Origin: Paramicrobacterium fandaimingii
Lineage (GTDB): Bacteria > Actinomycetota > Actinomycetes > Actinomycetales > Microbacteriaceae
Assembly (NCBI RefSeq): GCF_011751745.2
Contig: NZ_CP061170.1
Location: 682,001-746,000 of the forward strand
Length of the DNA stretch: 64,000 nucleotides
Direction: 5' to 3'
Each line of letters opens with the position of its first letter. Position 1 is the stretch's first letter. The notes under the pieces are model-generated. The model had not been told where the DNA came from and did not search any database. It saw only the letters and a list, made by a program, of their open reading frames with translations. Both the position numbers and the translations under genes were made by a program. This document shows positions 1-64,000 of the stretch, one piece after another.

Positions 1-359
1 GGCAGCAGATCGACCCCGTTGGATTCATCTGGGAGTTTCGCGACCGCATCTACCACGTGGACTGCAAAGACACGCGCATGCGCCCGGTGCAGGGCCGCGC
101 GGGTGTGCTCGGGTCACACCTGCCGTGGGGCGATCCGCGTCGCGGCTGGGACTTCGTGTCGACGGGACACGGCGATGTGCCGTGGGAAGATGCCTTCCGT
201 GCACTGACAGCGATCGGCTACGACGGCCCCATCTCGATCGAGTGGGAGGATGCCGGTATGGACCGGCTGCACGGCGCGAAGGAAGCCGTTGGGTACATTC
301 GTTCTCTGCTGTGGAAGCAGCCCGAGACGTCGTTCGACGCGGCGTTCAGCAACCAGTAG
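1..359 (+). CDS. Sugar phosphate isomerase/epimerase, C-terminal part
   Basis: This gene is cut by the window edge. The open frame runs from base 3 to the TAG at 357-359 and gives about 118 residues. It looks like the last third of an AP-endonuclease-2-type TIM-barrel sugar isomerase: a strand with HVDCKD (a metal-site His and Asp in this fold), then a GDVPWEDAF helix start and the closing strand ISIEWEDAGMD followed by an amphipathic helix. Family members act on inositol derivatives or ketoses in the cytoplasm. The substrate cannot be told from this fragment. The family call is firm. The specific function is open. Confidence 0.8.
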   Translation, partial: QQIDPVGFIWEFRDRIYHVDCKDTRMRPVQGRAGVLGSHLPWGDPRRGWDFVSTGHGDVPWEDAFRALTAIGYDGPISIEWEDAGMDRLHGAKEAVGYIRSLLWKQPETSFDAAFSNQ

Positions 360-375
360 CCTCTCTCGCGCGTGA

Positions 376-401
376 CGGTAGGCCCCGTTCGGGGTCTACC
401 G
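376..401 (+). terminator. Hairpin after the isomerase gene
   Basis: An 11-bp stem with one G-T pair and a GTTC loop begins 16 nt after the isomerase stop. It lacks a good T-run, so it may be a weak terminator or an mRNA 3'-end stabiliser. Confidence 0.45.
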
Positions 402-431
402 CGCGTGCAGCCGCCACCATAGCCTTGGCGC

Positions 432-1370
432 ATGCGTGCGCGCGAAGGAGCCGTCCGCGCGGCGATAGCACTCACCCTTATGGCTGCGCTCGGCTTCGAG
501 TTCGTGCGCACGGCACATCTGCTGGGTGTGAGTCCCCTCGATCACCTCGTCGACTACACAAGCTACTTCACGACAATGTCGAACAGCCTGGCCGCGGTGA
601 CGTTCGGCATCGGAAGCGTCATTGCTGTGCGCTCCGACAGCGATCCTGAATGGTACGGGCAGCTTGTGATCGCGGCAGTCGCGTACACAATGACCACCTG
701 CACCGTTTACAACATCTCGCTGCGCGCGGTCTCGACAGCTCCAGACAGCTGGGCAAACGAGGTTCTCCACGTTGTCGGACCGTTGAGCATCGCTCTCGCG
801 TGGGTCGTGGGGCAGCACCGACGCGTGGTGCCCTGGCGCAGCATCCGGAATATCATGGGCGTTCCTGTCGCCTGGCTCGGCTACACGATGCTGCGCGGCG
901 AGGCAGTCGGGTGGTATCCGTACGACTTTCTCGACCCTGCTCAGAGTGGAGGGCTGGTCTCTGTGGCCGGCTGTGTGAGCGTGGCGACCGCTCTGATCAT
1001 CGCGTTCGCCCTGTCGGCAATCGCCGCCTCACGCATGCGTGCCTCACGCAGCGTCACTGTGCATCGCAAGGGCGGTGAGAAGCTGATCGGTACGCGGTGC
1101 GCCTTGAGCGCGGAACACCTCGCGACCGCTGGGCGAGTGAATCAGCAGCGTCGGCGTCGCGTCGATGCCGTCGGCCTCAGCTTGCGCTTCGTTCGCAACG
1201 ACATCCCTCTCGGTCGCGGTCACCCACGGAACGAGGCTCTGAACATCGGCCACGGCCCGCCGAGCCGCCGCGCAGGGCGCACAAAACGCAGAGGTATACA
1301 GCACGATCTCCATGCTGGCCTCAACGTTCGCCGCGGTGCTCGTGTTCCCGTTCGGCCATTGTCTCGTTGA
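432..1370 (+). CDS. Pr6Pr-family membrane protein with an over-long C-terminus
   Basis: The first ~203 residues look like a Pr6Pr/FAR-17a-type integral membrane protein with about six hydrophobic segments. They include the family-like patterns YFTTMSN near the start, NEVLHVVGPLS in the middle and GWYPYDFLDP near the end. The role of the family is unknown. The family domain ends near base 1044, but the frame stays open for about 109 more Arg-rich residues. That tail lies entirely antisense to the thioredoxin-like gene and the end of the marR gene, so it is probably not a conserved domain. Either the true stop has been lost or a frameshift near 1020-1075 is present (the +2 frame stops at 1078). 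The domain is well supported. The printed C-terminus is doubtful. Confidence 0.7.
   Translation: MRAREGAVRAAIALTLMAALGFEFVRTAHLLGVSPLDHLVDYTSYFTTMSNSLAAVTFGIGSVIAVRSDSDPEWYGQLVIAAVAYTMTTCTVYNISLRAVSTAPDSWANEVLHVVGPLSIALAWVVGQHRRVVPWRSIRNIMGVPVAWLGYTMLRGEAVGWYPYDFLDPAQSGGLVSVAGCVSVATALIIAFALSAIAASRMRASRSVTVHRKGGEKLIGTRCALSAEHLATAGRVNQQRRRRVDAVGLSLRFVRNDIPLGRGHPRNEALNIGHGPPSRRAGRTKRRGIQHDLHAGLNVRRGARVPVRPLSR
1044..1313 (-). CDS. Thioredoxin/glutaredoxin-like small redox protein
   Basis: This 89-residue protein starts with a beta strand (MEIVLYTSAF) followed by the redox motif CAPC at residues 11-14. A cis-proline context (DATPTLLI) lies near residue 53, and the protein ends in a helix. It is shorter than classical thioredoxin (about 105 aa) and close to glutaredoxin-like or thioredoxin-domain proteins. 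It starts 7 nt after the marR stop and is the last gene of the MFS-marR-trx operon on this strand. That context suggests it reduces a partner under the same drug or oxidant response. The ATG at 1311-1313 is chosen because longer versions only read through marR in another frame. Confidence 0.75.
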   Translation of the reverse strand: MEIVLYTSAFCAPCAAARRAVADVQSLVPWVTATERDVVANEAQAEADGIDATPTLLIHSPSGREVFRAQGAPRTDQLLTALAMHSDAA

Positions 1371-1848
1371 GCTTTCCCAAAAGATCGCGCAGACGCCGGA
1401 TCTCGTCGATCTCCCAGAGAGACAGGCGCGCTCGCAACACCGACCGATTGTCTTCCGCAACGGAGTCGAGCGCGACGTGTGCTTTCTCCGTGAGACGCAC
1501 GAGTTGAGCTCGTCTGTCTGCGGGATCGGGGACGCGGGTGATGAGCTCGAGATCTTCGAGCTGTCGCACAACGCGGCTGACGGCACCCTTGTCCGAAAGG
1601 AGCCTCTCGGCGAGCACCCCCTGCTGCAGGGTTTCGTCACGGTTCAACTCACGGAGAATCTTGAAGCCGAAGACCGTCAGCTCAGGATGCACCGTCTCTG
1701 CGCGCCGAATCATCACACGACGTATCTGCGTGTACATCGTGCCGAACGCCTGCTCGACGTCGCCGATCGCGGCGTCGTGGTCGGATTCCGTGCTCTCGTG
1801 CTTGTCCGCCATGGCCAACATCCTAGCGATGGTCCTTTCGGTCTCCAT
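1321..1848 (-). CDS. MarR-family transcriptional regulator
   Basis: This is a 175-residue winged-helix regulator. The core has the HTH (QGVLAERLLSDKGAVSRVVRQ), followed by the wing motif DPADRRAQLVRLTEKA that marks MarR proteins. The C-terminal helices form the dimerisation region. The gene overlaps the 3' end of the upstream MFS gene by 26 nt. A start at an internal Met (residue 10 or 13) would shorten the overlap. Being in an efflux operon, it is probably the local repressor and would bind the inverted repeat at 3568-3591 in front of the operon. The family is firm and the ligand is unknown. Confidence 0.88.
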   Translation of the reverse strand: METERTIARMLAMADKHESTESDHDAAIGDVEQAFGTMYTQIRRVMIRRAETVHPELTVFGFKILRELNRDETLQQGVLAERLLSDKGAVSRVVRQLEDLELITRVPDPADRRAQLVRLTEKAHVALDSVAEDNRSVLRARLSLWEIDEIRRLRDLLGKLNETMAEREHEHRGER

Positions 1849-3532
1849 CCTCAGGGTTCACGATCTCAAGCTGCCCGGTGCGCGGCTCGGCGGCGACAGC
1901 GGCCTCGGCAAGCTGAGCGATCTCTTCGCCTGCTTCGTCTGTCGGAGTCTCGGCCAGACGCTCGTGGTTCGTCTTGTCGTTGAGTGGCAGGTTGGGCAGG
2001 AATGCGACAGCCAAGATCGTAATGATCGCCAGGGGAGCGGCGACGAGGAAGATATCGGCCACAGCGTGCCCGTAGACGGATTCGATGATCACGCGAACGT
2101 TCTCGGGAAGCTCCTTCATCGCGGGAAGCTGACCGCCCGCTAGTTGGTCGGCGACGGCGGCACCCTTCTCGCCGAGCGCCATGATGGCAGCCATCAAATC
2201 GTCTTTTCGGTCAGCGAGAAGGCTCGTTGCCTGCGAACCGAGCACAGCGCCAAGGGCCGAGATGCCGACAGTGCCGCCGAGGCTGCGGAAGAAGGCTATG
2301 CCAGAACTGGCGACGCCGAGTTCTGACGGATCGACGGCGTTCTGCACGACAAGAACCAAGTTCTGCATGATCATGCCGACGCCAGCGCCGAGCAGCACCA
2401 TATAGAAAGACACGAGCACAAAGTTTGTGTCATACCGAATCGTGCTCATCAGAACCATGCCGATGGTGAGGGAGATGGAGCCTGCGACCATGTACCGCTT
2501 CCACCTGCCCGTGCGTGTAATGATCATGCCGACGACCGTGGACGAAATCAGCATCCCGCCGATCATCGGGATCGTCATGAGGCCGGACTCTGTCGCTGTC
2601 GCGCCGCGGGCAAGCTGCATGTACTGGCTGAGGAATACCGATGTGCCGAACATGGCGACGCCGACGGAGATGCTTCCGACCACGGCAAGCGTGAACGTGC
2701 GGTTCTTGAAGAGTTTGAGAGGGATGATCGGATTGGCTGCCCTGAACTCGACGACCAAGAATGCCGCGATGATCGCAAGCGACCCGCCAACCATGATCAC
2801 GGTCTGTGTGCTCCACCAGTCGAACTCGCTGCCCGCGAGGCTCACCCAGATGAGCAGAAGCGAGACGCCACCGGCCAGCAGCACGGTGCCCAGATAGTCG
2901 ATGCTGACGCGCGCCTTGGGACGGTGAGGGAGGTGGAGGGTCTTCTGAAGCAGAATGATCGCGATGATTGCGAAGGGAACGCCGACGAAGAAGTTCCAGC
3001 GCCAATCGATGCCGTCGGTCAGGAAACCGCCGACGAGCGGGCCACCGATCGTGCCGACTCCCATCACCGCGCCGAACAGCCCCATGTACTTTCCGCGTTC
3101 GCGGGGGCTGAGTATGTCGGCCATGATGATCTGGCTGAGTGAGGTGAGCCCCCCAGCGCCGAGACCCTGGAAGACACGGCAGGTGATCAGTGTCGCCGGG
3201 TCCTGCGAGAAACCAGCGGCCGCCGATGCCGACACGAAGATGACCAGAGCGATCTGAATGAGCAGCTTGCGGTTTGTGATGTCGGAGAGCTTGCCCCAGA
3301 TGGGCGTCGACACGGTTGTCGCGAGCAGGGTCGCTGTCACGACCCAGGTGAAGGAAGCCTGGGTGCCGCCCAGGTCGGCGATGATCACCGGGAGTGAGCT
3401 GCTCACGACGGTTCCGGAGAGAATCGCCACGAACATGCCGGTGAGCAGGCCGGAGAGAGCCTGCAGCTTGTCACGGTGTGTCATATTTGCCGGCGGGGCG
3501 GCTGGGGATACGGCGGTGGAAGAAGTTGTCAC
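1823..3532 (-). CDS. MFS drug exporter, DHA2 (EmrB/QacA) family
   Basis: This 569-residue permease has 14 predicted membrane segments. The DHA2 marks are all present: motif A-like GKLSDITNRKLLI, motif C-like GPLVGGFLTDGIDWRWNFFVGVP and a long loop before the last helices. It should export cationic or amphipathic drugs by proton antiport. The GTG at 3530-3532 follows GGAG at a suitable distance. A Met 16 residues in is an alternative start. It is the first gene of an operon with marR and a thioredoxin-like gene, transcribed away from the response-regulator gene. The substrate cannot be predicted. Confidence 0.9.
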   Translation of the reverse strand: MTTSSTAVSPAAPPANMTHRDKLQALSGLLTGMFVAILSGTVVSSSLPVIIADLGGTQASFTWVVTATLLATTVSTPIWGKLSDITNRKLLIQIALVIFVSASAAAGFSQDPATLITCRVFQGLGAGGLTSLSQIIMADILSPRERGKYMGLFGAVMGVGTIGGPLVGGFLTDGIDWRWNFFVGVPFAIIAIILLQKTLHLPHRPKARVSIDYLGTVLLAGGVSLLLIWVSLAGSEFDWWSTQTVIMVGGSLAIIAAFLVVEFRAANPIIPLKLFKNRTFTLAVVGSISVGVAMFGTSVFLSQYMQLARGATATESGLMTIPMIGGMLISSTVVGMIITRTGRWKRYMVAGSISLTIGMVLMSTIRYDTNFVLVSFYMVLLGAGVGMIMQNLVLVVQNAVDPSELGVASSGIAFFRSLGGTVGISALGAVLGSQATSLLADRKDDLMAAIMALGEKGAAVADQLAGGQLPAMKELPENVRVIIESVYGHAVADIFLVAAPLAIITILAVAFLPNLPLNDKTNHERLAETPTDEAGEEIAQLAEAAVAAEPRTGQLEIVNPEDGDRKDHR

Positions 3533-3567
3533 GCGGGGGAGCTCCAGAGAATAAGATCGTTGTATTC

Positions 3568-3591
3568 GTCAACAATAGATTTATAGTTGAC
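3568..3591. promoter_or_regulatory. Candidate MarR operator between the MFS operon and the response regulator
   Basis: GTCAAC, 12 AT-rich bases, then GTTGAC form a 24-bp near-palindrome (arms perfect, only two mismatched pairs inside). It is much more AT-rich than its surroundings and lies 36 bp upstream of the MFS start. Size and position fit a MarR dimer site that autoregulates the efflux operon. The assignment to the MarR protein at 1321-1848 is inferred. Confidence 0.55.
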
Positions 3592-3731
3592 CATGAGCAA
3601 CTAATTTTCCTCCCGGAGCCCATACTCACGGCGAGCTCCCAGGAGGCTGCTCCGAAGGGAACGTGAGGCATGCCCGGCGCGCATGATGCTCGTTCATAGG
3701 AAACGCATAGGCAACCGCGGATACTGGAGAT

Positions 3732-4475
3732 ATGAGCATGTATCCCGCAGCATCCGAACCCGTGACGACGAAGCTGACCCGTGCCGATGGCACGCCGATC
3801 CGGGTACTCGCCGTTGACGACGAGGCGAGTCTGACCGATCTGATCAAGATGGCTCTGCGCTACGAGGGTTGGGATGTGCAGACGGCGGCGACAGGGCATG
3901 AGGCTCTCGCGAAGTCCCGTGAGTTTCGCCCCGATGTGATTGTTCTCGACATCATGCTTCCCGATCTCGACGGTATGTCCGTTCTGCACAGGCTGCGTGC
4001 TGACGGCGATGACGTTCCCGTGCTCTTTCTGACGGCAAAGGATGCACTCGATGACCGCATCGCCGGCTTGACGGCTGGGGGCGACGATTACGTGACCAAG
4101 CCCTTCAGTCTCGAGGAGGTTGTCGCTCGACTGCGCAGTCTGATCAGGCGAGCCGCGCAGTCGGCACTCGCCTCGGACTCGATCATCACCGTTGGCGACC
4201 TGGAGATCGACGAAGACAGCTACGAGGTGACGCGCGGCGACGAGCCCATTGAGCTGACGGCGACAGAGTTCGAGCTGCTGCGCTATCTGATGCGCAATCC
4301 GCGCCGGGTGCTGAGCAAGCCGCAGATTCTCGACCGCGTGTGGAGCTACGAGTTCGGCGGCAAAGCGAGCGTTGTCGAGCTGTATATCTCGTACCTGCGC
4401 AAGAAGATCGACGCGGGACGCGAGCCGATGATCCACACTGTTCGAGGGGCCGGCTACATGCTGAAGGCGGTCTGA
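3732..4475 (+). CDS. OmpR-family two-component response regulator
   Basis: This is a 247-residue regulator. Residues 24-135 are the receiver domain, with the acidic pair D29-D30, the phospho-acceptor D73 in VIVLDIMLPD, T101 and K123. Residues 152-245 are the winged-helix DNA-binding domain, with the conserved ELTATEFELLRYL and the C-terminal HTVRGAGYML. It resembles the TcrX/TrcR/PrrA-type actinobacterial regulators. The histidine kinase gene starts 1 nt after its stop, so the pair is cotranscribed. The signal is unknown. The start is supported by position, although the first ~20 residues lie outside the receiver domain. Confidence 0.93.
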   Translation: MSMYPAASEPVTTKLTRADGTPIRVLAVDDEASLTDLIKMALRYEGWDVQTAATGHEALAKSREFRPDVIVLDIMLPDLDGMSVLHRLRADGDDVPVLFLTAKDALDDRIAGLTAGGDDYVTKPFSLEEVVARLRSLIRRAAQSALASDSIITVGDLEIDEDSYEVTRGDEPIELTATEFELLRYLMRNPRRVLSKPQILDRVWSYEFGGKASVVELYISYLRKKIDAGREPMIHTVRGAGYMLKAV

Positions 4476-4476
4476 T

Positions 4477-5934
4477 ATGGAGCGTCACCAACCGCGCCAC
4501 CAGCCGCGCCCGCTGCGTCGCACGCTCGTGCTCGCAACGGTGGCATTCATCACGCTTTCTGCCCTCGTGATCGGATTGGTGAGCGTCTTCAGCCTGCAGT
4601 CCATTCTGCTGAACCGCATTGACAAGCAGCTCGTCGAAGCGGCATCGCGATCGGCGGCATCCCTTGGCCATGATGAACCGGGATCTGATTCGAGTCCCGA
4701 CTTCATCAGCTCGCTCGGGCAGTCGGTTGGAACCCTTGGCGCCGTGCGGGTCGACGATTCGATTGTGGCTGGGGCGTACCTCGACCAGAATCTCAACAGC
4801 CCGCTTCTTGACTCATCGCAGCTCGATGCACTCCAATCCGAAAACGTGGGCCCGCGGCCCGAGAGCATCTACCTCGGTGCCGCGTTGGGCAATTACCGTG
4901 TGGTCGCCGTACCTCTCTCTTCCCGTGTGTCGATCGTTGTCGGGCTGCCTCTCTACGACATCGAATCCACGATCTCCGAACTCGTTCTTGTCGTCGCAAT
5001 CGTCGCGCTGGGTGCCCTTGTGCTCTCGGGAGCTGGCGCCTATGGTCTTGTGCGCCTGACGCTTCGCCCGCTCGAGCGCGTCACGTCGGCGGCGACGACG
5101 GTGTCGACGATGACGCTCGACCGGGGCGATGTCGCGCTCGCCGTGAGGGTGCCCGAGGAAGACACAGACACTCACACTGAGGTCGGGCGCGTCGGAACGG
5201 CGATCAATCGCATGCTTGAACACGTGTCGAATGCTCTTCAGGCGAGGCAGCGCAGCGAAGACAAGGTGCGCCGCTTCGTCTCTGATGCCAGCCATGAGCT
5301 GCGTACCCCTCTCGCCTCGATCCGCGGCTATGCAGAATTGACGCGCATGAGCGGTGAGACGATTCCAGACGACACCGCGTATGCGCTTGGGAGGATCGAG
5401 TCTGAGTCTCACCGAATGACAGACATCGTCGAAGACCTTCTGCTTCTCGCGCGACTCGATGAGGGGCGTCAGCTTGACGATGCCGATGTTGATCTGGCGG
5501 AGCTCGTTCAGGATGCTGTGTCCGATGCCCGTGCCGCTGCGGGCGACCACGACTGGCAGGTCTCCATTCCGGAGCATCCGGTGATTGTGCGGGGCGATCA
5601 TGGCCGTCTCTTTCAGGTGGTGACCAATCTGCTCGCGAACGCCCGTGTACACACTCCGGCAGGCACGCTCGTCACAACAGACTTGTCGATCACAGGCGAC
5701 AATCGCGCCGTCATCTCCGTCGCCGACGACGGGCCAGGCATTGATGCTGGGGTCATCGACACCGTCTTCGAGCGCTTTGTGCGTGGAGACTCCTCTCGAG
5801 CGCGAACAACGGGGAGCACAGGACTCGGTCTCGCGATCGTTCAGGGGGTCGTTGCCGCGCATGGTGGGCAGTCGAGCGTTGCAAGCGAGCCGGGAAGCAC
5901 GATATTTCGCATCAGCCTTCCGATTGTGCCGTAA
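4477..5934 (+). CDS. Two-component sensor histidine kinase
   Basis: This 485-residue membrane kinase has TM1 at about residues 16-40, an extracytoplasmic sensor region at about 41-165 and TM2 at about 168-190. A HAMP linker follows. The HisKA domain carries the phospho-accepting H273 in ASHELRTPLAS, and the HATPase domain has N (LLANARVHT), DDGPGI and TGSTGLGLAI boxes. It phosphorylates the regulator encoded just upstream. The sensor domain has no recognisable ligand motif. All catalytic boxes are intact. Confidence 0.93.
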   Translation: MERHQPRHQPRPLRRTLVLATVAFITLSALVIGLVSVFSLQSILLNRIDKQLVEAASRSAASLGHDEPGSDSSPDFISSLGQSVGTLGAVRVDDSIVAGAYLDQNLNSPLLDSSQLDALQSENVGPRPESIYLGAALGNYRVVAVPLSSRVSIVVGLPLYDIESTISELVLVVAIVALGALVLSGAGAYGLVRLTLRPLERVTSAATTVSTMTLDRGDVALAVRVPEEDTDTHTEVGRVGTAINRMLEHVSNALQARQRSEDKVRRFVSDASHELRTPLASIRGYAELTRMSGETIPDDTAYALGRIESESHRMTDIVEDLLLLARLDEGRQLDDADVDLAELVQDAVSDARAAAGDHDWQVSIPEHPVIVRGDHGRLFQVVTNLLANARVHTPAGTLVTTDLSITGDNRAVISVADDGPGIDAGVIDTVFERFVRGDSSRARTTGSTGLGLAIVQGVVAAHGGQSSVASEPGSTIFRISLPIVP

Positions 5935-5964
5935 TCTTCCCCTCGTGCGATAGCGAGAAGGCTC

Positions 5965-5993
5965 TTGACAGCCTGCCCTGTCACTGGTTCACT
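5965..5993 (+). promoter_or_regulatory. Candidate promoter of the NCS2 permease
   Basis: A consensus TTGACA at 5965-5970 is followed, after 17 nt, by TTCACT at 5988-5993. The -35 is perfect and the -10 is weak. It lies about 75 nt before the permease start. Confidence 0.4.
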
Positions 5994-6066
5994 CAACACA
6001 ATCCATTGAAAACGGATTCTCGCCTTGTGGAATCTGGAAAGAGTTGCGGACAAAGGAGTCAGCGCA

Positions 6067-7566
6067 ATGAGTCGGTCGCGTTCACGAAATGTCACGGCAG
6101 ACGCCCCCGTGCGTCCAGAGGACGAACGGCTGAAGGCCTGGCCGACGATCATGTACGGCATTCAGCACGTGCTCACGATGTATGGCGGCATCATCGCGCC
6201 GCCGCTCGTGGTCGGGCAGGCTGCAGGGCTCTCAACGGCAGAGATCGGGGTCTTGATCGCGTGCTGCCTCTTCATCGGAGGCCTTGCGACGATCCTTCAG
6301 ACGCTCGGTGTGCCGTTCTTCGGCTCGCAGCTCCCTCTGGTTCAGGGCGTTTCATTCTCGGGCGTCGCCACGATGATGGCGATCCTTGACGGCGGGGGAG
6401 GCCTTCCTCGTGTCTTTGGCGCCGTGATCGCGTCGTCGGTGATCGGGCTGATCATCGCGCCATTCTTCGCCATGATCGTCAAGTTCTTCCCTCCCGTCGT
6501 GACCGGCGTCGTCATCACCGCCATCGGCATGTCGCTTCTTCCCGTTGCCGCCGGGTGGGCGATGGGTGCCAGCCCGGATGCTCCGGACTACGGCTCTGCG
6601 GCAAACATCGGTCTCGCCGCGCTGTCGCTCGGGCTCATCATCGTTCTGTCAAAGTTCGGCACCCCTGCCCTCTCGCGCCTGTCGATTCTGCTGTCGCTCG
6701 TGCTGTCAACGATCATCGCCTCCTTGATTGGAATGGCCGATTTCTCTGATGTGTTTACCGGGCCGATCTTCGCCATTCCGACACCATTCGCCTTCGGCAT
6801 GCCGACGTTCGACGTCGCGGCAATCATCTCGATGCTGATCGTCATTCTTGTCACGTTCACCGAGACGACGGCCGACATTCTCGCTGTCGGTGAGATTGTG
6901 CGCACGAAGGTGGATTCCAAGCGAATCGCCGCCGGGCTGAGGGCCGACATGCTCTCGAGTGCCGTCTCGCCCATCTTCAACTCCTTCACTCAGAGTGCCT
7001 TCGCGCAGAACGTAGGCCTTGTCGCGATAACCAAGGTGTCGAGTCGCTTCGTCGTCGCTGCCGGAGGAGTCGTCCTTGTCGTGCTGGGTGTGCTTCCCGT
7101 GCTAGGCCGTGTGGTGGCTGCCGTGCCGACGCCGGTTCTCGGTGGGGTGGGGATCGCGTTGTTCGGAACGGTTGCGGCGAGTGGAATCAACACGCTGTCC
7201 AAAGTGGACTACCGCAACAACCTGAACTTGATCATCATCGCCATCTCGCTCTCGTTCGGAATGCTCCCGCTTGTTCAGCCCGACATCTACGCAAACTTCC
7301 CGAGCTGGTTCCAGGTGATCTTCCAGTCCGGAATCAGTTCGGCGACAGTCATGGCCGTTCTGCTGAACGTGGTCTTCAACCACATTGGTCGACGTTCGAC
7401 GAGCGAAGGAAGCGTCGTTGCGTCGACCCCGGCCCGATACGTGTCGGAAGACGTGCTTGAGCTGCTCGAAGAGGGCGACCATGTCGTGGGCGGCCGCCTG
7501 CTCAATACTCAGGGCATTGAAGTGCAGACGGTGCGCGCTCGAGCGGATGACGACGAACGCTCGTGA
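6067..7566 (+). CDS. NCS2-family purine (xanthine/uric acid) permease
   Basis: This is a 499-residue membrane transporter with about 14 hydrophobic segments. Features of the nucleobase-ascorbate branch of NCS2 are visible: QHVLTMYGG near the N-terminus, the long TFTETTADILAVGEIV segment that carries substrate-binding Glu, and a following TQSAFAQNVG stretch. This branch imports xanthine, uric acid or uracil by proton symport. The downstream guanine deaminase and xanthine dehydrogenase favour xanthine or urate. The ATG at 6067 follows AAAGGAG with 8-nt spacing, so an earlier in-frame ATG at 6025 was rejected. Confidence 0.88.
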   Translation: MSRSRSRNVTADAPVRPEDERLKAWPTIMYGIQHVLTMYGGIIAPPLVVGQAAGLSTAEIGVLIACCLFIGGLATILQTLGVPFFGSQLPLVQGVSFSGVATMMAILDGGGGLPRVFGAVIASSVIGLIIAPFFAMIVKFFPPVVTGVVITAIGMSLLPVAAGWAMGASPDAPDYGSAANIGLAALSLGLIIVLSKFGTPALSRLSILLSLVLSTIIASLIGMADFSDVFTGPIFAIPTPFAFGMPTFDVAAIISMLIVILVTFTETTADILAVGEIVRTKVDSKRIAAGLRADMLSSAVSPIFNSFTQSAFAQNVGLVAITKVSSRFVVAAGGVVLVVLGVLPVLGRVVAAVPTPVLGGVGIALFGTVAASGINTLSKVDYRNNLNLIIIAISLSFGMLPLVQPDIYANFPSWFQVIFQSGISSATVMAVLLNVVFNHIGRRSTSEGSVVASTPARYVSEDVLELLEEGDHVVGGRLLNTQGIEVQTVRARADDDERS

Positions 7567-7602
7567 GGCTGAACGCTCACGCCACGTCGTGAGCGTTCAG
7601 CC
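7567..7602. terminator. Bidirectional terminator between the permease and moaA
   Basis: Perfect 15-bp arms (GGCTGAACGCTCACG and its complement) with a 6-nt loop start directly after the permease stop. They run across the moaA stop codon, so one hairpin serves two convergent genes. There is no long T-run in either direction. Confidence 0.65.
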
Positions 7603-8718
7603 GCCGATGTACGACATCTCGATCTTGCGGCGCGACCCTGGGGTGAGGCTCGTTCGCCGCTCGGAATAATTGTCTGTTCGGCTTGCCCAGATGCCGCGCA
7701 GCGCACCGTCGAGCTCTTCGTCTGTGCAGTCAGCACGCAGAAGTCCCCTGAGGTCGTATCCGGCGTCGGCGAACAGGCAGGTGAAGAGCTGGCCCTCGGT
7801 TGAGATGCGAGCGCGCGTGCAGGTCGAACAGAAGGCCTGCGTCACCGACGCGATCACACCGATCTCGTTCGTGCCGTCTGCGTAGCGCCAGCGGGTGGCT
7901 GTCTCCCCGGGCGTGGTCGGGTCGAGTGGCTCAAGCGGCATCTCGGAGGAGATTCGTGAGACGATCGCGTCTGCTGTAATGACGTCGTCGAGCCGCCAGC
8001 CATTTGTCGATCCGACATCCATGTATTCGATGAATCGAAGCACGTAGGGCGTGTCTTTGAAATATCGGGCCATGGGAACGATGTCGTGATCGTTCACGCC
8101 CTTCTTCACGACCATGTTCACCTTGATCGGGCCGAGTCCCGCCGTATGCGCCGCCTCCAGGCCGTCGAGCACGCGCGCGAGAGGAAACTTAACGTCGTTC
8201 ATGCTCTGGAAGGTCTGCTCGTCGAGAGAGTCGATCGAGACGGTGACGCGGTCAAGGCCCGCCGCTTTCAGCGCATCGGCTTTGACCGCGAGCGCTGAGC
8301 CATTCGTGGTGAGTGCGATATCGAGCGGCTCGCCCTCGGGCGTGCGAATCTCCGCGAGCATCTCGACGAGGCGCTCAAGGCCGCGACGCAGCAGAGGCTC
8401 TCCGCCCGTGAGGCGAATCTTCTGCACGCCTCCGCGGGCGGCCGCCCGAGCGATTCGGGTGATCTCTTCGAACGACAGCAGCTCGTCGCGTTCGAGAAAT
8501 GCGTAGTCGCGACCGAAGATCTCCTTCGGCATGCAATACACGCACCGAAAGTTGCACCGGTCCGTTACCGAAATGCGCAGATCGCGCAGGCGTCGACCAC
8601 GACGGTCAACGTCGAATGGGGCGCCGGGCTCGTCCGGGCGGCGGAGTGTCGGCATCGGCAGCGACAGCGGGGTGGACCGGGCACCTGAGCTGCTCTCGGT
8701 CTGAGAAATATCGGTCAC
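7597..8718 (-). CDS. moaA: GTP 3',8-cyclase MoaA (molybdenum cofactor biosynthesis)
   Basis: This radical-SAM enzyme makes 3',8-cyclo-7,8-dihydro-GTP, the first step to molybdopterin. The N-terminal 4Fe-4S/SAM motif CNFRCVYC gives C55, C59 and C62. The glycine-rich SAM region is [11 protein letters not shown], the second cluster is [10 protein letters not shown]...C, and the protein ends in the GG typical of MoaA. I place the start at GTG 8716-8718 (373 aa) because GGAGG lies 5 nt upstream. A longer version from 8751 is possible. Its position inside a purine locus makes sense because xanthine dehydrogenase, encoded at 18-22 kb, needs this cofactor. Other moa genes are not in the window. Confidence 0.95.
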
Positions 8719-8968
8719 ATCCACCTCCGGTACGGCTCCCCACAGTAACACCGTGAGAAGACTAAGTTTCCACTATTCAAAATAAAGATTTCAAAAAGAC
8801 TCGACATGGGAACATGTTGCTGTTAGATTCATACCCGCCCGCAACACGCTCGTCGATGATGATTACCGTGACAAATGCGATTCAACGAAATTCACTGTTC
8901 CGGTCGATGTTGAGCCATTTTCACACCCTGCGTCGTCCGGTTTCCCTATAGGAAGGTGACGGACGACG

Positions 8969-9466
8969 ATGACCGTTCAAACCAGTACACAACGCGATGA
9001 GGCATACCTCTCGCGCGCAATCGACATTGCTACACAGAATGTGAGAAAGCAGGGCGGCCCGTTCGGCGCTCTGATTGTCACGGCAGATGGTCAGGAATTC
9101 GAGGGCGTCAACCGTGTAACGGCGAGCCTCGATCCCACCGCTCACGCCGAGGTCTCGGCAATCAGAGCCGCATGCACGGGAACGGAAACGTTCGATCTCA
9201 GCGGCGCCGTTCTCTACACGAGCTGCGAGCCATGCCCCATGTGCCTTGCCTCGTCACTCTGGGCTCGTCTCGACCGCGTTGTCTTTGCGGCGAACCGGGT
9301 CGATGCCGCCGACGCAGGGTTCGACGACGCGGCGTTCTACCGCTTCTTCGACGAGCCCGATGTGCGCGAGAGCATGCTTCCCGTCTCGTTCATTCCCCTC
9401 GATGACCCGACAAGAACTGCTCCGTTCATCGAGTGGGGCAACACTGCCTCACGCATCGAGTACTGA
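8969..9466 (+). CDS. Zinc nucleoside/guanine deaminase (CMP/dCMP deaminase fold)
   Basis: This 165-residue cytoplasmic deaminase has both halves of the zinc site: HAEVSAI (His and catalytic Glu) near residue 57 and PCPMC near residue 92. Small enzymes of this type with a GGPFGALIV start are mainly guanine deaminases that convert guanine to xanthine. The neighbouring AzgA permease and xanthine dehydrogenase support that. It starts after a GGAAGG box and is followed 11 nt later by the AzgA permease. The 250-bp gap upstream (8719-8968) is AT-rich and should hold the promoters of both this gene and moaA. No clear hexamer pair was found there. Confidence 0.85.
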   Translation: MTVQTSTQRDEAYLSRAIDIATQNVRKQGGPFGALIVTADGQEFEGVNRVTASLDPTAHAEVSAIRAACTGTETFDLSGAVLYTSCEPCPMCLASSLWARLDRVVFAANRVDAADAGFDDAAFYRFFDEPDVRESMLPVSFIPLDDPTRTAPFIEWGNTASRIEY

Positions 9467-9477
9467 GGGAGACGACA

Positions 9478-10956
9478 ATGACTCAGACTCGAACACATAC
9501 TCAGTCCCACGGTGACGATGACGACCAGAACGCCGTTCCTCGGTCAGCACTTGACAGATTCTTCGAGATTACGAAGCGTGGCTCGACCCTCGCTCGCGAG
9601 TTCCGCGGCGGAATCGTCACCTTCGTCACGATGGCCTACATCGTCATCTTGAACCCCCTGATTCTCGGAGGCTTCTCCGCAGATGCCGCTGCGACCGACG
9701 TTGCCGGTGGGTGGCTCCCGGCCGAGCAGGTCGGCGCGGTCACCGGACTCACCGCCGGCGTGATCACGCTGCTCTTCGGTGTTGTGGCGAATCTTCCGTT
9801 CGGCCTTGCCGCAGGGCTTGGCATCAATTCGTTTCTCGCCGTCTCGGTCATCCATGATGTGACGTGGCCCGAGGCGATGGGGTTGGTCATCATCAACGGT
9901 GTGATCATCGTTCTGCTCGGGGCAACCGGGGCGCGCACAGCGATCTTCCGTGCAGTGCCGAAGGAACTCAAGGCCGCCATCACCGTCGGCATCGGACTGT
10001 TCATCGCGTTTATCGGGTTCATCGACTCGGGATTCGTCACGGCAGGCTCCGGTGTTCCCGTGCAGCTCGGGAGCGGTGGCAGCCTCACCACCCTGCCCAC
10101 CGCGATCTTCGTCATCGCCCTCTTGCTCATCGGCATTCTCGTTGCACGCAAGGTGCCGGGTGGCATCCTGATCGGAATGATCGCTTCAACGATTCTGGCG
10201 ATCGTTGCGCAGGCGATCTTCAAGCTCCAGCCGGGGGCAGAGGGTGGATGGCACCTGAACGTGCCCGCGCTTCCGTCGCAGATCGTCTCGATTCCGGACT
10301 TCTCGCTCGTGGGTGAGTTTGATCTCATTGGTTCGTTTGAACGAATCGGCGTGCTTGCCGCAACAATGCTTGTGTTCACACTCGTGTTCACGAACTTCTT
10401 CGACGCGATGGGGTCAATGACTGGGCTCGCGAAGCAGGCAGGTCTCGCCCACAAAGACGGAACGTTCCCTCGCCTGCGTGCGGCCTTCATTGTCGAAGGT
10501 GCCGGCGCAATCGCTGGTGGCGCCACGTCTGGCTCGTCGAACACCGTGTTCGTCGACTCGGCTGCGGGTGTTGGTGAAGGCGCGCGCACGGGCTTCGCCA
10601 GCGTCATCACAGGACTGTTGTTCCTTGCATCGATGTTCCTCACACCGCTCACGGCTGTTGTGCCGATGGAAGTTGGTGCGGCTGCCCTCGTCGTTGTCGG
10701 TGCGATGATGATGGCTCAGATCAAGTCGATCAGCTTCACGAAGTTCTCTGTCGCTCTTCCTGCATTTCTGACGATCGTCACCATGCCTCTGACATACTCG
10801 ATCTCGAATGGAATCGGCGTCGGCTTCATCAGCTGGGCGATCGTCAACGCGGCGTCGGGTCGCGCCCGCAAGGTGCATTGGCTGCTGTGGCTCGTCGCTG
10901 CCGGCTTCGTGCTGTACTTCGTCCGCGGGCCGATCACGGCGATGCTCGGCGGCTGA
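9478..10956 (+). CDS. AzgA-type NCS2 permease (adenine/guanine/hypoxanthine)
   Basis: This 492-residue transporter starts at ATG 9478 after GAGGGAG and is coupled to the deaminase gene 11 nt upstream. It carries the AzgA-branch patterns FVTMAYIVILNPLIL near the N-terminus, the TNFFDAMGSMTGLAKQAGL segment, and the later GGATSGSSNTVFVDSAAGVGEGARTG stretch that surrounds the substrate site. It should import purine bases by proton symport and feed the guanine deaminase next to it. Its last seven codons and stop lie inside the left 99-bp repeat, and a copy of that 3' end recurs at 17696-17719. Confidence 0.9.
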   Translation: MTQTRTHTQSHGDDDDQNAVPRSALDRFFEITKRGSTLAREFRGGIVTFVTMAYIVILNPLILGGFSADAAATDVAGGWLPAEQVGAVTGLTAGVITLLFGVVANLPFGLAAGLGINSFLAVSVIHDVTWPEAMGLVIINGVIIVLLGATGARTAIFRAVPKELKAAITVGIGLFIAFIGFIDSGFVTAGSGVPVQLGSGGSLTTLPTAIFVIALLLIGILVARKVPGGILIGMIASTILAIVAQAIFKLQPGAEGGWHLNVPALPSQIVSIPDFSLVGEFDLIGSFERIGVLAATMLVFTLVFTNFFDAMGSMTGLAKQAGLAHKDGTFPRLRAAFIVEGAGAIAGGATSGSSNTVFVDSAAGVGEGARTGFASVITGLLFLASMFLTPLTAVVPMEVGAAALVVVGAMMMAQIKSISFTKFSVALPAFLTIVTMPLTYSISNGIGVGFISWAIVNAASGRARKVHWLLWLVAAGFVLYFVRGPITAMLGG

Positions 10957-10958
10957 AG

Positions 10959-11031
10959 CTAGAAGCTGCTCAGAAGACCGGCTGCGACGCTCACGGCGAT
11001 CGCAGCCGGTTCTTTTGCGTGGATGCTGGGG
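10959..11031 (-). pseudogene. Detached 3' remnant of xdhC
   Basis: Read on the minus strand, this repeat copy encodes the end of XdhC with the same TAG stop. The T at 11020 would change an Arg codon to His. The rest of xdhC is absent here and lies 6.76 kb away, so this is a fossil of the original azgA/xdhC junction. Confidence 0.85.
10978..11009. terminator. Rho-independent terminator after azgA
   Basis: Arms CCGGCTGCGA and TCGCAGCCGG (perfect, 10 bp) enclose a 12-nt loop and are followed by TTCTTTT on the plus strand. The identical hairpin at 17741-17772 ends inside xdhC, so it originally served two convergent genes. Confidence 0.8.
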
Positions 11032-11303
11032 GGCGATCAGCGTAGCCAAACCGCAGAGTGAGATCATCAACGATTTGCCTATGCGACACGACTGACGCTG
11101 GTAACGGCGTAGATCGTGATGGTGTCGTACTTTTTCCATTGACCGATCCCCAGTGAACACACCTGCCGAGAGCGTGCCATCAATGAGTGATTTTGCTCAG
11201 ATTGTTCGGTGGGGCAAGGTCGATGCTCATGTCGAGATCTGCATCGAGACGTCCGATGGAGCGCTGGTGCGCCGCGCCACCGCTCCGTCGTATTTGGACC
11301 GAG

Positions 11304-11852
11304 TTACCCGTGCTGCCCCTGGCCAACTGCGAGCTCGTCGAGCTGCGCCGCGAGGGCACGCTCGTGACGCTCGGTCGCGGTGAACACGCCGTCTGTGACA
11401 TGCTCTGCTACCCAGGCAATCTCGACGTTGCTGTGGACGCCGCGCATTCCCAGATTCGCGAGCACGGGCTGCACGGCGACGACGGCGCGCGTCCCTCCTG
11501 CGAGACCGCCGTAGCTGACCAAGCCGACACGCTTGTCGTTCCACTCGTGGAAGAGGAAGTCGAGGGCGTTCTTGAGTGGTGCCGTGAAGCTGTGGTTGTA
11601 CTCGGGCATCACGAAGATGACAGCGTCCGCTCGCTCGACCTGCTCGCTCCAGAGCCGGGTGTGCTGGTTGCTGTATGTGCGAAGGCGAGGGTGTGCTGGT
11701 TCATCGAGGAACGGAAGCTGCAGCTGCGCAAGGTCGGCGATGTCGAGTTCGAACCCTCCGTGTTCGTGTACGCGCGTCACAACCCAGTCCCCGACGGCGG
11801 GGCCGACTCGCCCAGGACGCGTGCTCGCGATGACGACGAGAAGGCGTCTCAT
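11304..11852 (-). CDS. NADPH-dependent FMN reductase family protein
   Basis: This 182-residue flavodoxin-fold protein starts with the strand and phosphate loop MRRLLVVIASTRPGRVGPAV. The family motif MPEYNHSFTAPLKNALDFL is present, followed by GLVSYGGLAGG around residue 120. Members reduce FMN with NAD(P)H, often to supply a monooxygenase, or act as quinone reductases. The ATG shares 1 nt with the stop of the IclR gene, so the two are cotranscribed. No partner monooxygenase is encoded in the window. Confidence 0.87.
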   Translation of the reverse strand: MRRLLVVIASTRPGRVGPAVGDWVVTRVHEHGGFELDIADLAQLQLPFLDEPAHPRLRTYSNQHTRLWSEQVERADAVIFVMPEYNHSFTAPLKNALDFLFHEWNDKRVGLVSYGGLAGGTRAVVAVQPVLANLGMRGVHSNVEIAWVAEHVTDGVFTATERHERALAAQLDELAVGQGQHG

Positions 11853-12649
11853 CAGCCGACCTCGGCCAGCGGGCGGCTTTCCAGGCGCGCCCAGTCTGCG
11901 CTTATCGCTCCTGCAGCGGCGAGAAGCTGTGGCAAATAGTCATCGACGAGCGTGTCAACGCTCGTCTCGAGAGCATGCGCGTTGACATTGGCAGCGGCAA
12001 CCACAGTGCCGGAACCATTGCGAATGGGGGCGGCGACAGAGCGGATAGCCGGTGCAAGCTGCTGGTCAGTGACCGCCCACCCTGTTGCCCGGACCTCTCG
12101 CAGAACTGCATCAATCTCGTCAGGTTCTGGCTGCCACGAAGGCGTCACGCCAGAGCGGGAGGGAATCGCCAGCGTTCGGTGGAGCTCGTCGGTGGGCAGA
12201 GCGGCCAGCAGCACCTTTCCGAGTGACGTGCAAAGTGCGGGAAAGCGAGTGCCGATCGAGACAGATAGCGTCACCAGCTTCGGTACCGCTACGCGCGATA
12301 CATAGATGATGTCCGAGCCCTCAAGTTGAGCGATCGAGCACGACTGCCCGAGGGACGAGCTCAGGCTGGTGAGGTGCGGGCGAGTCAACTCCCAGATGCT
12401 GCTCGCTGAGACGTACGCCATGCCGAGATCCAGCACATGAGGTGTGAGCGAGAAGAGACCGTCTTGGTTTCGTACGTAACCAAGTTCGGCAAGCGTCAAC
12501 AGGATGCGCCGCACCGTCGGACGCGCGAGCTCTGCTTCGCTGGCGATGTCGCTAAGACTTAGCGGCTGCCCTCGCGTGCCAAACACGCGGATAACGTCGA
12601 GTCCTCGCGCAATCGCCTCGATGAACTCAGGACTTGTGCTGTCGCGCAT
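11852..12649 (-). CDS. IclR-family transcriptional regulator
   Basis: This 265-residue regulator has an N-terminal winged helix (residues ~8-70, with LSLSDIASEAELARPTVRRI) and a C-terminal IclR effector domain (LAALPTDELHRTL, then GWAVTDQQLAPAIRSVAAPI). IclR proteins commonly control aromatic or organic-acid catabolism. This one diverges from the CoA-transferase/ligAB operon across 149 bp, so it probably controls it. The start has GAGGAGG just upstream. The gene is translationally coupled to the FMN reductase. The effector is unknown, perhaps the pathway substrate. Confidence 0.9.
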   Translation of the reverse strand: MRDSTSPEFIEAIARGLDVIRVFGTRGQPLSLSDIASEAELARPTVRRILLTLAELGYVRNQDGLFSLTPHVLDLGMAYVSASSIWELTRPHLTSLSSSLGQSCSIAQLEGSDIIYVSRVAVPKLVTLSVSIGTRFPALCTSLGKVLLAALPTDELHRTLAIPSRSGVTPSWQPEPDEIDAVLREVRATGWAVTDQQLAPAIRSVAAPIRNGSGTVVAAANVNAHALETSVDTLVDDYLPQLLAAAGAISADWARLESRPLAEVG

Positions 12650-12798
12650 GATCCTCCTCGGTCAACTGTCCGATTTTCGACTCTACACAGAAGATGGGAA
12701 GAATAACATCTCCAGGACTGCCTCTTGACGTATGGCGAACGCGGCGATTGAATGGAGTACCGCGATACGGACAATCGTCCGAAATGTCAGGAGCAACA

Positions 12799-14037
12799 AT
12801 GATGCCGACAGCGCCGGCAAGCGACGCCACCGAGGAGACCCCAGAGTGTGGCCCGGCGGTGAGCGCAGGTGGCCCGCTGGCCGGTTTGCTCATTGCGGAC
12901 TTCTCCCGCGTGCTTGCCGGTCCCTACGCGACGCAGCTGATGGCCGATCTCGGAGCAACGATCGTGAAGGTCGAGAGCCCTGGCGGCGACGAGACTCGCT
13001 CCTGGTCACCGCCGGAGCGGGATGGAGTTTCCACCTACTATCTCGGCATCAACCGCAACAAGCACGACGTCGTTCTCGACTTCCGTGATGACGAGGACCG
13101 TGCCCTTGCACAGGAACTCGCGGGACGAGCCGACATCGTGATTGAAAACTTCAGACCGGGAGGTCTCGCGAAGTTCGGGCTCGACTACGACTCTGTCGCC
13201 GCGACCAACTCCGCCGTGATCTACGCGTCGATCAGCGGTTTCGGATCGAGGGAAGGCGCGGCGCTGCCCGGCTACGACTTGATCGTGCAAGCAGCATCCG
13301 GGCTGATGAGCCTGACCGGATCGCCAGATGGCCCCGCATACCGCAGCGGTGTCTCGGTGTTCGACATCATGACGGGAATGCAGGCGACGATCGGCATTCT
13401 CGCCGCCCTCAACCATCGCACCGAGAGCGGCAACGGTCAGCACATCGAGGTAAACCTTCTCTCCACGGCACTCTCGGCGATGGCGAATCACAGTTCGACG
13501 TATGTGGCGGGTGGAACCGTGCCGTTTCGCATGGGAAACGCGCACCCCAGCCTGTTCCCGTATGAACCGCTCCCAGCGCGTGACGGCGAGATCATCATCG
13601 TCGCCGCCAATGACGGGCAGTTCGTGAAACTCGCTGAAGCGATCGGCCGGCCTCACCTTGCGGAAGAGACGCGTTTCAAGACCACCGAGGCGCGAAACCG
13701 CAATCGAGAACAGTTGCGGCCTTTGCTGATCGAAGCACTTGCCGAGCACACGACAGCCGAATGGTTCGAGATCCTCACAGACGCGGGAATCGCGTGCGGA
13801 CCGATCAACACGATTGACGGGGGCGTTGCGCTCGCCGAACGCCTCGGTCTTGAGCCGATCGTCGAGGTCGGTAAGGGCGAGCATGCCGTGCCCATGATTC
13901 GCAATCCCATCATCTTCTCCCGCACACAGCCACGGTACGACTCGCCGCCGCCCACGCTCGGACAGCACAATGACAGCATCCGTGCCTGGCTGAGTGCCCC
14001 ACGAAACACCTCTGAGGGAGGAACCGCGAATGGCTGA
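12799..14037 (+). CDS. Family III (CaiB/BaiF) CoA-transferase
   Basis: This 412-residue enzyme moves CoA between carboxylic acids. Visible marks are the N-terminal IADFSRVLAGPYATQLMADLGA nucleotide-binding region, IENFRPGG near 115-122 and SVFDIMTGM, whose D189 aligns with the catalytic Asp of formyl-CoA transferase. ATG 12799 is chosen because AGGAG lies 5 nt upstream. An upstream ATG at 12784 has no ribosome site. The stop overlaps the start of the citryl-CoA-lyase-like gene by 8 nt. In this operon it could load CoA onto a ring-cleavage product before carbon-carbon scission, which is inference. Confidence 0.9.
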   Translation: MMPTAPASDATEETPECGPAVSAGGPLAGLLIADFSRVLAGPYATQLMADLGATIVKVESPGGDETRSWSPPERDGVSTYYLGINRNKHDVVLDFRDDEDRALAQELAGRADIVIENFRPGGLAKFGLDYDSVAATNSAVIYASISGFGSREGAALPGYDLIVQAASGLMSLTGSPDGPAYRSGVSVFDIMTGMQATIGILAALNHRTESGNGQHIEVNLLSTALSAMANHSSTYVAGGTVPFRMGNAHPSLFPYEPLPARDGEIIIVAANDGQFVKLAEAIGRPHLAEETRFKTTEARNRNREQLRPLLIEALAEHTTAEWFEILTDAGIACGPINTIDGGVALAERLGLEPIVEVGKGEHAVPMIRNPIIFSRTQPRYDSPPPTLGQHNDSIRAWLSAPRNTSEGGTANG

Positions 14038-14833
14038 GTACGCAACGGGAATCGGGACAAGCACGCTCGATTCGATCTCACTGCTCGGGCAGGACCTTGC
14101 CGGTGATCTGATCGGACAGGTCAGCTTCGGAGAACTCGCGTACCGGCTTGCCACGAAGCGCCAGCCGACGGCCGGGCAATTGCGCGTATTCGAAGCTGTG
14201 CTCGTCTCGCTAGCCGACCACGGATTCACTCCAACCGCCATTGCTGCACGTATGACGTACTACAGCGCCCCAGAATCGTTGCAAGGTGCGATCGCCGCCG
14301 GGCTCCTCGGCGGCGGTTCCCGGTTTCTCGGGGTCACGGAAGACACCGGCAAGTACTTGAATGCAATAGCAAAAGGTTTGGGCAGCACGGAGGGCTGGAC
14401 TGCCGAACAGTGGGACGACGCAGCCAGAGAGGCGATCACCGCCACGCGATCCGCTGGCGGGAAGATACCCGGTCTCGGCCACCCCGTGCACAAGAACGGG
14501 GACCCGCGCACGCCCGTTATTATGCACATCGCTGAGGACTCGGGAGTCAAAGGCGTACACCTCAAACTTTTTGAGGCGATCGGGCGCGTGCATCCGGAGA
14601 TCCTCGGAAACACCCTCCCGCTCAACGGTGCCGGTGTCGCCGGGGCTGCGCTCGCAGATGCAGGGCTCCCCGTCGACCTCCTGCGCGGATTCGCGCTTTT
14701 GGCTCGAACTGCAGGACTGATCGGCCACATTGCGGAAGAGCGCGAACACCCGATCGGCCCCACCCTGTACACGCACGTCGACCGGAATGCCGTCTATATG
14801 CCGCCTGAAGCGGAAACCGGAACGAACGACTGA
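14030..14833 (+). CDS. Citryl-CoA lyase-like protein (citrate synthase fold)
   Basis: This 267-residue protein resembles the short citryl-CoA lyase branch of the citrate synthase superfamily, far below the ~430 aa of true citrate synthase. The motif GLGHPVHKNGDPR gives H151 and H154, matching the CoA/oxaloacetate-site histidine. A C-terminal NGAGVAGAALADAG stretch and HIAEEREHPIG follow. Lyases of this kind split a hydroxy-tricarboxylyl-CoA into acyl-CoA and an oxo-acid. Coupling to a CoA-transferase strongly suggests CoA activation followed by retro-aldol (retro-Claisen type) cleavage. The real substrate is unknown. Confidence 0.82.
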   Translation: MAEYATGIGTSTLDSISLLGQDLAGDLIGQVSFGELAYRLATKRQPTAGQLRVFEAVLVSLADHGFTPTAIAARMTYYSAPESLQGAIAAGLLGGGSRFLGVTEDTGKYLNAIAKGLGSTEGWTAEQWDDAAREAITATRSAGGKIPGLGHPVHKNGDPRTPVIMHIAEDSGVKGVHLKLFEAIGRVHPEILGNTLPLNGAGVAGAALADAGLPVDLLRGFALLARTAGLIGHIAEEREHPIGPTLYTHVDRNAVYMPPEAETGTND

Positions 14834-14869
14834 CCCAATCAGCCCAATCGCACACTCGAAGGAGAGACC

Positions 14870-15733
14870 ATGGCGACACTCAGCGCGGTGCTCGCGACGA
14901 CGCACCACCCGTTCTATCTGAAGGCGACGGAATTGACTCCGCCGGAAGAGCGCATTCCCCAGGCGTCCGAATGGAAGCGAAAAGTCGAGGCCTACCGCGA
15001 GACCCTCACCGCGGCCGACCCTGACATCCTCGTGATGGTCGGCGCAGACCACTTTCACCAGTTCTTCTCCGACAATTACCCAACATTCCTCATCGGAAAG
15101 CAGCCGCGGTACGACGGTACGTTCTATAACGAAGAACGTGAGTTCAGCATCCCGAAGTACGTCCTCGACGGCCATGAAGAGCTTTCGGGTTTCATGCTCC
15201 AGGGCCTTCTCGACCGCGGTTTCGATTTCTCCGTCAGCCACGAGCTCAAGATTGACCACTCAATAATCTGCCCGATCATTACCACGCGACCCACGGCCGA
15301 TCTTCCGATCGTGCCGATCTACACGAACATCTTTGCCCCGCCCTTGCCCTCCCCGAGGCGGTTCTGGGACCTCGGCAGGGCTATCCGCTCGATCATCGAC
15401 GAGTATCCATCGGACAAGAAGATCGCAGCTATCGGCAGCGGACACCTCTCACTTGAGTTGGGTGGACCTCGCCAGTTCGGTGAGACCGGCCCCGACCCGC
15501 TGTTCGACAAACAGGCAATCGAGTGGTTGAGCACGGGTAACATCGACGCAATTCTCGACAACGTGACGCACGAGAGCATGGCCGGTGCCGGAAATGCTAC
15601 GCACGGCTTCATGGATCTCATTCTGATGATGGGGATAGCCGGCCCGGAGTCTGCAGCGTACGTCGACAACCTCGACCTCTTCCACACGATGGAGGCCTAC
15701 CTGACCTGGTATCCGAATGGAGACCCGCGATGA
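14870..15733 (+). CDS. Extradiol dioxygenase, catalytic (LigB-type) subunit
   Basis: This 287-residue class III extradiol dioxygenase beta subunit cleaves catechol-type rings next to the diol using non-haem Fe(II). H12 and H61 fall at the same positions as the iron-binding histidines of LigB. H192 in GSGHLSLE matches the catalytic His, and E235 (in THESMAGAGN) is the likely third ligand. It is followed by a LigA-type subunit with a 4-nt overlap, as in protocatechuate 4,5-dioxygenase. The start is preceded by AAGGAGAG. The substrate is not decided by sequence. Gallate, protocatechuate or a hydroxypyridine are possible. Confidence 0.9.
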   Translation: MATLSAVLATTHHPFYLKATELTPPEERIPQASEWKRKVEAYRETLTAADPDILVMVGADHFHQFFSDNYPTFLIGKQPRYDGTFYNEEREFSIPKYVLDGHEELSGFMLQGLLDRGFDFSVSHELKIDHSIICPIITTRPTADLPIVPIYTNIFAPPLPSPRRFWDLGRAIRSIIDEYPSDKKIAAIGSGHLSLELGGPRQFGETGPDPLFDKQAIEWLSTGNIDAILDNVTHESMAGAGNATHGFMDLILMMGIAGPESAAYVDNLDLFHTMEAYLTWYPNGDPR

Positions 15734-16104
15734 GTACGTACTACGTGAACAAGTTTCTCTACCAGATCGATCGTGATCCCGAACTTCTCGCACGCTACAA
15801 GGCAGACCCGCAGGCCATGGTCGATGACTGGGACGCCGATTATGGCCGACGCCTCGGCAATGGATCGACGGTTGAGCGCACAAGCTGGCTTTCGCTCGAG
15901 CCCGACGAGCGTCAGGCGCTCATCGACCACGATTATGTAAAGCTGTTCGAGATCGGTGCCCACTTCTTCCTCACCCTCACGATCTTCATCGCCATATATG
16001 ACGAGGACTACGCGGCTGAGCACGGCCCCTTGTCGTTCCAGCGCGAATATGCGTCGAAGCTTTCCCACTGGCTTGGCACGGACTACCCCTCAGTGGCGCT
16101 CTGA
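15730..16104 (+). CDS. Extradiol dioxygenase small (LigA-type) subunit
   Basis: This 124-residue, all-helical protein has the LigA pattern of short N-terminal residues, a helix with DPELLARYKADPQAMV, then LSLEPDERQALIDHDYVKLFEIGAHFF. In LigAB the alpha subunit covers the active site of LigB. It overlaps the ligB-like gene by 4 nt, so the two are translated together and should form a complex. A separate small subunit favours a protocatechuate 4,5-dioxygenase-like enzyme over single-chain extradiol enzymes such as MhpB. Confidence 0.88.
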   Translation: MSTYYVNKFLYQIDRDPELLARYKADPQAMVDDWDADYGRRLGNGSTVERTSWLSLEPDERQALIDHDYVKLFEIGAHFFLTLTIFIAIYDEDYAAEHGPLSFQREYASKLSHWLGTDYPSVAL

Positions 16105-16145
16105 GCACCCCGCCACCCTCAACCCTCAGGCAAAGGAGCCGAACA

Positions 16146-17633
16146 ATGACACAGGAAACCCCCGATCTCCCCCGCGACGGCCAGCCGATCGTCTTCCGGA
16201 ACGGCACAGTTCTCACAATGAACGGCACTCGTGACGTTCTGCACAGGGGCGATGTACTGGTCTCGGGAGACACGATCCAAGCCGTTGGCACCGCGCTCGA
16301 CGTCCCGGAGGGGACATTCGAGATCGATGCCACGGACGGCATCGTGATACCAGGGATGGTCGACACTCACCGCCACATGTGGCAGACCGCCATGCGAGGC
16401 TACGGTGCTGACTGGACCCTCACGCAGTACTTCGTCTGGTACTACCTTGAGCACGGCAAGCACTTCCGCCCGCAAGACGTTGCTGCGGGCAATGCGCTCT
16501 CGGCAATTGACGCTATCGATGCGGGGGTGACGACGACAGTCGACTGGTCGCATGGTCTGCGAACAATCGAGCACGCCGAAGCGGCACTTGACGCGCTTCG
16601 CAGTTCTACGGGACGGTTCGTGTTCGCGCCGGGAAACATCTTCGGAGCACCCTGGGAATGGGCGTCTGACCCAGATTTCACGAAGTTCATCCGAGACAAT
16701 GACACAGGCTCAGAGATGCTGCGATTCCAGCTCGCATTTGATGTCACCGGTGATCCCTCGTTTCCGGAGAAAGGCGCGTTCGAAGTTGCGCGCGACCTCG
16801 GACTGCCCGTTACCACGCACGCGGGCGTATGGGGAGCCACGAATGACGATGGCATCCGTCTGATGTACGAGAACGGCTTCATGAACACCGATACCGTCTA
16901 CGTTCATGCCGCGACGTTGAACGATGATTCCTATCAGCGCATTGCCGCGACAGGTGGTTCGGTCTCCCTATCCACGGAGAGCGAGCAGAGCTGCGGACAG
17001 GGCTATCCTCCCTCGTGGGTGCTGCGCAGTCACGCCGTTCCGATGTCGCTGTCTGTTGACACAAGCGTCTGGTTCTCGAGCGACTTGTTCACGGCGATGC
17101 GAGCCACGCTCGGCGCTGACCGAGCGTGGGAGCACATCAAGGCCCATGAGAAGGGTGACACCGTCACTCACTCGCATCTGCGCGCGGAGCATGTCGTTGA
17201 GTGGTCGACGCTGGGAGGCGCGAAAGCACTAGGACTCGACACCCTCGTCGGAAGCCTTGAGCCGGGAAAGCGGGCAGATATCGTGCTCGTCAAGAACGAC
17301 AAGTCTCCGACGATGTTCCCGATCACGAACCCTTACGGCCATATTGCTCTGCAGGCCGGGCGAGGCGACGTGCACACAGTGCTTGTCAACGGCGTAATCG
17401 CGAAGTTTCAGAACCAGCTGCTCGGCACGGAGATCTCTCGGGCGAAAGCGGATGTCGAAGACACTGTCGGCTACCTGCGGAGCACACTCGGGGAGGACGT
17501 CTGGGAATCGAACATGAACCCTGAGATTCCCGAGACGAAGGTGCTCGACAACCCATACATGTACACGGAGTACCGGAGTTCAGCGACGCATGGGGGAGAC
17601 GCGCCTCGTGATGCTGAATCGGCGGTGAGTTGA
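16146..17633 (+). CDS. ATZ/TRZ-type amidohydrolase
   Basis: This 495-residue metal hydrolase of the amidohydrolase superfamily has the first metal pair HRH (H75, H77) in MVDTHRHMWQ, with later ligands H225 (THAGVWG), H254 (YVHAATLN) and D305 (SVDTSVW). A C-terminal composite beta domain ends in GKRADIVLVKND. Relatives deaminate or dechlorinate heterocycles such as triazines, guanine derivatives and hydantoins. It is the last gene of the island operon, 41 nt after ligA. It could act before the dioxygenase by hydrolysing a ring substituent, or after it on a ring-opened amide. The substrate is unknown. Confidence 0.87.
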   Translation: MTQETPDLPRDGQPIVFRNGTVLTMNGTRDVLHRGDVLVSGDTIQAVGTALDVPEGTFEIDATDGIVIPGMVDTHRHMWQTAMRGYGADWTLTQYFVWYYLEHGKHFRPQDVAAGNALSAIDAIDAGVTTTVDWSHGLRTIEHAEAALDALRSSTGRFVFAPGNIFGAPWEWASDPDFTKFIRDNDTGSEMLRFQLAFDVTGDPSFPEKGAFEVARDLGLPVTTHAGVWGATNDDGIRLMYENGFMNTDTVYVHAATLNDDSYQRIAATGGSVSLSTESEQSCGQGYPPSWVLRSHAVPMSLSVDTSVWFSSDLFTAMRATLGADRAWEHIKAHEKGDTVTHSHLRAEHVVEWSTLGGAKALGLDTLVGSLEPGKRADIVLVKNDKSPTMFPITNPYGHIALQAGRGDVHTVLVNGVIAKFQNQLLGTEISRAKADVEDTVGYLRSTLGEDVWESNMNPEIPETKVLDNPYMYTEYRSSATHGGDAPRDAESAVS

Positions 17634-17695
17634 GCACCGGTGAATCGAACGAGCTAACCGCTGTGTATCACCCGGTGAGCGGCTACGTTCCGAGC

Positions 17696-17794
17696 ATCAC
17701 GGCGATGCTCGGCGGCTGAAGCTAGAAGCTGCTCAGAAGACCGGCTGCGACGCTCACGGCGATCGCAGCCGGTTCTTTTGCGCGGATGCTGGGG
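17696..17794. repeat. Right copy of the 99-bp direct repeat
   Basis: It matches 10933-11031 with one mismatch at 17783. It begins with a duplicate of the last seven azgA codons plus stop (17696-17719), which here follows unrelated DNA, and continues into the functional xdhC 3' end. Confidence 0.97.
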
Positions 17795-18510
17795 AGGCCG
17801 ATGGGCGTCTGGATGCTGTCGACGCGCTCTGCCGCATTGCCCGCCTCGATGAGCTTCTTGCGAAAGCGCGTCCACTTGGCGCTCGAACCGATCAGCCCGA
17901 TCGAGCCGATGCTCGGCGTGCGCAGCGCAAGGTCGCACAGTGCGAGGTCCTCCGCATGATCGTGCGTCATGATGAACACGTGCGTGCCTTCGGGCAGCAG
18001 GGGCAGAACAGACTCAGGCACGGGAGCGTGATGCACGTCAATCGTCGCCGGGCCGTCGCGCACAATGGCGAGACCATCGTCGGCGACAGCATCCTCTCGT
18101 GAATCGATGAGTGTGAGCGTGAGATCATGCCGCGAGAGAATGCGGGCAAGTTCATGGCCGACATGTCCCATGCCGAAAATGGCGACGGAGGGGGCTGTGC
18201 GCACGGGTTCGAGAAGCATGGTGACCTCGCCTCCACAGCACTGAACGCCGTACTCGGCTGGCGCCTTGTCGCTCAGATTGAGAGTGATGAGCTCCGGTGT
18301 GGACTCGTCTGACTCCAGCATCTCACGGGCGCGATCGATGGCCACGGCCTCGAGGTTGCCCCCGCCGACGGTTCCCCAGGTGTCATCGCGCGACACGACC
18401 ATCTTTGCGCCGCCGTCGCGCGGTGAATGCCCGCGCACGCGCGCGAGGGTCACGATGATGTGACCCTCGCGGCGTTCGCGCAGGGCCTGAACAGCCCTGA
18501 GCCAGTCCAT
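17722..18510 (-). CDS. xdhC: XdhC-family molybdenum cofactor insertion factor
   Basis: This 262-residue protein prepares the molybdenum cofactor (sulfuration and insertion) for xanthine dehydrogenase. The N-terminal XdhC/CoxI domain holds ARVRGHSPRDGGAKMVVSRD and GTVGGGNLEAVAI. CCGG at about 97-100 holds the conserved cysteines, and the C-terminal Rossmann part has FGMGHVGHELARIL and GLIGSSAKWTRFRKKL. Its start shares one nt with the xdhB stop, so it is the last gene of xdhABC. The last 24 codons are duplicated at 10959-11031. Confidence 0.92.
   Translation of the reverse strand: MDWLRAVQALRERREGHIIVTLARVRGHSPRDGGAKMVVSRDDTWGTVGGGNLEAVAIDRAREMLESDESTPELITLNLSDKAPAEYGVQCCGGEVTMLLEPVRTAPSVAIFGMGHVGHELARILSRHDLTLTLIDSREDAVADDGLAIVRDGPATIDVHHAPVPESVLPLLPEGTHVFIMTHDHAEDLALCDLALRTPSIGSIGLIGSSAKWTRFRKKLIEAGNAAERVDSIQTPIGLPSIRAKEPAAIAVSVAAGLLSSF
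17741..17772. terminator. Second copy of the azgA/xdhC terminator, inside xdhC
   Basis: The same 10-bp perfect stem as at 10978-11009, within the last codons of xdhC. On the plus strand, with its TTCTTTT tail, it would end the island operon 108 nt after the amidohydrolase stop. Confidence 0.75.
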
Positions 18511-20891
18511 CAGGACCCCGCGAGACTCGGCTCGGGAGCTGGCACAGCGTCGTTCTGCGCGTCGTCGTTAAGCGCCGCAGCCTGCTGCAGCGCCCAGAAC
18601 ACGTTCTCGGGCGTTGCAGGGGAGGCAAGCTCGCGCATCGCTCCGGCGGGGCCAAACGAGGCAGCAGCCTGACGCAGGGCCTCACGCGCGCTGAACGCGA
18701 GCATGAGCGGCGGTTCTCCAACGGCCTTCGAACCGTAGACGACGCCGTCTTCATGAGCGCGATCGTAGAGCGTCACATTGAACTCCTCGGGCATCTCCGA
18801 AAAGCTCGGCAGCTTGTATGTGCTCGCCGCCTGCGTCAGCAGTCGGCCGCGGCCCGGGCCATCCGATGAGTCCCAGCGCAGATCCTCGAGGGTGAGCCAA
18901 CCCATGCCTTGAACGAAGCCGCCCTCAACCTGGCCGATGTCGATGATCGGCGAGAGAGAGTCGCCGACGTCATGCACGATGTCGACACGGCGGATGCGGT
19001 AGGCCCCCGTGAAGCCGTCGACTTCGACCTCCGTGGCGGCGGCACCGTACGCGAAGTACTTGAATGGCGAGCCGAACCAGGCCTCGGAATCCCAGTGCAG
19101 CCCTTCGGTGCGGTAATACCCGGATGCCGAGAGCTGAACGCGCTGCAGGTACGCCTCTTTCGCCACGTCGTCGAACGTGACCGAGTCGTGTTGGCCCAGA
19201 GCGGTGACCGAGCCCTGCGAAAAGCGCACGTCGCTGGGGCTGGTCCGCAGCATTGTGGCGGCCACCCCCGCCATGCGCTCGCGGATCTGCTCGCACGCGT
19301 TCTTCACGGCGCCGCCGTTGAGGTCCGCACCGGTGCTCGCTGCTGTCGCCGAGGTGTTGGGAACCTTATCTGTGCGGGTCGGCGCGAGTCGCACAGCCGA
19401 CCGCGGAACGCCCAGTGCCGTCGCGGCTACCTGGATCATCTTCGTGTGCAGGCCTTGGCCCATCTCGGTCCCACCGTGGTTGATGAGAACGGAGCCGTCT
19501 TTGTACACGAGAACGAGGGCGCCAGCCTGGTTGAACGCCGCAACGTTAAACGAGATTCCGAATTTGATGGGAGTGACGGCAAGCGCGCGCTTCGTATGGG
19601 GGTGCGCGGCGTTGAAAGCGGCGATCTCCGTGCTGCGCTCTGTGAAGTTCGCGTTGTCAAGGACCTGATCCCAGATCTCGTGCATGCGCTCGGCATGGCG
19701 CACCGGCTGCCCATATGGCGTGTCTTGACCGGCGACATAGAAGTTGCGCCTGCGCAGGTCTGCCGGGTCGATGCCCAGCTCGGGGGCACACCGGCCCATG
19801 ATGTCCTCAATAACGAAGACTCCCTGGGGGCCGCCAAACCCTCGGAAAGCAGTCTGAGACGTCTTATTCGTCTTCGAGATGCGCCCCAGCGCCTCGATGT
19901 CAGGAATCCAATACGCGTTGTCGAGGTGGCACAGCGCGCGGCCGAGCACGGCCTCCGAGAGATCGAGACTCCAGCCGCCATCAGCAGTGAGCGTCGCTTT
20001 GAGGCCGAGGATCTTTCCGTCATCGGAGAATCCGACGGACCAGCTGACGTGAAAGCCGTGGCGCTTGCCCGTGATCGTCATGTCTTGCGTGCGATTCAGC
20101 CGCAGCCTGACGGGGCGCCCTGTGAGAGAGGTGCCGATGGCTGCGATCGCTGCGAGGCCGTGCGGCTGCATCTCTTTTCCGCCGAATCCGCCTCCCATGC
20201 GAATGCACTGCACCGCTACCTCGTTGTTCGAGAGCCCGAGCACGTGCGCAACGATCTCCTGAGTCTCGGACGGGTGCTGCGTTCCGGCCTGAACATACAA
20301 AGTGCCACCCTCGTCGTAGTACGCGAGCGAGGCCATCGTCTCGAGGTAGAAGTGCTCCTGACCGCTGAACTCGGTGACTCCCTCGAAGACGTGCGGCGCG
20401 CTCGCGAGAGCGGCGTCGGCGTCTCCGCGGCGGGTGAGCCTCTGCGGGCCTTGGAAGGACTCGGCCTCGATGGCGTCGCGAACGGTGACGAGCGAGGGGA
20501 GTGGCTCGTAGTCGACTTCGACGGCGGCGGCACCCAGTCGCGCCGCCTCCTGACTCTCGCCGAGCACCCAGCACACGGGGTGGCCGTAGTACATCACCTC
20601 GGTAGGAAAGAGGGGCTCGTCGTTCTTCACGCCCGCATCGTTGATGCCGGGCACGTCGTCCGCGGTCAGCACGCGAACGACTCCGTGAACCTGGAGTGCC
20701 TTCTCGAAGCGCATTCCGGTGACGAGGGCGTGAGCGTGCGGCGCCTGCACAGGCCAGGCGGTGAGGGCATCGCCGCGGGCCGCAATGTCGTCGGTGTAGA
20801 GGGCGGCGCCCGTGACGTGTCCAACGGCGCTTTCGTGTGGTTCGGGAACTCCGACGACCGGGTTATCTGGGCGTTCAGACAGTGCGCTCAT
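18510..20891 (-). CDS. xdhB: Xanthine dehydrogenase, molybdopterin-binding subunit
   Basis: This 793-residue large subunit hydroxylates hypoxanthine and xanthine at the Mo site. Recognisable parts are the N-terminal VGHVTGAALYTDD, FGGKEMQPHG, SQTAFRGFGGPQG (substrate-binding Arg loop), GGTEMGQGLHTK, and GSKAVGEPPLMLAFSAREA with the catalytic Glu in GEPP. ATG 20889-20891 overlaps the xdhA stop by 4 nt. A longer reading into xdhA is only a frame extension. It works with the FAD/2Fe-2S subunit and XdhC. Motifs for the xanthine dehydrogenase branch are complete. Confidence 0.94.
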   Translation of the reverse strand: MSALSERPDNPVVGVPEPHESAVGHVTGAALYTDDIAARGDALTAWPVQAPHAHALVTGMRFEKALQVHGVVRVLTADDVPGINDAGVKNDEPLFPTEVMYYGHPVCWVLGESQEAARLGAAAVEVDYEPLPSLVTVRDAIEAESFQGPQRLTRRGDADAALASAPHVFEGVTEFSGQEHFYLETMASLAYYDEGGTLYVQAGTQHPSETQEIVAHVLGLSNNEVAVQCIRMGGGFGGKEMQPHGLAAIAAIGTSLTGRPVRLRLNRTQDMTITGKRHGFHVSWSVGFSDDGKILGLKATLTADGGWSLDLSEAVLGRALCHLDNAYWIPDIEALGRISKTNKTSQTAFRGFGGPQGVFVIEDIMGRCAPELGIDPADLRRRNFYVAGQDTPYGQPVRHAERMHEIWDQVLDNANFTERSTEIAAFNAAHPHTKRALAVTPIKFGISFNVAAFNQAGALVLVYKDGSVLINHGGTEMGQGLHTKMIQVAATALGVPRSAVRLAPTRTDKVPNTSATAASTGADLNGGAVKNACEQIRERMAGVAATMLRTSPSDVRFSQGSVTALGQHDSVTFDDVAKEAYLQRVQLSASGYYRTEGLHWDSEAWFGSPFKYFAYGAAATEVEVDGFTGAYRIRRVDIVHDVGDSLSPIIDIGQVEGGFVQGMGWLTLEDLRWDSSDGPGRGRLLTQAASTYKLPSFSEMPEEFNVTLYDRAHEDGVVYGSKAVGEPPLMLAFSAREALRQAAASFGPAGAMRELASPATPENVFWALQQAAALNDDAQNDAVPAPEPSLAGS

Positions 20892-22321
20892 GCTCCCACC
20901 TCCTCGCGTTCTGCAGTTTGGGCAAAGAACTTCAGCACCGCCTGCGAGAGCATGATGCTTCGGTATTCGCTGCTTGCACGGTGGTCGCTCATTGGCGTTC
21001 CCTCCCGGGCAAGGGATGCTGCGGCATCCCGCGCCGTTTCGGCGGTCCACGGCTTTCCAACGAGCAGCGCTTCCGTCTCGAGCCCACGGATCGGGGTGGC
21101 GGCAACGCCGCCGAGCCCGATGCGCGCTCTGCTGATGATTCCGTCTTCAATGTCAAAGGCGAAGGCGATGGCGACGCTTGAGATGTCGTCAAAGCGACGC
21201 TTGGCGATCTTGTGGAACGCCGTCTCCGTTGCGAGGGGAAGCGGAATGCGAATGGCACGGATGAGCTCGTCGTCAGCGCGCACCGTCTTGCGGTAGCCGG
21301 TGAAGTACTCGGCAAGAGCGACGTCGCGCTCGCCGCGTACCGACGCGAGAATGACGCTGGCGTCGAGGGCGAGAAGAGCCGGGGGAGCGTCGCCGATGGG
21401 CGACCCTGTGCCGACGTTGCCGCCGATCGTGGCTCGGTTGCGAATCAGCCGCGACGCGAATTGAGGGAAGACCTGGCCGAGAAGCGGCACGCGGCCTGCG
21501 AGATAGCGCTCCACTTCCGAAAGCGTCACGGAGGCACCGATCTCAACGGCTGAATTGTCCATCGTCAGCGTACGAAGTTCGGGCAGCCGATCGATTGCCA
21601 CCATGAGCGGAACGCGCGTTCCCTTGATGTTGACATCGACGCCCCAGTCGGTTGATCCCGCGACGATGACGGCCTCGGGCTCCTGCGTCAGCAACGCGAG
21701 GGCATCCGCGAGGGTTGTCGGGCGAACAAAGCGACCGTCGTCTGCCGAATAGTCGGTGGCAACGGGCTCGGGTGCCGCATCGTCGCGACGTGCGGCAAGC
21801 GCATCGTCGGCATCAGGAACACCGAGCTCATATGCGGCATCCCGAATGGGGCGGTACCCCGTGCACCGGCAGAGATTTCCGCTCAGCGCATGCAGGTCGA
21901 ACCCATTTTCGCCGTGCTCGGCGTCGGCAGGATGCTCGCAGGGGGTGCGATCTCCGCGGTAATACTCGGCGGCCATGCTGCAGGCAAATCCCGGTGTGCA
22001 GTAGCCGCACTGCGAGCCGCCGGCTTCAGCGAGCTTCGCCTGAACGGGGTGCAGCCCCTCTGCCGAGGCGAGACCCTCCGACGTGACGACCTCTTGACCG
22101 TCCAAGGCAGCAGCCGGTATCAGGCACGAGTTCACGGAGGTCCAGGTGCTGCCTCCGTTGCCGTCCGGATTGGCGACCATCACAGCGCACGCACCGCATT
22201 CGCCTTCAGCACAGCCTTCTTTGCTTCCGGTCAGTCTGTTCGCACGCAGCCAGTCCAGGGCATTTTCGTGTGCGCGGATGCCGGAAAGCGGGCGATTCTG
22301 CCCATTGACGGTCACATCCAT
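20888..22321 (-). CDS. xdhA: Xanthine dehydrogenase, fused 2Fe-2S and FAD subunit
   Basis: This 477-residue subunit carries electrons from the Mo site to NAD. The N-terminal 2Fe-2S domain has CAEGECGAC plus a further Cys. The second cluster domain has CGYCTPGF and CRCTGYRPI. From about residue 200 a CODH/FAD-binding domain follows (VIVAGSTDWGVDVN, then ATIGGNVGTGSPIGDAPP). AAGGAG lies 8 nt before the ATG. It is the first gene of the xdhABC operon and lies 93 bp downstream of a 17-bp palindrome at 22415-22431. The two-domain fusion in one chain is the small-subunit XdhA layout. Confidence 0.94.
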   Translation of the reverse strand: MDVTVNGQNRPLSGIRAHENALDWLRANRLTGSKEGCAEGECGACAVMVANPDGNGGSTWTSVNSCLIPAAALDGQEVVTSEGLASAEGLHPVQAKLAEAGGSQCGYCTPGFACSMAAEYYRGDRTPCEHPADAEHGENGFDLHALSGNLCRCTGYRPIRDAAYELGVPDADDALAARRDDAAPEPVATDYSADDGRFVRPTTLADALALLTQEPEAVIVAGSTDWGVDVNIKGTRVPLMVAIDRLPELRTLTMDNSAVEIGASVTLSEVERYLAGRVPLLGQVFPQFASRLIRNRATIGGNVGTGSPIGDAPPALLALDASVILASVRGERDVALAEYFTGYRKTVRADDELIRAIRIPLPLATETAFHKIAKRRFDDISSVAIAFAFDIEDGIISRARIGLGGVAATPIRGLETEALLVGKPWTAETARDAAASLAREGTPMSDHRASSEYRSIMLSQAVLKFFAQTAEREEVGA

Positions 22322-22414
22322 GTGTCACGCTCCTTGTCGATTCGAAGTGGCGTTCACCTCGAACCGCCGCACTTCGTCATACGGTGGGAATACGCGCCAA
22401 CCGACGCCGCCCTG

Positions 22415-22431
22415 CGCTGTCAACGACAGCG
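22415..22431. promoter_or_regulatory. Palindrome upstream of the xdh operon
   Basis: CGCTGTC-AAC-GACAGCG, perfect 7-bp arms with a 3-bp spacer, lies 93 bp upstream of xdhA. It could be an operator for a purine-responsive regulator. No regulator gene for it is encoded nearby. The remaining 22322-22554 stretch shows nothing else I can identify. Confidence 0.4.
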
Positions 22432-22554
22432 TTTGCAAATTCTACCCCGCTTTGATCAGTGGCGCCACTCAATTCGGAATTGCTTTTTCGCATCATGGAT
22501 ACTGGGTCGCGTGGTTTGTCTCGGAAGTGCGTGAATTTGCCATCGCCGGCGACC

Positions 22555-22783
22555 CCACGTATTGTTGGGAGCACCAAAGACCGTTGGTCTGTGGTGCGCA
22601 GTATTGCGCACACACGAAGGTTCTCTTCTCGAGAACGGCCCGCGCAGGTGGAATCGAAGTTCACGCAGAATCTCTGCATCAGCTCCGCGCCTCCTGTGCC
22701 GGAGCTTTTTTCATGAGCGGGCCGCCACGGTGTGAGGGGCGCGTCGCCTCCGCGACGCGCGAACACATACATAAGGAGTGGCC
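22555..22783 (+). ncRNA. L10-type ribosomal protein leader of rplJL
   Basis: The stretch before rplJ has several successive hairpins: AGACC-GTT-GGTCT (22578-22590), GTGCGCA-GTAT-TGCGCAC (22594-22611), GTTCTC-TTCTC-GAGAAC (22620-22636), then the terminator-like stem at 22681-22711. This fits the L10(L12)-binding leader that lets the ribosomal stalk proteins repress their own operon. The AGACC...GGTCT element is the part I associate with that leader. Exact ends are estimated. Confidence 0.6.
22681..22711 (+). terminator. Attenuator hairpin in the rplJ leader
   Basis: AGCTCCG and CGGAGCT pair across a 12-nt loop and are followed directly by T6. This is a textbook intrinsic terminator placed 72 nt before rplJ rather than after a gene, so attenuation is the likely purpose. 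Confidence 0.75.
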
Positions 22784-23299
22784 ATGGCGAACAAGGAAGC
22801 CACGGTTGCCGAGCTCACGGACAAGTTCCAGAACTCGACTGCCGTTCTGCTGACCGAGTACCGCGGCCTCACTGTGGGCCAGCTCAAGGAGCTGCGCACG
22901 TCCATCAGTGCGGACGCAACCTACGCCGTGGTGAAGAACACGCTGACCAAGATCGCTGCGAACAACGCCGAGATGTCGTCACTCAACGACGATCTGACCG
23001 GCCCGTCCGCAATCGCATTCGTGCACGGTGACCCCGTCGCGGTTGCCAAGGGTCTGCGCAACTTTGCCAAGGCAAACCCTCTCCTGGTGATCAAGGGCGG
23101 TTACTTTGACGGTAACCCGCTGACCGCCGAAGAGGTAGGCAAGCTCGCCGACCTCGAGTCCCGCGAAGTCATGCTGGCGAAGCTCGCCGGTGCCTTCAAG
23201 GCCTCGCTGTTCGGAGCCGCATATCTGTTCAACGCACCGCTGTCGAAGGCCGTTCGCACGGTCGACGCGCTGCGTGAAAAGCAGGAGTCCGCTGCGTAG
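22784..23299 (+). CDS. rplJ: 50S ribosomal protein L10
   Basis: This 171-residue protein anchors the L7/L12 stalk on the 50S subunit. The N-terminal [14 protein letters not shown] and [15 protein letters not shown], followed by [10 protein letters not shown], are typical of L10. The C-terminal helix ([12 protein letters not shown]) binds L7/L12 dimers. ATG 22784 has AAGGAG 5 nt upstream. A GTG two codons earlier overlaps that box and was rejected. It is followed 47 nt later by rplL, the usual pair. Confidence 0.98.
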
Positions 23300-23346
23300 G
23301 CATTTGCCTGCCCGCGGTGAGTAAACGAATCAACAAGGAGAAAACA

Positions 23347-23736
23347 ATGGCAAAGCTGTCAACTGACGAGCTCATCGAGGCTTTCAAGGAGCTCTCGCTC
23401 ATCGAGCTCAACGAGTTCGTCAAGGTCTTCGAGGAGACCTTCGAGGTCACCGCTGCCGCTCCCGTCGCCGTTGCTGGTGCAGCTCCGGCTGCCGGTGGTG
23501 CCGCTGAAGAAGAGGCCGAAGAGCAGACCGAGTTCGACGTCATCCTCGAGGGTGCCGGCGACAAGAAGATCCAGGTCATCAAGGTTGTGCGCGAGCTCAC
23601 CTCGCTGGGCCTCGGCGACGCCAAGGGCCTCGTCGACGGCGCTCCGAAGGCTGTGCTCGAGGGTGCAAACAAGGAGAACGCTGACAAGGCAAAGGCCGCT
23701 CTCGAAGAGGCCGGCGCCAGCGTCACGCTCAAGTAA
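23347..23736 (+). CDS. rplL: 50S ribosomal protein L7/L12
   Basis: This 129-residue stalk protein recruits translation factors. It has an N-terminal dimerisation helix ([27 protein letters not shown]), an Ala/Val-rich hinge and a C-terminal domain with [37 protein letters not shown] and ending ASVTLK. AAGGAG precedes the ATG at 23347. An upstream in-frame start at 23317 lacks a ribosome site. Confidence 0.98.
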
Positions 23737-23765
23737 TCACGTCCCTTTCGGGACACGTGTGATTC

Positions 23766-23804
23766 CAGAAGGCTCTGCCCCACCTGCGGGGGCGGGGCCT
23801 TCTG
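23766..23804 (+). terminator. Terminator of the rplJL operon
   Basis: A long GC-rich hairpin with CAGAAGGC and GCCTTCTG arms and CCCC/GGGG inside. It is preceded by a second smaller hairpin (GTCCC-TTTC-GGGAC, 23741-23754) just after the rplL stop. Confidence 0.7.
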
Positions 23805-23828
23805 CTGTTAACCCACCCGTCTCTCGCT

Positions 23829-23857
23829 TTGCTACATAGATAGGCTATATATATAAT
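23829..23857 (+). promoter_or_regulatory. Near-consensus promoter producing a leaderless marR mRNA
   Basis: TTGCTA (23829-23834), exactly 17 nt, then a perfect TATAAT (23852-23857). Transcription would start about 7 nt further on, at or next to the ATG at 23865. The stretch is strikingly AT-rich, and the ATAGATAG...TATATAT region is loosely palindromic, as expected for an autoregulated site. Confidence 0.65.
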
Positions 23858-23864
23858 GGCAGAT

Positions 23865-24332
23865 ATGACCGGACACTCGCGCGCAGCAGATGAGCGCGAG
23901 ACAGAAGTACTGATCGGTGAACTCGTCTCGTCGGCGCATCGGCTGACGCGACTCGCCGCGCAGGCTTTGGTTGATCCGCAGAACCCGGCAGTGTGGCGTA
24001 CGGTTTCCGCTCTTCGTTCTCTCGGCCCGACGCGGCTCGGCGAGCTTGCTCGGCAGTCGCGTGTGACGCAGCCGACAATGACCAAGATCGTTCAGCACCT
24101 CGTCGAGCTGGACTGGGTCACTCGCGTTGCCGACCCCGACGATGCCCGAGCCCAGGTGCTTGATGTGACGGAGAGCGGTATCAGTGCACTTGGAGAGTGG
24201 CGCACGGCGCTCGCGCGCTCCCTTGCTCCCTACTTCGCCGATCTCAGCAGCGAAGACGCCAGAGTGATCGAGCGCACGCTCGAGATCGTCAACGAACGCA
24301 CATCGGTCGATCGCGGCACAGCCCCAAGATAA
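23865..24332 (+). CDS. MarR-family regulator, probably leaderless
   Basis: This 155-residue winged-helix regulator has the recognition region LGELARQSRVTQPTMTKIVQHL and wing VADPDDARAQVLDVTESG. The longest frame begins at ATG 23856, but those bases overlap a perfect -10 box. ATG 23865 is therefore preferred and would sit at the 5' end of the mRNA. The MFS gene starts 15 nt downstream, so the regulator probably controls that transporter and itself. The ligand is unknown. Confidence 0.87.
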   Translation: MTGHSRAADERETEVLIGELVSSAHRLTRLAAQALVDPQNPAVWRTVSALRSLGPTRLGELARQSRVTQPTMTKIVQHLVELDWVTRVADPDDARAQVLDVTESGISALGEWRTALARSLAPYFADLSSEDARVIERTLEIVNERTSVDRGTAPR

Positions 24333-24347
24333 AGGAGATCACTTCCC

Positions 24348-25592
24348 GTGAAATCAGCCTCTGACGGCGGAATGCGCGACATTCTCAAGCAGCCCAAATC
24401 CGTCTGGGCCGTGGCATTCGCCGCGGTCATCGCGTTCATGGGCATTGGCCTCGTCGATCCGATTCTTCCCAGCATCGCCGCGGACCTTCAGGCAACGCCG
24501 ACAGAGACGGAAATGCTCTTCACCAGCTATCTTGCGGTGACGGGGCTCGCGATGTTCTTCACGAGCTGGCTCTCAAGTCGACTCGGTGCGAAGCGAACAC
24601 TGATGTTCGGACTCGTGCTGATTGTGGCGTTCGCCTTGTTCGCCGCGCTCTCGAACAACGTCGAGGCGGTCATCGGCTTCCGGGCGGGCTGGGGCCTCGG
24701 CAATGCGCTCTTCATCTCGACGGCACTGGCGACGATTGTCGGATCAGCCGCGGGCGGCTCCAGTGCGGCGATCATTCTGTACGAGGCTGCTTTGGGGCTC
24801 GGCATCGCCGTCGGCCCGCTGCTTGGCGGTCTTCTCGGCCACATCAGCTGGCGCGGGCCGTTCTTCGGCACAGCAGTGCTGATGGCTATCGGATTTATCG
24901 CGATCGTCACTCTGCTGAAGGCGGATTCCGGCGCGAATGCGCGTGTCGAACCGATTCCCGTTTCGGCGCCGTTCACAGCGCTCGCGCGACCGGCACTTGG
25001 TATTCTCGCCGTTGCGGCGCTGTTCTACAACATGGCGTTCTTCGTTCTGCTGGCCTACTCACCGTTTCCGCTCGGGCTTCCGGCAATGGGCCTCGGATTG
25101 ACGTTCTTCGGCTGGGGCGTCGGTCTCGCTCTGACAAGCGTCTTCCTCGCGCCGTTCCTGACCGCGCGACTGCGGAGAACGACGGTGCTGCGCATCGCCC
25201 TCGCACTGTTGGCACTGACGCTCGTTGCCGCCGGCATCGTCATTGACAGCGTGCCGGGACTCATCGCGTGCATCGTCTTCGGCGGACTCGTGCTCGGTGT
25301 GCTGAACACCGTGCTCACCGAGTCGGTCATGGAATCCACAGATCTTCCCCGCTCGGTGGCATCGTCCGCCTACTCCGGAGTGCGCTTCGTCGGCGGTGCA
25401 ATCGCTCCGACGGCCGCGACGATGCTTGCCGATTCCTTTGGTGCATCGATACCGTACTTCGTTGCGGCGGGTGCTGCGTTCATCTCATTCCTCGTCATCC
25501 TGATCGGACACAGAGTGCTGCGCAGGGTGAATACGTCGATCGGAAGCGAGCTCGACGAAGCGACCGCGATCGCCGCAGGAGACGCATCCTGA
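24348..25592 (+). CDS. MFS transporter (12 TM, drug efflux type)
   Basis: This 414-residue permease starts at GTG 24348 after AAAGGAG. Residues 20-405 hold 12 hydrophobic segments, with GLVDPILPSIAADLQATPTE at TM1, SSRLGAKRTLMFG (motif A) between TM2 and TM3, and EAALGLGIAVGPLLGG (motif C-like) at TM5. It belongs to the DHA1-like proton antiporters. It is coupled to the upstream marR gene, so substrate-induced efflux is the likely role. It converges on the LacI gene with only 4 nt between stops. Confidence 0.88.
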   Translation: MKSASDGGMRDILKQPKSVWAVAFAAVIAFMGIGLVDPILPSIAADLQATPTETEMLFTSYLAVTGLAMFFTSWLSSRLGAKRTLMFGLVLIVAFALFAALSNNVEAVIGFRAGWGLGNALFISTALATIVGSAAGGSSAAIILYEAALGLGIAVGPLLGGLLGHISWRGPFFGTAVLMAIGFIAIVTLLKADSGANARVEPIPVSAPFTALARPALGILAVAALFYNMAFFVLLAYSPFPLGLPAMGLGLTFFGWGVGLALTSVFLAPFLTARLRRTTVLRIALALLALTLVAAGIVIDSVPGLIACIVFGGLVLGVLNTVLTESVMESTDLPRSVASSAYSGVRFVGGAIAPTAATMLADSFGASIPYFVAAGAAFISFLVILIGHRVLRRVNTSIGSELDEATAIAAGDAS

Positions 25593-25596
25593 TCGC

Positions 25597-26607
25597 TCAG
25601 CGGCCGGGCGCTGCGCTCGTTGAATTGCGCACCTTGAGCCGTGTCGGGTGAAAGGTGACGCCTTCTGGCGGGTTCTCGTTCGCTTCGATCGATCGAAGAA
25701 GCGTGTCGACGACGAGGGTTCCCTGCTCGCGCGGGGACTGCTCGAACGTCGTGAGTGAGAACATCGCCGCGCATTCGTGCCCGTCGATGCCGATCACGCT
25801 CAGCTGCCCGGGAACATCGATTCCGAGCCGCCTCGCCGCGATAATGGCGCCGATCGCGAGCTCGTCGCACGCCGCGAAGATTGCGGTTGGCCGATTCCGA
25901 GCATCGGTCAGCACATCGACGGCGGCTTCGTAGCCATCGGGGATGCTCATCTCCGCATCGCTGATGCGCCCGGCGGTGGAGAGCGCAGCGGCGGCCATCG
26001 CCTGTTCATAACCGAGACGCCGCGTGCGTGGAACCGAGAAGTCGGTGCGCGGCCCCGCATCTCCGCCGAGGTGCACGATGTTCGTGTGGCCGAGGCTGAT
26101 CAGATGCTCTGTCGCCAGGCGGGCGATGCCGACATCGTCAATCGCGATGGACGCGATGCCCGGGACGTGTCCGCCGATTCCGACCACGGGACGGCCGAGG
26201 GCGTGCAGGTGCGTGATGTCGGCGTCGTCAGGCTCGACGGCGACAGCGATGATGCCGTCAAAGCGCTTTCGCGCGAGGAAGTAGTCGAAGACATCATCGC
26301 TGCGTTCGTTGGGGTGAACGTTATAGAGCGTCATGTCGTAGCCGTGTGAGCGCAGCTCGGACTCGATGCCCTCGAGCACCTCGCCGAAGAACCACCGTGA
26401 GATGAACGGGATCATCACGCCAATCGTCTTTGTGCGGCCCGTGACGAGGCTCGCGGCGTTTGGTGAGGCGACGTACCCGAGCTTTGCGGCAGCCGAACTG
26501 ACCGTGCGCCGCGTTTGCTCCGAGACGTAGCCGCCGCCGGAGAGCGCTCTGCTCGCCGTTGATTTTGAGACCCCGGCGAGCTTCGCCACGTCGGCGAGAG
26601 CACTCAT
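25597..26607 (-). CDS. LacI-family repressor of an alpha-glucoside-type importer
   Basis: This is a 336-residue regulator. Residues 1-50 are the HTH and hinge (ALADVAKLAGVSKSTASRALSGGGYVS), then a periplasmic-binding-protein-like effector domain with IGVMIPFISRWFFGEVLEGIE and AIFAACDELAIGAI. The start at 26605-26607 has GGAGG 5 nt upstream. Upstream in-frame codons lie in the intergenic region and were dropped. It diverges from the sugar-binding protein gene, and the space between holds GGAACCGGTTCC-type sites, its likely operators. The inducer is presumably a glucoside or its product. Confidence 0.92.
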   Translation of the reverse strand: MSALADVAKLAGVSKSTASRALSGGGYVSEQTRRTVSSAAAKLGYVASPNAASLVTGRTKTIGVMIPFISRWFFGEVLEGIESELRSHGYDMTLYNVHPNERSDDVFDYFLARKRFDGIIAVAVEPDDADITHLHALGRPVVGIGGHVPGIASIAIDDVGIARLATEHLISLGHTNIVHLGGDAGPRTDFSVPRTRRLGYEQAMAAAALSTAGRISDAEMSIPDGYEAAVDVLTDARNRPTAIFAACDELAIGAIIAARRLGIDVPGQLSVIGIDGHECAAMFSLTTFEQSPREQGTLVVDTLLRSIEANENPPEGVTFHPTRLKVRNSTSAAPGR

Positions 26608-26707
26608 GATGGCCTCCGTAAGCGGCAGTAGAAAGACTCGCGTGGGTGAGCGGACGATCGTTGGTGGCCCTCGCTCGAGGCGAGAGTACCGCAGATTCGT
26701 CCATTGT

Positions 26708-26719
26708 GGAACCGATTCC
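26708..26719. promoter_or_regulatory. LacI-type operator, site 1
   Basis: GGAACCGATTCC, a 12-bp near-palindrome with one broken pair, in the lacI/binding-protein intergenic region. A weaker variant GGAACGGTTCTC lies at 26759-26770. Confidence 0.5.
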
Positions 26720-26817
26720 TGAATTGCGGAGTGCCGTGAGAGCGCTTCCAATGCGTACGGAACGGTTCTCAAGGGGATATCCATTTGTGATCTTGACGTC
26801 TTGTGGGTTTGCTGGGA

Positions 26818-26848
26818 GCCAAGTAGCTTGGCTTATGGAACCGGTTCC
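26818..26848. promoter_or_regulatory. LacI-type operator, site 2, with adjacent inverted repeat
   Basis: A perfect GGAACCGGTTCC lies at 26837-26848, 57 bp before the binding-protein start. Just upstream is GCCAAG-TAG-CTTGGC (26818-26832). A TTGACG at 26793 and TTGCTG at 26810 are candidate -35 boxes, but the -10 is unclear. Repression by the adjacent LacI protein is the natural reading. Confidence 0.55.
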
Positions 26849-26905
26849 TGACCGTTCCACGGGTGCCACCACCCGCCCCTGCACCACTCAATGAGGAGGA
26901 CAACG

Positions 26906-28255
26906 ATGAGGTTCACACAGCGCAGCAGGCGCATTCTCATCCCGCTAGCGTTTGCCGGTGTCGCCGGTCTCGCGCTGACGGGGTGTACGGGAGACATTGC
27001 GGCCCAAGACAAGGAAGACATCGACTGCTCGCCGTATGAGGAATACGGCACGTTCGAGAATGAATCCGTCGACATCAGCGGCACCATCGTCGACAGTGAA
27101 GCCGACCTCATGACGCAGACCTGGCAGGACTTCGCAGCCTGCACCGGCATCGAGGTCAACTATCAGGGCACCCAGGAATTCGAGACGCAGATCACCGTTC
27201 AGGCCAAGGCGGGCAACGCCCCTGACATCGGTATCGTTCCTCAGCCGGGTCTGTTCAACTCGCTCGCCGAGGGTGGCTACCTCAAGCCCGCTTCGCAGGC
27301 CGTCGAAGATCACGTCGACGAATTCTGGTCTGCGGACTGGAAGACGTATGGAACCTACAACGACGAGTTCCTTGCGGCGCCACTGATGGCGAGCGTCAAG
27401 GGATACATCTGGTACTCGCCAAGTGAGTTCACGGACAAGGGTTACGAGATTCCGACGACCCTCGACGAGCTGAAGGAGCTGAGCGACACCATCGCCGCTG
27501 AGGGCGACCACAAGCCCTGGTGCGCCGGAATGGAATCGGGCGAGGCAAGCGGCTGGCCGGGCACCGACTGGATCGAGGACTTCGTTCTTCGCCAGGCTGG
27601 GCCTGACGTGTACGACCAGTGGGTCGCTCACGAAATCCCCTTCAACGATCCCGCGATCGTGACGGCGTTTGACTCGGCTGCCGAGTATCTCAAGGACCCG
27701 GAGATGGTCAATGGCGGCCTCGGTGACGTGTCAACGGTGATCTCAACGGCATTCGGTGACGCCGGCTTGCCGATTCTCGATGGCGAGTGCTCGCTGCACC
27801 ACCAGGCATCCTTCTACGAGGGATTCTGGCCAGAGGGAACCAAAGTCGCGGCTGACGGAGACGTCTACGCGTTCCTGATGCCTCCGACATCTGCCGATGC
27901 CGGACAAGCCGTGACCGGCGGTGGCGAGCTCGTCGTTGCCTTCACCGAAAGCGACGCCGTTGAAGCCGTTCGCGCGTACCTCTCGAGTGACACCTGGGCG
28001 AACAAGCGTGTCTCGCTTGGTGGCGTCATCAGCGCGAACTCGGGGCTCGACCCGGAGAACGCGGGAAGCGACATTCTGAAGGACAGCGTCAAGATTCTGC
28101 AGAACCCTGACACCGTCTTCCGCTTCGATGGCTCAGACCTGATGCCGAGTGCGGTTGGAGCATCCTCCTTCTGGACGGGCATCATTGAGTGGCTCAACGG
28201 CAAGAGCTCGCAGGACGTTGCCGACACTATCGAGTCCAGCTGGCCAAGCAGCTGA
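26906..28255 (+). CDS. Alpha-glucoside-type ABC importer, substrate-binding lipoprotein
   Basis: This 449-residue extracytoplasmic sugar-binding protein (family 1 SBP) has a basic start, a hydrophobic stretch and lipobox ALTGC, so it is lipid-anchored. It resembles AglE-type binding proteins in length, and in AKAGNAPDIGIVPQPGLF and the C-terminal SSFWTGIIEWLNGKSSQDV region. ATG 26906 follows GAGGAGGA. An ATG at 26891 overlaps that box and was rejected. Two permease genes follow, but no ATPase, so a shared MsiK-like ATPase is probably used. Confidence 0.9.
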   Translation: MRFTQRSRRILIPLAFAGVAGLALTGCTGDIAAQDKEDIDCSPYEEYGTFENESVDISGTIVDSEADLMTQTWQDFAACTGIEVNYQGTQEFETQITVQAKAGNAPDIGIVPQPGLFNSLAEGGYLKPASQAVEDHVDEFWSADWKTYGTYNDEFLAAPLMASVKGYIWYSPSEFTDKGYEIPTTLDELKELSDTIAAEGDHKPWCAGMESGEASGWPGTDWIEDFVLRQAGPDVYDQWVAHEIPFNDPAIVTAFDSAAEYLKDPEMVNGGLGDVSTVISTAFGDAGLPILDGECSLHHQASFYEGFWPEGTKVAADGDVYAFLMPPTSADAGQAVTGGGELVVAFTESDAVEAVRAYLSSDTWANKRVSLGGVISANSGLDPENAGSDILKDSVKILQNPDTVFRFDGSDLMPSAVGASSFWTGIIEWLNGKSSQDVADTIESSWPSS

Positions 28256-28270
28256 TCTCATCTGTTGCAG

Positions 28271-28294
28271 GTGGGGCCGCTCAGGCGGCCCCAC
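28271..28294 (+). terminator. Intercistronic hairpin after the binding-protein gene
   Basis: GTGGGGCCGC-TCAG-GCGGCCCCAC, perfect 10-bp arms, lies 15 nt after the stop. Such hairpins typically protect the abundant binding-protein mRNA and reduce expression of the permease genes. Confidence 0.65.
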
Positions 28295-28330
28295 CATGCT
28301 CTTCTTCCCCTCGATGAAAGGCGTCACACG

Positions 28331-29302
28331 ATGACGACTGCTGACCTCATCGGCAAGATCCTCCAGCTTGTTGGTGGCCTTGCGATCTTCGCTGCAGTGA
28401 TTGGAATACTTCTTTTCCTGCTCGACAAGACGCCCAAACGCGGGCGCAACCTCTGGCAGATTCTCGGCTTTCTGGCACCGGCAATGATCCTGCTCACCGT
28501 TGGGCTTATTTATCCGGCAATTCGAACGACGCTGCTGTCGTTCACCGATCGCAACGGCGACTGGAACGGGCTCGAGAACATTGTGTGGATGTTCACGCAG
28601 CCCAAGATTCTGCAGACCCTGCTCAACACCATCATCTGGGTGATCCTCGTACCGACGGTATCGACCGCGGTGGGGCTCGCCTACGCCGTCTTTATCGACA
28701 AGTCGCGCGGCGAAAAGATCTATAAGGCACTCGTCTTCATGCCCATGGCGATCTCGTTCGTCGGGGCCGGAATCATCTGGAAGTTCATCTACGACTACCG
28801 GGCGGGCGGGCGGGAACAGATCGGCCTCCTCAACCAGATCGTCGTGTGGTTCGGCGGAGAACCCGTGCAGTGGCTGCAATCCAGCCCGATCAACACATTT
28901 CTTCTCATCGTCGTGATGATCTGGATTCAGACCGGCTTCGCGATGGTTGTGCTCTCGGCAGCCATCAAAGCAATTCCCACCGATCAGCTTGAGGCAGCGG
29001 AACTCGATGGCACGAACGCGTGGCAGCGGTTTCGCAACGTCACGCTCCCCGGCATCCGGGGCTCTCTCGTCGTTGTCGTGACGACGATCACCATTGCGAC
29101 GCTCAAGGTGTTCGACATCGTGCGCACGATGACGGCGGGCAACTTCGGGTCGAGCGTCATTGCAAACGAGATGTACACCCAGGCATTCCGTGCAAATGAA
29201 CCAGGCCGCGGCTCGGCGCTGGCTCTCGTGCTGTTCATCATGGTGCTGCCCATCGTGATCTACAACGTGCGCGTGCTGAAGCAGCAGAGGGAGATCCGAT
29301 GA
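28331..29302 (+). CDS. ABC sugar importer permease (AglF/MalF type)
   Basis: This 323-residue inner-membrane permease has two N-terminal hydrophobic segments, then a BPD_transp_1 core. The EAA loop for ATPase docking is EAAELDGTNAWQRFRNVTLP. ATG 28331 is taken as the start (a GAAAGG box lies upstream). Its stop overlaps the next permease gene by 4 nt. It forms the channel with that protein and takes sugar from the upstream lipoprotein. Confidence 0.92.
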   Translation: MTTADLIGKILQLVGGLAIFAAVIGILLFLLDKTPKRGRNLWQILGFLAPAMILLTVGLIYPAIRTTLLSFTDRNGDWNGLENIVWMFTQPKILQTLLNTIIWVILVPTVSTAVGLAYAVFIDKSRGEKIYKALVFMPMAISFVGAGIIWKFIYDYRAGGREQIGLLNQIVVWFGGEPVQWLQSSPINTFLLIVVMIWIQTGFAMVVLSAAIKAIPTDQLEAAELDGTNAWQRFRNVTLPGIRGSLVVVVTTITIATLKVFDIVRTMTAGNFGSSVIANEMYTQAFRANEPGRGSALALVLFIMVLPIVIYNVRVLKQQREIR

Positions 29303-30279
29303 GCCAGGCACCGACACATACCGCAGCGGTGACGACAAAGGACGGCGGGCAGAAGGCCGGCTTTGACCAGGGTTCGAGCCGACGAGTCAAGAGACGCCTC
29401 ACCTCGCGCCCTGCTTCGGCGATTGCGCTTCTCATCGCTGTCATCTGGACGATCCCGACATTTGGGCTGTTCATCTCGTCATTCCGTCCGCCGGAGCTCC
29501 TGCAGTCCACCGGATGGTGGACGATCTTTCAGAACCCAGGCTTCACGCTCGATAACTACCAGGAGGTGCTGCTCTCAGCATCCGCCTCGTCGCCGCAGCT
29601 TGGCGCCTACTTCGTCAACTCGCTTGCCATCGCGATTCCCGGCACGATCTTCCCGATTGTGCTGGGCGCCATGGCCGCGTACGTGTTCGCGTGGGTGAGG
29701 TTCAGAGGCTCGAACTGGCTGTTCATCTTCGTATTCGCCCTGCAGATCGTGCCGCTGCAGATGGCGCTGCTGCCTCTGCTGACGTTGACGGTGAAGCTGC
29801 TCAAGCCGGTTCAGGCCGTGATCCACGACATCGTCCCCATGATTCCCGAGCAGAGTTACCTTTCCATCTGGGTGGCACACACGATCTTCGGGCTTCCCCT
29901 CGTGATCTTTCTGCTGCACAATTTCATCTCTGAGATTCCGAAAGACGTGATCGAAGCGGCCCGCGTCGACGGCGCAAGCCATGCGCAGGTCTTCTTCCGG
30001 ATCGTCATTCCGCTGGCGATGCCCGCACTCGCGTCCGTCGCGATCTTCCAGTTCCTGTGGGTGTGGAACGATCTGCTCGTCGCCCTGATCTTCTCGGGCG
30101 GAACGCAAGATGTGGCGCCGCTGACACAGAGGTTGGCGGAGCTCACCGGAACCAGAGGCCAGGACTGGCAGCGACTGACGGCATCCGCCTTCGTCTCTCT
30201 GATCGTGCCGCTCATTGTGTTCTTCAGCCTGCAGAGATACTTCGTGCGTGGCCTGCTTGCCGGGTCGACGAAGGGCTGA
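29299..30279 (+). CDS. ABC sugar importer permease (AglG/MalG type)
   Basis: This 326-residue partner permease has a cytoplasmic N-terminal tail of about 40 residues, then six hydrophobic segments with EAARVDGASHAQVFFRIVIP as the EAA loop near residue 217. The C-terminus (FFSLQRYFVRGLLAGSTKG) is typical of MalG-like subunits. It overlaps the previous permease by 4 nt and ends the operon. No ATPase gene follows. Confidence 0.93.
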   Translation: MSQAPTHTAAVTTKDGGQKAGFDQGSSRRVKRRLTSRPASAIALLIAVIWTIPTFGLFISSFRPPELLQSTGWWTIFQNPGFTLDNYQEVLLSASASSPQLGAYFVNSLAIAIPGTIFPIVLGAMAAYVFAWVRFRGSNWLFIFVFALQIVPLQMALLPLLTLTVKLLKPVQAVIHDIVPMIPEQSYLSIWVAHTIFGLPLVIFLLHNFISEIPKDVIEAARVDGASHAQVFFRIVIPLAMPALASVAIFQFLWVWNDLLVALIFSGGTQDVAPLTQRLAELTGTRGQDWQRLTASAFVSLIVPLIVFFSLQRYFVRGLLAGSTKG

Positions 30280-30317
30280 GAATACCGTTCGCCGAGAGCG
30301 TCGACAGCGGGCCTCCG

Positions 30318-30352
30318 CTCATGTCCTCACCTGCGTAAGGTGAGGACATGAG
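30318..30352. promoter_or_regulatory. Perfect 35-bp palindrome covering the ABC exporter start
   Basis: Arms CTCATGTCCTCACCT (30318-30332) and its exact complement (30338-30352) enclose GCGTA. The right arm contains the AAGGTGAGG ribosome site and the ATG at 30348-30350. In RNA this stem would bury the start region. In DNA it could be a repressor operator. Confidence 0.75.
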
Positions 30353-32228
30353 TATGCGCGGCGGGCGGCCTGTGGGCGGAGCCGCACGTGCCGATCGCGA
30401 GGCGCAGAAAGAACAGAACGCCAGCGCGCCGCAGATACCACACCTGCTGCGCCGCATTCTTGAGCTCTTCCGGCCGCACAGGCTGGCGATCTCGCTCACC
30501 ATCGGCGTCGTGCTGGTGACGGCGGCCATCTCGGTGATTCCGCCTCTGCTCGTTGAGAGCGCGTTCGACGTCGGCCTGTTTCCCGCACATGGCGGGCCCG
30601 ATCTGCCCGTGCTCAGCGTGATTGTCGCCGTCATGATCGGCCTGTACATTCTGTCGGCGGCGCTCGGCGTGTGGCAGGCATACCTCACGGCAACGGTGGG
30701 CAACAGCGTGATGGGCGAGTTGCGGGTGATGCTTTTTCGGCGGCTGCAGTCGATGGAGTTGAGCTTCTTCACCCACACGAAGACCGGCGTCATCCAGTCT
30801 CGACTGCAGAACGATGTCGGCGGGGTGGCGAACGCGTTGACCAACACGGTGTCGAGCGTGCTCGGCAACACGGTGAACGTGATTGCGGCGTTTGTGGCGA
30901 TGGTGCTGATCAGCTGGCAGCTCACCGTTGTGGCGATCGTGCTGATGCCGCTGCTCGTGCTTGTGCAGCGCCGCGTCGGGCAGGTGCGTGCGCGCATCGC
31001 CGGGCAGGCGCAGGAATCGCTGTCTGACATGACGGCCATCACGCAAGAGACGTTGAGCGTCTCGGGCGTGCTGCTGTCGAAGAGCTTCAACAGACAGCAG
31101 TCAGAGATCGACCGCTACCGCGAAGCCAATCGCACGCAGATCGGCCTTCAGGCTCGGCAGGCGATGAGCGGACAGGGGTTCTTCGCCCTCGTCAACATCT
31201 TCATGTCGTCGATTCCCGCCATCGTGTACCTCTGCGCTGGCCTGCTGATCACCGGTGGAACGGGGGACATCACGGCGGGAGCGATCGTCGCGTTCACGAC
31301 TGTTCAGTCGCGGCTGCTGTTCCCTCTGACGAGTCTCATGCGCGTGGCGCTTGACCTGCAGACCTCCGGCGCGCTGTTCGCGCGCATTTTCGAGTACCTC
31401 GACCTCACACCGGCAATCGTTGAGCGTTCCGATGCCATTGACGTCGCCGATGCGCCCGGGCCGGTCGGAAGCGTGCGCTTCGAAAATGTCAGCTTTCGCT
31501 ATCCGGATGCCCCCGAGCAGTCACGCCCGACACTCGACGACGTGTCGTTCACCATCGAGCCGGGCGAGTTCGCCGCGTTCGTTGGCCCCTCGGGAGCAGG
31601 CAAGACGACGATCTCGTATCTTGCAGCGCGGCTCTACGACGTCTCGAGCGGTGCGGTTCATTTTGCGGGCGCCGACGTGCGCGAGCTGACGCAGGGTTCG
31701 GTGATCGACAGAATCGGCATCGTGAGTCAGGAGACCTACCTGTTTCACGCGACGATTGCCGAGAACCTTCGGTATGCAAAGCCGGAGGCGACGGATGCCG
31801 AGCTCGAAGCTGCGGCGCGGGCAGCAAACATTCACGACACGATCTCGGCGTTCCCCGAGGGCTATCAGACGATGGCAGGGGAGCGCGGCTATCGGCTTTC
31901 GGGCGGTGAGAAGCAGCGACTCGCGATTGCCAGGGTGCTGCTGAAAGACCCGGCGGTGATGCTGCTCGACGAGGCGACGAGCGCCCTCGACTCCCTGTCG
32001 GAGAGGGTGGTGCAGCACGCTCTTGACGAGGCATCGAAGGGACGTACAACGATCGCCATTGCGCACCGACTGTCGACGATCGTGGGAGCCGACCGCATCG
32101 TTGTCATCGAGGCGGGAAAGATCGCCGAGCAGGGCACGCACGACCAGCTGCTTGCCGCAGACGGCGTGTATGCCCGCATGTACCGCGAGCAGATGGGCGG
32201 CCGCAGTGCGGCGGAGCATCCGTCATAG
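30348..32228 (+). CDS. ABC exporter, fused membrane and ATPase domains
   Basis: This 626-residue half-transporter works as a dimer. Residues ~45-340 are a type-1 exporter membrane domain with six segments. From ~370 lies the ATPase, with Walker A GPSGAGKTT, Q-loop VSQETYLF, signature LSGGEKQR, Walker B VMLLDEATSALD and H-loop IAIAHRLST. Lipid or drug export is typical. The first ~25 residues are Gly/Arg/Ala-rich and poorly conserved. It stands alone between the sugar importer and cbs. The start codon is inside a perfect palindrome, which is unusual. Confidence 0.93.
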   Translation: MSMRGGRPVGGAARADREAQKEQNASAPQIPHLLRRILELFRPHRLAISLTIGVVLVTAAISVIPPLLVESAFDVGLFPAHGGPDLPVLSVIVAVMIGLYILSAALGVWQAYLTATVGNSVMGELRVMLFRRLQSMELSFFTHTKTGVIQSRLQNDVGGVANALTNTVSSVLGNTVNVIAAFVAMVLISWQLTVVAIVLMPLLVLVQRRVGQVRARIAGQAQESLSDMTAITQETLSVSGVLLSKSFNRQQSEIDRYREANRTQIGLQARQAMSGQGFFALVNIFMSSIPAIVYLCAGLLITGGTGDITAGAIVAFTTVQSRLLFPLTSLMRVALDLQTSGALFARIFEYLDLTPAIVERSDAIDVADAPGPVGSVRFENVSFRYPDAPEQSRPTLDDVSFTIEPGEFAAFVGPSGAGKTTISYLAARLYDVSSGAVHFAGADVRELTQGSVIDRIGIVSQETYLFHATIAENLRYAKPEATDAELEAAARAANIHDTISAFPEGYQTMAGERGYRLSGGEKQRLAIARVLLKDPAVMLLDEATSALDSLSERVVQHALDEASKGRTTIAIAHRLSTIVGADRIVVIEAGKIAEQGTHDQLLAADGVYARMYREQMGGRSAAEHPS

Positions 32229-32303
32229 TCCGCCGTCGCACACCGCACCCGTATTAGGCTCGATCCGACGCCCGATACGGCAGACAACGAAACGGACATC
32301 TCT

Positions 32304-33674
32304 GTGAAGTACGCCTCCTCCATCACCGATCTCATCGGCGACACCCCGCTCGTCAAGCTCAACAGCGTCACCGCGGGCATCGCGGCAACGGTTCTCGTGA
32401 AGCTCGAGTACCTCAACCCGGGCGGCTCGTCCAAAGACCGCATCGCCGAGCGCATCATCGATGCGGCTGAGGAAGCGGGCGACCTCAGACCGGGCGGAAC
32501 GATCGTCGAGCCGACGTCAGGCAACACCGGCGTCGGCCTCGCGCTCATCGCCCAGCAGCGCGGTTACCGGTGCGTCTTCGTTCTTCCCGATAAGGTCGGC
32601 GTTGACAAGCGCAACGTTCTGACCGCATACGGTGCGGAGATCGTCGTCACCCCCACATCGGTTGCGCCGGACGATCCCGAATCGTATTACTCAGTCTCCG
32701 ACCGTCTCGCACGCGAGATTCCCGGTGCGTTCAAACCGAACCAGTACTTCAACCAGAACGGCCCGCGCAGTCACTACGAGACGACGGGGCCCGAGATCTG
32801 GCGCGACACGGAGGGCTTGATCACGCACTTCGTTGCGGGCGTCGGTACTGGCGGCACCATCACGGGAACGGGGCGCTACCTGCGCGAGGTCTCGCACGGC
32901 GCCGTTCGCATCATCGGGTCTGACCCGCAGGGTTCCGTGTATTCGGGCGGCTCCGGCCAGCCCTACCTCGTCGAGGGCGTCGGCGAGGACTTCTGGCCCG
33001 GTGCCTATGACCCGAGCGTCGTTCACGAGGTGATCGAGGTGAGCGACGCCGAGTCGTTCGCGATGACGCGTCGTCTCGCCCGCGAGGAGGGGCTGCTGGT
33101 CGGTGGATCGAGCGGCATGGCCGTTGTCAGCGCCCTCAAGGCAGCGGCCGAGCTGTCGACAGATGACGTCGTCGTCGTGCTGCTTCCGGATGGGGGCCGA
33201 GGCTACCTCGGCAAGATCTTCAACGATGACTGGATGGCCGCGCACGGCTTCCTCGACGACGTCGAGCGCGACGCCGCCACTGTTGCTGACGTGCTTGACG
33301 CGGTGGGTGGGGCGCGCCCGGCTCTGCCGCATGTGCCCGCGACGGCAACCGTGGCTGAGGCGATTGCCGCGCTGCGCACGAGCGGCATCGAACAGGTTCC
33401 CGTGCTGAGCGCCGAGCCGCCCGTCGTGCTCGGCGAGGTCGCGGGCTCCGTGAGCGTCAGCGCCCTCGTCGCGGCTCTCGCTGCGGGAGACACGGCGCCG
33501 GAAGACGCCGTCTCGGGCGTGCTCGACGACTCGCTGCCCCTCGTGGGGCGAGGGGAGTCCGTTGCCGTCGCACGCGAGCGACTCGCGGCATCCGATGCTC
33601 TGCTCGTCACGCACGACGGCAAGCCGACGGCTGTGCTCACGAGACACGACCTGCTCACGTTTTTCAGCAACTGA
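32304..33674 (+). CDS. cbs: Cystathionine beta-synthase
   Basis: This 456-residue PLP enzyme condenses serine with homocysteine to cystathionine. The N-terminal catalytic domain has the PLP lysine in GGSSKDRIAERI, the phosphate loop TSGNTGVGLAL and the GTGGTITGTGRYL loop. From about residue 335 two degenerate CBS domains follow (VAEAIAALRTSGIEQVPV and VARERLAASDALLVT). The start is a GTG without a strong ribosome site. The next gene, cystathionine gamma-synthase, begins 48 nt later. The pair links cysteine and methionine metabolism. Confidence 0.93.
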   Translation: MKYASSITDLIGDTPLVKLNSVTAGIAATVLVKLEYLNPGGSSKDRIAERIIDAAEEAGDLRPGGTIVEPTSGNTGVGLALIAQQRGYRCVFVLPDKVGVDKRNVLTAYGAEIVVTPTSVAPDDPESYYSVSDRLAREIPGAFKPNQYFNQNGPRSHYETTGPEIWRDTEGLITHFVAGVGTGGTITGTGRYLREVSHGAVRIIGSDPQGSVYSGGSGQPYLVEGVGEDFWPGAYDPSVVHEVIEVSDAESFAMTRRLAREEGLLVGGSSGMAVVSALKAAAELSTDDVVVVLLPDGGRGYLGKIFNDDWMAAHGFLDDVERDAATVADVLDAVGGARPALPHVPATATVAEAIAALRTSGIEQVPVLSAEPPVVLGEVAGSVSVSALVAALAAGDTAPEDAVSGVLDDSLPLVGRGESVAVARERLAASDALLVTHDGKPTAVLTRHDLLTFFSN

Positions 33675-33722
33675 TCGATCGACGGATGCTGCGGCGGCGC
33701 CGCAGTCTCACGGAAGGAAGCC

Positions 33723-34886
33723 ATGCCGAAGCCAGAGGGATTCTCCACACGCGCCATTCACGCGGGTCAGTCAGCTGATCCGACGACGGGTGCCGTGATT
33801 CCGCCGATCCACGTCACGTCGACGCACGTTCAAGACGGTGTCGGAAATCTGCGAGGCGGCTACGAGTACGGTCGCGCGGCGAACCCGACACGGTCGGCTC
33901 TCGAACAGCAGCTGGCGGCAATCGAGGGTGCGGCGTTCGCCATCTCGTTCTCGTCTGGGCTCGCTGCCGAAGATGCGTTGCTTCGCGGCATCCTTCGGCC
34001 GGGTGATCACGTGGTGATCGGCAACGATGTGTACGGCGGAACGTACCGTCTGCTCGCGAAGATCTTCGAGGCATGGGGCGTCGAGCACACGGTCGTCGAC
34101 CTCGGCAACCTGCGTGACGTGCAGGCGGCGATTCGGGCCGAGTCGAAGGTGCTGTGGGTCGAGACGCCGTCCAACCCCCTCATGAAGATCACCGACATCG
34201 CCGAGCTTTCCGAACTGGGCCACTCGGCCGGTCTCGTGGTCGTCGTCGACAACACGTTCGCCACGCCTGCGCTGCAGCAACCGCTCGCCCTGGGCGCCGA
34301 CGTCGTCGTGCACTCGACGACGAAATACCTCGGCGGCCATTCAGACGTTGTCGGGGGAGCCGTCGTGCTGAGCGACGGCGAGCTGCACGCGAAGGTGCGG
34401 TTCATGCAGTTCGCGGCCGGCGCCGTCTCGAGCCCGTTCGACGCCTACCTGACGTCGCGCGGCATCAAGACGCTCGACGTGCGCATGGAGCGGCATTCCG
34501 CAAACGCGCAGAAGATCGCCGAGTTTCTCGAGGGTCACGACGGCGTGGAGCGCGTGTACTACCCCGGCCTCGAGTCGCACCCTGGGCACGCGCTGGCCGC
34601 CCAACAGATGTCTCGATTCGGCGGGATGCTGTCGATCGGCGTCGCCGGCGGTGAGAGGGCGGCGCGCCGGTTCGCCGAGCGCCTGACGGTCTTCACCCTC
34701 GCGGAGTCGCTCGGCGGCGTCGAGTCGCTCGTCAACTACCCGAGCGAGATGACCCACGCATCGGTCAAGGGAACGGCGCTCGCCGTTCCCGAGAACGTGG
34801 TGCGCCTCTCGGTCGGCATTGAGAACGTCGACGATCTGCTCGCCGACGTCGACGCCGCTCTGTCGCGCGCGGCGAAGAAGCGCTGA
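33723..34886 (+). CDS. metB: Cystathionine gamma-synthase (or gamma-lyase)
   Basis: This 387-residue enzyme of the Cys/Met PLP family has STRAIHAGQ at the start, YEYGRAANPTRSALEQQLAA, WVETPSNPLMKITDI with the PLP-ring Asp region, and HSTTKYLGGHSDVVGG carrying the PLP lysine. The C-terminal ESLGGVESLVNYPSEMTHAS is the substrate-carboxylate site. Sequence alone cannot separate gamma-synthase from gamma-lyase. In Actinobacteria the cbs neighbour is usually annotated metB. AGGAAG precedes the ATG. Confidence 0.88.
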   Translation: MPKPEGFSTRAIHAGQSADPTTGAVIPPIHVTSTHVQDGVGNLRGGYEYGRAANPTRSALEQQLAAIEGAAFAISFSSGLAAEDALLRGILRPGDHVVIGNDVYGGTYRLLAKIFEAWGVEHTVVDLGNLRDVQAAIRAESKVLWVETPSNPLMKITDIAELSELGHSAGLVVVVDNTFATPALQQPLALGADVVVHSTTKYLGGHSDVVGGAVVLSDGELHAKVRFMQFAAGAVSSPFDAYLTSRGIKTLDVRMERHSANAQKIAEFLEGHDGVERVYYPGLESHPGHALAAQQMSRFGGMLSIGVAGGERAARRFAERLTVFTLAESLGGVESLVNYPSEMTHASVKGTALAVPENVVRLSVGIENVDDLLADVDAALSRAAKKR

Positions 34887-34931
34887 CCCGCCGCCGACGC
34901 TCCTCGCCACCCGCCTTTGCCCGCCACTCAG

Positions 34932-34981
34932 GTGCCACTTTGCGCTGAAATTCATTGCGCTTTAGCGGCAAAACGTGGCAC
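34932..34981. repeat. Bulged long inverted repeat between metB and soxR
   Basis: GTGCCAC (34932-34938) and GTGGCAC (34975-34981) form the base of a stem that continues with TTT/AAA, GC/GC, GCT/AGC and AAA/TTT steps separated by single-base bulges. It lies between two convergent genes, so it may be a terminator, but the bulged pattern and lack of T-run are unusual. Confidence 0.5.
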
Positions 34982-34985
34982 GCGA

Positions 34986-35459
34986 TCACGGGGCGCGGCG
35001 CTCGTCGTCGAGCCAGCGGCGGGGGCCCGTTCCCGCATTGCCGAGAGAGTCATCTGGGTTCTGCAGTGAACAGTTCTTGAGGCTCAGGCATCCGCAGCCG
35101 ATGCAACCGTCGAGGTCGTTGCGCAGGTGCTGCAGCGCGGCGATGCGTTCGTCGAGCTGCTCGCGCCACCCCGCAGACAGTCGCGCCCAATCACGCTTCG
35201 TCGGTGTGCGACCGTCGGGAAGCGAGTCGAGGGCGGCCCGGATGTCGGCGAGCGACATGCCGACCCGCTGCGACGTTCGAATGAACGCGACGCGTCGCAA
35301 GGTGTCACGGCGATAGCGGCGTTGATTGCCGCCCGTTCGTTCTGCGCCGATAAGCCCATTGCGTTCGTAGAAGTGCAGGGCGGATGCTGTGACGCCGCTG
35401 CGTGTTGACAGCTCACCGATCGTCAGATCGTGGTGCTTACCTCCGGGAATCTGCGGCAT
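34986..35459 (-). CDS. soxR: Redox-sensing MerR-family regulator SoxR
   Basis: This is a 157-residue regulator. The N-terminal MerR winged helix (LTIGELSTRSGVTASALHFYERNGLI) is followed by a coiled-coil dimerisation helix. The 2Fe-2S motif is C119-x2-C122-x-C124-x5-C130, in the SoxR-typical CIGCGCLS context. Oxidation of the cluster by redox-cycling compounds activates it. It diverges from an MFS pump, with a sox-box-like operator at 35486-35505 between them. In Actinobacteria SoxR controls pumps and oxidoreductases directly rather than through SoxS. Confidence 0.95.
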   Translation of the reverse strand: MPQIPGGKHHDLTIGELSTRSGVTASALHFYERNGLIGAERTGGNQRRYRRDTLRRVAFIRTSQRVGMSLADIRAALDSLPDGRTPTKRDWARLSAGWREQLDERIAALQHLRNDLDGCIGCGCLSLKNCSLQNPDDSLGNAGTGPRRWLDDERRAP

Positions 35460-35482
35460 GGAGCGTTGCCTTTCTCTCGCGC

Positions 35483-35513
35483 TTGACCTCAACCATAGTT
35501 GAGGTTCTACGGT
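35483..35513 (+). promoter_or_regulatory. SoxR-controlled promoter with sox box
   Basis: ACCTCAAC-CATA-GTTGAGGT (35486-35505, perfect 8-bp arms) resembles the CCTCAA...TTGAGG sox box. It sits in a 19-nt spacer between TTGACC (35483-35488) and TACGGT (35508-35513). The over-long spacer is the hallmark of MerR-type promoters and points towards the MFS gene. Confidence 0.8.
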
Positions 35514-35514
35514 T

Positions 35515-36918
35515 ATGCATGTGGCGAATGAGAGAGCGATCGGTGGGAACCGCGAAGCGTCCGGGATCCTGAATAGAAGATATCGCTGGGTGACGACGGG
35601 AACGGTCGCGCTCGTGTTCTTCTCGGCGTTCGAAGCTCTCGCCGTCACGACAGTTATGCCCGTCGTGAGCGTCGACCTCGACGGCGAAGCGCTGTACGCG
35701 CTCGCCTTCGCCGGCACGCTCGCGACGGGCATCATCGGCATGGTCGCGGCGGGAACCTGGGCAGACAGGCGCGGGCCCGTCGCGCCGCTCTACGTTGCTG
35801 TCGCCGCATTCGTCAGCGGACTCCTGGTTGCCGGAGTCTCCTCCTCCATGGAGGTTTTCGTCGCCGGGCGACTCCTGCAGGGTCTTGGCGGAGGTGGGGT
35901 CACCGTTGCCCTGTACGTCGTGGTCGCCCGGGTGTTTCCGGCAGATCTCCATCCCAAAGTTTTTGCCGCGTTCGCTGCGGCGTGGGTCGTTCCTTCTCTG
36001 ATCGGCCCGTTCATCGCGGGAGTTGTTGCTGAGGCGCTCAGCTGGCACTGGGTATTTCTCGGCGTCGTCGCGCTTGTGACCATCGCGCTTGCGATGGTCG
36101 TTCCGTCGCTTCGATCAATCGAACGCACGAGGAATGACGCCGCGCCGTTCCCTGTTCAGCGTCTCGTGCTCGCTGTGCTCGCCGCCGGTGGGGCGCTTGG
36201 CCTCGGCCTGTTCGGTCGTCTGCCTGGTATCGGGTGGCCGCTCGCCGTCGTCTTCGGTGCAGGTGCGCTCGTCGCCGCGTGTCGCCTGATGCCGCGTGGA
36301 GTGATGCGCTCTGAGCGCGGTTTGCCTTCGGTGCTCGCCGTTCGGGGGCTCACGGCCGCGGCCTTCCTCGGCGCAGAGGTCTACGTGCCATACCTGCTGA
36401 CACGCGAGTACGAATTCACCCCCAGCATCGCCGGCCTCGCGCTGACGCTCGCGGCCCTCAGCTGGTCTGGTGCATCGATGGTGCAGGGGCGGCTCGGCGA
36501 CCGTGTGTCAAGTGAGGCCTTCCTGCGCATCGGCGCCGCATTCATTCTGGTCTCAACCGCGACGGTCGGGCTGACGGCGGCCCTGCATCTCTCGCCCGTC
36601 GTGGTCATCGTCGGCTGGGCACTTGCAGGAGCCGGCATGGGTCTCGTGTACCCGCGCACGTCGGTGATGGTGCTCGAATACTCGACAACGAGTGACCAGG
36701 GCTTCAACAGTTCGGCAATGTCTATCGCAGATTCCCTTGGCGGGGCGCTGTCGCTCGCAATCACAGGGATCGTGTTCGCGGCCGCTGGCTCTGGTGTGTG
36801 GGCGTTCGCCGCGGTATTTGCTCTCGCTGTCGTTCTCGCCGTTGGAGCGTCCGCGACGGCGCCGCGTGTCACGGCATCCGGTGCTGATCGCGGTCAGCTC
36901 ACGCGCGACGTCCACTGA
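35515..36918 (+). CDS. MFS efflux pump, likely SoxR target
   Basis: This 467-residue permease has about 14 hydrophobic segments. Early marks are EALAVTTVMPVVSVDLDGEALYAL and WADRRGPVAPLYV (motif A). The SoxR-type promoter ends at 35513, so the mRNA would begin near 35520. That makes GTG 35521 (third codon of this frame) a plausible leaderless start, instead of ATG 35515. The role is probably export of redox-active compounds such as pigments or antibiotics. The 3' end overlaps the convergent membrane-protein gene by 25 nt. Confidence 0.85.
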   Translation: MHVANERAIGGNREASGILNRRYRWVTTGTVALVFFSAFEALAVTTVMPVVSVDLDGEALYALAFAGTLATGIIGMVAAGTWADRRGPVAPLYVAVAAFVSGLLVAGVSSSMEVFVAGRLLQGLGGGGVTVALYVVVARVFPADLHPKVFAAFAAAWVVPSLIGPFIAGVVAEALSWHWVFLGVVALVTIALAMVVPSLRSIERTRNDAAPFPVQRLVLAVLAAGGALGLGLFGRLPGIGWPLAVVFGAGALVAACRLMPRGVMRSERGLPSVLAVRGLTAAAFLGAEVYVPYLLTREYEFTPSIAGLALTLAALSWSGASMVQGRLGDRVSSEAFLRIGAAFILVSTATVGLTAALHLSPVVVIVGWALAGAGMGLVYPRTSVMVLEYSTTSDQGFNSSAMSIADSLGGALSLAITGIVFAAAGSGVWAFAAVFALAVVLAVGASATAPRVTASGADRGQLTRDVH

Positions 36919-37526
36919 CGAGCGGCGACCACGAGGCTCCGAGGGGTGTCTGGTCGCAGTCGCACCTGGCTGACCAGCTCAGTGCGCTTCGCGATGGTGA
37001 TCTCGGTCGGCTCTTGCAGCACCACCGTCGCCGTCGTCTCGCTTCCGTGAGTGAGACACAGCGCTCTCACGCCCTCCGCCTCGTCAATCTGCAGGTGCTT
37101 TCCCTTCTCATATGATCGCTGCTCCAGAACCACCGTCTCAATGGCGTTCCAGGGAATGTCAACGCGGGCGCTGAAGCCGTTTCTGATGTGGATGCCGGTG
37201 TCATCGAGAGTGTGCGGGTACACGGTCATGGCTGCACCGAGGCCGAACATCCAGACGAGGCCCCAGATGCCGACAATGAGAAAGCCGATCTGCACGGGCG
37301 GCCACGGCGCGAGCAGAAGATGGGCAACAGGAACCTCGATCGCCGATGCGACAATGAACCCGATCAGAGCCGGTGCGACGGACCTGACGTACGAGAAGGG
37401 GATGCTGCCGGGAGAGCGTGTCGGCTGGCGGCGTGCGGTCCAGAAGTACAGACTCTGGTAGATGCGCAGTTCATAGACGACAGCGAACCGGATGCCTCGC
37501 CAGGCCATGTACAGAAAGCGAGTCAT
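36894..37526 (-). CDS. Membrane protein of unknown function with PH-like C-terminal domain
   Basis: This 210-residue protein has two hydrophobic segments at about residues 50-72 and 78-100. A soluble C-terminal part follows, with alternating strands (GIHIRNGFSARVDIPWNAIETVVLEQR) that look like a bacterial PH/YdbT-type domain, which is inference. ATG 37524-37526 overlaps the marR stop by 4 nt, so it is the second gene of a marR operon. No catalytic motif is visible. Its first ~30 residues carry an aromatic-rich, basic helix (MTRFLYMAWRGIRFAVVYEL). Confidence 0.65.
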   Translation of the reverse strand: MTRFLYMAWRGIRFAVVYELRIYQSLYFWTARRQPTRSPGSIPFSYVRSVAPALIGFIVASAIEVPVAHLLLAPWPPVQIGFLIVGIWGLVWMFGLGAAMTVYPHTLDDTGIHIRNGFSARVDIPWNAIETVVLEQRSYEKGKHLQIDEAEGVRALCLTHGSETTATVVLQEPTEITIAKRTELVSQVRLRPDTPRSLVVAARQWTSRVS

Positions 37527-37996
37527 CGTTCTGCCTCGTACGCGGCAATGAGCTCGGCAAGCGTCGCGGTGACGGTGGCGACGTCGGCTGCAAAGCGTTC
37601 GCGACGTTCGGGGGAGAGGTCTCGCAGCAGATCGTCTGCCAGTTGCTCGTGATCGGCGTGCATGCGGGCCATTGTCTGTGCGCCGGAAGCCGTGAGCGTC
37701 ACGAGCACGGCCCGACGGTCCGTTGGGTGCGTTTCGCGTGTGACGAAGCCCGTCTCGGCAAGGGCATCGACGAGCCCAGTGACGTTGCGCGGTGACACGT
37801 CCATCGCCTCTGCGAGGGAGCGCTGTGTCTGAGGTCCGCCGGTCTGAAGCATCCACAGCAAATGCGTACGTGACGGCGTCAGCCCGAGCTCGCTGTCGCT
37901 GCGCGCCATGTCGGAGCTGAAGAGCGTCGTGAGCGCGAGAACCTGATCGAGGATCACCGTATTCGGGATGCTTGCCATATCGTGAGCATACAACAT
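37523..37996 (-). CDS. MarR-family transcriptional regulator
   Basis: This 157-residue regulator has an HTH with QRSLAEAMDVSPRNVTGLVDAL and wing THPTDRRAVLVTLTASG. Two starts are possible: ATG 37994-37996, which touches the operator-like repeat at 37996-38014, or the Met six codons later (37976-37978). It is cotranscribed with the membrane protein and diverges from the NMT1/THI5-type importer. It may therefore control itself, and possibly the importer, from the shared 123-bp region. The ligand is unknown. Confidence 0.88.
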   Translation of the reverse strand: MLYAHDMASIPNTVILDQVLALTTLFSSDMARSDSELGLTPSRTHLLWMLQTGGPQTQRSLAEAMDVSPRNVTGLVDALAETGFVTRETHPTDRRAVLVTLTASGAQTMARMHADHEQLADDLLRDLSPERRERFAADVATVTATLAELIAAYEAER

Positions 37997-38014
37997 AGTG
38001 AACCTACTTCACTA
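37996..38014. promoter_or_regulatory. Candidate MarR operator
   Basis: TAGTGAA-CCTAC-TTCACTA, perfect 7-bp arms with a 5-bp spacer, directly upstream of the marR start and 15 bp before the importer's -35 box. Size and location fit an autoregulatory MarR dimer site. Confidence 0.65.
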
Positions 38015-38028
38015 AATAAGGCGCCGAA

Positions 38029-38057
38029 TTGACAGTGCAAATGGCTCAACGTACTAT
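38029..38057 (+). promoter_or_regulatory. Strong promoter of the NMT1/THI5-type importer
   Basis: Consensus TTGACA (38029-38034), 17 nt, then TACTAT (38052-38057). It lies about 60 nt before the permease start. No TPP-riboswitch-like sequence was found between it and the gene. Confidence 0.7.
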
Positions 38058-38119
38058 CGACACGACGGTGGGAATGCGCTTTCCCTCCCCAGCTCGACGG
38101 AGAGAACGAGGTACCTGCA

Positions 38120-38977
38120 ATGTCGTCACAAACTGTGACCCCGGCAACGGAGATGATGGCAGTCTCGCAGCAGGAGAAATCGCAGGGAAAGCTTGCGATC
38201 TGGTGGGCGAAAAGCTGGCATCCCATCGTGTTCGTCATTGCACTCGTCATTGTGTGGTGGGTCGTCACCGCAGCGGGCTGGGTCAAGCCGTACATCATTC
38301 CGTCTCCTGGTGACACGTGGATAGCGATGGCCGATAACGCCGCGTACCTGGCCCAGCACACATGGGTGACGGCGTACGAGACGATCGTTGGATTCGTCAT
38401 CGCTGTGATTGTCGGTCTCGCGGTCGCCGTCGTCATGGTGTATTCCGGCGGACTCGAAAAGACCCTCTACCCGGTGATCCTCTTCGCCCAGGTGGTTCCG
38501 AAGATCGCGATCGCACCGCTCTTCGTCGTGTGGCTGGGATTCGGCGCAAGCCCGAAGATCCTTGTCGCAGTGCTGATGGCGTTTTTCCCCGTCGTGATCT
38601 CGGGACTCTCCGGCTTGCGCTCCGTTGATCCTGATGTCCTCCAGCTGACCTCCACAATGGGCGCAGGGCGGTTCAAGACCTTCGTCAAAGTGCGGCTTCC
38701 CGCCGCGCTGCCAGAGCTTCTGTCAGGATTCAAGGTCGCTGCGACTCTCGCGGTCACGGGCGCCGTCGTCGGCGAATTCGTTGGGGCGAACGAGGGGCTT
38801 GGCTACGTGATCCTTCAGGCAAACGGAAACCTCGATACGGCAATGCTCTTCGCCGCGCTCATCATCATGTCGCTCATGGGTGTGCTGCTCTTCGGGATCA
38901 TCCAGATTGCCGAGCGCTTTTTGATTCCATGGCATTCGTCGAAACGCGACATCGGCGCATCCACCGTTCGACTCTGA
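38120..38977 (+). CDS. ABC importer permease (SsuC/ThiX type)
   Basis: This 285-residue inner-membrane permease of the nitrate/sulfonate/hydroxymethylpyrimidine group has about six hydrophobic segments and the family motif IPSPGDTW near residue 60. The EAA-like loop is MGAGRFKTFVKVRLPAALPELLSGFK. It is the first gene of a three-gene operon with the binding protein and ATPase. The substrate class is set by the binding protein, an NMT1/THI5-like lipoprotein. The start is the first Met in a clean frame after GGTACCTGCA. The ribosome site is weak. Confidence 0.9.
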   Translation: MSSQTVTPATEMMAVSQQEKSQGKLAIWWAKSWHPIVFVIALVIVWWVVTAAGWVKPYIIPSPGDTWIAMADNAAYLAQHTWVTAYETIVGFVIAVIVGLAVAVVMVYSGGLEKTLYPVILFAQVVPKIAIAPLFVVWLGFGASPKILVAVLMAFFPVVISGLSGLRSVDPDVLQLTSTMGAGRFKTFVKVRLPAALPELLSGFKVAATLAVTGAVVGEFVGANEGLGYVILQANGNLDTAMLFAALIIMSLMGVLLFGIIQIAERFLIPWHSSKRDIGASTVRL

Positions 38978-39006
38978 CAGATCAACCACAAGAAGAAGGG
39001 GTTTCG

Positions 39007-40035
39007 ATGAAGAAGCCATCAACAGTACTCACTGCCCTCGCGGCGGTCGCCGCATCAGCGCTTGCTCTCACCGGGTGCAGTGCTTCCGGCTCGGATCAGT
39101 CATCGGGAGACGGCGAGGGAATGACCTCCGTGACCCTCATGCTCAACTGGTACCCGTACGGTGAGCACGCGCCTTTCTACTATGGCGTTGACGAGGGAAT
39201 CTTCGAAGAGCACGGTATCGATCTCACGATCAAGGCTGGCCAGGGTTCGACGAAGACCGCGCAGGCCGTTGGCCAGAAGCAGGTCGACTTCGGTTGGGCC
39301 GACACTCCGGCCGTTCTTGCGAACATCGACAAGGGCGTGTCGATCAAGAGCGTCGGCGTCTTCCTTCAGACGACTCCCTCGGCTGTTCAAGTCTTTGCGG
39401 ATTCTGGAATCGACTCGCCTAAAGATTTGAAGGGCAAGACCATCGCGGTCTCGGCCGGAGACGCTCCCACAACCACGTTCCCCGCGTATCTCGAAGCCGT
39501 CGGCCTCTCGGAGGGCGACGTCAAGCAGCAGAACCTCGATGCCGCAGGCAAGATGGCAGCGATGCTCTCGGGCAAAGTCGACGGGCTCATTGGCTTTGCA
39601 CACGACCAGGGGCCGACTATTGCAGAAGAGAGCGGCAAAGAGGTGAAGTATCTCCGGTATTCGGATGCCGGCCTGAACTTCTTCAGCAACGGGCTCATCG
39701 CTCCCGGCGACACGATCGCTGACAACCCCGATCTCGTCTCGGCGATGGTCGCTGCAACATCAGAGGCGTTCGACGCGGCCGCCGCGGACCCAGAGGCTGC
39801 GGTTGCCGCCATGGAGGGGAAAGACCCGCAGCTGCCGAGCCAGGACGTGCTCCTCAACCAGTGGAACGAGACGGTGAAGCTTCTGCACACCGACGCCACG
39901 GAAGGTAAGTCGCCAGGTGCCAACACCGAGGAGGACTGGGAATCAACGATCACGGTGCTGTCTGAGGCCGGGCTCATTGAGTCCGGTGGCGATGTCGACA
40001 CGTATTACGACTCGTCATTTGCCCCAGAGAAGTAA
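39007..40035 (+). CDS. NMT1/THI5-like ABC substrate-binding lipoprotein
   Basis: This 342-residue binding protein has lipobox LALTGC and therefore a lipid anchor. The mature part begins TLMLNWYPYGEHAPFYYGVDEGIFEEHGIDL, which is the THI5/NMT1 pattern. GDAPTTTFPAYLEAVGL and LKGKTIAVSAG follow. Homologues bind pyrimidine thiamine precursors, riboflavin-like compounds or sulfonates. ATG 39007 follows AGAAGAAGGGG, and the earlier frame runs through the permease gene. No thiamine gene is nearby, so the ligand stays open. Confidence 0.88.
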   Translation: MKKPSTVLTALAAVAASALALTGCSASGSDQSSGDGEGMTSVTLMLNWYPYGEHAPFYYGVDEGIFEEHGIDLTIKAGQGSTKTAQAVGQKQVDFGWADTPAVLANIDKGVSIKSVGVFLQTTPSAVQVFADSGIDSPKDLKGKTIAVSAGDAPTTTFPAYLEAVGLSEGDVKQQNLDAAGKMAAMLSGKVDGLIGFAHDQGPTIAEESGKEVKYLRYSDAGLNFFSNGLIAPGDTIADNPDLVSAMVAATSEAFDAAAADPEAAVAAMEGKDPQLPSQDVLLNQWNETVKLLHTDATEGKSPGANTEEDWESTITVLSEAGLIESGGDVDTYYDSSFAPEK

Positions 40036-40067
40036 CGATGACAATTCTGACGGGTGAGAGGAAGCCG

Positions 40068-40859
40068 ATGTCGCAAACCGAAGAGAAAACGCAGACCGTC
40101 GCGATAGACGATCTTTCGGTGACGTTCGCGTCGAAGCGGGGGAGGGTGAATGCGCTCGAAGGTATCGACCTCCATGTTGAGAGGGGCGAATTCATCGCGA
40201 TCGCCGGCCCGTCAGGATGCGGCAAGTCAACGCTGCTCAAGGCGGTTGCCGGGCTGACGAAGCCGAGCCACGGTTCGATTCAGCTCAAGGGAAGCGTTGT
40301 CGAGCAGCCGCGGCAAGACATCGGGTACGTCTTTCAACGCGCGGCTCTGCTTGAGTGGCGAAGTGTGCGCGGCAACATCTTGATTCAGGCTGAGATGCGC
40401 GGCATGGACATGCGCAGTGCAAACAAGCGCACTGACGAGCTGATCGAGATGACGGGTCTCACCGGGTTCGAGAAGGCACTCCCGCATGAGCTGTCAGGCG
40501 GAATGCAACAGCGCGTCTCGCTGTGCCGCGCTCTCCTGCACAAGCCTGACGTGCTGCTCATGGACGAGCCGTTTGGCGCGCTCGACGCATTGACCCGCGA
40601 GAAGATGAACGTCGAGATGAACCGCATCTGGCGAGAGACGGGCACGACTGTGCTTCTCGTGACGCACTCCGTTGCCGAGGCCGTCTACCTCGCAACGCGT
40701 GTTGTTGTGATGAGCCCGCGGCCCGGCCGCATCGTCGAAGAGCACACGGTCGACCTCGAGCCGGAACGCGACTATGCGAGCGTGCTTGAGACCCCCGAGT
40801 TCCACCGGGTGTCCAGCCGTGTGCGTGAGCTGCTGGGATCGACGGCGAAGGCCGACTGA
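40068..40859 (+). CDS. ABC importer ATPase (SsuB/ThiZ type)
   Basis: This 263-residue ATPase has Walker A GPSGCGKST, Q-loop VFQRAALLEW, signature LSGGMQQRV, Walker B VLLMDEPFGALDALT and H-loop VTHSV. I chose ATG 40068, which follows GAGAGGA, rather than ATG 40038, which has no ribosome site and lies 3 nt after the previous stop. It powers the permease at 38120-38977. A perfect hairpin at 40890-40930 ends the operon. Confidence 0.94.
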   Translation: MSQTEEKTQTVAIDDLSVTFASKRGRVNALEGIDLHVERGEFIAIAGPSGCGKSTLLKAVAGLTKPSHGSIQLKGSVVEQPRQDIGYVFQRAALLEWRSVRGNILIQAEMRGMDMRSANKRTDELIEMTGLTGFEKALPHELSGGMQQRVSLCRALLHKPDVLLMDEPFGALDALTREKMNVEMNRIWRETGTTVLLVTHSVAEAVYLATRVVVMSPRPGRIVEEHTVDLEPERDYASVLETPEFHRVSSRVRELLGSTAKAD

Positions 40860-40889
40860 CGAAGAATCGCTGCGAGGCGTTGTAGAACA

Positions 40890-40930
40890 GAGGGATGCCG
40901 CATGTGACGTTGTCACATGCGGCATCCCTC
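40890..40930. terminator. Perfect 41-bp palindrome after the importer operon
   Basis: Perfect 19-bp arms (GAGGGATGCCGCATGTGAC and its complement) with a GTT loop. It starts 30 nt after the ATPase stop and ends 39 nt before the lacI start. No T-run follows, so it is a very stable hairpin of terminator size. A protein-binding role is possible. Confidence 0.65.
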
Positions 40931-40969
40931 GTCTAGATTTGAGTCGCAGATCGACAGCCGAGGGGGAGC

Positions 40970-41983
40970 ATGGCCACGAGCGACGAACGGCGCAGGCTGC
41001 CGAACATGCGCGACGTCGCAAAGGCGGCAGGGGTGAGCCATCAGACGGTGTCGCGCGTGATCAACGACCACCCGAGCTTGCGCGACGAGACCAAGCGGCG
41101 TGTGCTCGAGGTGATGACCGAGCTCAACTATCGCCCCAACCGCGCGGCGCGCGCGCTCGTGACGAGCAAGTCGCACACCATCGGCGTGCTGGCTTCCCAT
41201 CGCTCCGAGTACGGACCGGCAACCATGATTGAGGGCGTCGAGGATGCGGCGAAAGACCGCGGCTACTTCGCCAGCACCGTCAATCTCGCGAACTCAGACG
41301 ACGCAGCCATTCGCGCGGGACTCGACCACCTCATGAACCAGGCAGTCGATGGCATCGTGATCGTCGCACCCCAGGTTCACGTGCTCGACGCCATGAGCTT
41401 TCTTCAGCTGGACGTGCCCTTCGTCTCGGTGCATCAGCGCGACGGCGCTGACCGCCACGTCATCGCCGTCGACCAGGTGGCTGGAGCACGCCTCGCGACC
41501 CGGCACCTCATTGAGCTGGGGCATCGTCGCATTGCCCACCTTGCCGGCCCGCAAGAGTGGGTCGAGGCGCAGGCGCGTACGCGAGGGTACCTCGACGAGA
41601 TGGCAGAGCACGGGCTCGTCGCCGCGCAACCGATCGTCGGCGACTGGTCGTCGGATTTCGGGTATCAGGCAGCGCGCGAGCTTCTCTCCGATGGGTCAGC
41701 GACCGCCGTCGTCTCGGGCAACGACCAGATGGCCCTCGGGCTGATTCACGCGCTCCGCGAGCGACGGCTCGATGTGCCTGGCGACATCTCCATCGTCGGA
41801 TTCGACGACATTCCCGAGGCGCGGCACTTTTGGCCGCCACTCACAACGGTGCGGCAGGACTTCACCGAGTTGGGGCGCCGCGCCGTCTCGCGGCTTCTCG
41901 ACAACGTCGGCGAGGCGATCACCGAGCCGATTGAACCGCGACTCGTCGTTCGCGCGTCGACGGCCCCGCTGGCGCATCCGTGA
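40970..41983 (+). CDS. LacI-family regulator, first of two flanking a sugar importer
   Basis: This 337-residue repressor has an HTH with MRDVAKAAGVSHQTVSRVINDHPSL and hinge YRPNRAARALV. The sugar-binding core has VSVHQRDGADRHVIAVDQVAGARLATRHLIELG and SIVGFDDIPEARHFWPPLTTVRQ. ATG 40970 follows GAGGGGGAGC. Its stop overlaps, by a GTGA, the start of a degenerate ABC-ATPase-like gene, so the two are translated together. It is very similar in layout to the LacI protein at 48276-49298, suggesting duplication. Either could bind the lac-like sites at 43295-43401. Confidence 0.92.
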   Translation: MATSDERRRLPNMRDVAKAAGVSHQTVSRVINDHPSLRDETKRRVLEVMTELNYRPNRAARALVTSKSHTIGVLASHRSEYGPATMIEGVEDAAKDRGYFASTVNLANSDDAAIRAGLDHLMNQAVDGIVIVAPQVHVLDAMSFLQLDVPFVSVHQRDGADRHVIAVDQVAGARLATRHLIELGHRRIAHLAGPQEWVEAQARTRGYLDEMAEHGLVAAQPIVGDWSSDFGYQAARELLSDGSATAVVSGNDQMALGLIHALRERRLDVPGDISIVGFDDIPEARHFWPPLTTVRQDFTELGRRAVSRLLDNVGEAITEPIEPRLVVRASTAPLAHP

Positions 41984-43269
41984 CCGCATACCGGCCGAGA
42001 CTTCAGGCGGTGCTCGGCGGAATGCCCGAGTCGCTCGAGGGTCACCGCATCACGCCGGACGGAGCATCCAGCCCGCACCAGAGCGCTGCCGAGAACGTGA
42101 TGCTCGGCCGTGAGCCAACGCGCTTCGGGTTCATCCGCCGCCGTGAACTCGAGGCACGCGCCGCCGAGCTCCTCAACGCGGTGGGGTGGACGGGCAGCAT
42201 TCGCTCACCGCTCGGGGAGCGTGACGTCGTCGACCGCCGCCGTGTGCACCTGGCGCGCGCGGTCGCCGAGGCGAAGGCGCAGGGAGCACCAGCCGTGCTC
42301 GTCGACGACTCCGGTGACGAGCTTTCTCTCGACGACAGCGTTCGCTGGAACGAGGCCCTGGCGCGTGCCGCAGAGAGCATTCCCCTCGTAGTCGCCGTGA
42401 CGACGCTAGACGCGTGCGGACCACGCATCGAGGGCGTGCTCGTCAATCACGACGCTCGTGTATCGGGGCCGTTTGACCCATCGGATGCTGGCGCGATCAG
42501 CGCAGCGCTCGGCATCGACCGCCCGTGTCGCGTGGTGCCGCCACGCCCGCAGGGCGAGATTCTTCTTGCCGTCGACGACATCCGTGTGATGCATCCCGTC
42601 ATGCCCGGCCGCGTCGTGTTCGACGGCATCTCCTTCGAGGCGCGCGCCGGCTGCGTCACAGGACTCGCCGGCGCTCAGGCGAACGAGCTGCTGGCGAGTC
42701 TGAGCGGTCGCGGATTCGGTGAGATCGTGTCGGGCTCGGTGACGGTGGCAGGAGCCGATGTCGGCCGTCTGTCGCGCGAGAAGGCAATCGAACGCGGTGT
42801 CGTGTTTGCGACAGAGCACCCCCTGAGCTATGAGGTGGGCTTCGTCGGCGGCATTCCCAGCCGAGTGTCGGCGGAGCGGCTGCGAACCCTCGCGCGCACC
42901 GGAATGATCGATGCGGCGCGCGAATATCGCCCGGTGACTTCGGCATCCCTCCTTCAGACCGTCGGAGTCGGCCGACCTCCTTCGCGCGATGATTTCGAGG
43001 GGATGCTCTCGGCTCTCGTCGCGGGCTCAGCCACCGTCGTCTTGCTTGCTGAGCCTCTGCTCGGACTCGAGGGCGACGGCAGGGCTCAACGGGTTGCGAT
43101 GATCGACCGCCTTGCGGCAGCGGGCAAAGCCGTTGTCGTCTCGGCGAGCCCAGACGACCTCGCGATGCTCGCTGACGAGGCGCTGATTGTCGTGCACGGT
43201 CGCGTTCGAGAGACGATCACGCGCGGAACCCTCACCTCCGCAGCCCTGTGGCGCGGCATCATTCTCTGA
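41980..43269 (+). CDS. Degenerate ABC ATPase-like protein (sugar-importer type, catalytically dead)
   Basis: These 429 residues follow the double-ATPase layout of RbsA/YtfR but lack every catalytic box. The frame begins about where the first Walker A should be. AENVMLGRE (residues 37-45) matches the Q-loop region of YtfR-type proteins. The first signature is replaced by DVVDRRRVHLARAVA and Walker B by AVLVDDSGD. In the second half GLAGAQANELLASLSG stands where GxGRSEL is expected, and VLLAEPLLGLE where VLDEPT is expected. The frame is intact and shares a GTGA overlap with lacI, so it is probably expressed. It may be a regulatory pseudo-ATPase. Decay of an old importer gene is the alternative. 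Confidence 0.7.
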   Translation: MTAYRPRLQAVLGGMPESLEGHRITPDGASSPHQSAAENVMLGREPTRFGFIRRRELEARAAELLNAVGWTGSIRSPLGERDVVDRRRVHLARAVAEAKAQGAPAVLVDDSGDELSLDDSVRWNEALARAAESIPLVVAVTTLDACGPRIEGVLVNHDARVSGPFDPSDAGAISAALGIDRPCRVVPPRPQGEILLAVDDIRVMHPVMPGRVVFDGISFEARAGCVTGLAGAQANELLASLSGRGFGEIVSGSVTVAGADVGRLSREKAIERGVVFATEHPLSYEVGFVGGIPSRVSAERLRTLARTGMIDAAREYRPVTSASLLQTVGVGRPPSRDDFEGMLSALVAGSATVVLLAEPLLGLEGDGRAQRVAMIDRLAAAGKAVVVSASPDDLAMLADEALIVVHGRVRETITRGTLTSAALWRGIIL

Positions 43270-43294
43270 CGACCAGGTGACACGGGAATTAGAA

Positions 43295-43306
43295 CGCTCA
43301 CAATTG
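43295..43306. promoter_or_regulatory. Lac-like operator, upstream half of a looping pair
   Basis: CGCTCACAATTG on the plus strand. It is the exact reverse complement of CAATTGTGAGCG at 43384-43395, 77 bp away. Confidence 0.55.
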
Positions 43307-43372
43307 CGCGCCCGTCGCTGAAAAGCGCGACATCTCAGCGCCATGCCGTTACATGTTCGTGATCTTTGCGTC

Positions 43373-43402
43373 TTGAAAACTCCCAATTGTGAGCGCTAAC
43401 AT
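43373..43402 (+). promoter_or_regulatory. Promoter of the sugar importer with overlapping lac-like operator
   Basis: TTGAAA (43373-43378) and TAACAT (43397-43402), 18 nt apart, form the likely promoter. CAATTGTGAGCGCTAACA (43384-43401) covers the spacer and -10. The core GTGAGCGCTAAC closely matches the classical LacI/GalR operator shape, so binding would block RNA polymerase. Confidence 0.6.
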
Positions 43403-43479
43403 CTGGAAGAGGCACTCAGATTCCCACAGCAATGGTGCCGGAGCGGCCAGCTGGTCGCGGCTGAACAAGGAGGTTTAGT

Positions 43480-44466
43480 GTGAAGAAATTAGTGACCGGA
43501 CTCGCGGCGACCGGCGCCCTGCTGCTTGCGCTCACCGGGTGCTCCGCAGGAGCGTCGGGCGGCGACGGGGGCGGGGACAAAGCGCCGGAGGACATCATCG
43601 TCGGCTTCGCTCAGGTCGGTGCCGAGAGCGGATGGAGAACGGCGAACACCAAAGATGTCAAGCGGGCGTTCGAAGACGCGGGCATCGAGTTGAAATTCTC
43701 TGACGCTCAGCAGAAGCAGGAGAACCAGATCAAGGCGATTCGCTCGTACATTCAGCAAGGGGTCGACGTGATCGCATTCTCGCCCGTTGTTGAATCGGGC
43801 TGGGACGCCGTTCTTCAGGAGGCGAAGGATGCTGGCATCCCCGTCATCCTGACTGACCGCGCCGTCGACTCCGAAGACGAATCTCTCTATGAGACGTTCC
43901 TCGGCAGCGACTTCGTCGAAGAGGGAAACAAGGCGGGCGAATGGCTCGTCGAGGAGTACGCGGACTCCGATGATCCGGTGAAGATCATCCAGCTCGAGGG
44001 GACGACAGGTGCGGCTCCAGCGATCGATCGCGCCGAAGGGTTCGCCGAGATCATCAAGGACGAGTCGAAGTTTGAGGTCGTCGCGTCGCAGACCGGTGAC
44101 TTCACACGAGCTGGCGGCAAGCAGGTGACAGAGGCACTTCTCAAGTCGAACCCCGACGTCGATGTGATCTACTCACACAATGACGACATGGGTCTTGGCG
44201 CCATCGAGGCGATCGAAGAAGCCGGACTCGTGCCAGGTGAAGACATCAAGATCATCACCGTCGACGCGGTGAAAGACGGTATGCAGGCGCTCGCAGACGG
44301 CAAGATCAACTTCATCGTCGAGTGCAACCCGCTGCTGGGCGACCAGCTCGTCGACCTCGTGAAGAAGGTCGTCGCGGGTGAAGACGTCGAGAAGCGCGTC
44401 GTCACAGAAGAGACGACGTTTACCCAGGAAGAGGCGAAGGAAGCCCTTCCCGACCGCAAGTACTGA
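43480..44466 (+). CDS. Galactofuranose/ribose-type ABC binding lipoprotein (YtfQ-like)
   Basis: This 328-residue binding protein (periplasmic-binding fold type I) has lipobox LALTGC. The mature part has VGFAQVGAESGWRTANTKDVKRAF, then AFSPVVESGWDAVLQEAKDAGIPVILTDR and VIYSHNDDMGLGAIEAIEEAG, all YtfQ-like. The GTG start at 43480 has a strong AAGGAGG 6 nt upstream. It heads the importer operon and is followed by a GC-rich hairpin and the ATPase gene. A pentose or furanose ligand is likely but unproven. Confidence 0.88.
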   Translation: MKKLVTGLAATGALLLALTGCSAGASGGDGGGDKAPEDIIVGFAQVGAESGWRTANTKDVKRAFEDAGIELKFSDAQQKQENQIKAIRSYIQQGVDVIAFSPVVESGWDAVLQEAKDAGIPVILTDRAVDSEDESLYETFLGSDFVEEGNKAGEWLVEEYADSDDPVKIIQLEGTTGAAPAIDRAEGFAEIIKDESKFEVVASQTGDFTRAGGKQVTEALLKSNPDVDVIYSHNDDMGLGAIEAIEEAGLVPGEDIKIITVDAVKDGMQALADGKINFIVECNPLLGDQLVDLVKKVVAGEDVEKRVVTEETTFTQEEAKEALPDRKY

Positions 44467-44475
44467 TTACGCAGT

Positions 44476-44502
44476 GCCGGGCCTCGCTCAGCGGGGCCCG
44501 GC
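44476..44502 (+). terminator. Intercistronic hairpin after the binding-protein gene
   Basis: A 12-bp stem (one T-G pair) built on GCCGGGCC/GGCCCGGC with a TCA loop starts 9 nt after the stop. It probably protects the binding-protein mRNA and lowers expression of downstream genes. Confidence 0.65.
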
Positions 44503-44530
44503 CCGTGCAGTCTCACAGAGAGAACACCCG

Positions 44531-46072
44531 ATGACAATGACGTCCCCCATCGTCGAGATGACCGACATCTCGATCACATTCCCCGGAGTCAAGGCCCTCG
44601 ACTCAGTGAGCTTTCGAATGTTCCCCGGTGAAGTGCACTCGCTCATGGGCGAGAACGGAGCGGGAAAATCCACGCTCATCAAGGCGCTCACGGGCGTGTA
44701 TCGCCCAGACTCGGGAACGACGCTCCTCGAGGGCCGTCCCGTTTCGTTCGTCTCGACGGCGGCAGCTCAGGATGCTGGAATCTCGACAGTCTACCAAGAA
44801 GTGAACCTGCTTCCGAACCTCACTGTCGCCGAGAACATCGTGCTGGGCCGCGAGCCGCGCACAGCGGGCCGAATCGACTGGTCGGCCGTTCGCACACGCG
44901 CGCGGGACGTGCTCGGCCGCGTGGGCATCAGCATCGACCCCGGCACGCTCCTCGGCTCGCACTCGCTCGCGGTGCAGCAGCTCGTTGCCATCGCACGAGC
45001 GACGAGCATCAACGCCCGTGTGCTCATTCTCGACGAACCGACATCGAGCCTCGATGCCGACGAGGTGAAAGAGCTCTTCCGTATCATCCGCTCCCTCAAA
45101 GACGACGGCGTCGCGATTCTGTTCGTGTCGCACTTTCTCGACCAGGTCTATGAGATCTCTGACCGGCTCACGGTGCTGCGCAACGGGCGCTTCGAGGGGG
45201 AGTACCGCACAGAGGAGCTGCTGCGCATCGATCTCGTGCAGAAGATGATCGGCAAAGAGATCACGGTTCTCGATGCTCTCGATCAGAGATCGGCTGACGA
45301 CGCAGACGACACCCAGAACGCCGACATTCCCGCGATCATCGAGGCACAGGGGCTCGGGCGGCGCGGCGCGGTCCAGCCCGCAGACATCAGCGTTCTTGAA
45401 GGCGAGGTCGTCGGCTTCGCTGGTCTTCTCGGCTCGGGCCGCAGCGAGCTCGCACGAATTCTCACGGGGATCGACCGCTCGGATTCCGGAACAATCCGCT
45501 TCGCGGGCAAGCCCGTGAAGTTCCGCACTCCGCGCCGTGCGCTCGCCGATCGTGTTGTGTATGCGAGCGAAGACCGTCGTGCTGAAGGCATCCTCGGTGA
45601 CTTGAGCATTCGCGACAACATCATTCTTGCCCTGCAAGCCGATCGTGGGTGGTTTCGACCGCTTTCGGCCAAACGGAGCACCGAGCTCGTTGAGAGCTAC
45701 ATCACAACGCTCGGCATTCGCCCGGCACATCCGGATGCGCTCGTGCGAACTCTCTCGGGCGGAAACCAGCAGAAGGTCCTGCTCGCCCGGTGGCTCGCCA
45801 TCGCACCCCGCTTGCTCGTGCTCGACGAGCCGACGCGCGGAATCGACGTGGGGGCGAAGGCCGAGATTCAGAAGCTCGTCGTCAACCTCGCCGAGAACGG
45901 AATGGGCGTCGTCTACATCTCCGCAGAGCTCGACGAGGTTCTGCGACTGAGCCATCGGGTGGCGATCATGCGCGACAGGCGACTTGTCGCTGTGCTCGAC
46001 AATGACAGCCTGACGACGGACGATGTGCTCGCCGTGATCGCCGACGGCGGCAACCTGGAGGAGGCTTCGTGA
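44531..46072 (+). CDS. Sugar ABC importer ATPase, two-domain (YtfR/RbsA-like)
   Basis: This 513-residue protein has two ATPase domains. The first is complete, with Walker A GENGAGKST, a degenerate signature HSLAVQQLVAIARA and Walker B VLILDEPTSSLD. The second has GLLGSGRSELARILTG, EDRRAEGILGDLSIRDN, LSGGNQQKVLLARW and VLDEPTRGID, as usual for this family. ATG 44531 is the start because the earlier frame runs through the binding-protein gene. It shares a 4-nt overlap with the first permease. It is the intact counterpart of the degenerate protein at 41980-43269. Confidence 0.93.
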   Translation: MTMTSPIVEMTDISITFPGVKALDSVSFRMFPGEVHSLMGENGAGKSTLIKALTGVYRPDSGTTLLEGRPVSFVSTAAAQDAGISTVYQEVNLLPNLTVAENIVLGREPRTAGRIDWSAVRTRARDVLGRVGISIDPGTLLGSHSLAVQQLVAIARATSINARVLILDEPTSSLDADEVKELFRIIRSLKDDGVAILFVSHFLDQVYEISDRLTVLRNGRFEGEYRTEELLRIDLVQKMIGKEITVLDALDQRSADDADDTQNADIPAIIEAQGLGRRGAVQPADISVLEGEVVGFAGLLGSGRSELARILTGIDRSDSGTIRFAGKPVKFRTPRRALADRVVYASEDRRAEGILGDLSIRDNIILALQADRGWFRPLSAKRSTELVESYITTLGIRPAHPDALVRTLSGGNQQKVLLARWLAIAPRLLVLDEPTRGIDVGAKAEIQKLVVNLAENGMGVVYISAELDEVLRLSHRVAIMRDRRLVAVLDNDSLTTDDVLAVIADGGNLEEAS

Positions 46073-47106
46073 AGACCATGGCACGCATCACGTCGTCACG
46101 GCTGTTCTGGCCTGTGGCGATGCTTGTCGCACTCGCGATCATCGACGTCATCGTCTTTCCCGGATTCTTCACGATCCAGGTTCGCGAGGGCGCCCTGTAC
46201 GGAAGCGTCATCGATATTCTGCGCAACGGCGCTCCGACTCTGATGATCGCCATCGGCATGACGCTCGTCATCGCCACGAAGGGAATCGATCTCTCGGTCG
46301 GCTCCGTGTGCGCCATCGCGGGAGCGGTGGCCGCCGCGATCATCCTCGGCTCGCCCAACCCCGACAGCGTCGCCACGACGGTGATCGCTATCGCGACGGC
46401 CGTCGCCGTCTCGCTCGTGCTCGGCGTCTGGAACGGCGTGCTCATCGCTGTGCTGGGAATTCAGCCGATCGTGGCGACGCTCATCTTGATGACGGCGGGC
46501 CGCGGAATTGCGATGCTGATCACCAAGGGTCAGATCATCACGGTGTCGAGCGACTCGTTCCGATATCTCGGCTCCGGCGTCATCTTCGGGGTCCCCTTCG
46601 CCGTCGTGGCTGCCATCATCACCGTCGCGATTGCCGGGGCGCTCACGCGACGCACCGCCCTCGGGCTGTTCATCGAGTCAACGGGAATCAACCCGCGCGC
46701 CAGTCGCATGGCCGGCATCCGAGCTCGGGGTCTGCTCATTCTGGTCTACGTGTTCTGTGCGCTGTGCTCGGCGGTTGCGGGTCTTATTCTCACGAGCAGC
46801 CAGACGGCGGCAGACGCGAACAACACAGGGCTCTTCATTGAGCTCGACGCGATTCTCGCCGTGGTGATCGGCGGCACATCGCTCATGGGCGGCCGCTACT
46901 CGCTCTGGGGAACCGTGGTCGGCGCACTCGTCATTCAGACGCTTGTCACCACCGTCTACACGGTGGGCATTCCGCCCATCGTGACAATGGTCTTCAAGGC
47001 AGCCGTCGTGACGGCGGTGTGCCTGCTGCAATCGCCGAAGACTGCTGAATACATGTCGGCATGGCGCCGACGTCGGGCACTGAGCGCGGAGGTCGCCTCA
47101 TCATGA
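46069..47106 (+). CDS. Sugar ABC importer permease 1 (YtfT-like)
   Basis: This 345-residue permease of the RbsC/BPD_transp_2 family has about nine hydrophobic segments. ATKGIDLSVGSVCAIAGAVAA is the family signature, followed by GINPRASRMAGI and AVVIGGTSLMGGRYSLWGTVVGALVIQ. The GTG start overlaps the ATPase stop by 4 nt and the stop overlaps permease 2 by 4 nt. Two different permeases in one operon are typical of the YtfQRT-YjfF galactofuranose importer. Confidence 0.92.
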   Translation: MKTMARITSSRLFWPVAMLVALAIIDVIVFPGFFTIQVREGALYGSVIDILRNGAPTLMIAIGMTLVIATKGIDLSVGSVCAIAGAVAAAIILGSPNPDSVATTVIAIATAVAVSLVLGVWNGVLIAVLGIQPIVATLILMTAGRGIAMLITKGQIITVSSDSFRYLGSGVIFGVPFAVVAAIITVAIAGALTRRTALGLFIESTGINPRASRMAGIRARGLLILVYVFCALCSAVAGLILTSSQTAADANNTGLFIELDAILAVVIGGTSLMGGRYSLWGTVVGALVIQTLVTTVYTVGIPPIVTMVFKAAVVTAVCLLQSPKTAEYMSAWRRRRALSAEVASS

Positions 47107-48134
47107 CTCTCACTCGCAAAGGCAAGACACCGATGCCGACGAACGTCGAGCGGTCGCGGTGGGGGCTTCACAGCATCCGAGATGCCTTCACGAACCCCAA
47201 GTACGGGCCGGTGATCGTGACGGGGCTGCTTCTCATCGGCATGTTCATCTATGGAATGTCGCAGTACCGCGGTTTCAACGACCCGCAGATCGTCGTCAAC
47301 CTTCTCATCGACAACGCGCACCTCGTTGTGCTCGCTGTCGGCATGACGTTTGTGATTCTGACGGCGGGCATCGATCTCTCGGTGGGCGCCGTGCTCGCTC
47401 TCGCGACGATGATGACGGCGTCGCTTGCGCAATCCGGGCTGCCCGCGGGGGTGATCATTCCGATCATCCTCATCGCGACGACGGGGCTGGGATTTCTTGT
47501 CGGGATCATGGTGCACTACTTCGACATTCAGCCGTTCATCGCGACGCTCGCGGCGATGTTCCTCGCACGCGGGCTGTGTTACGTGATCAGCGCCAAGTCG
47601 ATCTCGATCGATGCGCCGTTCTTCACCGTGCTGGGGCAGACGCGACTGACGTTTCTCGGACTCAGCGTGACGCCGAGTGTGATCGTCGCCGTCGTCGTCG
47701 TGATCATCGCCGTGATCGTGCTGCGCTACACGCGATTCGGGCGCACCGTGTACGCGATCGGCGGCTCGGAGCAGTCGGCTCAGCTGATGGGCCTGCCCGT
47801 CGCGCGAACCAAGGTGCTCGTGTATGCGATCTCGGGGTTCTGCTCGGGTCTGGCCGGGGTGCTCTACACCTTCTACACGCTGTCCGGGTACGCGCTCACC
47901 GCCGTCGGAACAGAGCTCGATGCCATCGCGGCGGTCGTCATCGGCGGAACCCTGCTGACGGGAGGGTACGGCTCTGTGCTCGGCTCTGTGCTCGGCGTGC
48001 TCGTGCTGGGCACCATCCAGACCCTCATCACGTTCGATGGAAGCCTGACATCGTGGTGGACGAAGATCTTCATCGGCGCATTGCTGCTCATCTTCATCGT
48101 GCTGCAGAAGATTCTCACGCTGCGTCGTGCCTGA
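47103..48134 (+). CDS. Sugar ABC importer permease 2 (YjfF-like)
   Basis: This 343-residue RbsC-family permease has a basic cytoplasmic N-terminus of about 40 residues. LTAGIDLSVGAVLALATMMTA, GSEQSAQLMGLPVARTKVLVY and AVVIGGTLLTGGYGSVLGSVLGVLVLG are the family marks. ATG 47103 overlaps the previous stop. It pairs with permease 1 to form the channel. It is the last gene of the importer and is followed by a hairpin and the second LacI gene. Confidence 0.92.
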   Translation: MTLTRKGKTPMPTNVERSRWGLHSIRDAFTNPKYGPVIVTGLLLIGMFIYGMSQYRGFNDPQIVVNLLIDNAHLVVLAVGMTFVILTAGIDLSVGAVLALATMMTASLAQSGLPAGVIIPIILIATTGLGFLVGIMVHYFDIQPFIATLAAMFLARGLCYVISAKSISIDAPFFTVLGQTRLTFLGLSVTPSVIVAVVVVIIAVIVLRYTRFGRTVYAIGGSEQSAQLMGLPVARTKVLVYAISGFCSGLAGVLYTFYTLSGYALTAVGTELDAIAAVVIGGTLLTGGYGSVLGSVLGVLVLGTIQTLITFDGSLTSWWTKIFIGALLLIFIVLQKILTLRRA

Positions 48135-48154
48135 CTCGGCAATCAGTGGTCTGT

Positions 48155-48191
48155 GCCTGTGCGTTTCCCCGTGCGGCGGGCGTGCACAGGC
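48155..48191 (+). terminator. Possible terminator after the sugar importer operon
   Basis: GCCTGTGC and GCACAGGC (perfect 8-bp arms, 21-nt loop) lie 20 nt after the last permease gene. There is no T-run. Confidence 0.4.
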
Positions 48192-48275
48192 GGGACGATA
48201 TTCTGAGAGTGCTCGCTCACTCCTGACACGGTCGGGCGCACGCAGCAGTTTGATCGACGAGGGGACGACTGACCG

Positions 48276-49298
48276 GTGGTGATCGCAGACGATGGCAAGA
48301 CCAGGGCAGCGACCATCTTCGACGTTGCCCGGCTCGCCGGAGTGTCACATCAGACAGTGTCGCGCGTGCTCAACGACCTGCCCAACGTCCGCGCCTCCAC
48401 ACGGGAACGCGTCGAAAAGGCAATCGCCCAGCTGCGCTACACACCCTCGCAGGCGGCGCGCGCTCTCGTCACCCGGCGATCGCGCACCATCGGGCTCATA
48501 CAGACGGGCGGCCCCGACTACGGCCCGGCCACGACCCTCCTGCATTTCAACGAGGCGGCACGCGAAGCACGCTACGCCGTGAGCATCGCCAGCATGCTCG
48601 AGGCGGATGCCGCCGCGCTGCGCTCCGCAGCGGAGCTGCTGCTGCGCCAGAACGTCGAGGCGATCGTCCTGATCGCGGCAACGGTGAAAGACATCGCGTC
48701 GCTTGCGCACGAAGAGCTGGGTGTTCCGCTCGTCGTCGTGGCTCCGCACGAAGAGGGGAACGCGGCAGCTGTTGCCATCGACCACTACGCGGGAGCTCGT
48801 GCTGCTGTCGCGCACCTTGCCGAGCTCGGCCATACAGTGATCAGGCATGTCTCCGGCCCGGCAGAGTCGCTTGATGCGCGCGAGCGGGTGCGCGGCTGGC
48901 GCGACGAGCTCTCGGCGCGCGGCCTCGTCGCCACACCGGTCTTGGTGGGCGATTGGTCGCCGGACAGCGGATACGAGCATGGTCGAGAGCTGGGAGCATC
49001 CACGGCAACGGCCGCATTCGTGGCGAACGATCAGATGTCGCTCGGCGTCTTTCACGGGCTTCGCGATATGGGCCTCATCGTTCCCCGCGACTTCTCGGTC
49101 GTCGGATACGACGACGTACCCGAGGCCGCGCATCTCTCGCCCCCGCTCACAACGATGCGGCAGGACTTCGTCCGGCTCGGCGGCGACGTCATGGCGACGG
49201 TGCTCGCTCAGCTGTCAGATGATGCCGCAGCGCCGCAGAGCGCGATCGTTCCTCAGCTCATCGTGCGTGACTCGGCGACGAAAGCTCGTCTGCCGTAG
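48276..49298 (+). CDS. LacI-family regulator, second of two flanking a sugar importer
   Basis: This 340-residue regulator has an HTH with FDVARLAGVSHQTVSRVLNDLPNV, hinge YTPSQAARALV and effector core FSVVGYDDVPEAAHLSPPLTTMRQDFVRLGG. It is close to the LacI protein at 40970-41983, including the SHQTVSRV recognition helix, so the two may share operators. The frame starts with GTG 48276. GTG 48279 is equally possible, and the ribosome site is weak. It follows the importer on the same strand. Confidence 0.9.
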   Translation: MVIADDGKTRAATIFDVARLAGVSHQTVSRVLNDLPNVRASTRERVEKAIAQLRYTPSQAARALVTRRSRTIGLIQTGGPDYGPATTLLHFNEAAREARYAVSIASMLEADAAALRSAAELLLRQNVEAIVLIAATVKDIASLAHEELGVPLVVVAPHEEGNAAAVAIDHYAGARAAVAHLAELGHTVIRHVSGPAESLDARERVRGWRDELSARGLVATPVLVGDWSPDSGYEHGRELGASTATAAFVANDQMSLGVFHGLRDMGLIVPRDFSVVGYDDVPEAAHLSPPLTTMRQDFVRLGGDVMATVLAQLSDDAAAPQSAIVPQLIVRDSATKARLP

Positions 49299-49310
49299 CG
49301 TCGCGCGTGA

Positions 49311-50726
49311 TTACGCGTGAACCCAGACCTCGGTGCCCGTCTGAGCAAAGTAGTACATGTCTTTCGCCGCGGCGATCGTCATGTTCACGCAGCCGTGGCT
49401 CATCATGGCGCCGGCACCGAAGTTGTTGTGCCAGTAGGTTCCGTGGAAGCCCTGGTCGCCGTTGAAGTACGTCACCCACGGCACGTTCTTCGTGCAGTAG
49501 TCGTACCCGGGAACGCAGCCCATGTCCTGCTTCGTGAGCTGGCCGTACACCGTGAAGTGGCCTTCATCCGTCGGCGTCGACGGCTTTCCGATGGCGACGG
49601 CGTAGGTGGCGACCACCTTCTTGTTCTCGTACATGGTCACCGTGCCGGCGCTCTTGTCCACCTCGATGCTGCGGAACAGCTCGATCGTCTCGGACGCATC
49701 CGTCGTCACGTCAAGCTTGTAGCTGCCGTTTCCCGAGGCGAGCTGCTCGGCGAACGCCGCCGCGATGCCGTCCGTGCTCTCCAGGGTCCAGCCGTCAACA
49801 CCCTCCTGAATGGTGCGGAGGTGGGTTCCGGCTGAGTTCGTCACTACCTCTTTGTCAACGGCAGGGCGGTTCACCTTCTCGGGGAGACTCTCAACGACAG
49901 TGTCGATCGCTGCTTCGTCTGCGTAGATGTGAATAGCGTCATCGACGTTCTCGACGGTGAGCCACGACGCGACGGTGGCGGGCTTGACGCCGACGACCTT
50001 CTCGTCGTCAACGTAGAAGCCGGCCGTCGTGAGCATGGTGTTGAGTGCGTCGGCCTCGGTCTGGGCGATCACTGTCGTAATGGGCGGCTGCACCTCGTCG
50101 AAGGTTGCGGCGACGGTGATGTCGTCATCGCCCGTGCCCTCACTGAGCACGTCAGAGAGCTCGGAGGCAAACGCGGTGAAATCGAGCCCGGTGCCGACGA
50201 CGGCGTCGACGGCCGAGTAGGCAACTGCCTTGGCGTCGTAGCTGATCGACGCGTTCTCCGGGATCGTGAAGACGTCGGGAGCGGCGGCGCGCAAGGCGTC
50301 AAGAGCCTTGTCAGCGTCGATGTTGATGGTGACGGGAACCGGGCCTGAATTCCACGTGGAGACGTTCCAGAGCGGGCGCGAGTCGTGCGCGGCGCTGGCG
50401 ATCGACGTGGCATCGACCGAGAGTCCGAGTTCGGCGCCCGTGAGCGTCACGCTGTCGGAGTCGCCCGTGATGGTGATCTCGCTCGTGGCGAGCTGGTCAG
50501 AGACGGTCTGGGCGGCGAGATCGGCGGTGTGCCAGCCGACTGTCGCTCCAGCGGCGCTCACGCCGGGTGCGATCAGCAGAACCGAACTCACAGCGGCGGC
50601 CGCAACGATAACTCCGCCGGGAATGCCGATGCCGAGTCCCAGGCGCAGCCCGCGGCGCCGACGCCGCGTCTTCTTTGCGTCGTCGATCGACAGGGCTGTT
50701 GTGCCCTTGCCCCCCGATGTGGTCAT
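49311..50726 (-). CDS. L,D-transpeptidase (YkuD) with N-terminal membrane anchor
   Basis: This 471-residue cell-wall enzyme cross-links peptidoglycan through 3-3 bonds. Residues ~20-60 are a basic segment (KKTRRRRRG) followed by a hydrophobic anchor. The middle part holds two repeats of the peptidoglycan-binding-type (PG_binding_4) domain. The C-terminal YkuD domain has FHGTYWHNN and the catalytic SHGCVNMT with the active Cys. The protein ends VWVHA right after the fold. It converges on the second LacI gene and diverges from the metE leader. Confidence 0.93.
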   Translation of the reverse strand: MTTSGGKGTTALSIDDAKKTRRRRRGLRLGLGIGIPGGVIVAAAAVSSVLLIAPGVSAAGATVGWHTADLAAQTVSDQLATSEITITGDSDSVTLTGAELGLSVDATSIASAAHDSRPLWNVSTWNSGPVPVTINIDADKALDALRAAAPDVFTIPENASISYDAKAVAYSAVDAVVGTGLDFTAFASELSDVLSEGTGDDDITVAATFDEVQPPITTVIAQTEADALNTMLTTAGFYVDDEKVVGVKPATVASWLTVENVDDAIHIYADEAAIDTVVESLPEKVNRPAVDKEVVTNSAGTHLRTIQEGVDGWTLESTDGIAAAFAEQLASGNGSYKLDVTTDASETIELFRSIEVDKSAGTVTMYENKKVVATYAVAIGKPSTPTDEGHFTVYGQLTKQDMGCVPGYDYCTKNVPWVTYFNGDQGFHGTYWHNNFGAGAMMSHGCVNMTIAAAKDMYYFAQTGTEVWVHA

Positions 50727-50796
50727 GTTCTCCCCCAGTGGCGCGCCGAACGTACGCGCTGCCGAACTCCTATGATAGGCGGGCTTACCTGGGAAT

Positions 50797-50967
50797 ATGG
50801 CATTTCTCGATTACGAAGTGAAAACAATCAGTGAATTCGTCGAGGGTTCTTTCGACCCCACGCCCGTGCCAGCGCGCATCAGTTCGCTCGCTCTTAAGAT
50901 ACTGCGGAAACATGGCGGCATCTCGCAGAAACATTGCGACACATACCATCGCGACTCCGAATGCTGA
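50797..50967 (+). CDS. Small open reading frame in the metE leader
   Basis: This is a 56-codon frame (MAFLDYEVKTISEFVEG at the start, ending DSEC). GGGA lies 3-6 nt upstream of its ATG, and a TATGAT at 50771-50776 could be the -10. It stops 30 nt before metE. Its codon use is less GC-biased at third positions than the neighbours, which argues against a normal gene. A regulatory leader is conceivable: it has two Cys and four His codons. No Met codons follow the start, so simple methionine attenuation does not fit. Confidence 0.3.
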   Translation: MAFLDYEVKTISEFVEGSFDPTPVPARISSLALKILRKHGGISQKHCDTYHRDSEC

Positions 50968-50997
50968 CGTAAATTCAAGCAATCGGAGGGGAGAGAA

Positions 50998-53355
50998 ATG
51001 ACCGCACGCAGCTTCCCGAGGGGAACCATCCTCGGCTATCCGCGCCTCGGCCGAAAGCGAGAGCTCACGAAGGCGCTCGAGGCTCACTGGGCAGGGCGGC
51101 TCACCGCGGGCGAATTTGCCGCGACGACGGCGGAGATTCGGGCGGCGATCCGAGAGCGGCTCGTCGACATCGGCCTCGGGCGCGACGACTCGTCGATCCC
51201 CGAATCGTTCTCACTCTACGATCACGTGCTCGACGCCGCGGTGACGGTCGGCGCAATCCCCTCTCGCTTCGACGGGGAGATTGATGCGCAGGCGGACGAG
51301 GTCGATGCGTCGTTTGCCCTCGCTCGCGGTCGTGGCGACCTCGCCCCGCTCGCCATGACGAAATGGTTTGACACCAACTACCACTACCTCGTTCCCGAAA
51401 TCGGGCCCCACACGCACTTTCGCCTGTCGAGCAATCGCCTGGTGCGCGATGTCGCCGAGGCTCGCGCGGCAGGGTTTGTCACACGCCCGACGATCGTCGG
51501 CCCGGTGACTCTGCTTCTGCTCAGCACGGCCGAGAGCAACGCGACAGATGGCTTTCAGCCGTTCTCTCGCCTTGCCGATCTCGTCCCCGTGTATGCACGG
51601 CTGCTGACGGAGCTTCGTGACGCTGGTGCCGAGTGGGTGCAGCTTGACGAACCGGCACTCGCGAGCGACGTTGTGTCGGTCAATGCATCTCGCGTGCTCG
51701 CGGCGGTCGAGTCTACCTATCGCGAACTGGGATCCACCCCGGAGCGTCCGCAGCTCTTCGTGTCGACAGCGTATGGTGACGTCGGCGACGCCCTCGCGAC
51801 GCTGGCGGCAACCCCCGTTGACGCGATCGGACTCGACCTTGTGCGCGGCACGATCCCGAGCCGAATCGACAGCGGCACGCGAGCTCGCCTTGCGGACAAG
51901 ACTCTCGTCGCCGGCGTCATCGATGGACGTTCGGTGTGGCGAGGAGACCTCGAGGCCGCCCTCACGGCGGCGGCGGACGTGCGCCGTCTGACGAGCACCG
52001 TCTCGGTATCGTCGTCGACGAGCCTCATCCACGTTCCGCACGATGTCACTCTCGAGACGCACCTCGAGCCACGTCTCGTCAGCTGGCTCTCGTTTGCCGA
52101 TCAGAAGGTGGAGCAAGTCGGCATTGTCGCGCGCGGCCTCGCGAGGGGCTCAGCGAGCGTGCGCAGCGACCTCGAGGCAGCATCCATCGCTCTTTCGGAC
52201 CGCCTCGGTGCACCCGGCGTGCACGATCGGTCAGTGCGGGCACGCATCTCTTTTCTCGGCGAGGGTGATCGCAGCCGAGTTCCGTGGGAACAGCGGCGCG
52301 AAGCACAAAAGCGCACGTTCGGTCTTCCGCCGCTGCCGACGACGACGATCGGGTCGTTTCCCCAGACCGACCGCATTCGGCAGGCTCGCGCACGCTACCT
52401 CGGCGGCTTCGACAGTGCCGAGACCTATGTCACGGTCATTAAGAACGAGATTGCCGAGGTGATTGCCCTGCAAGAGGAGCTGGGCCTCGATGTGCTTGTT
52501 CACGGAGAGCCCGAGCGCAACGACATGGTGCAGTATTTCGCCGAGAACCTTGAGGGCTTCGACGTGACACTGCACGGGTGGGTGCAGTCATTCGGCAGTC
52601 TGTGCACACGTCCGCCGATTCTCTGGGGAGACGTTTCGCGACTCGGGCCGATCACTGTCGGCTGGTCGCGCTACGCGCAGAGCCTCACGAGCAAACCGGT
52701 GAAGGGGATGCTGACGGGCCCCGTCACGATTCTCGCGTGGTCGTTTGTGCGCGACGATCAGCCGCTTGGCGATACCGCCGCGCAGCTTGCGCTTGCGCTG
52801 CGCGATGAGATCGCCGATCTTGAGGCCGCCGGAATCGGCATCATTCAGATCGATGAGCCCGCACTGCGCGAGCTGCTGCCGCTGCGCAGTGTCGATCACG
52901 AGCACTACCTTGCCTGGTCGGTCGCGGCATTTCGGTTGGCGACAGCGGGGGCGAAGCCCGAAACCCAGATTCACACGCACCTCTGCTCGTCGCACTTCGG
53001 TGTCGTGCTCGACGCGATCAAGAAGCTCGATGCCGATGTGACGAGCATCGAGTCGGCACACAGTCGCATGCGGATCATCGACGACATCGCGGCATCCGGA
53101 TTCGAGCACGATATCGGTCCTGGCGTCTACGACATCCATTCGACACGCGTGCCGAGCGTCGACGAGGTGACGGAGCTGCTGGCCCGCGCCGCCGAAGCCA
53201 TCGACGTCGAACGGCTCTGGGTCAACCCGGACTGCGGGCTCAAGACTCGTGGATATGAGGAGGCGACCGCGTCGCTTCGCAACGTGCTCGAGGCTGCCAA
53301 TCGGGTTCGTCAGCGCGTCGCCGAGCAGCAGGCAGCGTCACCCTCGGCGCGGTGA
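50998..53355 (+). CDS. metE: Cobalamin-independent methionine synthase
   Basis: This 785-residue zinc enzyme transfers the methyl of 5-methyl-tetrahydropteroyl-triglutamate to homocysteine. The N-terminal half has LGYPRLGRKRELTKALEAHW. The catalytic half has TTTIGSFPQTDRIRQARARY, the zinc ligands in IHTHLCSSHF and VNPDCGLKTRGY, plus GPVTILAWSFVRDD. GAGGGGAGAG precedes the ATG. It converges with a TIM-barrel gene 14 nt downstream. No cobalamin-riboswitch sequence was recognised in the 271 bp upstream, although metE is often B12-controlled. Confidence 0.96.
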   Translation: MTARSFPRGTILGYPRLGRKRELTKALEAHWAGRLTAGEFAATTAEIRAAIRERLVDIGLGRDDSSIPESFSLYDHVLDAAVTVGAIPSRFDGEIDAQADEVDASFALARGRGDLAPLAMTKWFDTNYHYLVPEIGPHTHFRLSSNRLVRDVAEARAAGFVTRPTIVGPVTLLLLSTAESNATDGFQPFSRLADLVPVYARLLTELRDAGAEWVQLDEPALASDVVSVNASRVLAAVESTYRELGSTPERPQLFVSTAYGDVGDALATLAATPVDAIGLDLVRGTIPSRIDSGTRARLADKTLVAGVIDGRSVWRGDLEAALTAAADVRRLTSTVSVSSSTSLIHVPHDVTLETHLEPRLVSWLSFADQKVEQVGIVARGLARGSASVRSDLEAASIALSDRLGAPGVHDRSVRARISFLGEGDRSRVPWEQRREAQKRTFGLPPLPTTTIGSFPQTDRIRQARARYLGGFDSAETYVTVIKNEIAEVIALQEELGLDVLVHGEPERNDMVQYFAENLEGFDVTLHGWVQSFGSLCTRPPILWGDVSRLGPITVGWSRYAQSLTSKPVKGMLTGPVTILAWSFVRDDQPLGDTAAQLALALRDEIADLEAAGIGIIQIDEPALRELLPLRSVDHEHYLAWSVAAFRLATAGAKPETQIHTHLCSSHFGVVLDAIKKLDADVTSIESAHSRMRIIDDIAASGFEHDIGPGVYDIHSTRVPSVDEVTELLARAAEAIDVERLWVNPDCGLKTRGYEEATASLRNVLEAANRVRQRVAEQQAASPSAR

Positions 53356-53369
53356 CCGACAGCGCGAGG

Positions 53370-54155
53370 TCACTGCGGCTGTGCCCCAGCGCTCTCGCGA
53401 AGCCAGCGTCGCAGCGTCTCTGACTCGGCAGAAAGAAGCGCCGGGTCATCGTTCGGGACGAATTCGATGAGTGCGTCGGTGATGCGGGGGAGGGATGCTG
53501 CTCGCGCGAACACGCGCCGCCAGAGCTCAGACCGCCCGCTCAGACGCAGCCGCTCGGCGGTGGGCCACCACGAAAACACATGCAGCGTCGACACCCACGG
53601 AGCCACGGCGTCGAGCTCGGCGATCGCCGCCTGGTCGTCGGCGCCCTGCGTCGGCTGCCAGTACGACGAGAGCTGGGGACGATCGACGGCGGCGAGCAGC
53701 TCGCGCGCCGAGTCGGGCGTGTCGGTGAGCGTGTGCCCGTGGTACTCGAGGGCGACCTCGATGCCCCGAGCGGTGGCCAGATCGACGGCGTTCCGCAGCC
53801 GGGCCGTGGTGCGGGCGCGTTCCGCCTCGTCAGCATCCGCCGAGCCAACTCTGCCCGCCCAGACGCGCACGCGGGGGGCGCCGATAGCCCTCGCGGCATC
53901 GAGCAGCGGTTCGATTGTCTCGTTGTCACCGCAGCGGTAGTACCCGCCGAGAGATGCGACGACGAGCCCGGCCGAGCGGGTGCGCTCGCCGATGCGAGTA
54001 GCCGCGGCATCGTCGCCCAGCGAAACGTGCTCGCCTTCACCCGAGCCCCACTCGATCGACTCAAGGCCCGCTGCGACGGCGGCGTCGACGACGGCGTCTG
54101 CACTGAGCTGCCGGAACGTCACGGAGCACAGCCCCGCGCGAATGTGTGCACTCAT
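53370..54155 (-). CDS. Sugar phosphate isomerase/epimerase (TIM barrel), gene 4 of the sugar cluster
   Basis: This 261-residue protein of the AP-endonuclease-2-like fold has AGLESIEWGSGEGEHV early (first metal Glu region), RVRVWAGRVGS in the middle, then VALEYHGHTLTD with the metal-binding Glu. ATG 54153-54155 has AGGAG upstream; longer versions were rejected. It is last in a minus-strand cluster with another isomerase, a DUF993 protein and an oxidoreductase, but 146 bp and a long inverted repeat separate it from them. The substrate is unknown. Confidence 0.82.
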   Translation of the reverse strand: MSAHIRAGLCSVTFRQLSADAVVDAAVAAGLESIEWGSGEGEHVSLGDDAAATRIGERTRSAGLVVASLGGYYRCGDNETIEPLLDAARAIGAPRVRVWAGRVGSADADEAERARTTARLRNAVDLATARGIEVALEYHGHTLTDTPDSARELLAAVDRPQLSSYWQPTQGADDQAAIAELDAVAPWVSTLHVFSWWPTAERLRLSGRSELWRRVFARAASLPRITDALIEFVPNDDPALLSAESETLRRWLRESAGAQPQ

Positions 54156-54206
54156 GAGGCTCCTGTCGTTGCTGTCGGCTCGGCCCGGAACGTTTTGCCG
54201 AAAATT

Positions 54207-54261
54207 GGGGACCAACTTTTGTCATCGGTTTCACGCGCCAGCGTAGCTAAAGTTGGTCCCC
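54207..54261. repeat. Long inverted repeat between two isomerase genes
   Basis: GGGGACCAACTTT (54207-54219) and its exact complement (54249-54261) flank a 29-nt loop, within the sugar operon. The loop is too long for a typical terminator and there is no T-run. It could be an operator pair, a processing site or a small repeat element. Confidence 0.6.
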
Positions 54262-54301
54262 GAATCGGAGCGGCGCGGCGGGCTCGTCGTGGTGCGGCAG
54301 G

Positions 54302-55159
54302 CTAAAGGTGCGGCGCCACCGCCGTGTCGAAGGCGGCAGCCGTGCGCGCAGCCGCCGTCGCGGCATCCGTGTCCCAGATCTGCTGGTTGAAGATCTCGAC
54401 CTCGATGTCGCCCGTGTACCGCGCGTCGAGCACGGCGCGCGTCATCGGCGCGAAGTCGATGACGCCGTCTCCCGGGTAATGGCGCGAGAGCAGCACGTCT
54501 GCGGGCAGCGGCGTCGCCCAATCGCAGACCTGGTAACTGGCGATGCGCCCGCCAGCCCCCGCGCGCGCGATCTGCGTCAACACATCGGGGTCCCACCAGA
54601 TGTGGAACGTGTCGACGACGACGCCGACCGCCTCAGCGGGAAACTGCTCGGCGATGTCGAGAGCCTGCCCCAGCGTCGACACGACGGCGCGATCTGACGC
54701 GTACATCGGATGCAGCGGCTCGATTGCCAGCTGAACGCCCGACGCCGTCGCGTGATCGACGAGCTCGGCAACGGCGTCGCCCACGCGCTCGCGCGCGCTG
54801 ATCAGGTCACGCGAGCCGTCGGGGAGACCCCCAGCCACGAGAACGAGCACCGCGCGCGATCCCTCTGCTCCAGCATCCGCCGCCGCCGCCGTCTCGTCGA
54901 TCGCCGCCTTGTTGTCGTCGATTGCGCGGCGCCGCTCGGGTCCCTCGAGCGGTGTGAAGAAGCCGCCGCGGCACATGCTCGACACGCGCAGGCCCGAATC
55001 GCGGATCATCGCGGCAGCAGCATCCAGGCCGACCTCCTGCACCGGCTCGCGCCACAGCCCGATTGACCGGTAACCGGCATCGCTTGTGACACGAAGCGCC
55101 GTCGAAAGGTCGGCGTATTTGATGGTCGCCTGGTTGAGCGACAGCCGAGGGTGCGTCAT
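54302..55159 (-). CDS. Sugar phosphate isomerase/epimerase (TIM barrel), gene 3 of the sugar cluster
   Basis: This 285-residue TIM-barrel protein resembles hydroxypyruvate isomerase and xylose-isomerase-like proteins. Metal-site candidates are AIEPLHPMY (Glu), VVVDTFHIWWD (Asp/His) and the closing IEVEIFNQQIWD (Glu). It starts inside the DUF993 gene with a 4-nt overlap, so the two are translated together. The tight coupling suggests that the isomerase and the aldolase-like protein act in sequence on one sugar or sugar acid. Confidence 0.85.
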   Translation of the reverse strand: MTHPRLSLNQATIKYADLSTALRVTSDAGYRSIGLWREPVQEVGLDAAAAMIRDSGLRVSSMCRGGFFTPLEGPERRRAIDDNKAAIDETAAAADAGAEGSRAVLVLVAGGLPDGSRDLISARERVGDAVAELVDHATASGVQLAIEPLHPMYASDRAVVSTLGQALDIAEQFPAEAVGVVVDTFHIWWDPDVLTQIARAGAGGRIASYQVCDWATPLPADVLLSRHYPGDGVIDFAPMTRAVLDARYTGDIEVEIFNQQIWDTDAATAAARTAAAFDTAVAPHL

Positions 55160-56316
55160 GCGGTGACTCCGTTCACGGCGAGAAGGCCGTTCCAGCGGGC
55201 GGCGGCGAGCTCGGGTCGTTCGAGCGCGCCCGATGCGTTCGCGAGCCGTACGATCTCTGACAGGTGCGGCAGGCTACGGGCCGAGTGCAGGCCGCCGACC
55301 ATCGAGAACGCATTCTGGTGCCCGTTGAGCCACGACAGAAACGCGACGCCTGCCTTGTAATAGAACGTGGGGGCGGCGAATACCTGCCGCGACAGCTCCT
55401 CCGTTGGGGTCAGGATGCTGCGATACAGCGCAGTGTCTCCAGCATCCAATGCCTGAATGGCGGCGGATGCTGACGGGGCGACGGCCGCGAAGGCGCCCAA
55501 CAGTGCGTCGGAATGCCCCTGATCGTCGCCGGCAATGAGGTCGACGTAGTTGAAGTCGTCACCGGTGAACATGGTGGTCTCGGCCGGAAGCCGACGGCGT
55601 ACCGAGATCTCCGACTGCGCATTGAGCAGGCTCATCTTGATGCCGCTGACGCGCCCACCGCTCGCCTCGATGATGCGAACGACGGTGTCGGATGCTGTTC
55701 GCCAGTCTGTTGAGCCGAAATAGCCCGTCAGTTCGGGGTCGAACGCCTCGCCCAGCCAATGCAGCACGACGGGTGTGGATGCGGCGGTGAGCACAGCGCC
55801 GTAGACGCGCTCGTAGTCGGCTGCCGACGTTGCGGTGCGCGCAAGGTGGCGGCTGCACATCAGTACGACTCCGGCGCCCGCGTCCTCAGCATGGTGCAGC
55901 TGCTCAGTGTAGGCGTCGATGATCTGCTGCAGCGAGATGGAGGGCTCGTCGATGTGGTCGGTGTTGACGCCGACGACGAGCGAGCCGCCGACGGACTGCG
56001 CCTCCGCGGCGCTGCGCGTAATCAGCTCGCGTGTGGCGACAGCATCCAGTCCCATATTCCGCTGCGCGGTGTCCATGGCGTCGGCGACGCCGAGGCCCCA
56101 CGACCACACGTGGTGGCGAAAGGCGAGCGTGGCATCCCAGTCGATCTCGGCTGGCTGCCCCGGCGTATTGTCTGCCCACGCGTGAGGAATCACGTGCGAG
56201 GCGGCAAACGCCGTGCGAGAGGTGAGCGCACGGGTCGGTTTGCGGTAGTCGGGCGCGTCGTTGACGGGCGTCGACGTGATCGCGCCGGTGGTGTCAAGAA
56301 GCGTGAAGTCCGTCAT
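55156..56316 (-). CDS. DUF993-family aldolase-like protein
   Basis: These 386 residues match the DUF993 pattern, which is predicted to adopt a dihydrodipicolinate-synthase-like TIM barrel. HHVWSWGLGVADAMDTAQRNMGLD is a characteristic stretch. VVLHWLGEAFDPELTGYFGS follows, and GIKMSLLN near the middle offers a Lys where Schiff-base aldolases carry theirs. That match is suggestive only. It sits 7 nt after the oxidoreductase gene and overlaps the isomerase gene. The reaction is unknown. Cleavage of an oxidised sugar would fit the context. Confidence 0.8.
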   Translation of the reverse strand: MTDFTLLDTTGAITSTPVNDAPDYRKPTRALTSRTAFAASHVIPHAWADNTPGQPAEIDWDATLAFRHHVWSWGLGVADAMDTAQRNMGLDAVATRELITRSAAEAQSVGGSLVVGVNTDHIDEPSISLQQIIDAYTEQLHHAEDAGAGVVLMCSRHLARTATSAADYERVYGAVLTAASTPVVLHWLGEAFDPELTGYFGSTDWRTASDTVVRIIEASGGRVSGIKMSLLNAQSEISVRRRLPAETTMFTGDDFNYVDLIAGDDQGHSDALLGAFAAVAPSASAAIQALDAGDTALYRSILTPTEELSRQVFAAPTFYYKAGVAFLSWLNGHQNAFSMVGGLHSARSLPHLSEIVRLANASGALERPELAAARWNGLLAVNGVTA

Positions 56317-56323
56317 CGTCGCC

Positions 56324-57472
56324 TCAGAGACTCACGGCCGGAAGCGCGATGCGGCGACCCTCGGCAGAGCTCTTCAGGCCCTCTTCGGCGAGGAGGACGC
56401 CGCGAGCGCCCGAGAGAAAGTCGAACTCGTTGGGCGCATCTTCGAGCACGTGGCGCAGAAACTCTTCCCACTGCACTTTGAAGCCGTTCTCGAATTCGTC
56501 GTTTGACGGCACCTCGATCCAGTCGTCGTCGTAGTCGTGGGCGTCGGGGACGTCTGGGTTCCAGACGGGCTTCGGCGTGGCGTTTCGCGGCTGGATCTTG
56601 CATCCGAACAAGCCGACGACGGCGCTGCCGTGTGTTCCGTCGATCTGAAACTCGACAAGCTCGTCGCGATTGACGCGTGTAGTCCAGCTGGAGTTGAGCT
56701 GTGCCGTCACGCCGCCCTCGAGCTCGAACACCGCGTAGGCGGCGTCGTCTGCGGTGGCCGTGTAGCGGTCGCCGTTCTCATTGACACGCTCGGCGATCTC
56801 TGTCGTGGCGTGTGCGTAGACGGTCTTCACCGCGCCGAACAGGTTCTCGAGCACGTAGTTCCAGTGGGGGAACATATCGATGATGATGCCGCCGCCGTCT
56901 TCCGAGCGGTAGTTCCAGCTCGGTCGCTGCGCTGGCTGCCAGTCACCTTCGAAGACCCAGTAGCCGAACTCGCCTCGCACCGAGAGGATCGTCCCGAAAA
57001 AGCCCGAGTCGATGAGGCGTTTGAGCTTGCGCAGCCCCGGAAGGTACAGCTTGTCGTGCACGACGCCGTTCTTGACGCCGGCCGCCTCCGCCAGTCGGGC
57101 GAGCTCGAGCGCGTCGGCAAACGACTCTGCCGTCGGCTTCTCGGTGTAAATCGCCTTGCCCGCTGCGATTGCCTTCTTCAGGGCGGGCACGCGTGCCTTT
57201 GTGACGAGAAAGTCTGCGTAGATCTGCCACCGGTCGTCGGCGAGGGCGGCGTCGAGGTCTGTTGTGTAGTCGGCAATGTCGTGACGCGTGGCGAGTTCGG
57301 CGAGCTTCGCCTCGCTGCGGCCCACGAGAATGGGCTTCACCTGAACGCGAGAGCCGTCAGAGAGCAGCACTCCTCCCGCGTCGCGAATCGCGAGAATCGA
57401 GCGCAGCAGGTGCTGGCGGTAGCCCATGCGCCCGGAGGCGCCGTTCATGATGATGCCGATCGTCTCTGACAT
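56324..57472 (-). CDS. Gfo/Idh/MocA-family oxidoreductase
   Basis: This 382-residue NAD(P)-dependent sugar dehydrogenase has an N-terminal Rossmann domain with IGIIMNGASGRMGYRQHLLRS (a variant of the usual GxGxxG) and the family motif YTEKPTAESFADAL with the catalytic-region Lys. The C-terminal substrate domain holds DGGGIIIDMFPHW with the usual catalytic His/Asp area. It is the first gene of the cluster. A promoter (57519-57547) and a LacI-type operator (57503-57516) lie just upstream. It probably oxidises the incoming sugar. Confidence 0.9.
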   Translation of the reverse strand: MSETIGIIMNGASGRMGYRQHLLRSILAIRDAGGVLLSDGSRVQVKPILVGRSEAKLAELATRHDIADYTTDLDAALADDRWQIYADFLVTKARVPALKKAIAAGKAIYTEKPTAESFADALELARLAEAAGVKNGVVHDKLYLPGLRKLKRLIDSGFFGTILSVRGEFGYWVFEGDWQPAQRPSWNYRSEDGGGIIIDMFPHWNYVLENLFGAVKTVYAHATTEIAERVNENGDRYTATADDAAYAVFELEGGVTAQLNSSWTTRVNRDELVEFQIDGTHGSAVVGLFGCKIQPRNATPKPVWNPDVPDAHDYDDDWIEVPSNDEFENGFKVQWEEFLRHVLEDAPNEFDFLSGARGVLLAEEGLKSSAEGRRIALPAVSL

Positions 57473-57502
57473 GTGTCGCTCTTTCTGTCGGAAGCAGGTG
57501 CG

Positions 57503-57516
57503 GGAAAGCGTTTACC
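57503..57516. promoter_or_regulatory. LacI-type operator of the sugar cluster
   Basis: Read on the minus strand, GGTAAACGCTTTCC has the AAxCGxTT core of LacI/GalR operators. It lies 2 bp downstream of the -10 box, so bound repressor would block transcription. The LacI protein at 58421-59452 is the likely partner. Confidence 0.6.
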
Positions 57517-57518
57517 AA

Positions 57519-57547
57519 AGTCTAGGGCACATTCCTCGCGACGGCAA
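57519..57547 (-). promoter_or_regulatory. Promoter of the sugar cluster
   Basis: Minus strand TTGCCG (57547-57542), 17 nt, then TAGACT (57524-57519). The transcript would begin within the adjacent operator. Confidence 0.6.
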
Positions 57548-57612
57548 TTGCGACCGTGCCGCTGGGCAGTTCTCCCCTTGTCGCGCGTCTCCGCTCACGT
57601 CACAGTAGGGTC

Positions 57613-58419
57613 ATGACTACAGCACGTCGCACCGTCGTATTCAACGTCACCGTGGCTTTTGTCGCGGCCCATCTGATCATTGTGCTCCTGCACGAGCTCG
57701 CACACGTCGAGGCAGGGCTCGTGCTGGGCTATCACAATGTGCTCTTCCCCTTCGGAGTGACCCACCATCCGGAGCCGACGGGGGCTCACGCGGTGATCGC
57801 CGGGCTTGCCGGGCCGGCTTTCAGCCTCGTCACGGGCTTCGCCGCGCTCGCTCTCACTCCGTTTCGCGGCGGTTTCGCGCGATTGATCTGGCTATGGTTC
57901 GCGTTTCTCTCGGTGATGGAGGGTATTGGCTACCTTGTTCTCACTCCGTTTGGCATTGGCGATACCGGGGCCGCGGCTGTGGCTCTCGAGCTGCCTCCTG
58001 CTGTGTCGTGGGTGTGCTTTGCCGCGGGTGTGCTCGGCGTCGTGTGGCTCGCTCGCCACTTCGCCAGCGTCGCGCTTCGGCACACGGACGGAGAGCTGGA
58101 GTCGCTGCGCTGCTTCACGTTCTACCCGTGGATATTCGGAACGATCATCGCGCTCGCGCTGACGAGCGCGAACCTCCTGCTCGCGAACGAGACTTTCGCA
58201 ACGGGCGACGTCTTCGGCGTGCTCATGGCGGCGTTTGCCCTTGGGGTGTTCTCGCCCATGGCGATGCCGTTCACAACGGCGGCTCGACGCCGTGCTCCCG
58301 AGATCGTCGGCAGCGTTCCACTGTCGCTTCCGCGAGTTCCCCTGACAGGAATCGTCATCACCGTCGTCATCATCGCGCTCAACCTCAGTGTGCTCTCGCG
58401 CGGGCTGCCGCTGGGCTGA
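57613..58419 (+). CDS. M50-like integral membrane metalloprotease homologue
   Basis: This 268-residue protein has about six or seven hydrophobic segments. HELAH in IIVLLHELAHVEAG is the zinc-binding HExxH of site-2-type proteases. VIAGLAGPAFSLVTG resembles their second conserved region, but a clear third-ligand LDG motif is not visible. It may therefore be a reduced or inactive member. ATG 57613 was chosen because the upstream codons lie in the promoter region. It is transcribed away from the sugar cluster and converges with the LacI gene (1 nt between stops). The target is unknown. Confidence 0.65.
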   Translation: MTTARRTVVFNVTVAFVAAHLIIVLLHELAHVEAGLVLGYHNVLFPFGVTHHPEPTGAHAVIAGLAGPAFSLVTGFAALALTPFRGGFARLIWLWFAFLSVMEGIGYLVLTPFGIGDTGAAAVALELPPAVSWVCFAAGVLGVVWLARHFASVALRHTDGELESLRCFTFYPWIFGTIIALALTSANLLLANETFATGDVFGVLMAAFALGVFSPMAMPFTTAARRRAPEIVGSVPLSLPRVPLTGIVITVVIIALNLSVLSRGLPLG

Positions 58420-58420
58420 G

Positions 58421-59452
58421 TCAGGCTCGTGCGCCGACACCCGGCGTGCTCTCACGCACCAGCACGGGCCCGCTCACAGGGTCAGGAACACCGCCGTCAC
58501 CCTCGCCGAGTGCGAGCTCAACAGCGCTGCGGCCGATCGACTCCAGCGGAATCTCAACGGTCGTGAGGGGAGGAGTGACGTCGCGAGCGGTCGAGATGTC
58601 GTCGAACCCGGCGATGCCGACGTCTGCGCCGGGCGTGATGCCGGCGCGGCGCAGCGCAGACATCGCACCGACAGCCATGATGTCGCTCGTCGCGAAGATG
58701 ATGTCGACGTCAGAGACCCCGGATGCCGCGAGATGCTCGCCCGCGGCGAAGCCGCCGTCGCGCGTGAAATCGCCGCGCGCTGTGCGCACGACGTCGCCGC
58801 CGCCTGCGCGGAAGCCCGCGGTGAACCCAACGGCGCGCTCTGTCGACGTGATCAGTGCCTCGGGTCCGGCGACGACGGCGGCGCTGCGATACCCGAGGGA
58901 GGCCATCCGCTCGCCGAGCCCCCGCGCAGCGCCCGCATTGTCGATGCGCACGGTGTCGAAGCCGAGGCCGCTCTGGCTGATGAAGACGACGCGGCCGCCT
59001 CCCTGGCGAAACACCTCAAGCTCGGCCGTCAACTCCGCCTCGAGCGTGGCATCCGAAAAACGTGAGCCGGCGAGAATGATCGCGCGGGGGCGCTGTCCGC
59101 GCAGAGCACGCACGGTTGTGAGTTCGCGGTCTGCGTCGCGACCGGTGACGGCGACAGTGACGACGAGTCCTGCCTCGTCTGCCGCTGCCATCGCACCGGA
59201 CGTGATGGCAGAGAAGTAGGGGTCTGCAATGTCTCCGACGAGCAGGCCGACAATGTTCGCCCGCCCCTTCGCCATGGCCTGGGCCGAGAGGTTCGGGGCA
59301 TACCCGAGGCGTTCAGCGGCGGCCATCACCCGTTCGCGATAAGACTCGGCAACCTTGCGAACGCTTCCATTGAGCACGCGAGACGCCGTTGCAAGCGACA
59401 CTCCGGCTTCGTCGGCCACATCATTGAGCGTGACGGGCGATGATGACTCCAC
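58421..59452 (-). CDS. LacI-family regulator of the sugar cluster
   Basis: This 343-residue regulator has an HTH with LNDVADEAGVSLATASRVLNGSVRKV. The effector core runs from IVGLLVGDIADPYFSAITSGAM to ADVGIAGFDDISTARDVTPPLTTVEIPL. It lies on the same strand as the DUF993 cluster but about 950 bp upstream of it, with the M50-like gene between. Its likely operator is the GGTAAACGCTTTCC site at 57503-57516. A link to the amino-sugar genes upstream is also possible. The inducer is unknown. Confidence 0.9.
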   Translation of the reverse strand: MESSSPVTLNDVADEAGVSLATASRVLNGSVRKVAESYRERVMAAAERLGYAPNLSAQAMAKGRANIVGLLVGDIADPYFSAITSGAMAAADEAGLVVTVAVTGRDADRELTTVRALRGQRPRAIILAGSRFSDATLEAELTAELEVFRQGGGRVVFISQSGLGFDTVRIDNAGAARGLGERMASLGYRSAAVVAGPEALITSTERAVGFTAGFRAGGGDVVRTARGDFTRDGGFAAGEHLAASGVSDVDIIFATSDIMAVGAMSALRRAGITPGADVGIAGFDDISTARDVTPPLTTVEIPLESIGRSAVELALGEGDGGVPDPVSGPVLVRESTPGVGARA

Positions 59453-59514
59453 GACGGCTCCTCACGCGTCGGCGCGCACACGGCGGCGCGCGGTGGTGGA
59501 GATGAGTGTACGGC

Positions 59515-59625
59515 TCAGTCCCGGTATCCGTCGCGAGCCATTGCGATGCTCGCCGCGATGCCGAGCACGCCACCGACAAGTCCGATCAGCCCGAGAATTG
59601 ACCACAGCACGAGTTCAATCGACAT
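59515..59625 (-). CDS. Very small single-span membrane protein (36 aa)
   Basis: The frame encodes one long hydrophobic helix (about residues 5-29, VLWSILGLIGLVGGVLGIAA) with a charged C-terminus (MARDGYRD). ATG 59623-59625 has AAAGGG at a proper distance. The longer frame starting at 59703 runs back into the kinase gene and is less likely. It lies 58 nt after the kinase stop on the same strand, so it may be cotranscribed. Such small proteins often bind and tune transporters, but nothing here shows the partner. Confidence 0.5.
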   Translation of the reverse strand: MSIELVLWSILGLIGLVGGVLGIAASIAMARDGYRD

Positions 59626-59683
59626 CGCCACACCCTTTCGATCGTGTACCACCATTGTGGCAGAGTTGCCCGGGCTGCGGTGG

Positions 59684-60658
59684 TCAGCGTCGCGCGGCGA
59701 CACTTGCGGTCACCGTGCGGAAGACACCGTCTGTGATCTCGACGCCGAGCTTTCTCAGCGCGAGCACGGCCGAGCCGACAGCGCCATCGGCAACGCGGAC
59801 GATGTCGGGAGTGATGCCCTGCCTGGCGAGGTGTGATGAAAAACTCTCGGCGAGGTGGCCCGACTGCGCCAGCACGCTTCCGCCGATGACAAGCGGGCCA
59901 GGCGACGTGTGCGCGGTCGCCACCGAGTGCGCGAGAAGCGCCCCTGCCTCATGGAGGATGCCTCGTGCAACGTCGTCGAGGGGTTCGGCAAACGCCAGCG
60001 GCGCAAACTGGGCAAGCTCCACGGGACGCAGGCGGTACAGCTCGGTGATCAGCCGGGGGAGCACAGCCGGTCTGCCCTGCGTGTTTGGTCCGTCTGTGCG
60101 CACACTCATCATGTCGAGCAGCCGAGGCGTCAGCGCCGTCGCAGGCCCGCGGCCGTCGAACTCGGCCATGACGGCGAGGGCAACCTGGTGCCCGATCCAG
60201 AAGCCGCTGCCGAGGTCGCCGAGCAGCCATCCCAGCCCGTCCGTCGTGCTGGCGATGCTGCCGTTCTCAACTCGGATCACCGCGGCGCCGGTTCCCGAGA
60301 CGACGGCGTAGCCGAACGATGAAAATGCCCCGGAAAAATATGTTGCAAGAAGATCAGATTCCCACGAGAGCGTTCCGCCGAACCCGCGAGAGAAGAGGGG
60401 GTCGGTGAGCCATTCCGTGGATTCTGCTGCGCTGTTTCCAGCCATTGCAGCGACGATCTCGCCAACGTCGGCGAGTGTCGCTCCTGCGCGATCAAGTGCG
60501 GCCTCCGTTGCGGAGACAACCGCGTCAGATGCCTGTTGCTTTCCTGATGAGATCGGGTTTCCGCCCGAGCCCTCGGCATAGCCAACGCACTCGCCGTCTG
60601 TCGTCACAACCGTCGCTCTCGTCGACGTTCCGCCAGCGTCAATGCCGATATGAAGCAT
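59684..60658 (-). CDS. BadF/BcrA-type sugar kinase (N-acetylglucosamine kinase-like)
   Basis: This 324-residue ASKHA-fold ATPase begins GIDAGGTSTRATVVTTDG (phosphate-1 loop) and has VVSGTGAAVIRV (adenosine/phosphate-2 region) and GLGWLLGDLGSGFWIGHQ. This layout fits the N-acetylglucosamine kinase subgroup of the BadF family. It diverges from an RpiR regulator gene across 92 bp, and beyond that lie a SIS isomerase and an NgcE-like binding protein. All of this supports amino-sugar use. Other hexosamines are possible substrates. Confidence 0.85.
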   Translation of the reverse strand: MLHIGIDAGGTSTRATVVTTDGECVGYAEGSGGNPISSGKQQASDAVVSATEAALDRAGATLADVGEIVAAMAGNSAAESTEWLTDPLFSRGFGGTLSWESDLLATYFSGAFSSFGYAVVSGTGAAVIRVENGSIASTTDGLGWLLGDLGSGFWIGHQVALAVMAEFDGRGPATALTPRLLDMMSVRTDGPNTQGRPAVLPRLITELYRLRPVELAQFAPLAFAEPLDDVARGILHEAGALLAHSVATAHTSPGPLVIGGSVLAQSGHLAESFSSHLARQGITPDIVRVADGAVGSAVLALRKLGVEITDGVFRTVTASVAARR

Positions 60659-60688
60659 GTTCGTTACCTATTCGTGATGGGTGGCGAG

Positions 60689-60717
60689 TTGACCTTCGCG
60701 TGGAATAAGAATAGTTT
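60689..60717 (+). promoter_or_regulatory. Promoter of the rpiR-SIS operon
   Basis: TTGACC (60689-60694), 17 nt, then TAGTTT (60712-60717), in an AT-rich island between the divergent kinase and rpiR genes. Confidence 0.55.
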
Positions 60718-60750
60718 TCATACAAATCTCCCAACGGCGAGCGGATTTTC

Positions 60751-61710
60751 ATGAGAGCAATGGTGTCACAGGTTCCACACGGCGAAGACGGTATGACCGT
60801 GTCGAGCCGTGTGCAGGCAAGCCTGCCAGACATGCCCGCGGCCATGGTGAAGATCGCCGAGGTTCTGCTCGAGACGCCGTCAGCGCCAATTGAGCTGTCG
60901 ATAACCGAGCTCGCTGAAAAGGCGGGAACGTCGGCCGCGACGGTGACGCGCTTCTGTCGAGTGATCGGCTACTCCGGGTACACGCAGTTTCGCGTCGGCG
61001 TCGCCTCTGACATCGGCCGCGGCGACGCGCACGAATCGTGGCGGGCCGACATCGGCCGCGAATTTCACCCCGAAGACACCCCGCGCGAGGTGGTGCGCAC
61101 GCTTCTCAACGAGCACGTGCGCGCGCTCGAGACAACGGCGAGGCTCGTCGACCTCGACGACGTGCAGAGCGTCGCGCGCGCGATCGCCACATGCAGGCAC
61201 CTCGACATCTACGGCATCGGCGGCAGCGGAGTGATGGCCGAAGAGCTGCAGGCCCGTCTGTATCGCATCGGCGTGAGCGCGCACTACTGGCAAGAGGTGC
61301 ATGGTGGACTCACGAGCGCAGCCCTGCAGTCGAAGAACTCCGTTGCGATTGGAATCTCCAACTCGGGGCGCACGGATGAAACCATCCAGATGCTGTCTCA
61401 GGCGGCATCCGCTGGTGCCTTCACCATCGCGATCACGCACGAATCGACGTCGCCGCTTGCCACTGTTGCCGATGTGACGATCGGCACAGCCGCCCCCGAC
61501 CCTTACCTGCAGCCCGACGATCTTTCGGCAAAGCACTCCCAGCTCATGGTGCTCGACCTGCTGTATCTGCTCGTTGCGCAAGAGACCTTCGCCGACACCG
61601 CAACGCGACTCGCGGCATCCGCTATGGCCGTGTCTGGGCACCGCCGACCGCAACGACCATCCCGCAAGAACGACAGACCGACACTTCGCGTCAAGGAGCC
61701 AACCGAATGA
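60751..61710 (+). CDS. RpiR-family regulator with SIS domain
   Basis: This 319-residue regulator has an N-terminal HTH_6 domain (residues ~20-95, with ELAEKAGTSAATVTRFCRVIGYSGY) and a SIS phosphosugar-binding domain from ~135 (IYGIGGSGVMAEELQARL, then IGISNSGRTDETIQML). It senses a sugar phosphate, probably made by the kinase encoded in the opposite direction. It overlaps the SIS isomerase gene by 4 nt. ATG 60751 or 60760 may be used. A Met at 60793 also has a reasonable context. Confidence 0.9.
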   Translation: MRAMVSQVPHGEDGMTVSSRVQASLPDMPAAMVKIAEVLLETPSAPIELSITELAEKAGTSAATVTRFCRVIGYSGYTQFRVGVASDIGRGDAHESWRADIGREFHPEDTPREVVRTLLNEHVRALETTARLVDLDDVQSVARAIATCRHLDIYGIGGSGVMAEELQARLYRIGVSAHYWQEVHGGLTSAALQSKNSVAIGISNSGRTDETIQMLSQAASAGAFTIAITHESTSPLATVADVTIGTAAPDPYLQPDDLSAKHSQLMVLDLLYLLVAQETFADTATRLAASAMAVSGHRRPQRPSRKNDRPTLRVKEPTE

Positions 61711-62462
61711 CCGTGACACCGACCGACTTTCTCGCCGAGGCGACAACGCGACTCACGCAACTGGCGGCGGACGCCGAGGCGGGAGGCCTCGACGACGCGA
61801 TCGCGCTGATGGTCGACGCCATCAACGCGGGCGGTGTCGTGCAGGCATTCGGAACCGGACACTCCGAAGCGTTCGCCATGGAGATCGCCGGCCGGGCCGG
61901 AGGCCTCATTCCGACGAACAAGATCGCATTGCGCGATGTCGCGCTCTACGGCAGCCGCAGTCCGCACGAACTTGCCGGCTCGGCGCTCGAACGCGAGACA
62001 TCCGTCGTCGACGAGCTTTTCGATGTGTCGCTCATGGGCCCGAAAGATGTTTTCATCATTGCCTCAAACTCTGGCGTCAACGGCTCCATCGTCGGTGTCG
62101 CGCTCAAGGCGAGAGAACTGGGACACCCGGTGATCGCGGTGACGAGCCTGCAGCATACGGCCGCTGTCGAGCCGAAGCACTCAAGCGGCAAGCGTCTCAG
62201 CGAGATCGCCGATGTTGTCATCGACAACCTCGCGCCATACGGCGATGCGACCCTCGAACTGAGCGGAGGCGTGAGCGCGGGCGCGATTTCGTCGATCACT
62301 GCGGCGTTCATCGCCCAGCTGCTGACGCTCGGCGTCGCCCAGAGGCTCTCTGAGTCGGGGGATGTTCCCCCGATGTACATCTCGGCGAACATCCCTGGAG
62401 GTGACGAGCACAACCATGCACTGGAGGATCTGTATCGCGATCGGATCCGCCGCAGCGCCTGA
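61707..62462 (+). CDS. SIS-domain sugar isomerase (UPF0309-like)
   Basis: This 251-residue phosphosugar-binding protein with one SIS domain has VVQAFGTGHSEAFAMEIAGRAGG and IIASNSGVNGSIVGVALKARELGHPVIAVT as the two sugar-phosphate loops. A long N-terminal helix region is present. The family is related to N-acetylmuramic-acid-6-phosphate etherase and phosphoheptose isomerases, and its reaction is unsettled. Position between rpiR and an NgcE-like transporter suggests action on an amino-sugar phosphate. It starts within the rpiR stop (ATGA). Confidence 0.87.
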   Translation: MTVTPTDFLAEATTRLTQLAADAEAGGLDDAIALMVDAINAGGVVQAFGTGHSEAFAMEIAGRAGGLIPTNKIALRDVALYGSRSPHELAGSALERETSVVDELFDVSLMGPKDVFIIASNSGVNGSIVGVALKARELGHPVIAVTSLQHTAAVEPKHSSGKRLSEIADVVIDNLAPYGDATLELSGGVSAGAISSITAAFIAQLLTLGVAQRLSESGDVPPMYISANIPGGDEHNHALEDLYRDRIRRSA

Positions 62463-62543
62463 GCGCGCAACGCCGAGTCACAGCATCAGTATTCGGCACA
62501 TCGCATTCCGAACCACCCGATAAATTGGAAGGTAGACACGACG

Positions 62544-63959
62544 ATGAACATCGAAAATGTCTCTGTTAATCGCAGGAACATCCTGCGTGGAGCGGTTGCA
62601 GCAGCGGTGCTGATTCCGTTCTCCACAACACTCGCTTCATGTGCCACCGGCGGCGGTGGAGGCGGAGGCGGCGGCGGCGCAAAGGGCGACGTCACCGCCG
62701 ACAACCCGTTCGGCATGGCGGCCGATTCGAAGGTCGACGCCGTCATCTTCGACGGCGGCTACGGCGTTGACTACGTTGAGTATGCAGCGAAGATTCTCGA
62801 CAAGAACCACGACGGCGCCACGACGAAGATCTCGGCATCGACGAAGATCACGCAGGAGCTTCAGCCGCGGTTCGTCGGTGGAAACCCACCCGACCTGATC
62901 GACAACTCCGGCGCTGACAGCATCGGGTTCAGCACAATCATGGATCAGATCGAAGACCTCACCGATGTGATAGACGCCAAGAACCTCGAGGGCGACACGA
63001 TTCGCGACACGCTCTACGCTGGTGCGCTCGACCCGGGCACCTTTGGAGACAAGTTCGCTGCGGTGAACTACGTCATGACGATTTACGGCGTGTGGTACTC
63101 CGCAAGCCTCTTCAAAGAGAAGGGCTGGGACGTCCCCACAACGTGGGCGGATCTCAAAGATCTCGGTGCCAAGGCAAAGGAAGACGGCAAGTACCTGTTC
63201 TGCTGGGGCAAGGAAGCCGCCACCTACTACCAGACAATGTCGATCGGTGCCGCGATCAAGCAGGGCGGCGACGAAGTGCGTCTTGCCCTGGAGAACCTTG
63301 AGGAGGACTGCTGGTCGAAGCAGGCGATTCAGGATGTCTTCTCCGCCTTCAAGGAGATCATCGATGCCGGGTACGTGAAGCCGGGCGGTGCTGGAACGCA
63401 GTTCACTGCCGCGCAAGCACAGTGGAGCCAGGACCAGGCGGCGATCCTTTACCCCTCGGGCTCGTGGATTGAGAACGAGATGAAGGATCAGACGAAGGAC
63501 GGCTTCGAGATGACGGGGTTCCCCACTCCGGCTCTCGACTCAAATTCGTCGATGCCGACTGAATCTGTGCGTGCAACGGCCGGTGAGCCGTTCATCGTGC
63601 CGTCGCAGGCAAATAACCCCGCGGGCGGCAAGGAACTCCTGCGGGTGATGCTCTCGAAGGATGCCGCAACGAACTTCGCGAAGAAGAAGCTGGCGCCGAC
63701 GGTCGTGAAGGGCCTTGTTCCCGACGACGGCTTCGGTTCAACGGCGCTCGTGTCGCAGACCAAGATGCTGGATGCCGCGGGTTCCAACATCTACAACTGG
63801 AAGTTCGTCGACCTCTACGGCATGAACGGTGACCAGCTGACGCTGTGGAACCAGTTCCTCGCCGGAAAGATGAGCGTCGCCGACCTGACAGCGGGTCTGC
63901 AGAAGATCACAGACAAGGTTCGCAACGACGACTCCATCGACAAGGTGGAAGTCAAGTGA
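62544..63959 (+). CDS. N-acetylglucosamine-type ABC binding lipoprotein (NgcE-like)
   Basis: This is a 471-residue sugar-binding protein. The N-terminus has NRRNILRG, a twin-arginine-like start, then a hydrophobic stretch and lipobox LASC, so a lipoprotein, perhaps Tat-exported. The lipobox is followed by Ala-Thr and ten consecutive Gly, a flexible tether. The mature part has the NgcE-like DVTADNPFGMAADSKVDAVIFDGGYG and GSWIENEMKDQTKDGFEMTGFP. Its stop shares bases with the start of the next permease gene (GTGA). It would bring N-acetylglucosamine or chitobiose to the kinase pathway. Confidence 0.88.
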   Translation: MNIENVSVNRRNILRGAVAAAVLIPFSTTLASCATGGGGGGGGGGAKGDVTADNPFGMAADSKVDAVIFDGGYGVDYVEYAAKILDKNHDGATTKISASTKITQELQPRFVGGNPPDLIDNSGADSIGFSTIMDQIEDLTDVIDAKNLEGDTIRDTLYAGALDPGTFGDKFAAVNYVMTIYGVWYSASLFKEKGWDVPTTWADLKDLGAKAKEDGKYLFCWGKEAATYYQTMSIGAAIKQGGDEVRLALENLEEDCWSKQAIQDVFSAFKEIIDAGYVKPGGAGTQFTAAQAQWSQDQAAILYPSGSWIENEMKDQTKDGFEMTGFPTPALDSNSSMPTESVRATAGEPFIVPSQANNPAGGKELLRVMLSKDAATNFAKKKLAPTVVKGLVPDDGFGSTALVSQTKMLDAAGSNIYNWKFVDLYGMNGDQLTLWNQFLAGKMSVADLTAGLQKITDKVRNDDSIDKVEVK

Positions 63960-64000
63960 CAGCCGCCGGTGCCGACCCAGGGCGGGCAATAGCCGCGACC
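63956..64000 (+). CDS. Start of an ABC importer permease (cut by the window end)
   Basis: A frame opens with GTG 63956, overlapping the binding-protein stop by 4 nt, and stays open for 15 codons to the edge (MTAAGADPGRAIAAT). In an NgcEFG-type operon the next gene is a permease. The fragment is too short to confirm this from its own sequence. Confidence 0.5.
   Translation, partial: MTAAGADPGRAIAAT

Follow-up and report, generated by a model that had tools for sequence, protein, structure and literature searches.

A catabolic gene cluster of about 6.7 kb lies between the purine genes azgA and xdhC in the closed genome of Paramicrobacterium fandaimingii (hereafter G000; one contig, 3,622,163 bp), enclosed by two direct repeats of 99 bp, and it very probably arrived there by insertion with duplication of the junction sequence. 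This history is well supported, since in two congeners, G003 and G004, the azgA-xdhC junction is undivided and holds the 99-bp stretch as a single copy; the convergent ancestral junction proposed in a first-pass annotation is thus found in relatives. The insert is real but fairly ordinary, and its interest comes mainly from the presence of the same cluster elsewhere in related species. As to the mechanism, we tentatively prefer capture of the cluster during the repair of an offset break at a terminator-like hairpin.

The Insert and Its Direct Repeats

The window, that is, the whole 64-kb stretch of DNA that was analysed, contains the features listed in Table 1, in which the insert, the repeat coordinates and the repeat identity of the first-pass annotation are all reproduced, as is the orphan gene tail in each copy. 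The two copies agree at 98 of 99 positions, the sole mismatch being T at 11020 (left) and C at 17783 (right); their starts are 6763 bp apart and 6664 bp lie between them. Relative to the undivided junction, G000 thus has 6763 bp more, made up of the seven genes, their spacers and one additional copy of the 99 bp. Chance is excluded as the source of the pair, because the 99-mer is present at these two places only in the whole genome and the window is nearly free of long repeats, with one other family of direct repeats of at least 40 nt (73% identical over 40 nt, seed 16). Homology stops at both repeat ends, beyond which no significant similarity was found (P 0.07 on the left, 0.52 on the right). 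Repeats of at least 40 nt are missing from two other stretches of the window that are extra relative to G003 (about 1.3 and 0.95 kb), and such duplication is therefore not general in this window.

The left repeat contains the final 24 nt of azgA and the right repeat the final 73 nt of xdhC, and in an undivided junction the two stop codons would be 2 bp apart. Both neighbours are full-length against G003 (azgA residues 12-507, xdhC 1-262). The repeats were also said to contain the terminator of the two genes; the 3' ends are indeed there, but the terminator-like hairpin sits within the coding end of xdhC, not between azgA and xdhC.

Table 1. Features of the insert and its surroundings (positions in the 64-kb window).
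Feature	Position	Strand	Description
azgA-like permease, left neighbour	9433..10956	+	Pfam Xan_ur_permease 1.3e-29; complete against G003
Left direct repeat	10933..11031	+	3' end of azgA, then 2 bp, then the orphaned xdhC tail and its hairpin
47-bp core with hairpin	10972..11018		identical in G000 (twice), G001, G003 and G004
Left spacer, 272 bp	11032..11303		GC 0.562; no weighty match in the loci compared
FMN-reductase-like flavoprotein	11304..11852	-	Pfam FMN_red 9.8e-34
IclR-family regulator, PcaR/PcaU-like	11852..12649	-	260.4 bits, below NCBIfam cut-off 284.75
Family III CoA-transferase	12694..14037	+	Pfam CoA_transf_3 1.1e-114
Citryl-CoA-lyase-like protein	13994..14833	+	NCBIfam NF004868 282.2 bits, cut-off 193
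LigB-type extradiol dioxygenase subunit	14870..15733	+	Pfam LigB 9.5e-28
LigA-like small subunit	15730..16104	+	Pfam LigA 26.6 bits, cut-off 25.3
Amidohydrolase	16146..17633	+	Pfam Amidohydro_1 1.8e-24
Right spacer, 62 bp	17634..17695
Right direct repeat	17696..17794	+	orphaned azgA tail, then 2 bp, then the functional end of xdhC
xdhC, right neighbour	17722..18510	-	NCBIfam TIGR02964 244.9 bits, cut-off 161.6

The Empty Site and the Hairpin Core

One 100-bp block of G003 aligns to both repeat copies, from which it differs at 2 of 99 positions (left) and 3 of 99 (right). The duplicated segment is accordingly the recipient's own, being single-copy in the empty relatives, which is a feature of offset-break duplication. 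A third congener, G001, carries an unrelated change that interrupts this junction right at the core boundary, as expected of a weak point.

The hairpin folds on the azgA strand with -48.7 kcal/mol (z -3.05) and is absent from the output of a simple terminator scan; an Rfam search of 8-20 kb with an E limit of 1 gave six matches, all under their gathering scores. The core is off-centre in the repeat, starting 39 bp from its left end and stopping 13 bp before its right end. Within the first 28 kb it ranks third in length among the runs common to the four species, after runs of 82 and 61 bp, and its conservation is therefore not exceptional. With up to 3 mismatches, the hairpin-core pattern was found in 4 of 398 genomes of the family, including once in G001, away from the cluster of that genome. 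The pattern adjoins no other cluster, and hence no donor already equipped with the junction piece came to light.

The Seven-Gene Cluster and Its Carriers

Gene calls and Pfam and NCBIfam searches confirm the seven genes originally counted in the insert. The citryl-CoA-lyase-like protein matches a solved citryl-CoA lyase (6hxp, 6.3e-25), the LigB-type subunit matches gallate dioxygenase (3wku, 1.8e-16), and the amidohydrolase scores 369.2 bits against NCBIfam PRK08204, under the cut-off of 391. The start codon of the CoA-transferase is uncertain, with homology beginning near residue 55. The cluster is predicted to open an aromatic or heteroaromatic ring and to cleave a CoA-activated product. 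Its LigB and LigA subunits and its PcaR-like IclR regulator resemble those of LigAB-type extradiol dioxygenase pathways for protocatechuate and gallate, whereas the CoA-transferase, the citryl-CoA-lyase-like protein and the amidohydrolase are additions, and every NCBIfam score of the LigB-type subunit is below its cut-off, with no equivalog-level dioxygenase match. Literature on this seven-gene pathway was not found.

The left spacer gave no plasmid match, no match in G001-G004 and no protein family; its frame at 11153-11383 has no Pfam match and a best PHROGs value of 0.075. A gene relic was considered for the 49-aa frame at 11153-11299, which has matches in 6 other genomes among the 398 (E at most 0.05, lowest 8.7e-4), and was rejected as chance, the two matching frames that were examined being of unrelated make-up.

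The cluster had been described as foreign DNA, which is not supported. Its GC content (0.613) is near that of the flanks (0.612 and 0.65), at fourfold sites it has diverged from its G001 counterpart to the same extent as host genes, and the gene tree pairs G000 with G001 at a support of 1.000; a compositionally alien island is not supported. A second copy was sought in G000, where only one 144-bp match of 71% was obtained.

In G001 the cluster occupies another locus, which is empty in G000. At least three genes of its neighbourhood are common with that of the cluster in another genus (G225), so that the G001 site looks older. None of 13 other carrier loci in whole genomes has azgA, xdhC or xdhB near the cluster in the flanking stretch available, and neither has any of the 9 loci of a second comparison, likewise within the available flank; these 9 include one that is the same locus (L030) and two of the same species (L038, L041) as loci among the 13. 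The same seven genes at this spot without repeats, which the first-pass annotation had named as the refuting case, were looked for and not encountered among the carrier loci. Seven complete cluster copies have almost no common flanking sequence, and in four of five congeneric carrier pairs the cluster is at different loci, which speaks against an element bounded by ends of its own; the sites are unrelated, and conserved ends or a common target were not found among the carriers. In a further genus (G308) the cluster lies between two direct hairpin (palindrome) repeats of a dispersed family with 33 loci. Two other candidates for flanking pairs were rejected, namely direct repeats in G029 that are both on one side of the cluster and diverged 117-bp repeats in G371 that border a different insert. 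Plasmid records that match part of the cluster number 110, and not one covers more than 80% of it in one place.

Possible Routes of Insertion

In the preferred reading, to which we give somewhat less than an even chance, the cluster, DNA of a type native to this genus, would have been taken up as the cell repaired a break at the junction with its hairpin. The break ends would have been offset by 99 bp, either through two offset nicks that were filled in or through a repair fork re-primed 99 bp back, and the recipient's own 99 bp would thus have been copied onto both sides. Both azgA and xdhC would stay whole, the new convergent pairs azgA/FMN reductase and amidohydrolase/xdhC would each gain their own hairpin copy, and an element-encoded recombinase would not be required. 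In its favour stand the one G003 block that aligns to both copies, the few differences among these three sequences, the broken junction in G001 and the fold of the hairpin, together with the negative results for homology beyond the repeats, for a recombinase among the seven proteins, for flanking sequence common to the complete clusters and for a donor with the junction piece. No direct trace of the break or of microhomology was found at the junction, and the off-centre hairpin, the lack of general duplication in the window and the unexceptional core count against offset-break capture. The main rival is Campbell-type integration, in which a single homologous crossover would bring in a circular molecule bearing the cluster together with some 99 bp of azgA-xdhC junction from a nearly conspecific source; in a variant, a fragment anchored by this stretch would be joined illegitimately at its other side. 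We consider this rival possible, if somewhat unlikely. Homology, insert and homology between intact neighbours, as seen here, is its expected product, the repeat exceeds the RecA threshold of about 30 bp in E. coli cited in PMC2884548, and the palindrome copies around the G308 cluster could have been crossover points. The donor, however, would need exactly 99 bp of the junction with no further homology on either side, and neither the 13 other carrier loci, where azgA, xdhC and xdhB are not nearby, nor the distribution of the core points to one: no donor or circle with the same homology was seen among the carriers compared, though the true donor may be unsampled. A Campbell circle would give the same anatomy as offset-break capture, and the comparative data do not choose between them.

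Site-specific integration into the 3' ends of xdhC and azgA, by an integrase since lost or acting in trans, would make the 99 bp an att identity segment. Gene 3' ends and hairpins often serve as att sites, long repeats have precedents such as the 49 bp at PAGI-97A (PMC8373256), four species have the core in identical form, the direct repeats here derive from a target 3' end as in integrase-type islands and ICEs, and four of the six Phage_integrase matches in the genome are grouped within about 32 kb elsewhere. The seven proteins, however, include no recombinase by Pfam or NCBIfam, and 24 nt of azgA would be superfluous for an att site in xdhC. A site-specific element is weakened by the distance of the nearest tyrosine-integrase match (PF00589, 0.8 Mb from the insert), by the stop of homology at the repeat ends and by the unrelated carrier sites without conserved cluster ends, and we regard it as unlikely. 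The insert does not resemble a transposon: at 99 bp the target duplication is not short, and the one inverted pair of at least 20 nt in 10000-19000 (10685-10707 with 13414-13436) is not at the insert ends. It is very unlikely that the occupied state predates the split from G003, with clean loss in G003 and G004 through recombination of the repeats. Such loss leaves no scar, and the left copy's T in G003 would save one change on the tree, but the argument depends on a single CpG position with a C/T change, and the G001 cluster is elsewhere in a neighbourhood partly common with G225. An assembly artefact, for which no supporting point was found, has a negligible chance, as the left copy completes azgA and the right copy xdhC, both intact, in a one-contig genome and an ordinary sequencing read is longer than 99 bp.

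A broader reading, quite unlikely in our view, is that an end-less catabolic unit of seven genes moves repeatedly within Microbacteriaceae genera and lands at terminator-like hairpins between converging genes. Landing would duplicate the hairpin and insulate both new junctions, with G000 and G308 as two cases, and the driver would be a host process acting on hairpins rather than an element-encoded recombinase.

Relation to Known Systems and Significance

Integrase-type islands such as PAGI-97A, with 49-bp repeats at tRNA-Pro (PMC8373256), likewise insert at a gene 3' end and keep the neighbouring gene whole by long direct repeats; unlike them, the G000 insert has no integrase found, its carriers have no common ends, and its site is between two protein genes. 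The lack of mobile-element genes and the anatomy fit Campbell-type or homology-facilitated illegitimate recombination, as PMC2884548 describes it (citing original work), but no donor with adjoining homology was found and the homologous stretch, exactly 99 bp long, is present twice. The same source reports variable segments in bacterial genomes, with repeats at 10-18% of small segments and 66-94% of repeats shorter than 30 bp; the present case is similarly a presence/absence segment based on direct repeats, yet with 99 bp around 6.7 kb.

The locus offers a clean natural case of insertion with a long target duplication and no recombinase in sight, for which empty forms of both sites (azgA-xdhC here and the G001 locus) are available in relatives. 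Precise loss of 6763 bp via the repeats is a plausible prediction, and a metabolic trait would then vanish cleanly. Should capture at a fragile hairpin prove right, functional operons would be able to relocate without mobile-element genes, leaving their neighbours unharmed.

Insertion at the azgA–xdhC Junction

The locus between azgA and xdhC in Paramicrobacterium fandaimingii (G000), which holds a seven-gene catabolic cluster, is a genuine insertion that duplicated a long piece of its target. The two direct repeats lie where the first-pass annotation had placed them, agree at 98 of 99 bases and start 6763 bp apart; a genome-wide search found the 99-mer twice in the closed 3.62-Mb genome, and the other direct repeats of at least 40 nt in the window form a single weak family (73% over 40 nt). 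The left copy supplies the last 24 nt of azgA and the right copy the last 73 nt of xdhC, and in an undivided junction the two stop codons would be 2 bp apart. The junctions of relatives, whose comparison had been proposed, were compared in four congeners (G001–G004), and in G003 and G004 the genes converge with a single copy, which supports the proposed history of convergent azgA and xdhC followed by an insertion duplicating their junction. Since this junction is undivided and single-copy in both, and since the G003 alignment passes through the left copy and then picks up the same 100 bases again at the right copy, insertion with duplication is well supported; judging from sequence, G003 and G004 could, less probably, have lost the cluster cleanly rather than never having had it. 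In the 19-kb stretch of G002 that was read, azgA was the sole match (68%). G001 has xdhC and most of azgA; the latter breaks off after 373 codons, and unrelated DNA of about 680 bp fills the stretch from there to the xdhC end. Within this DNA lies a lipoprotein-like reading frame of 124 aa that matched neither Pfam nor PHROG entries.

The repeats contain the ends of both genes, as annotated, while the hairpin that had been named a terminator lies within the coding end of xdhC. Folded as RNA, the azgA strand of the repeat reaches -48.7 kcal/mol (z -3.05) and the xdhC strand -36.6 kcal/mol (z -2.06); because a simple terminator scan did not list the hairpin, we only infer that it acts as a terminator. 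Its 47-bp core is identical across four species, as are longer runs of 82 and 61 bp elsewhere in the first 28 kb, and the core is therefore not marked out by conservation alone. A further conserved segment, which runs from shortly upstream of a deaminase-like gene into that gene, comprises 165 bp identical to G003, including 42- and 35-bp runs identical in four species; it had no Rfam match at E up to 1 and is possibly a regulatory leader.

Features of the locus and of related loci (window coordinates unless a locus or contig is named)
Feature	Position	Orientation or remark
Left repeat copy	10933-11031	
Right repeat copy	17696-17794	
Core, left copy	10972-11018	
Cluster	11304-17633	
FMN reductase, IclR regulator		leftward
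CoA-transferase III, citryl-CoA-lyase-like, LigB, LigA, amidohydrolase		rightward
Conserved segment	8820-8984	
Stretches extra relative to G003	41978-43286, 57549-58502	
Unrelated DNA, G001	L031 9600-10280	
Palindrome copies, G308	L086 5892-5974, 12291-12373	31 bp from left outer stop, 7 bp from right
Insert beside cluster, G371	L089 522-7069	
Phage_integrase hits	G000:C1:1955663-1987204 (four of six hits)	

Gene Content and Origin of the Cluster

All seven cluster genes were confirmed. The solved-structure relatives of LigB are gallate and protocatechuate dioxygenases, that of the citryl-CoA-lyase-like protein is a citryl-CoA lyase, and the amidohydrolase had none at 1e-20; the protein families suggest a pathway in which ring opening precedes CoA activation and cleavage of a carbon-carbon bond. 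Plasmids, among them some of Rhodococcus and Neorhizobium, also carry parts of the cluster.

The description of the insert as foreign DNA was not supported, and the cluster is at home in the genus. Its GC content (0.613) resembles that of the flanks (0.612 left, 0.65 right; left spacer 0.562), and its closest relative found, the cluster in G001 (79% over 6.3 kb), diverges within the host-gene range: at fourfold sites, identity between G000 and G001 is 0.425-0.553 in the seven cluster genes, against 0.410-0.659 in six host genes. From five concatenated proteins, 19 carriers were placed in a tree that paired G000 with G001, G308 with G379 and G201 with G371 (support 1.000 each); G215, a congener of G308 and G379, grouped with G029 of another genus at a support of just 0.203, so that this genus is not resolved in the tree.

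Possible Mechanisms of Insertion

Capture of the cluster during repair of an offset break is the favoured but tentative reading, to which we give slightly less than an even chance. Such repair would duplicate the recipient's own junction DNA on both sides of the insert, and would explain in one event the near-identical copies, the sharp repeat ends, at which homology stops abruptly, and the missing enzyme; the separate break of G001 at the same junction fits a weak point there. It is put no higher because no microhomology was seen and because two stretches of ordinary genes in the window that are extra relative to G003 lack repeats of at least 40 nt. Campbell-type integration of a circle carrying homology to this junction accounts equally for the repeat-insert-repeat anatomy, and the choice lies between it and break repair; however, it requires a donor already holding exactly 99 bp of the azgA–xdhC junction, and none was seen. 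The core (up to 3 mismatches) was found in 4 of 398 family genomes, once in G001 and not beside its cluster, and azgA, xdhC or xdhB is present at none of the 13 other carrier loci. Site-specific integration encoded by the element itself is weakened, as there was no recombinase among the seven proteins, the nearest tyrosine-integrase hit being 0.8 Mb away, and no ends or site common to carriers, and transposon insertion does not fit a duplication of 99 bp. Elsewhere in the genome, four of its six Phage_integrase hits crowd into about 32 kb that is probably a hot spot for integration.

A search with exact 20-mers found repeats around the cluster at one of the 13 other carrier loci, two of which end in the cluster or within about 400 bp of it. 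The G308 cluster lies between direct copies (83 nt, 92%) of a strong palindrome that is dispersed in this genome (57 half-site matches, grouped into 33 loci) and was absent from five other genomes searched, including its congeners G379 and G215. Six pairs of neighbouring loci are no more than 6.5 kb apart, where a uniform null predicts 1.8 (P 0.007). The genes flanking the G308 cluster are at most 1.6 kb apart in four of nine congeners (G014, G215, G379, G433); in the remaining five, 8 to 225 kb separate them. Dispersed repeats may thus have served as crossover points in G308, which supports recombination between repeats in general and not the same event as in G000.

Position of the Cluster among Relatives

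LigB was detected at E up to 1e-80 in 14 of the 398 genomes of the family, the window's own included. This family is Microbacteriaceae, to which Marisediminicola senii and Pseudolysinimonas yzui are both assigned; named records of these two species match loci of G208 and G039, respectively, without a difference. Four of the five congeneric carrier pairs differ in the locus of the cluster (G000/G001, G308/G379, G215/G379 and G215/G308, those with G215 assessed from one side alone because its contig ends inside the cluster), and only G201/G371 hold it at the same locus. In G001 the neighbours of the cluster are a MarR-type gene and an Hsp20 gene; it begins 2 bp past the MarR stop, and G000 has 36 bp and no cluster at that site. 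This site looks the older one, since at least three genes of its neighbourhood are shared with the cluster neighbourhood of G225, of another genus. The seven complete copies span 6278-6434 bp between outer stops, and among their 320-bp flanks a 13-mer was common to no pair on the left and one on the right. Left flanks had 11-mers common to seven pairs and 12-mers to three (right, three and two), a slight excess over the 2.35 and 0.65 given by left flanks with letters shuffled singly.

The G215 cluster is divided over two contig ends (C90, C45) between ligA and the amidohydrolase gene, a split that a repeated element may have caused. Adjoining the G371 cluster, diverged 117-bp direct repeats border an insert that resembles a defence island: judged from their translations, its reading frames are ATPase-like, SIR2-like and nuclease-like.

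The kind of event seen at the azgA–xdhC junction is already known, and the changing position of the cluster among relatives is the more interesting part.
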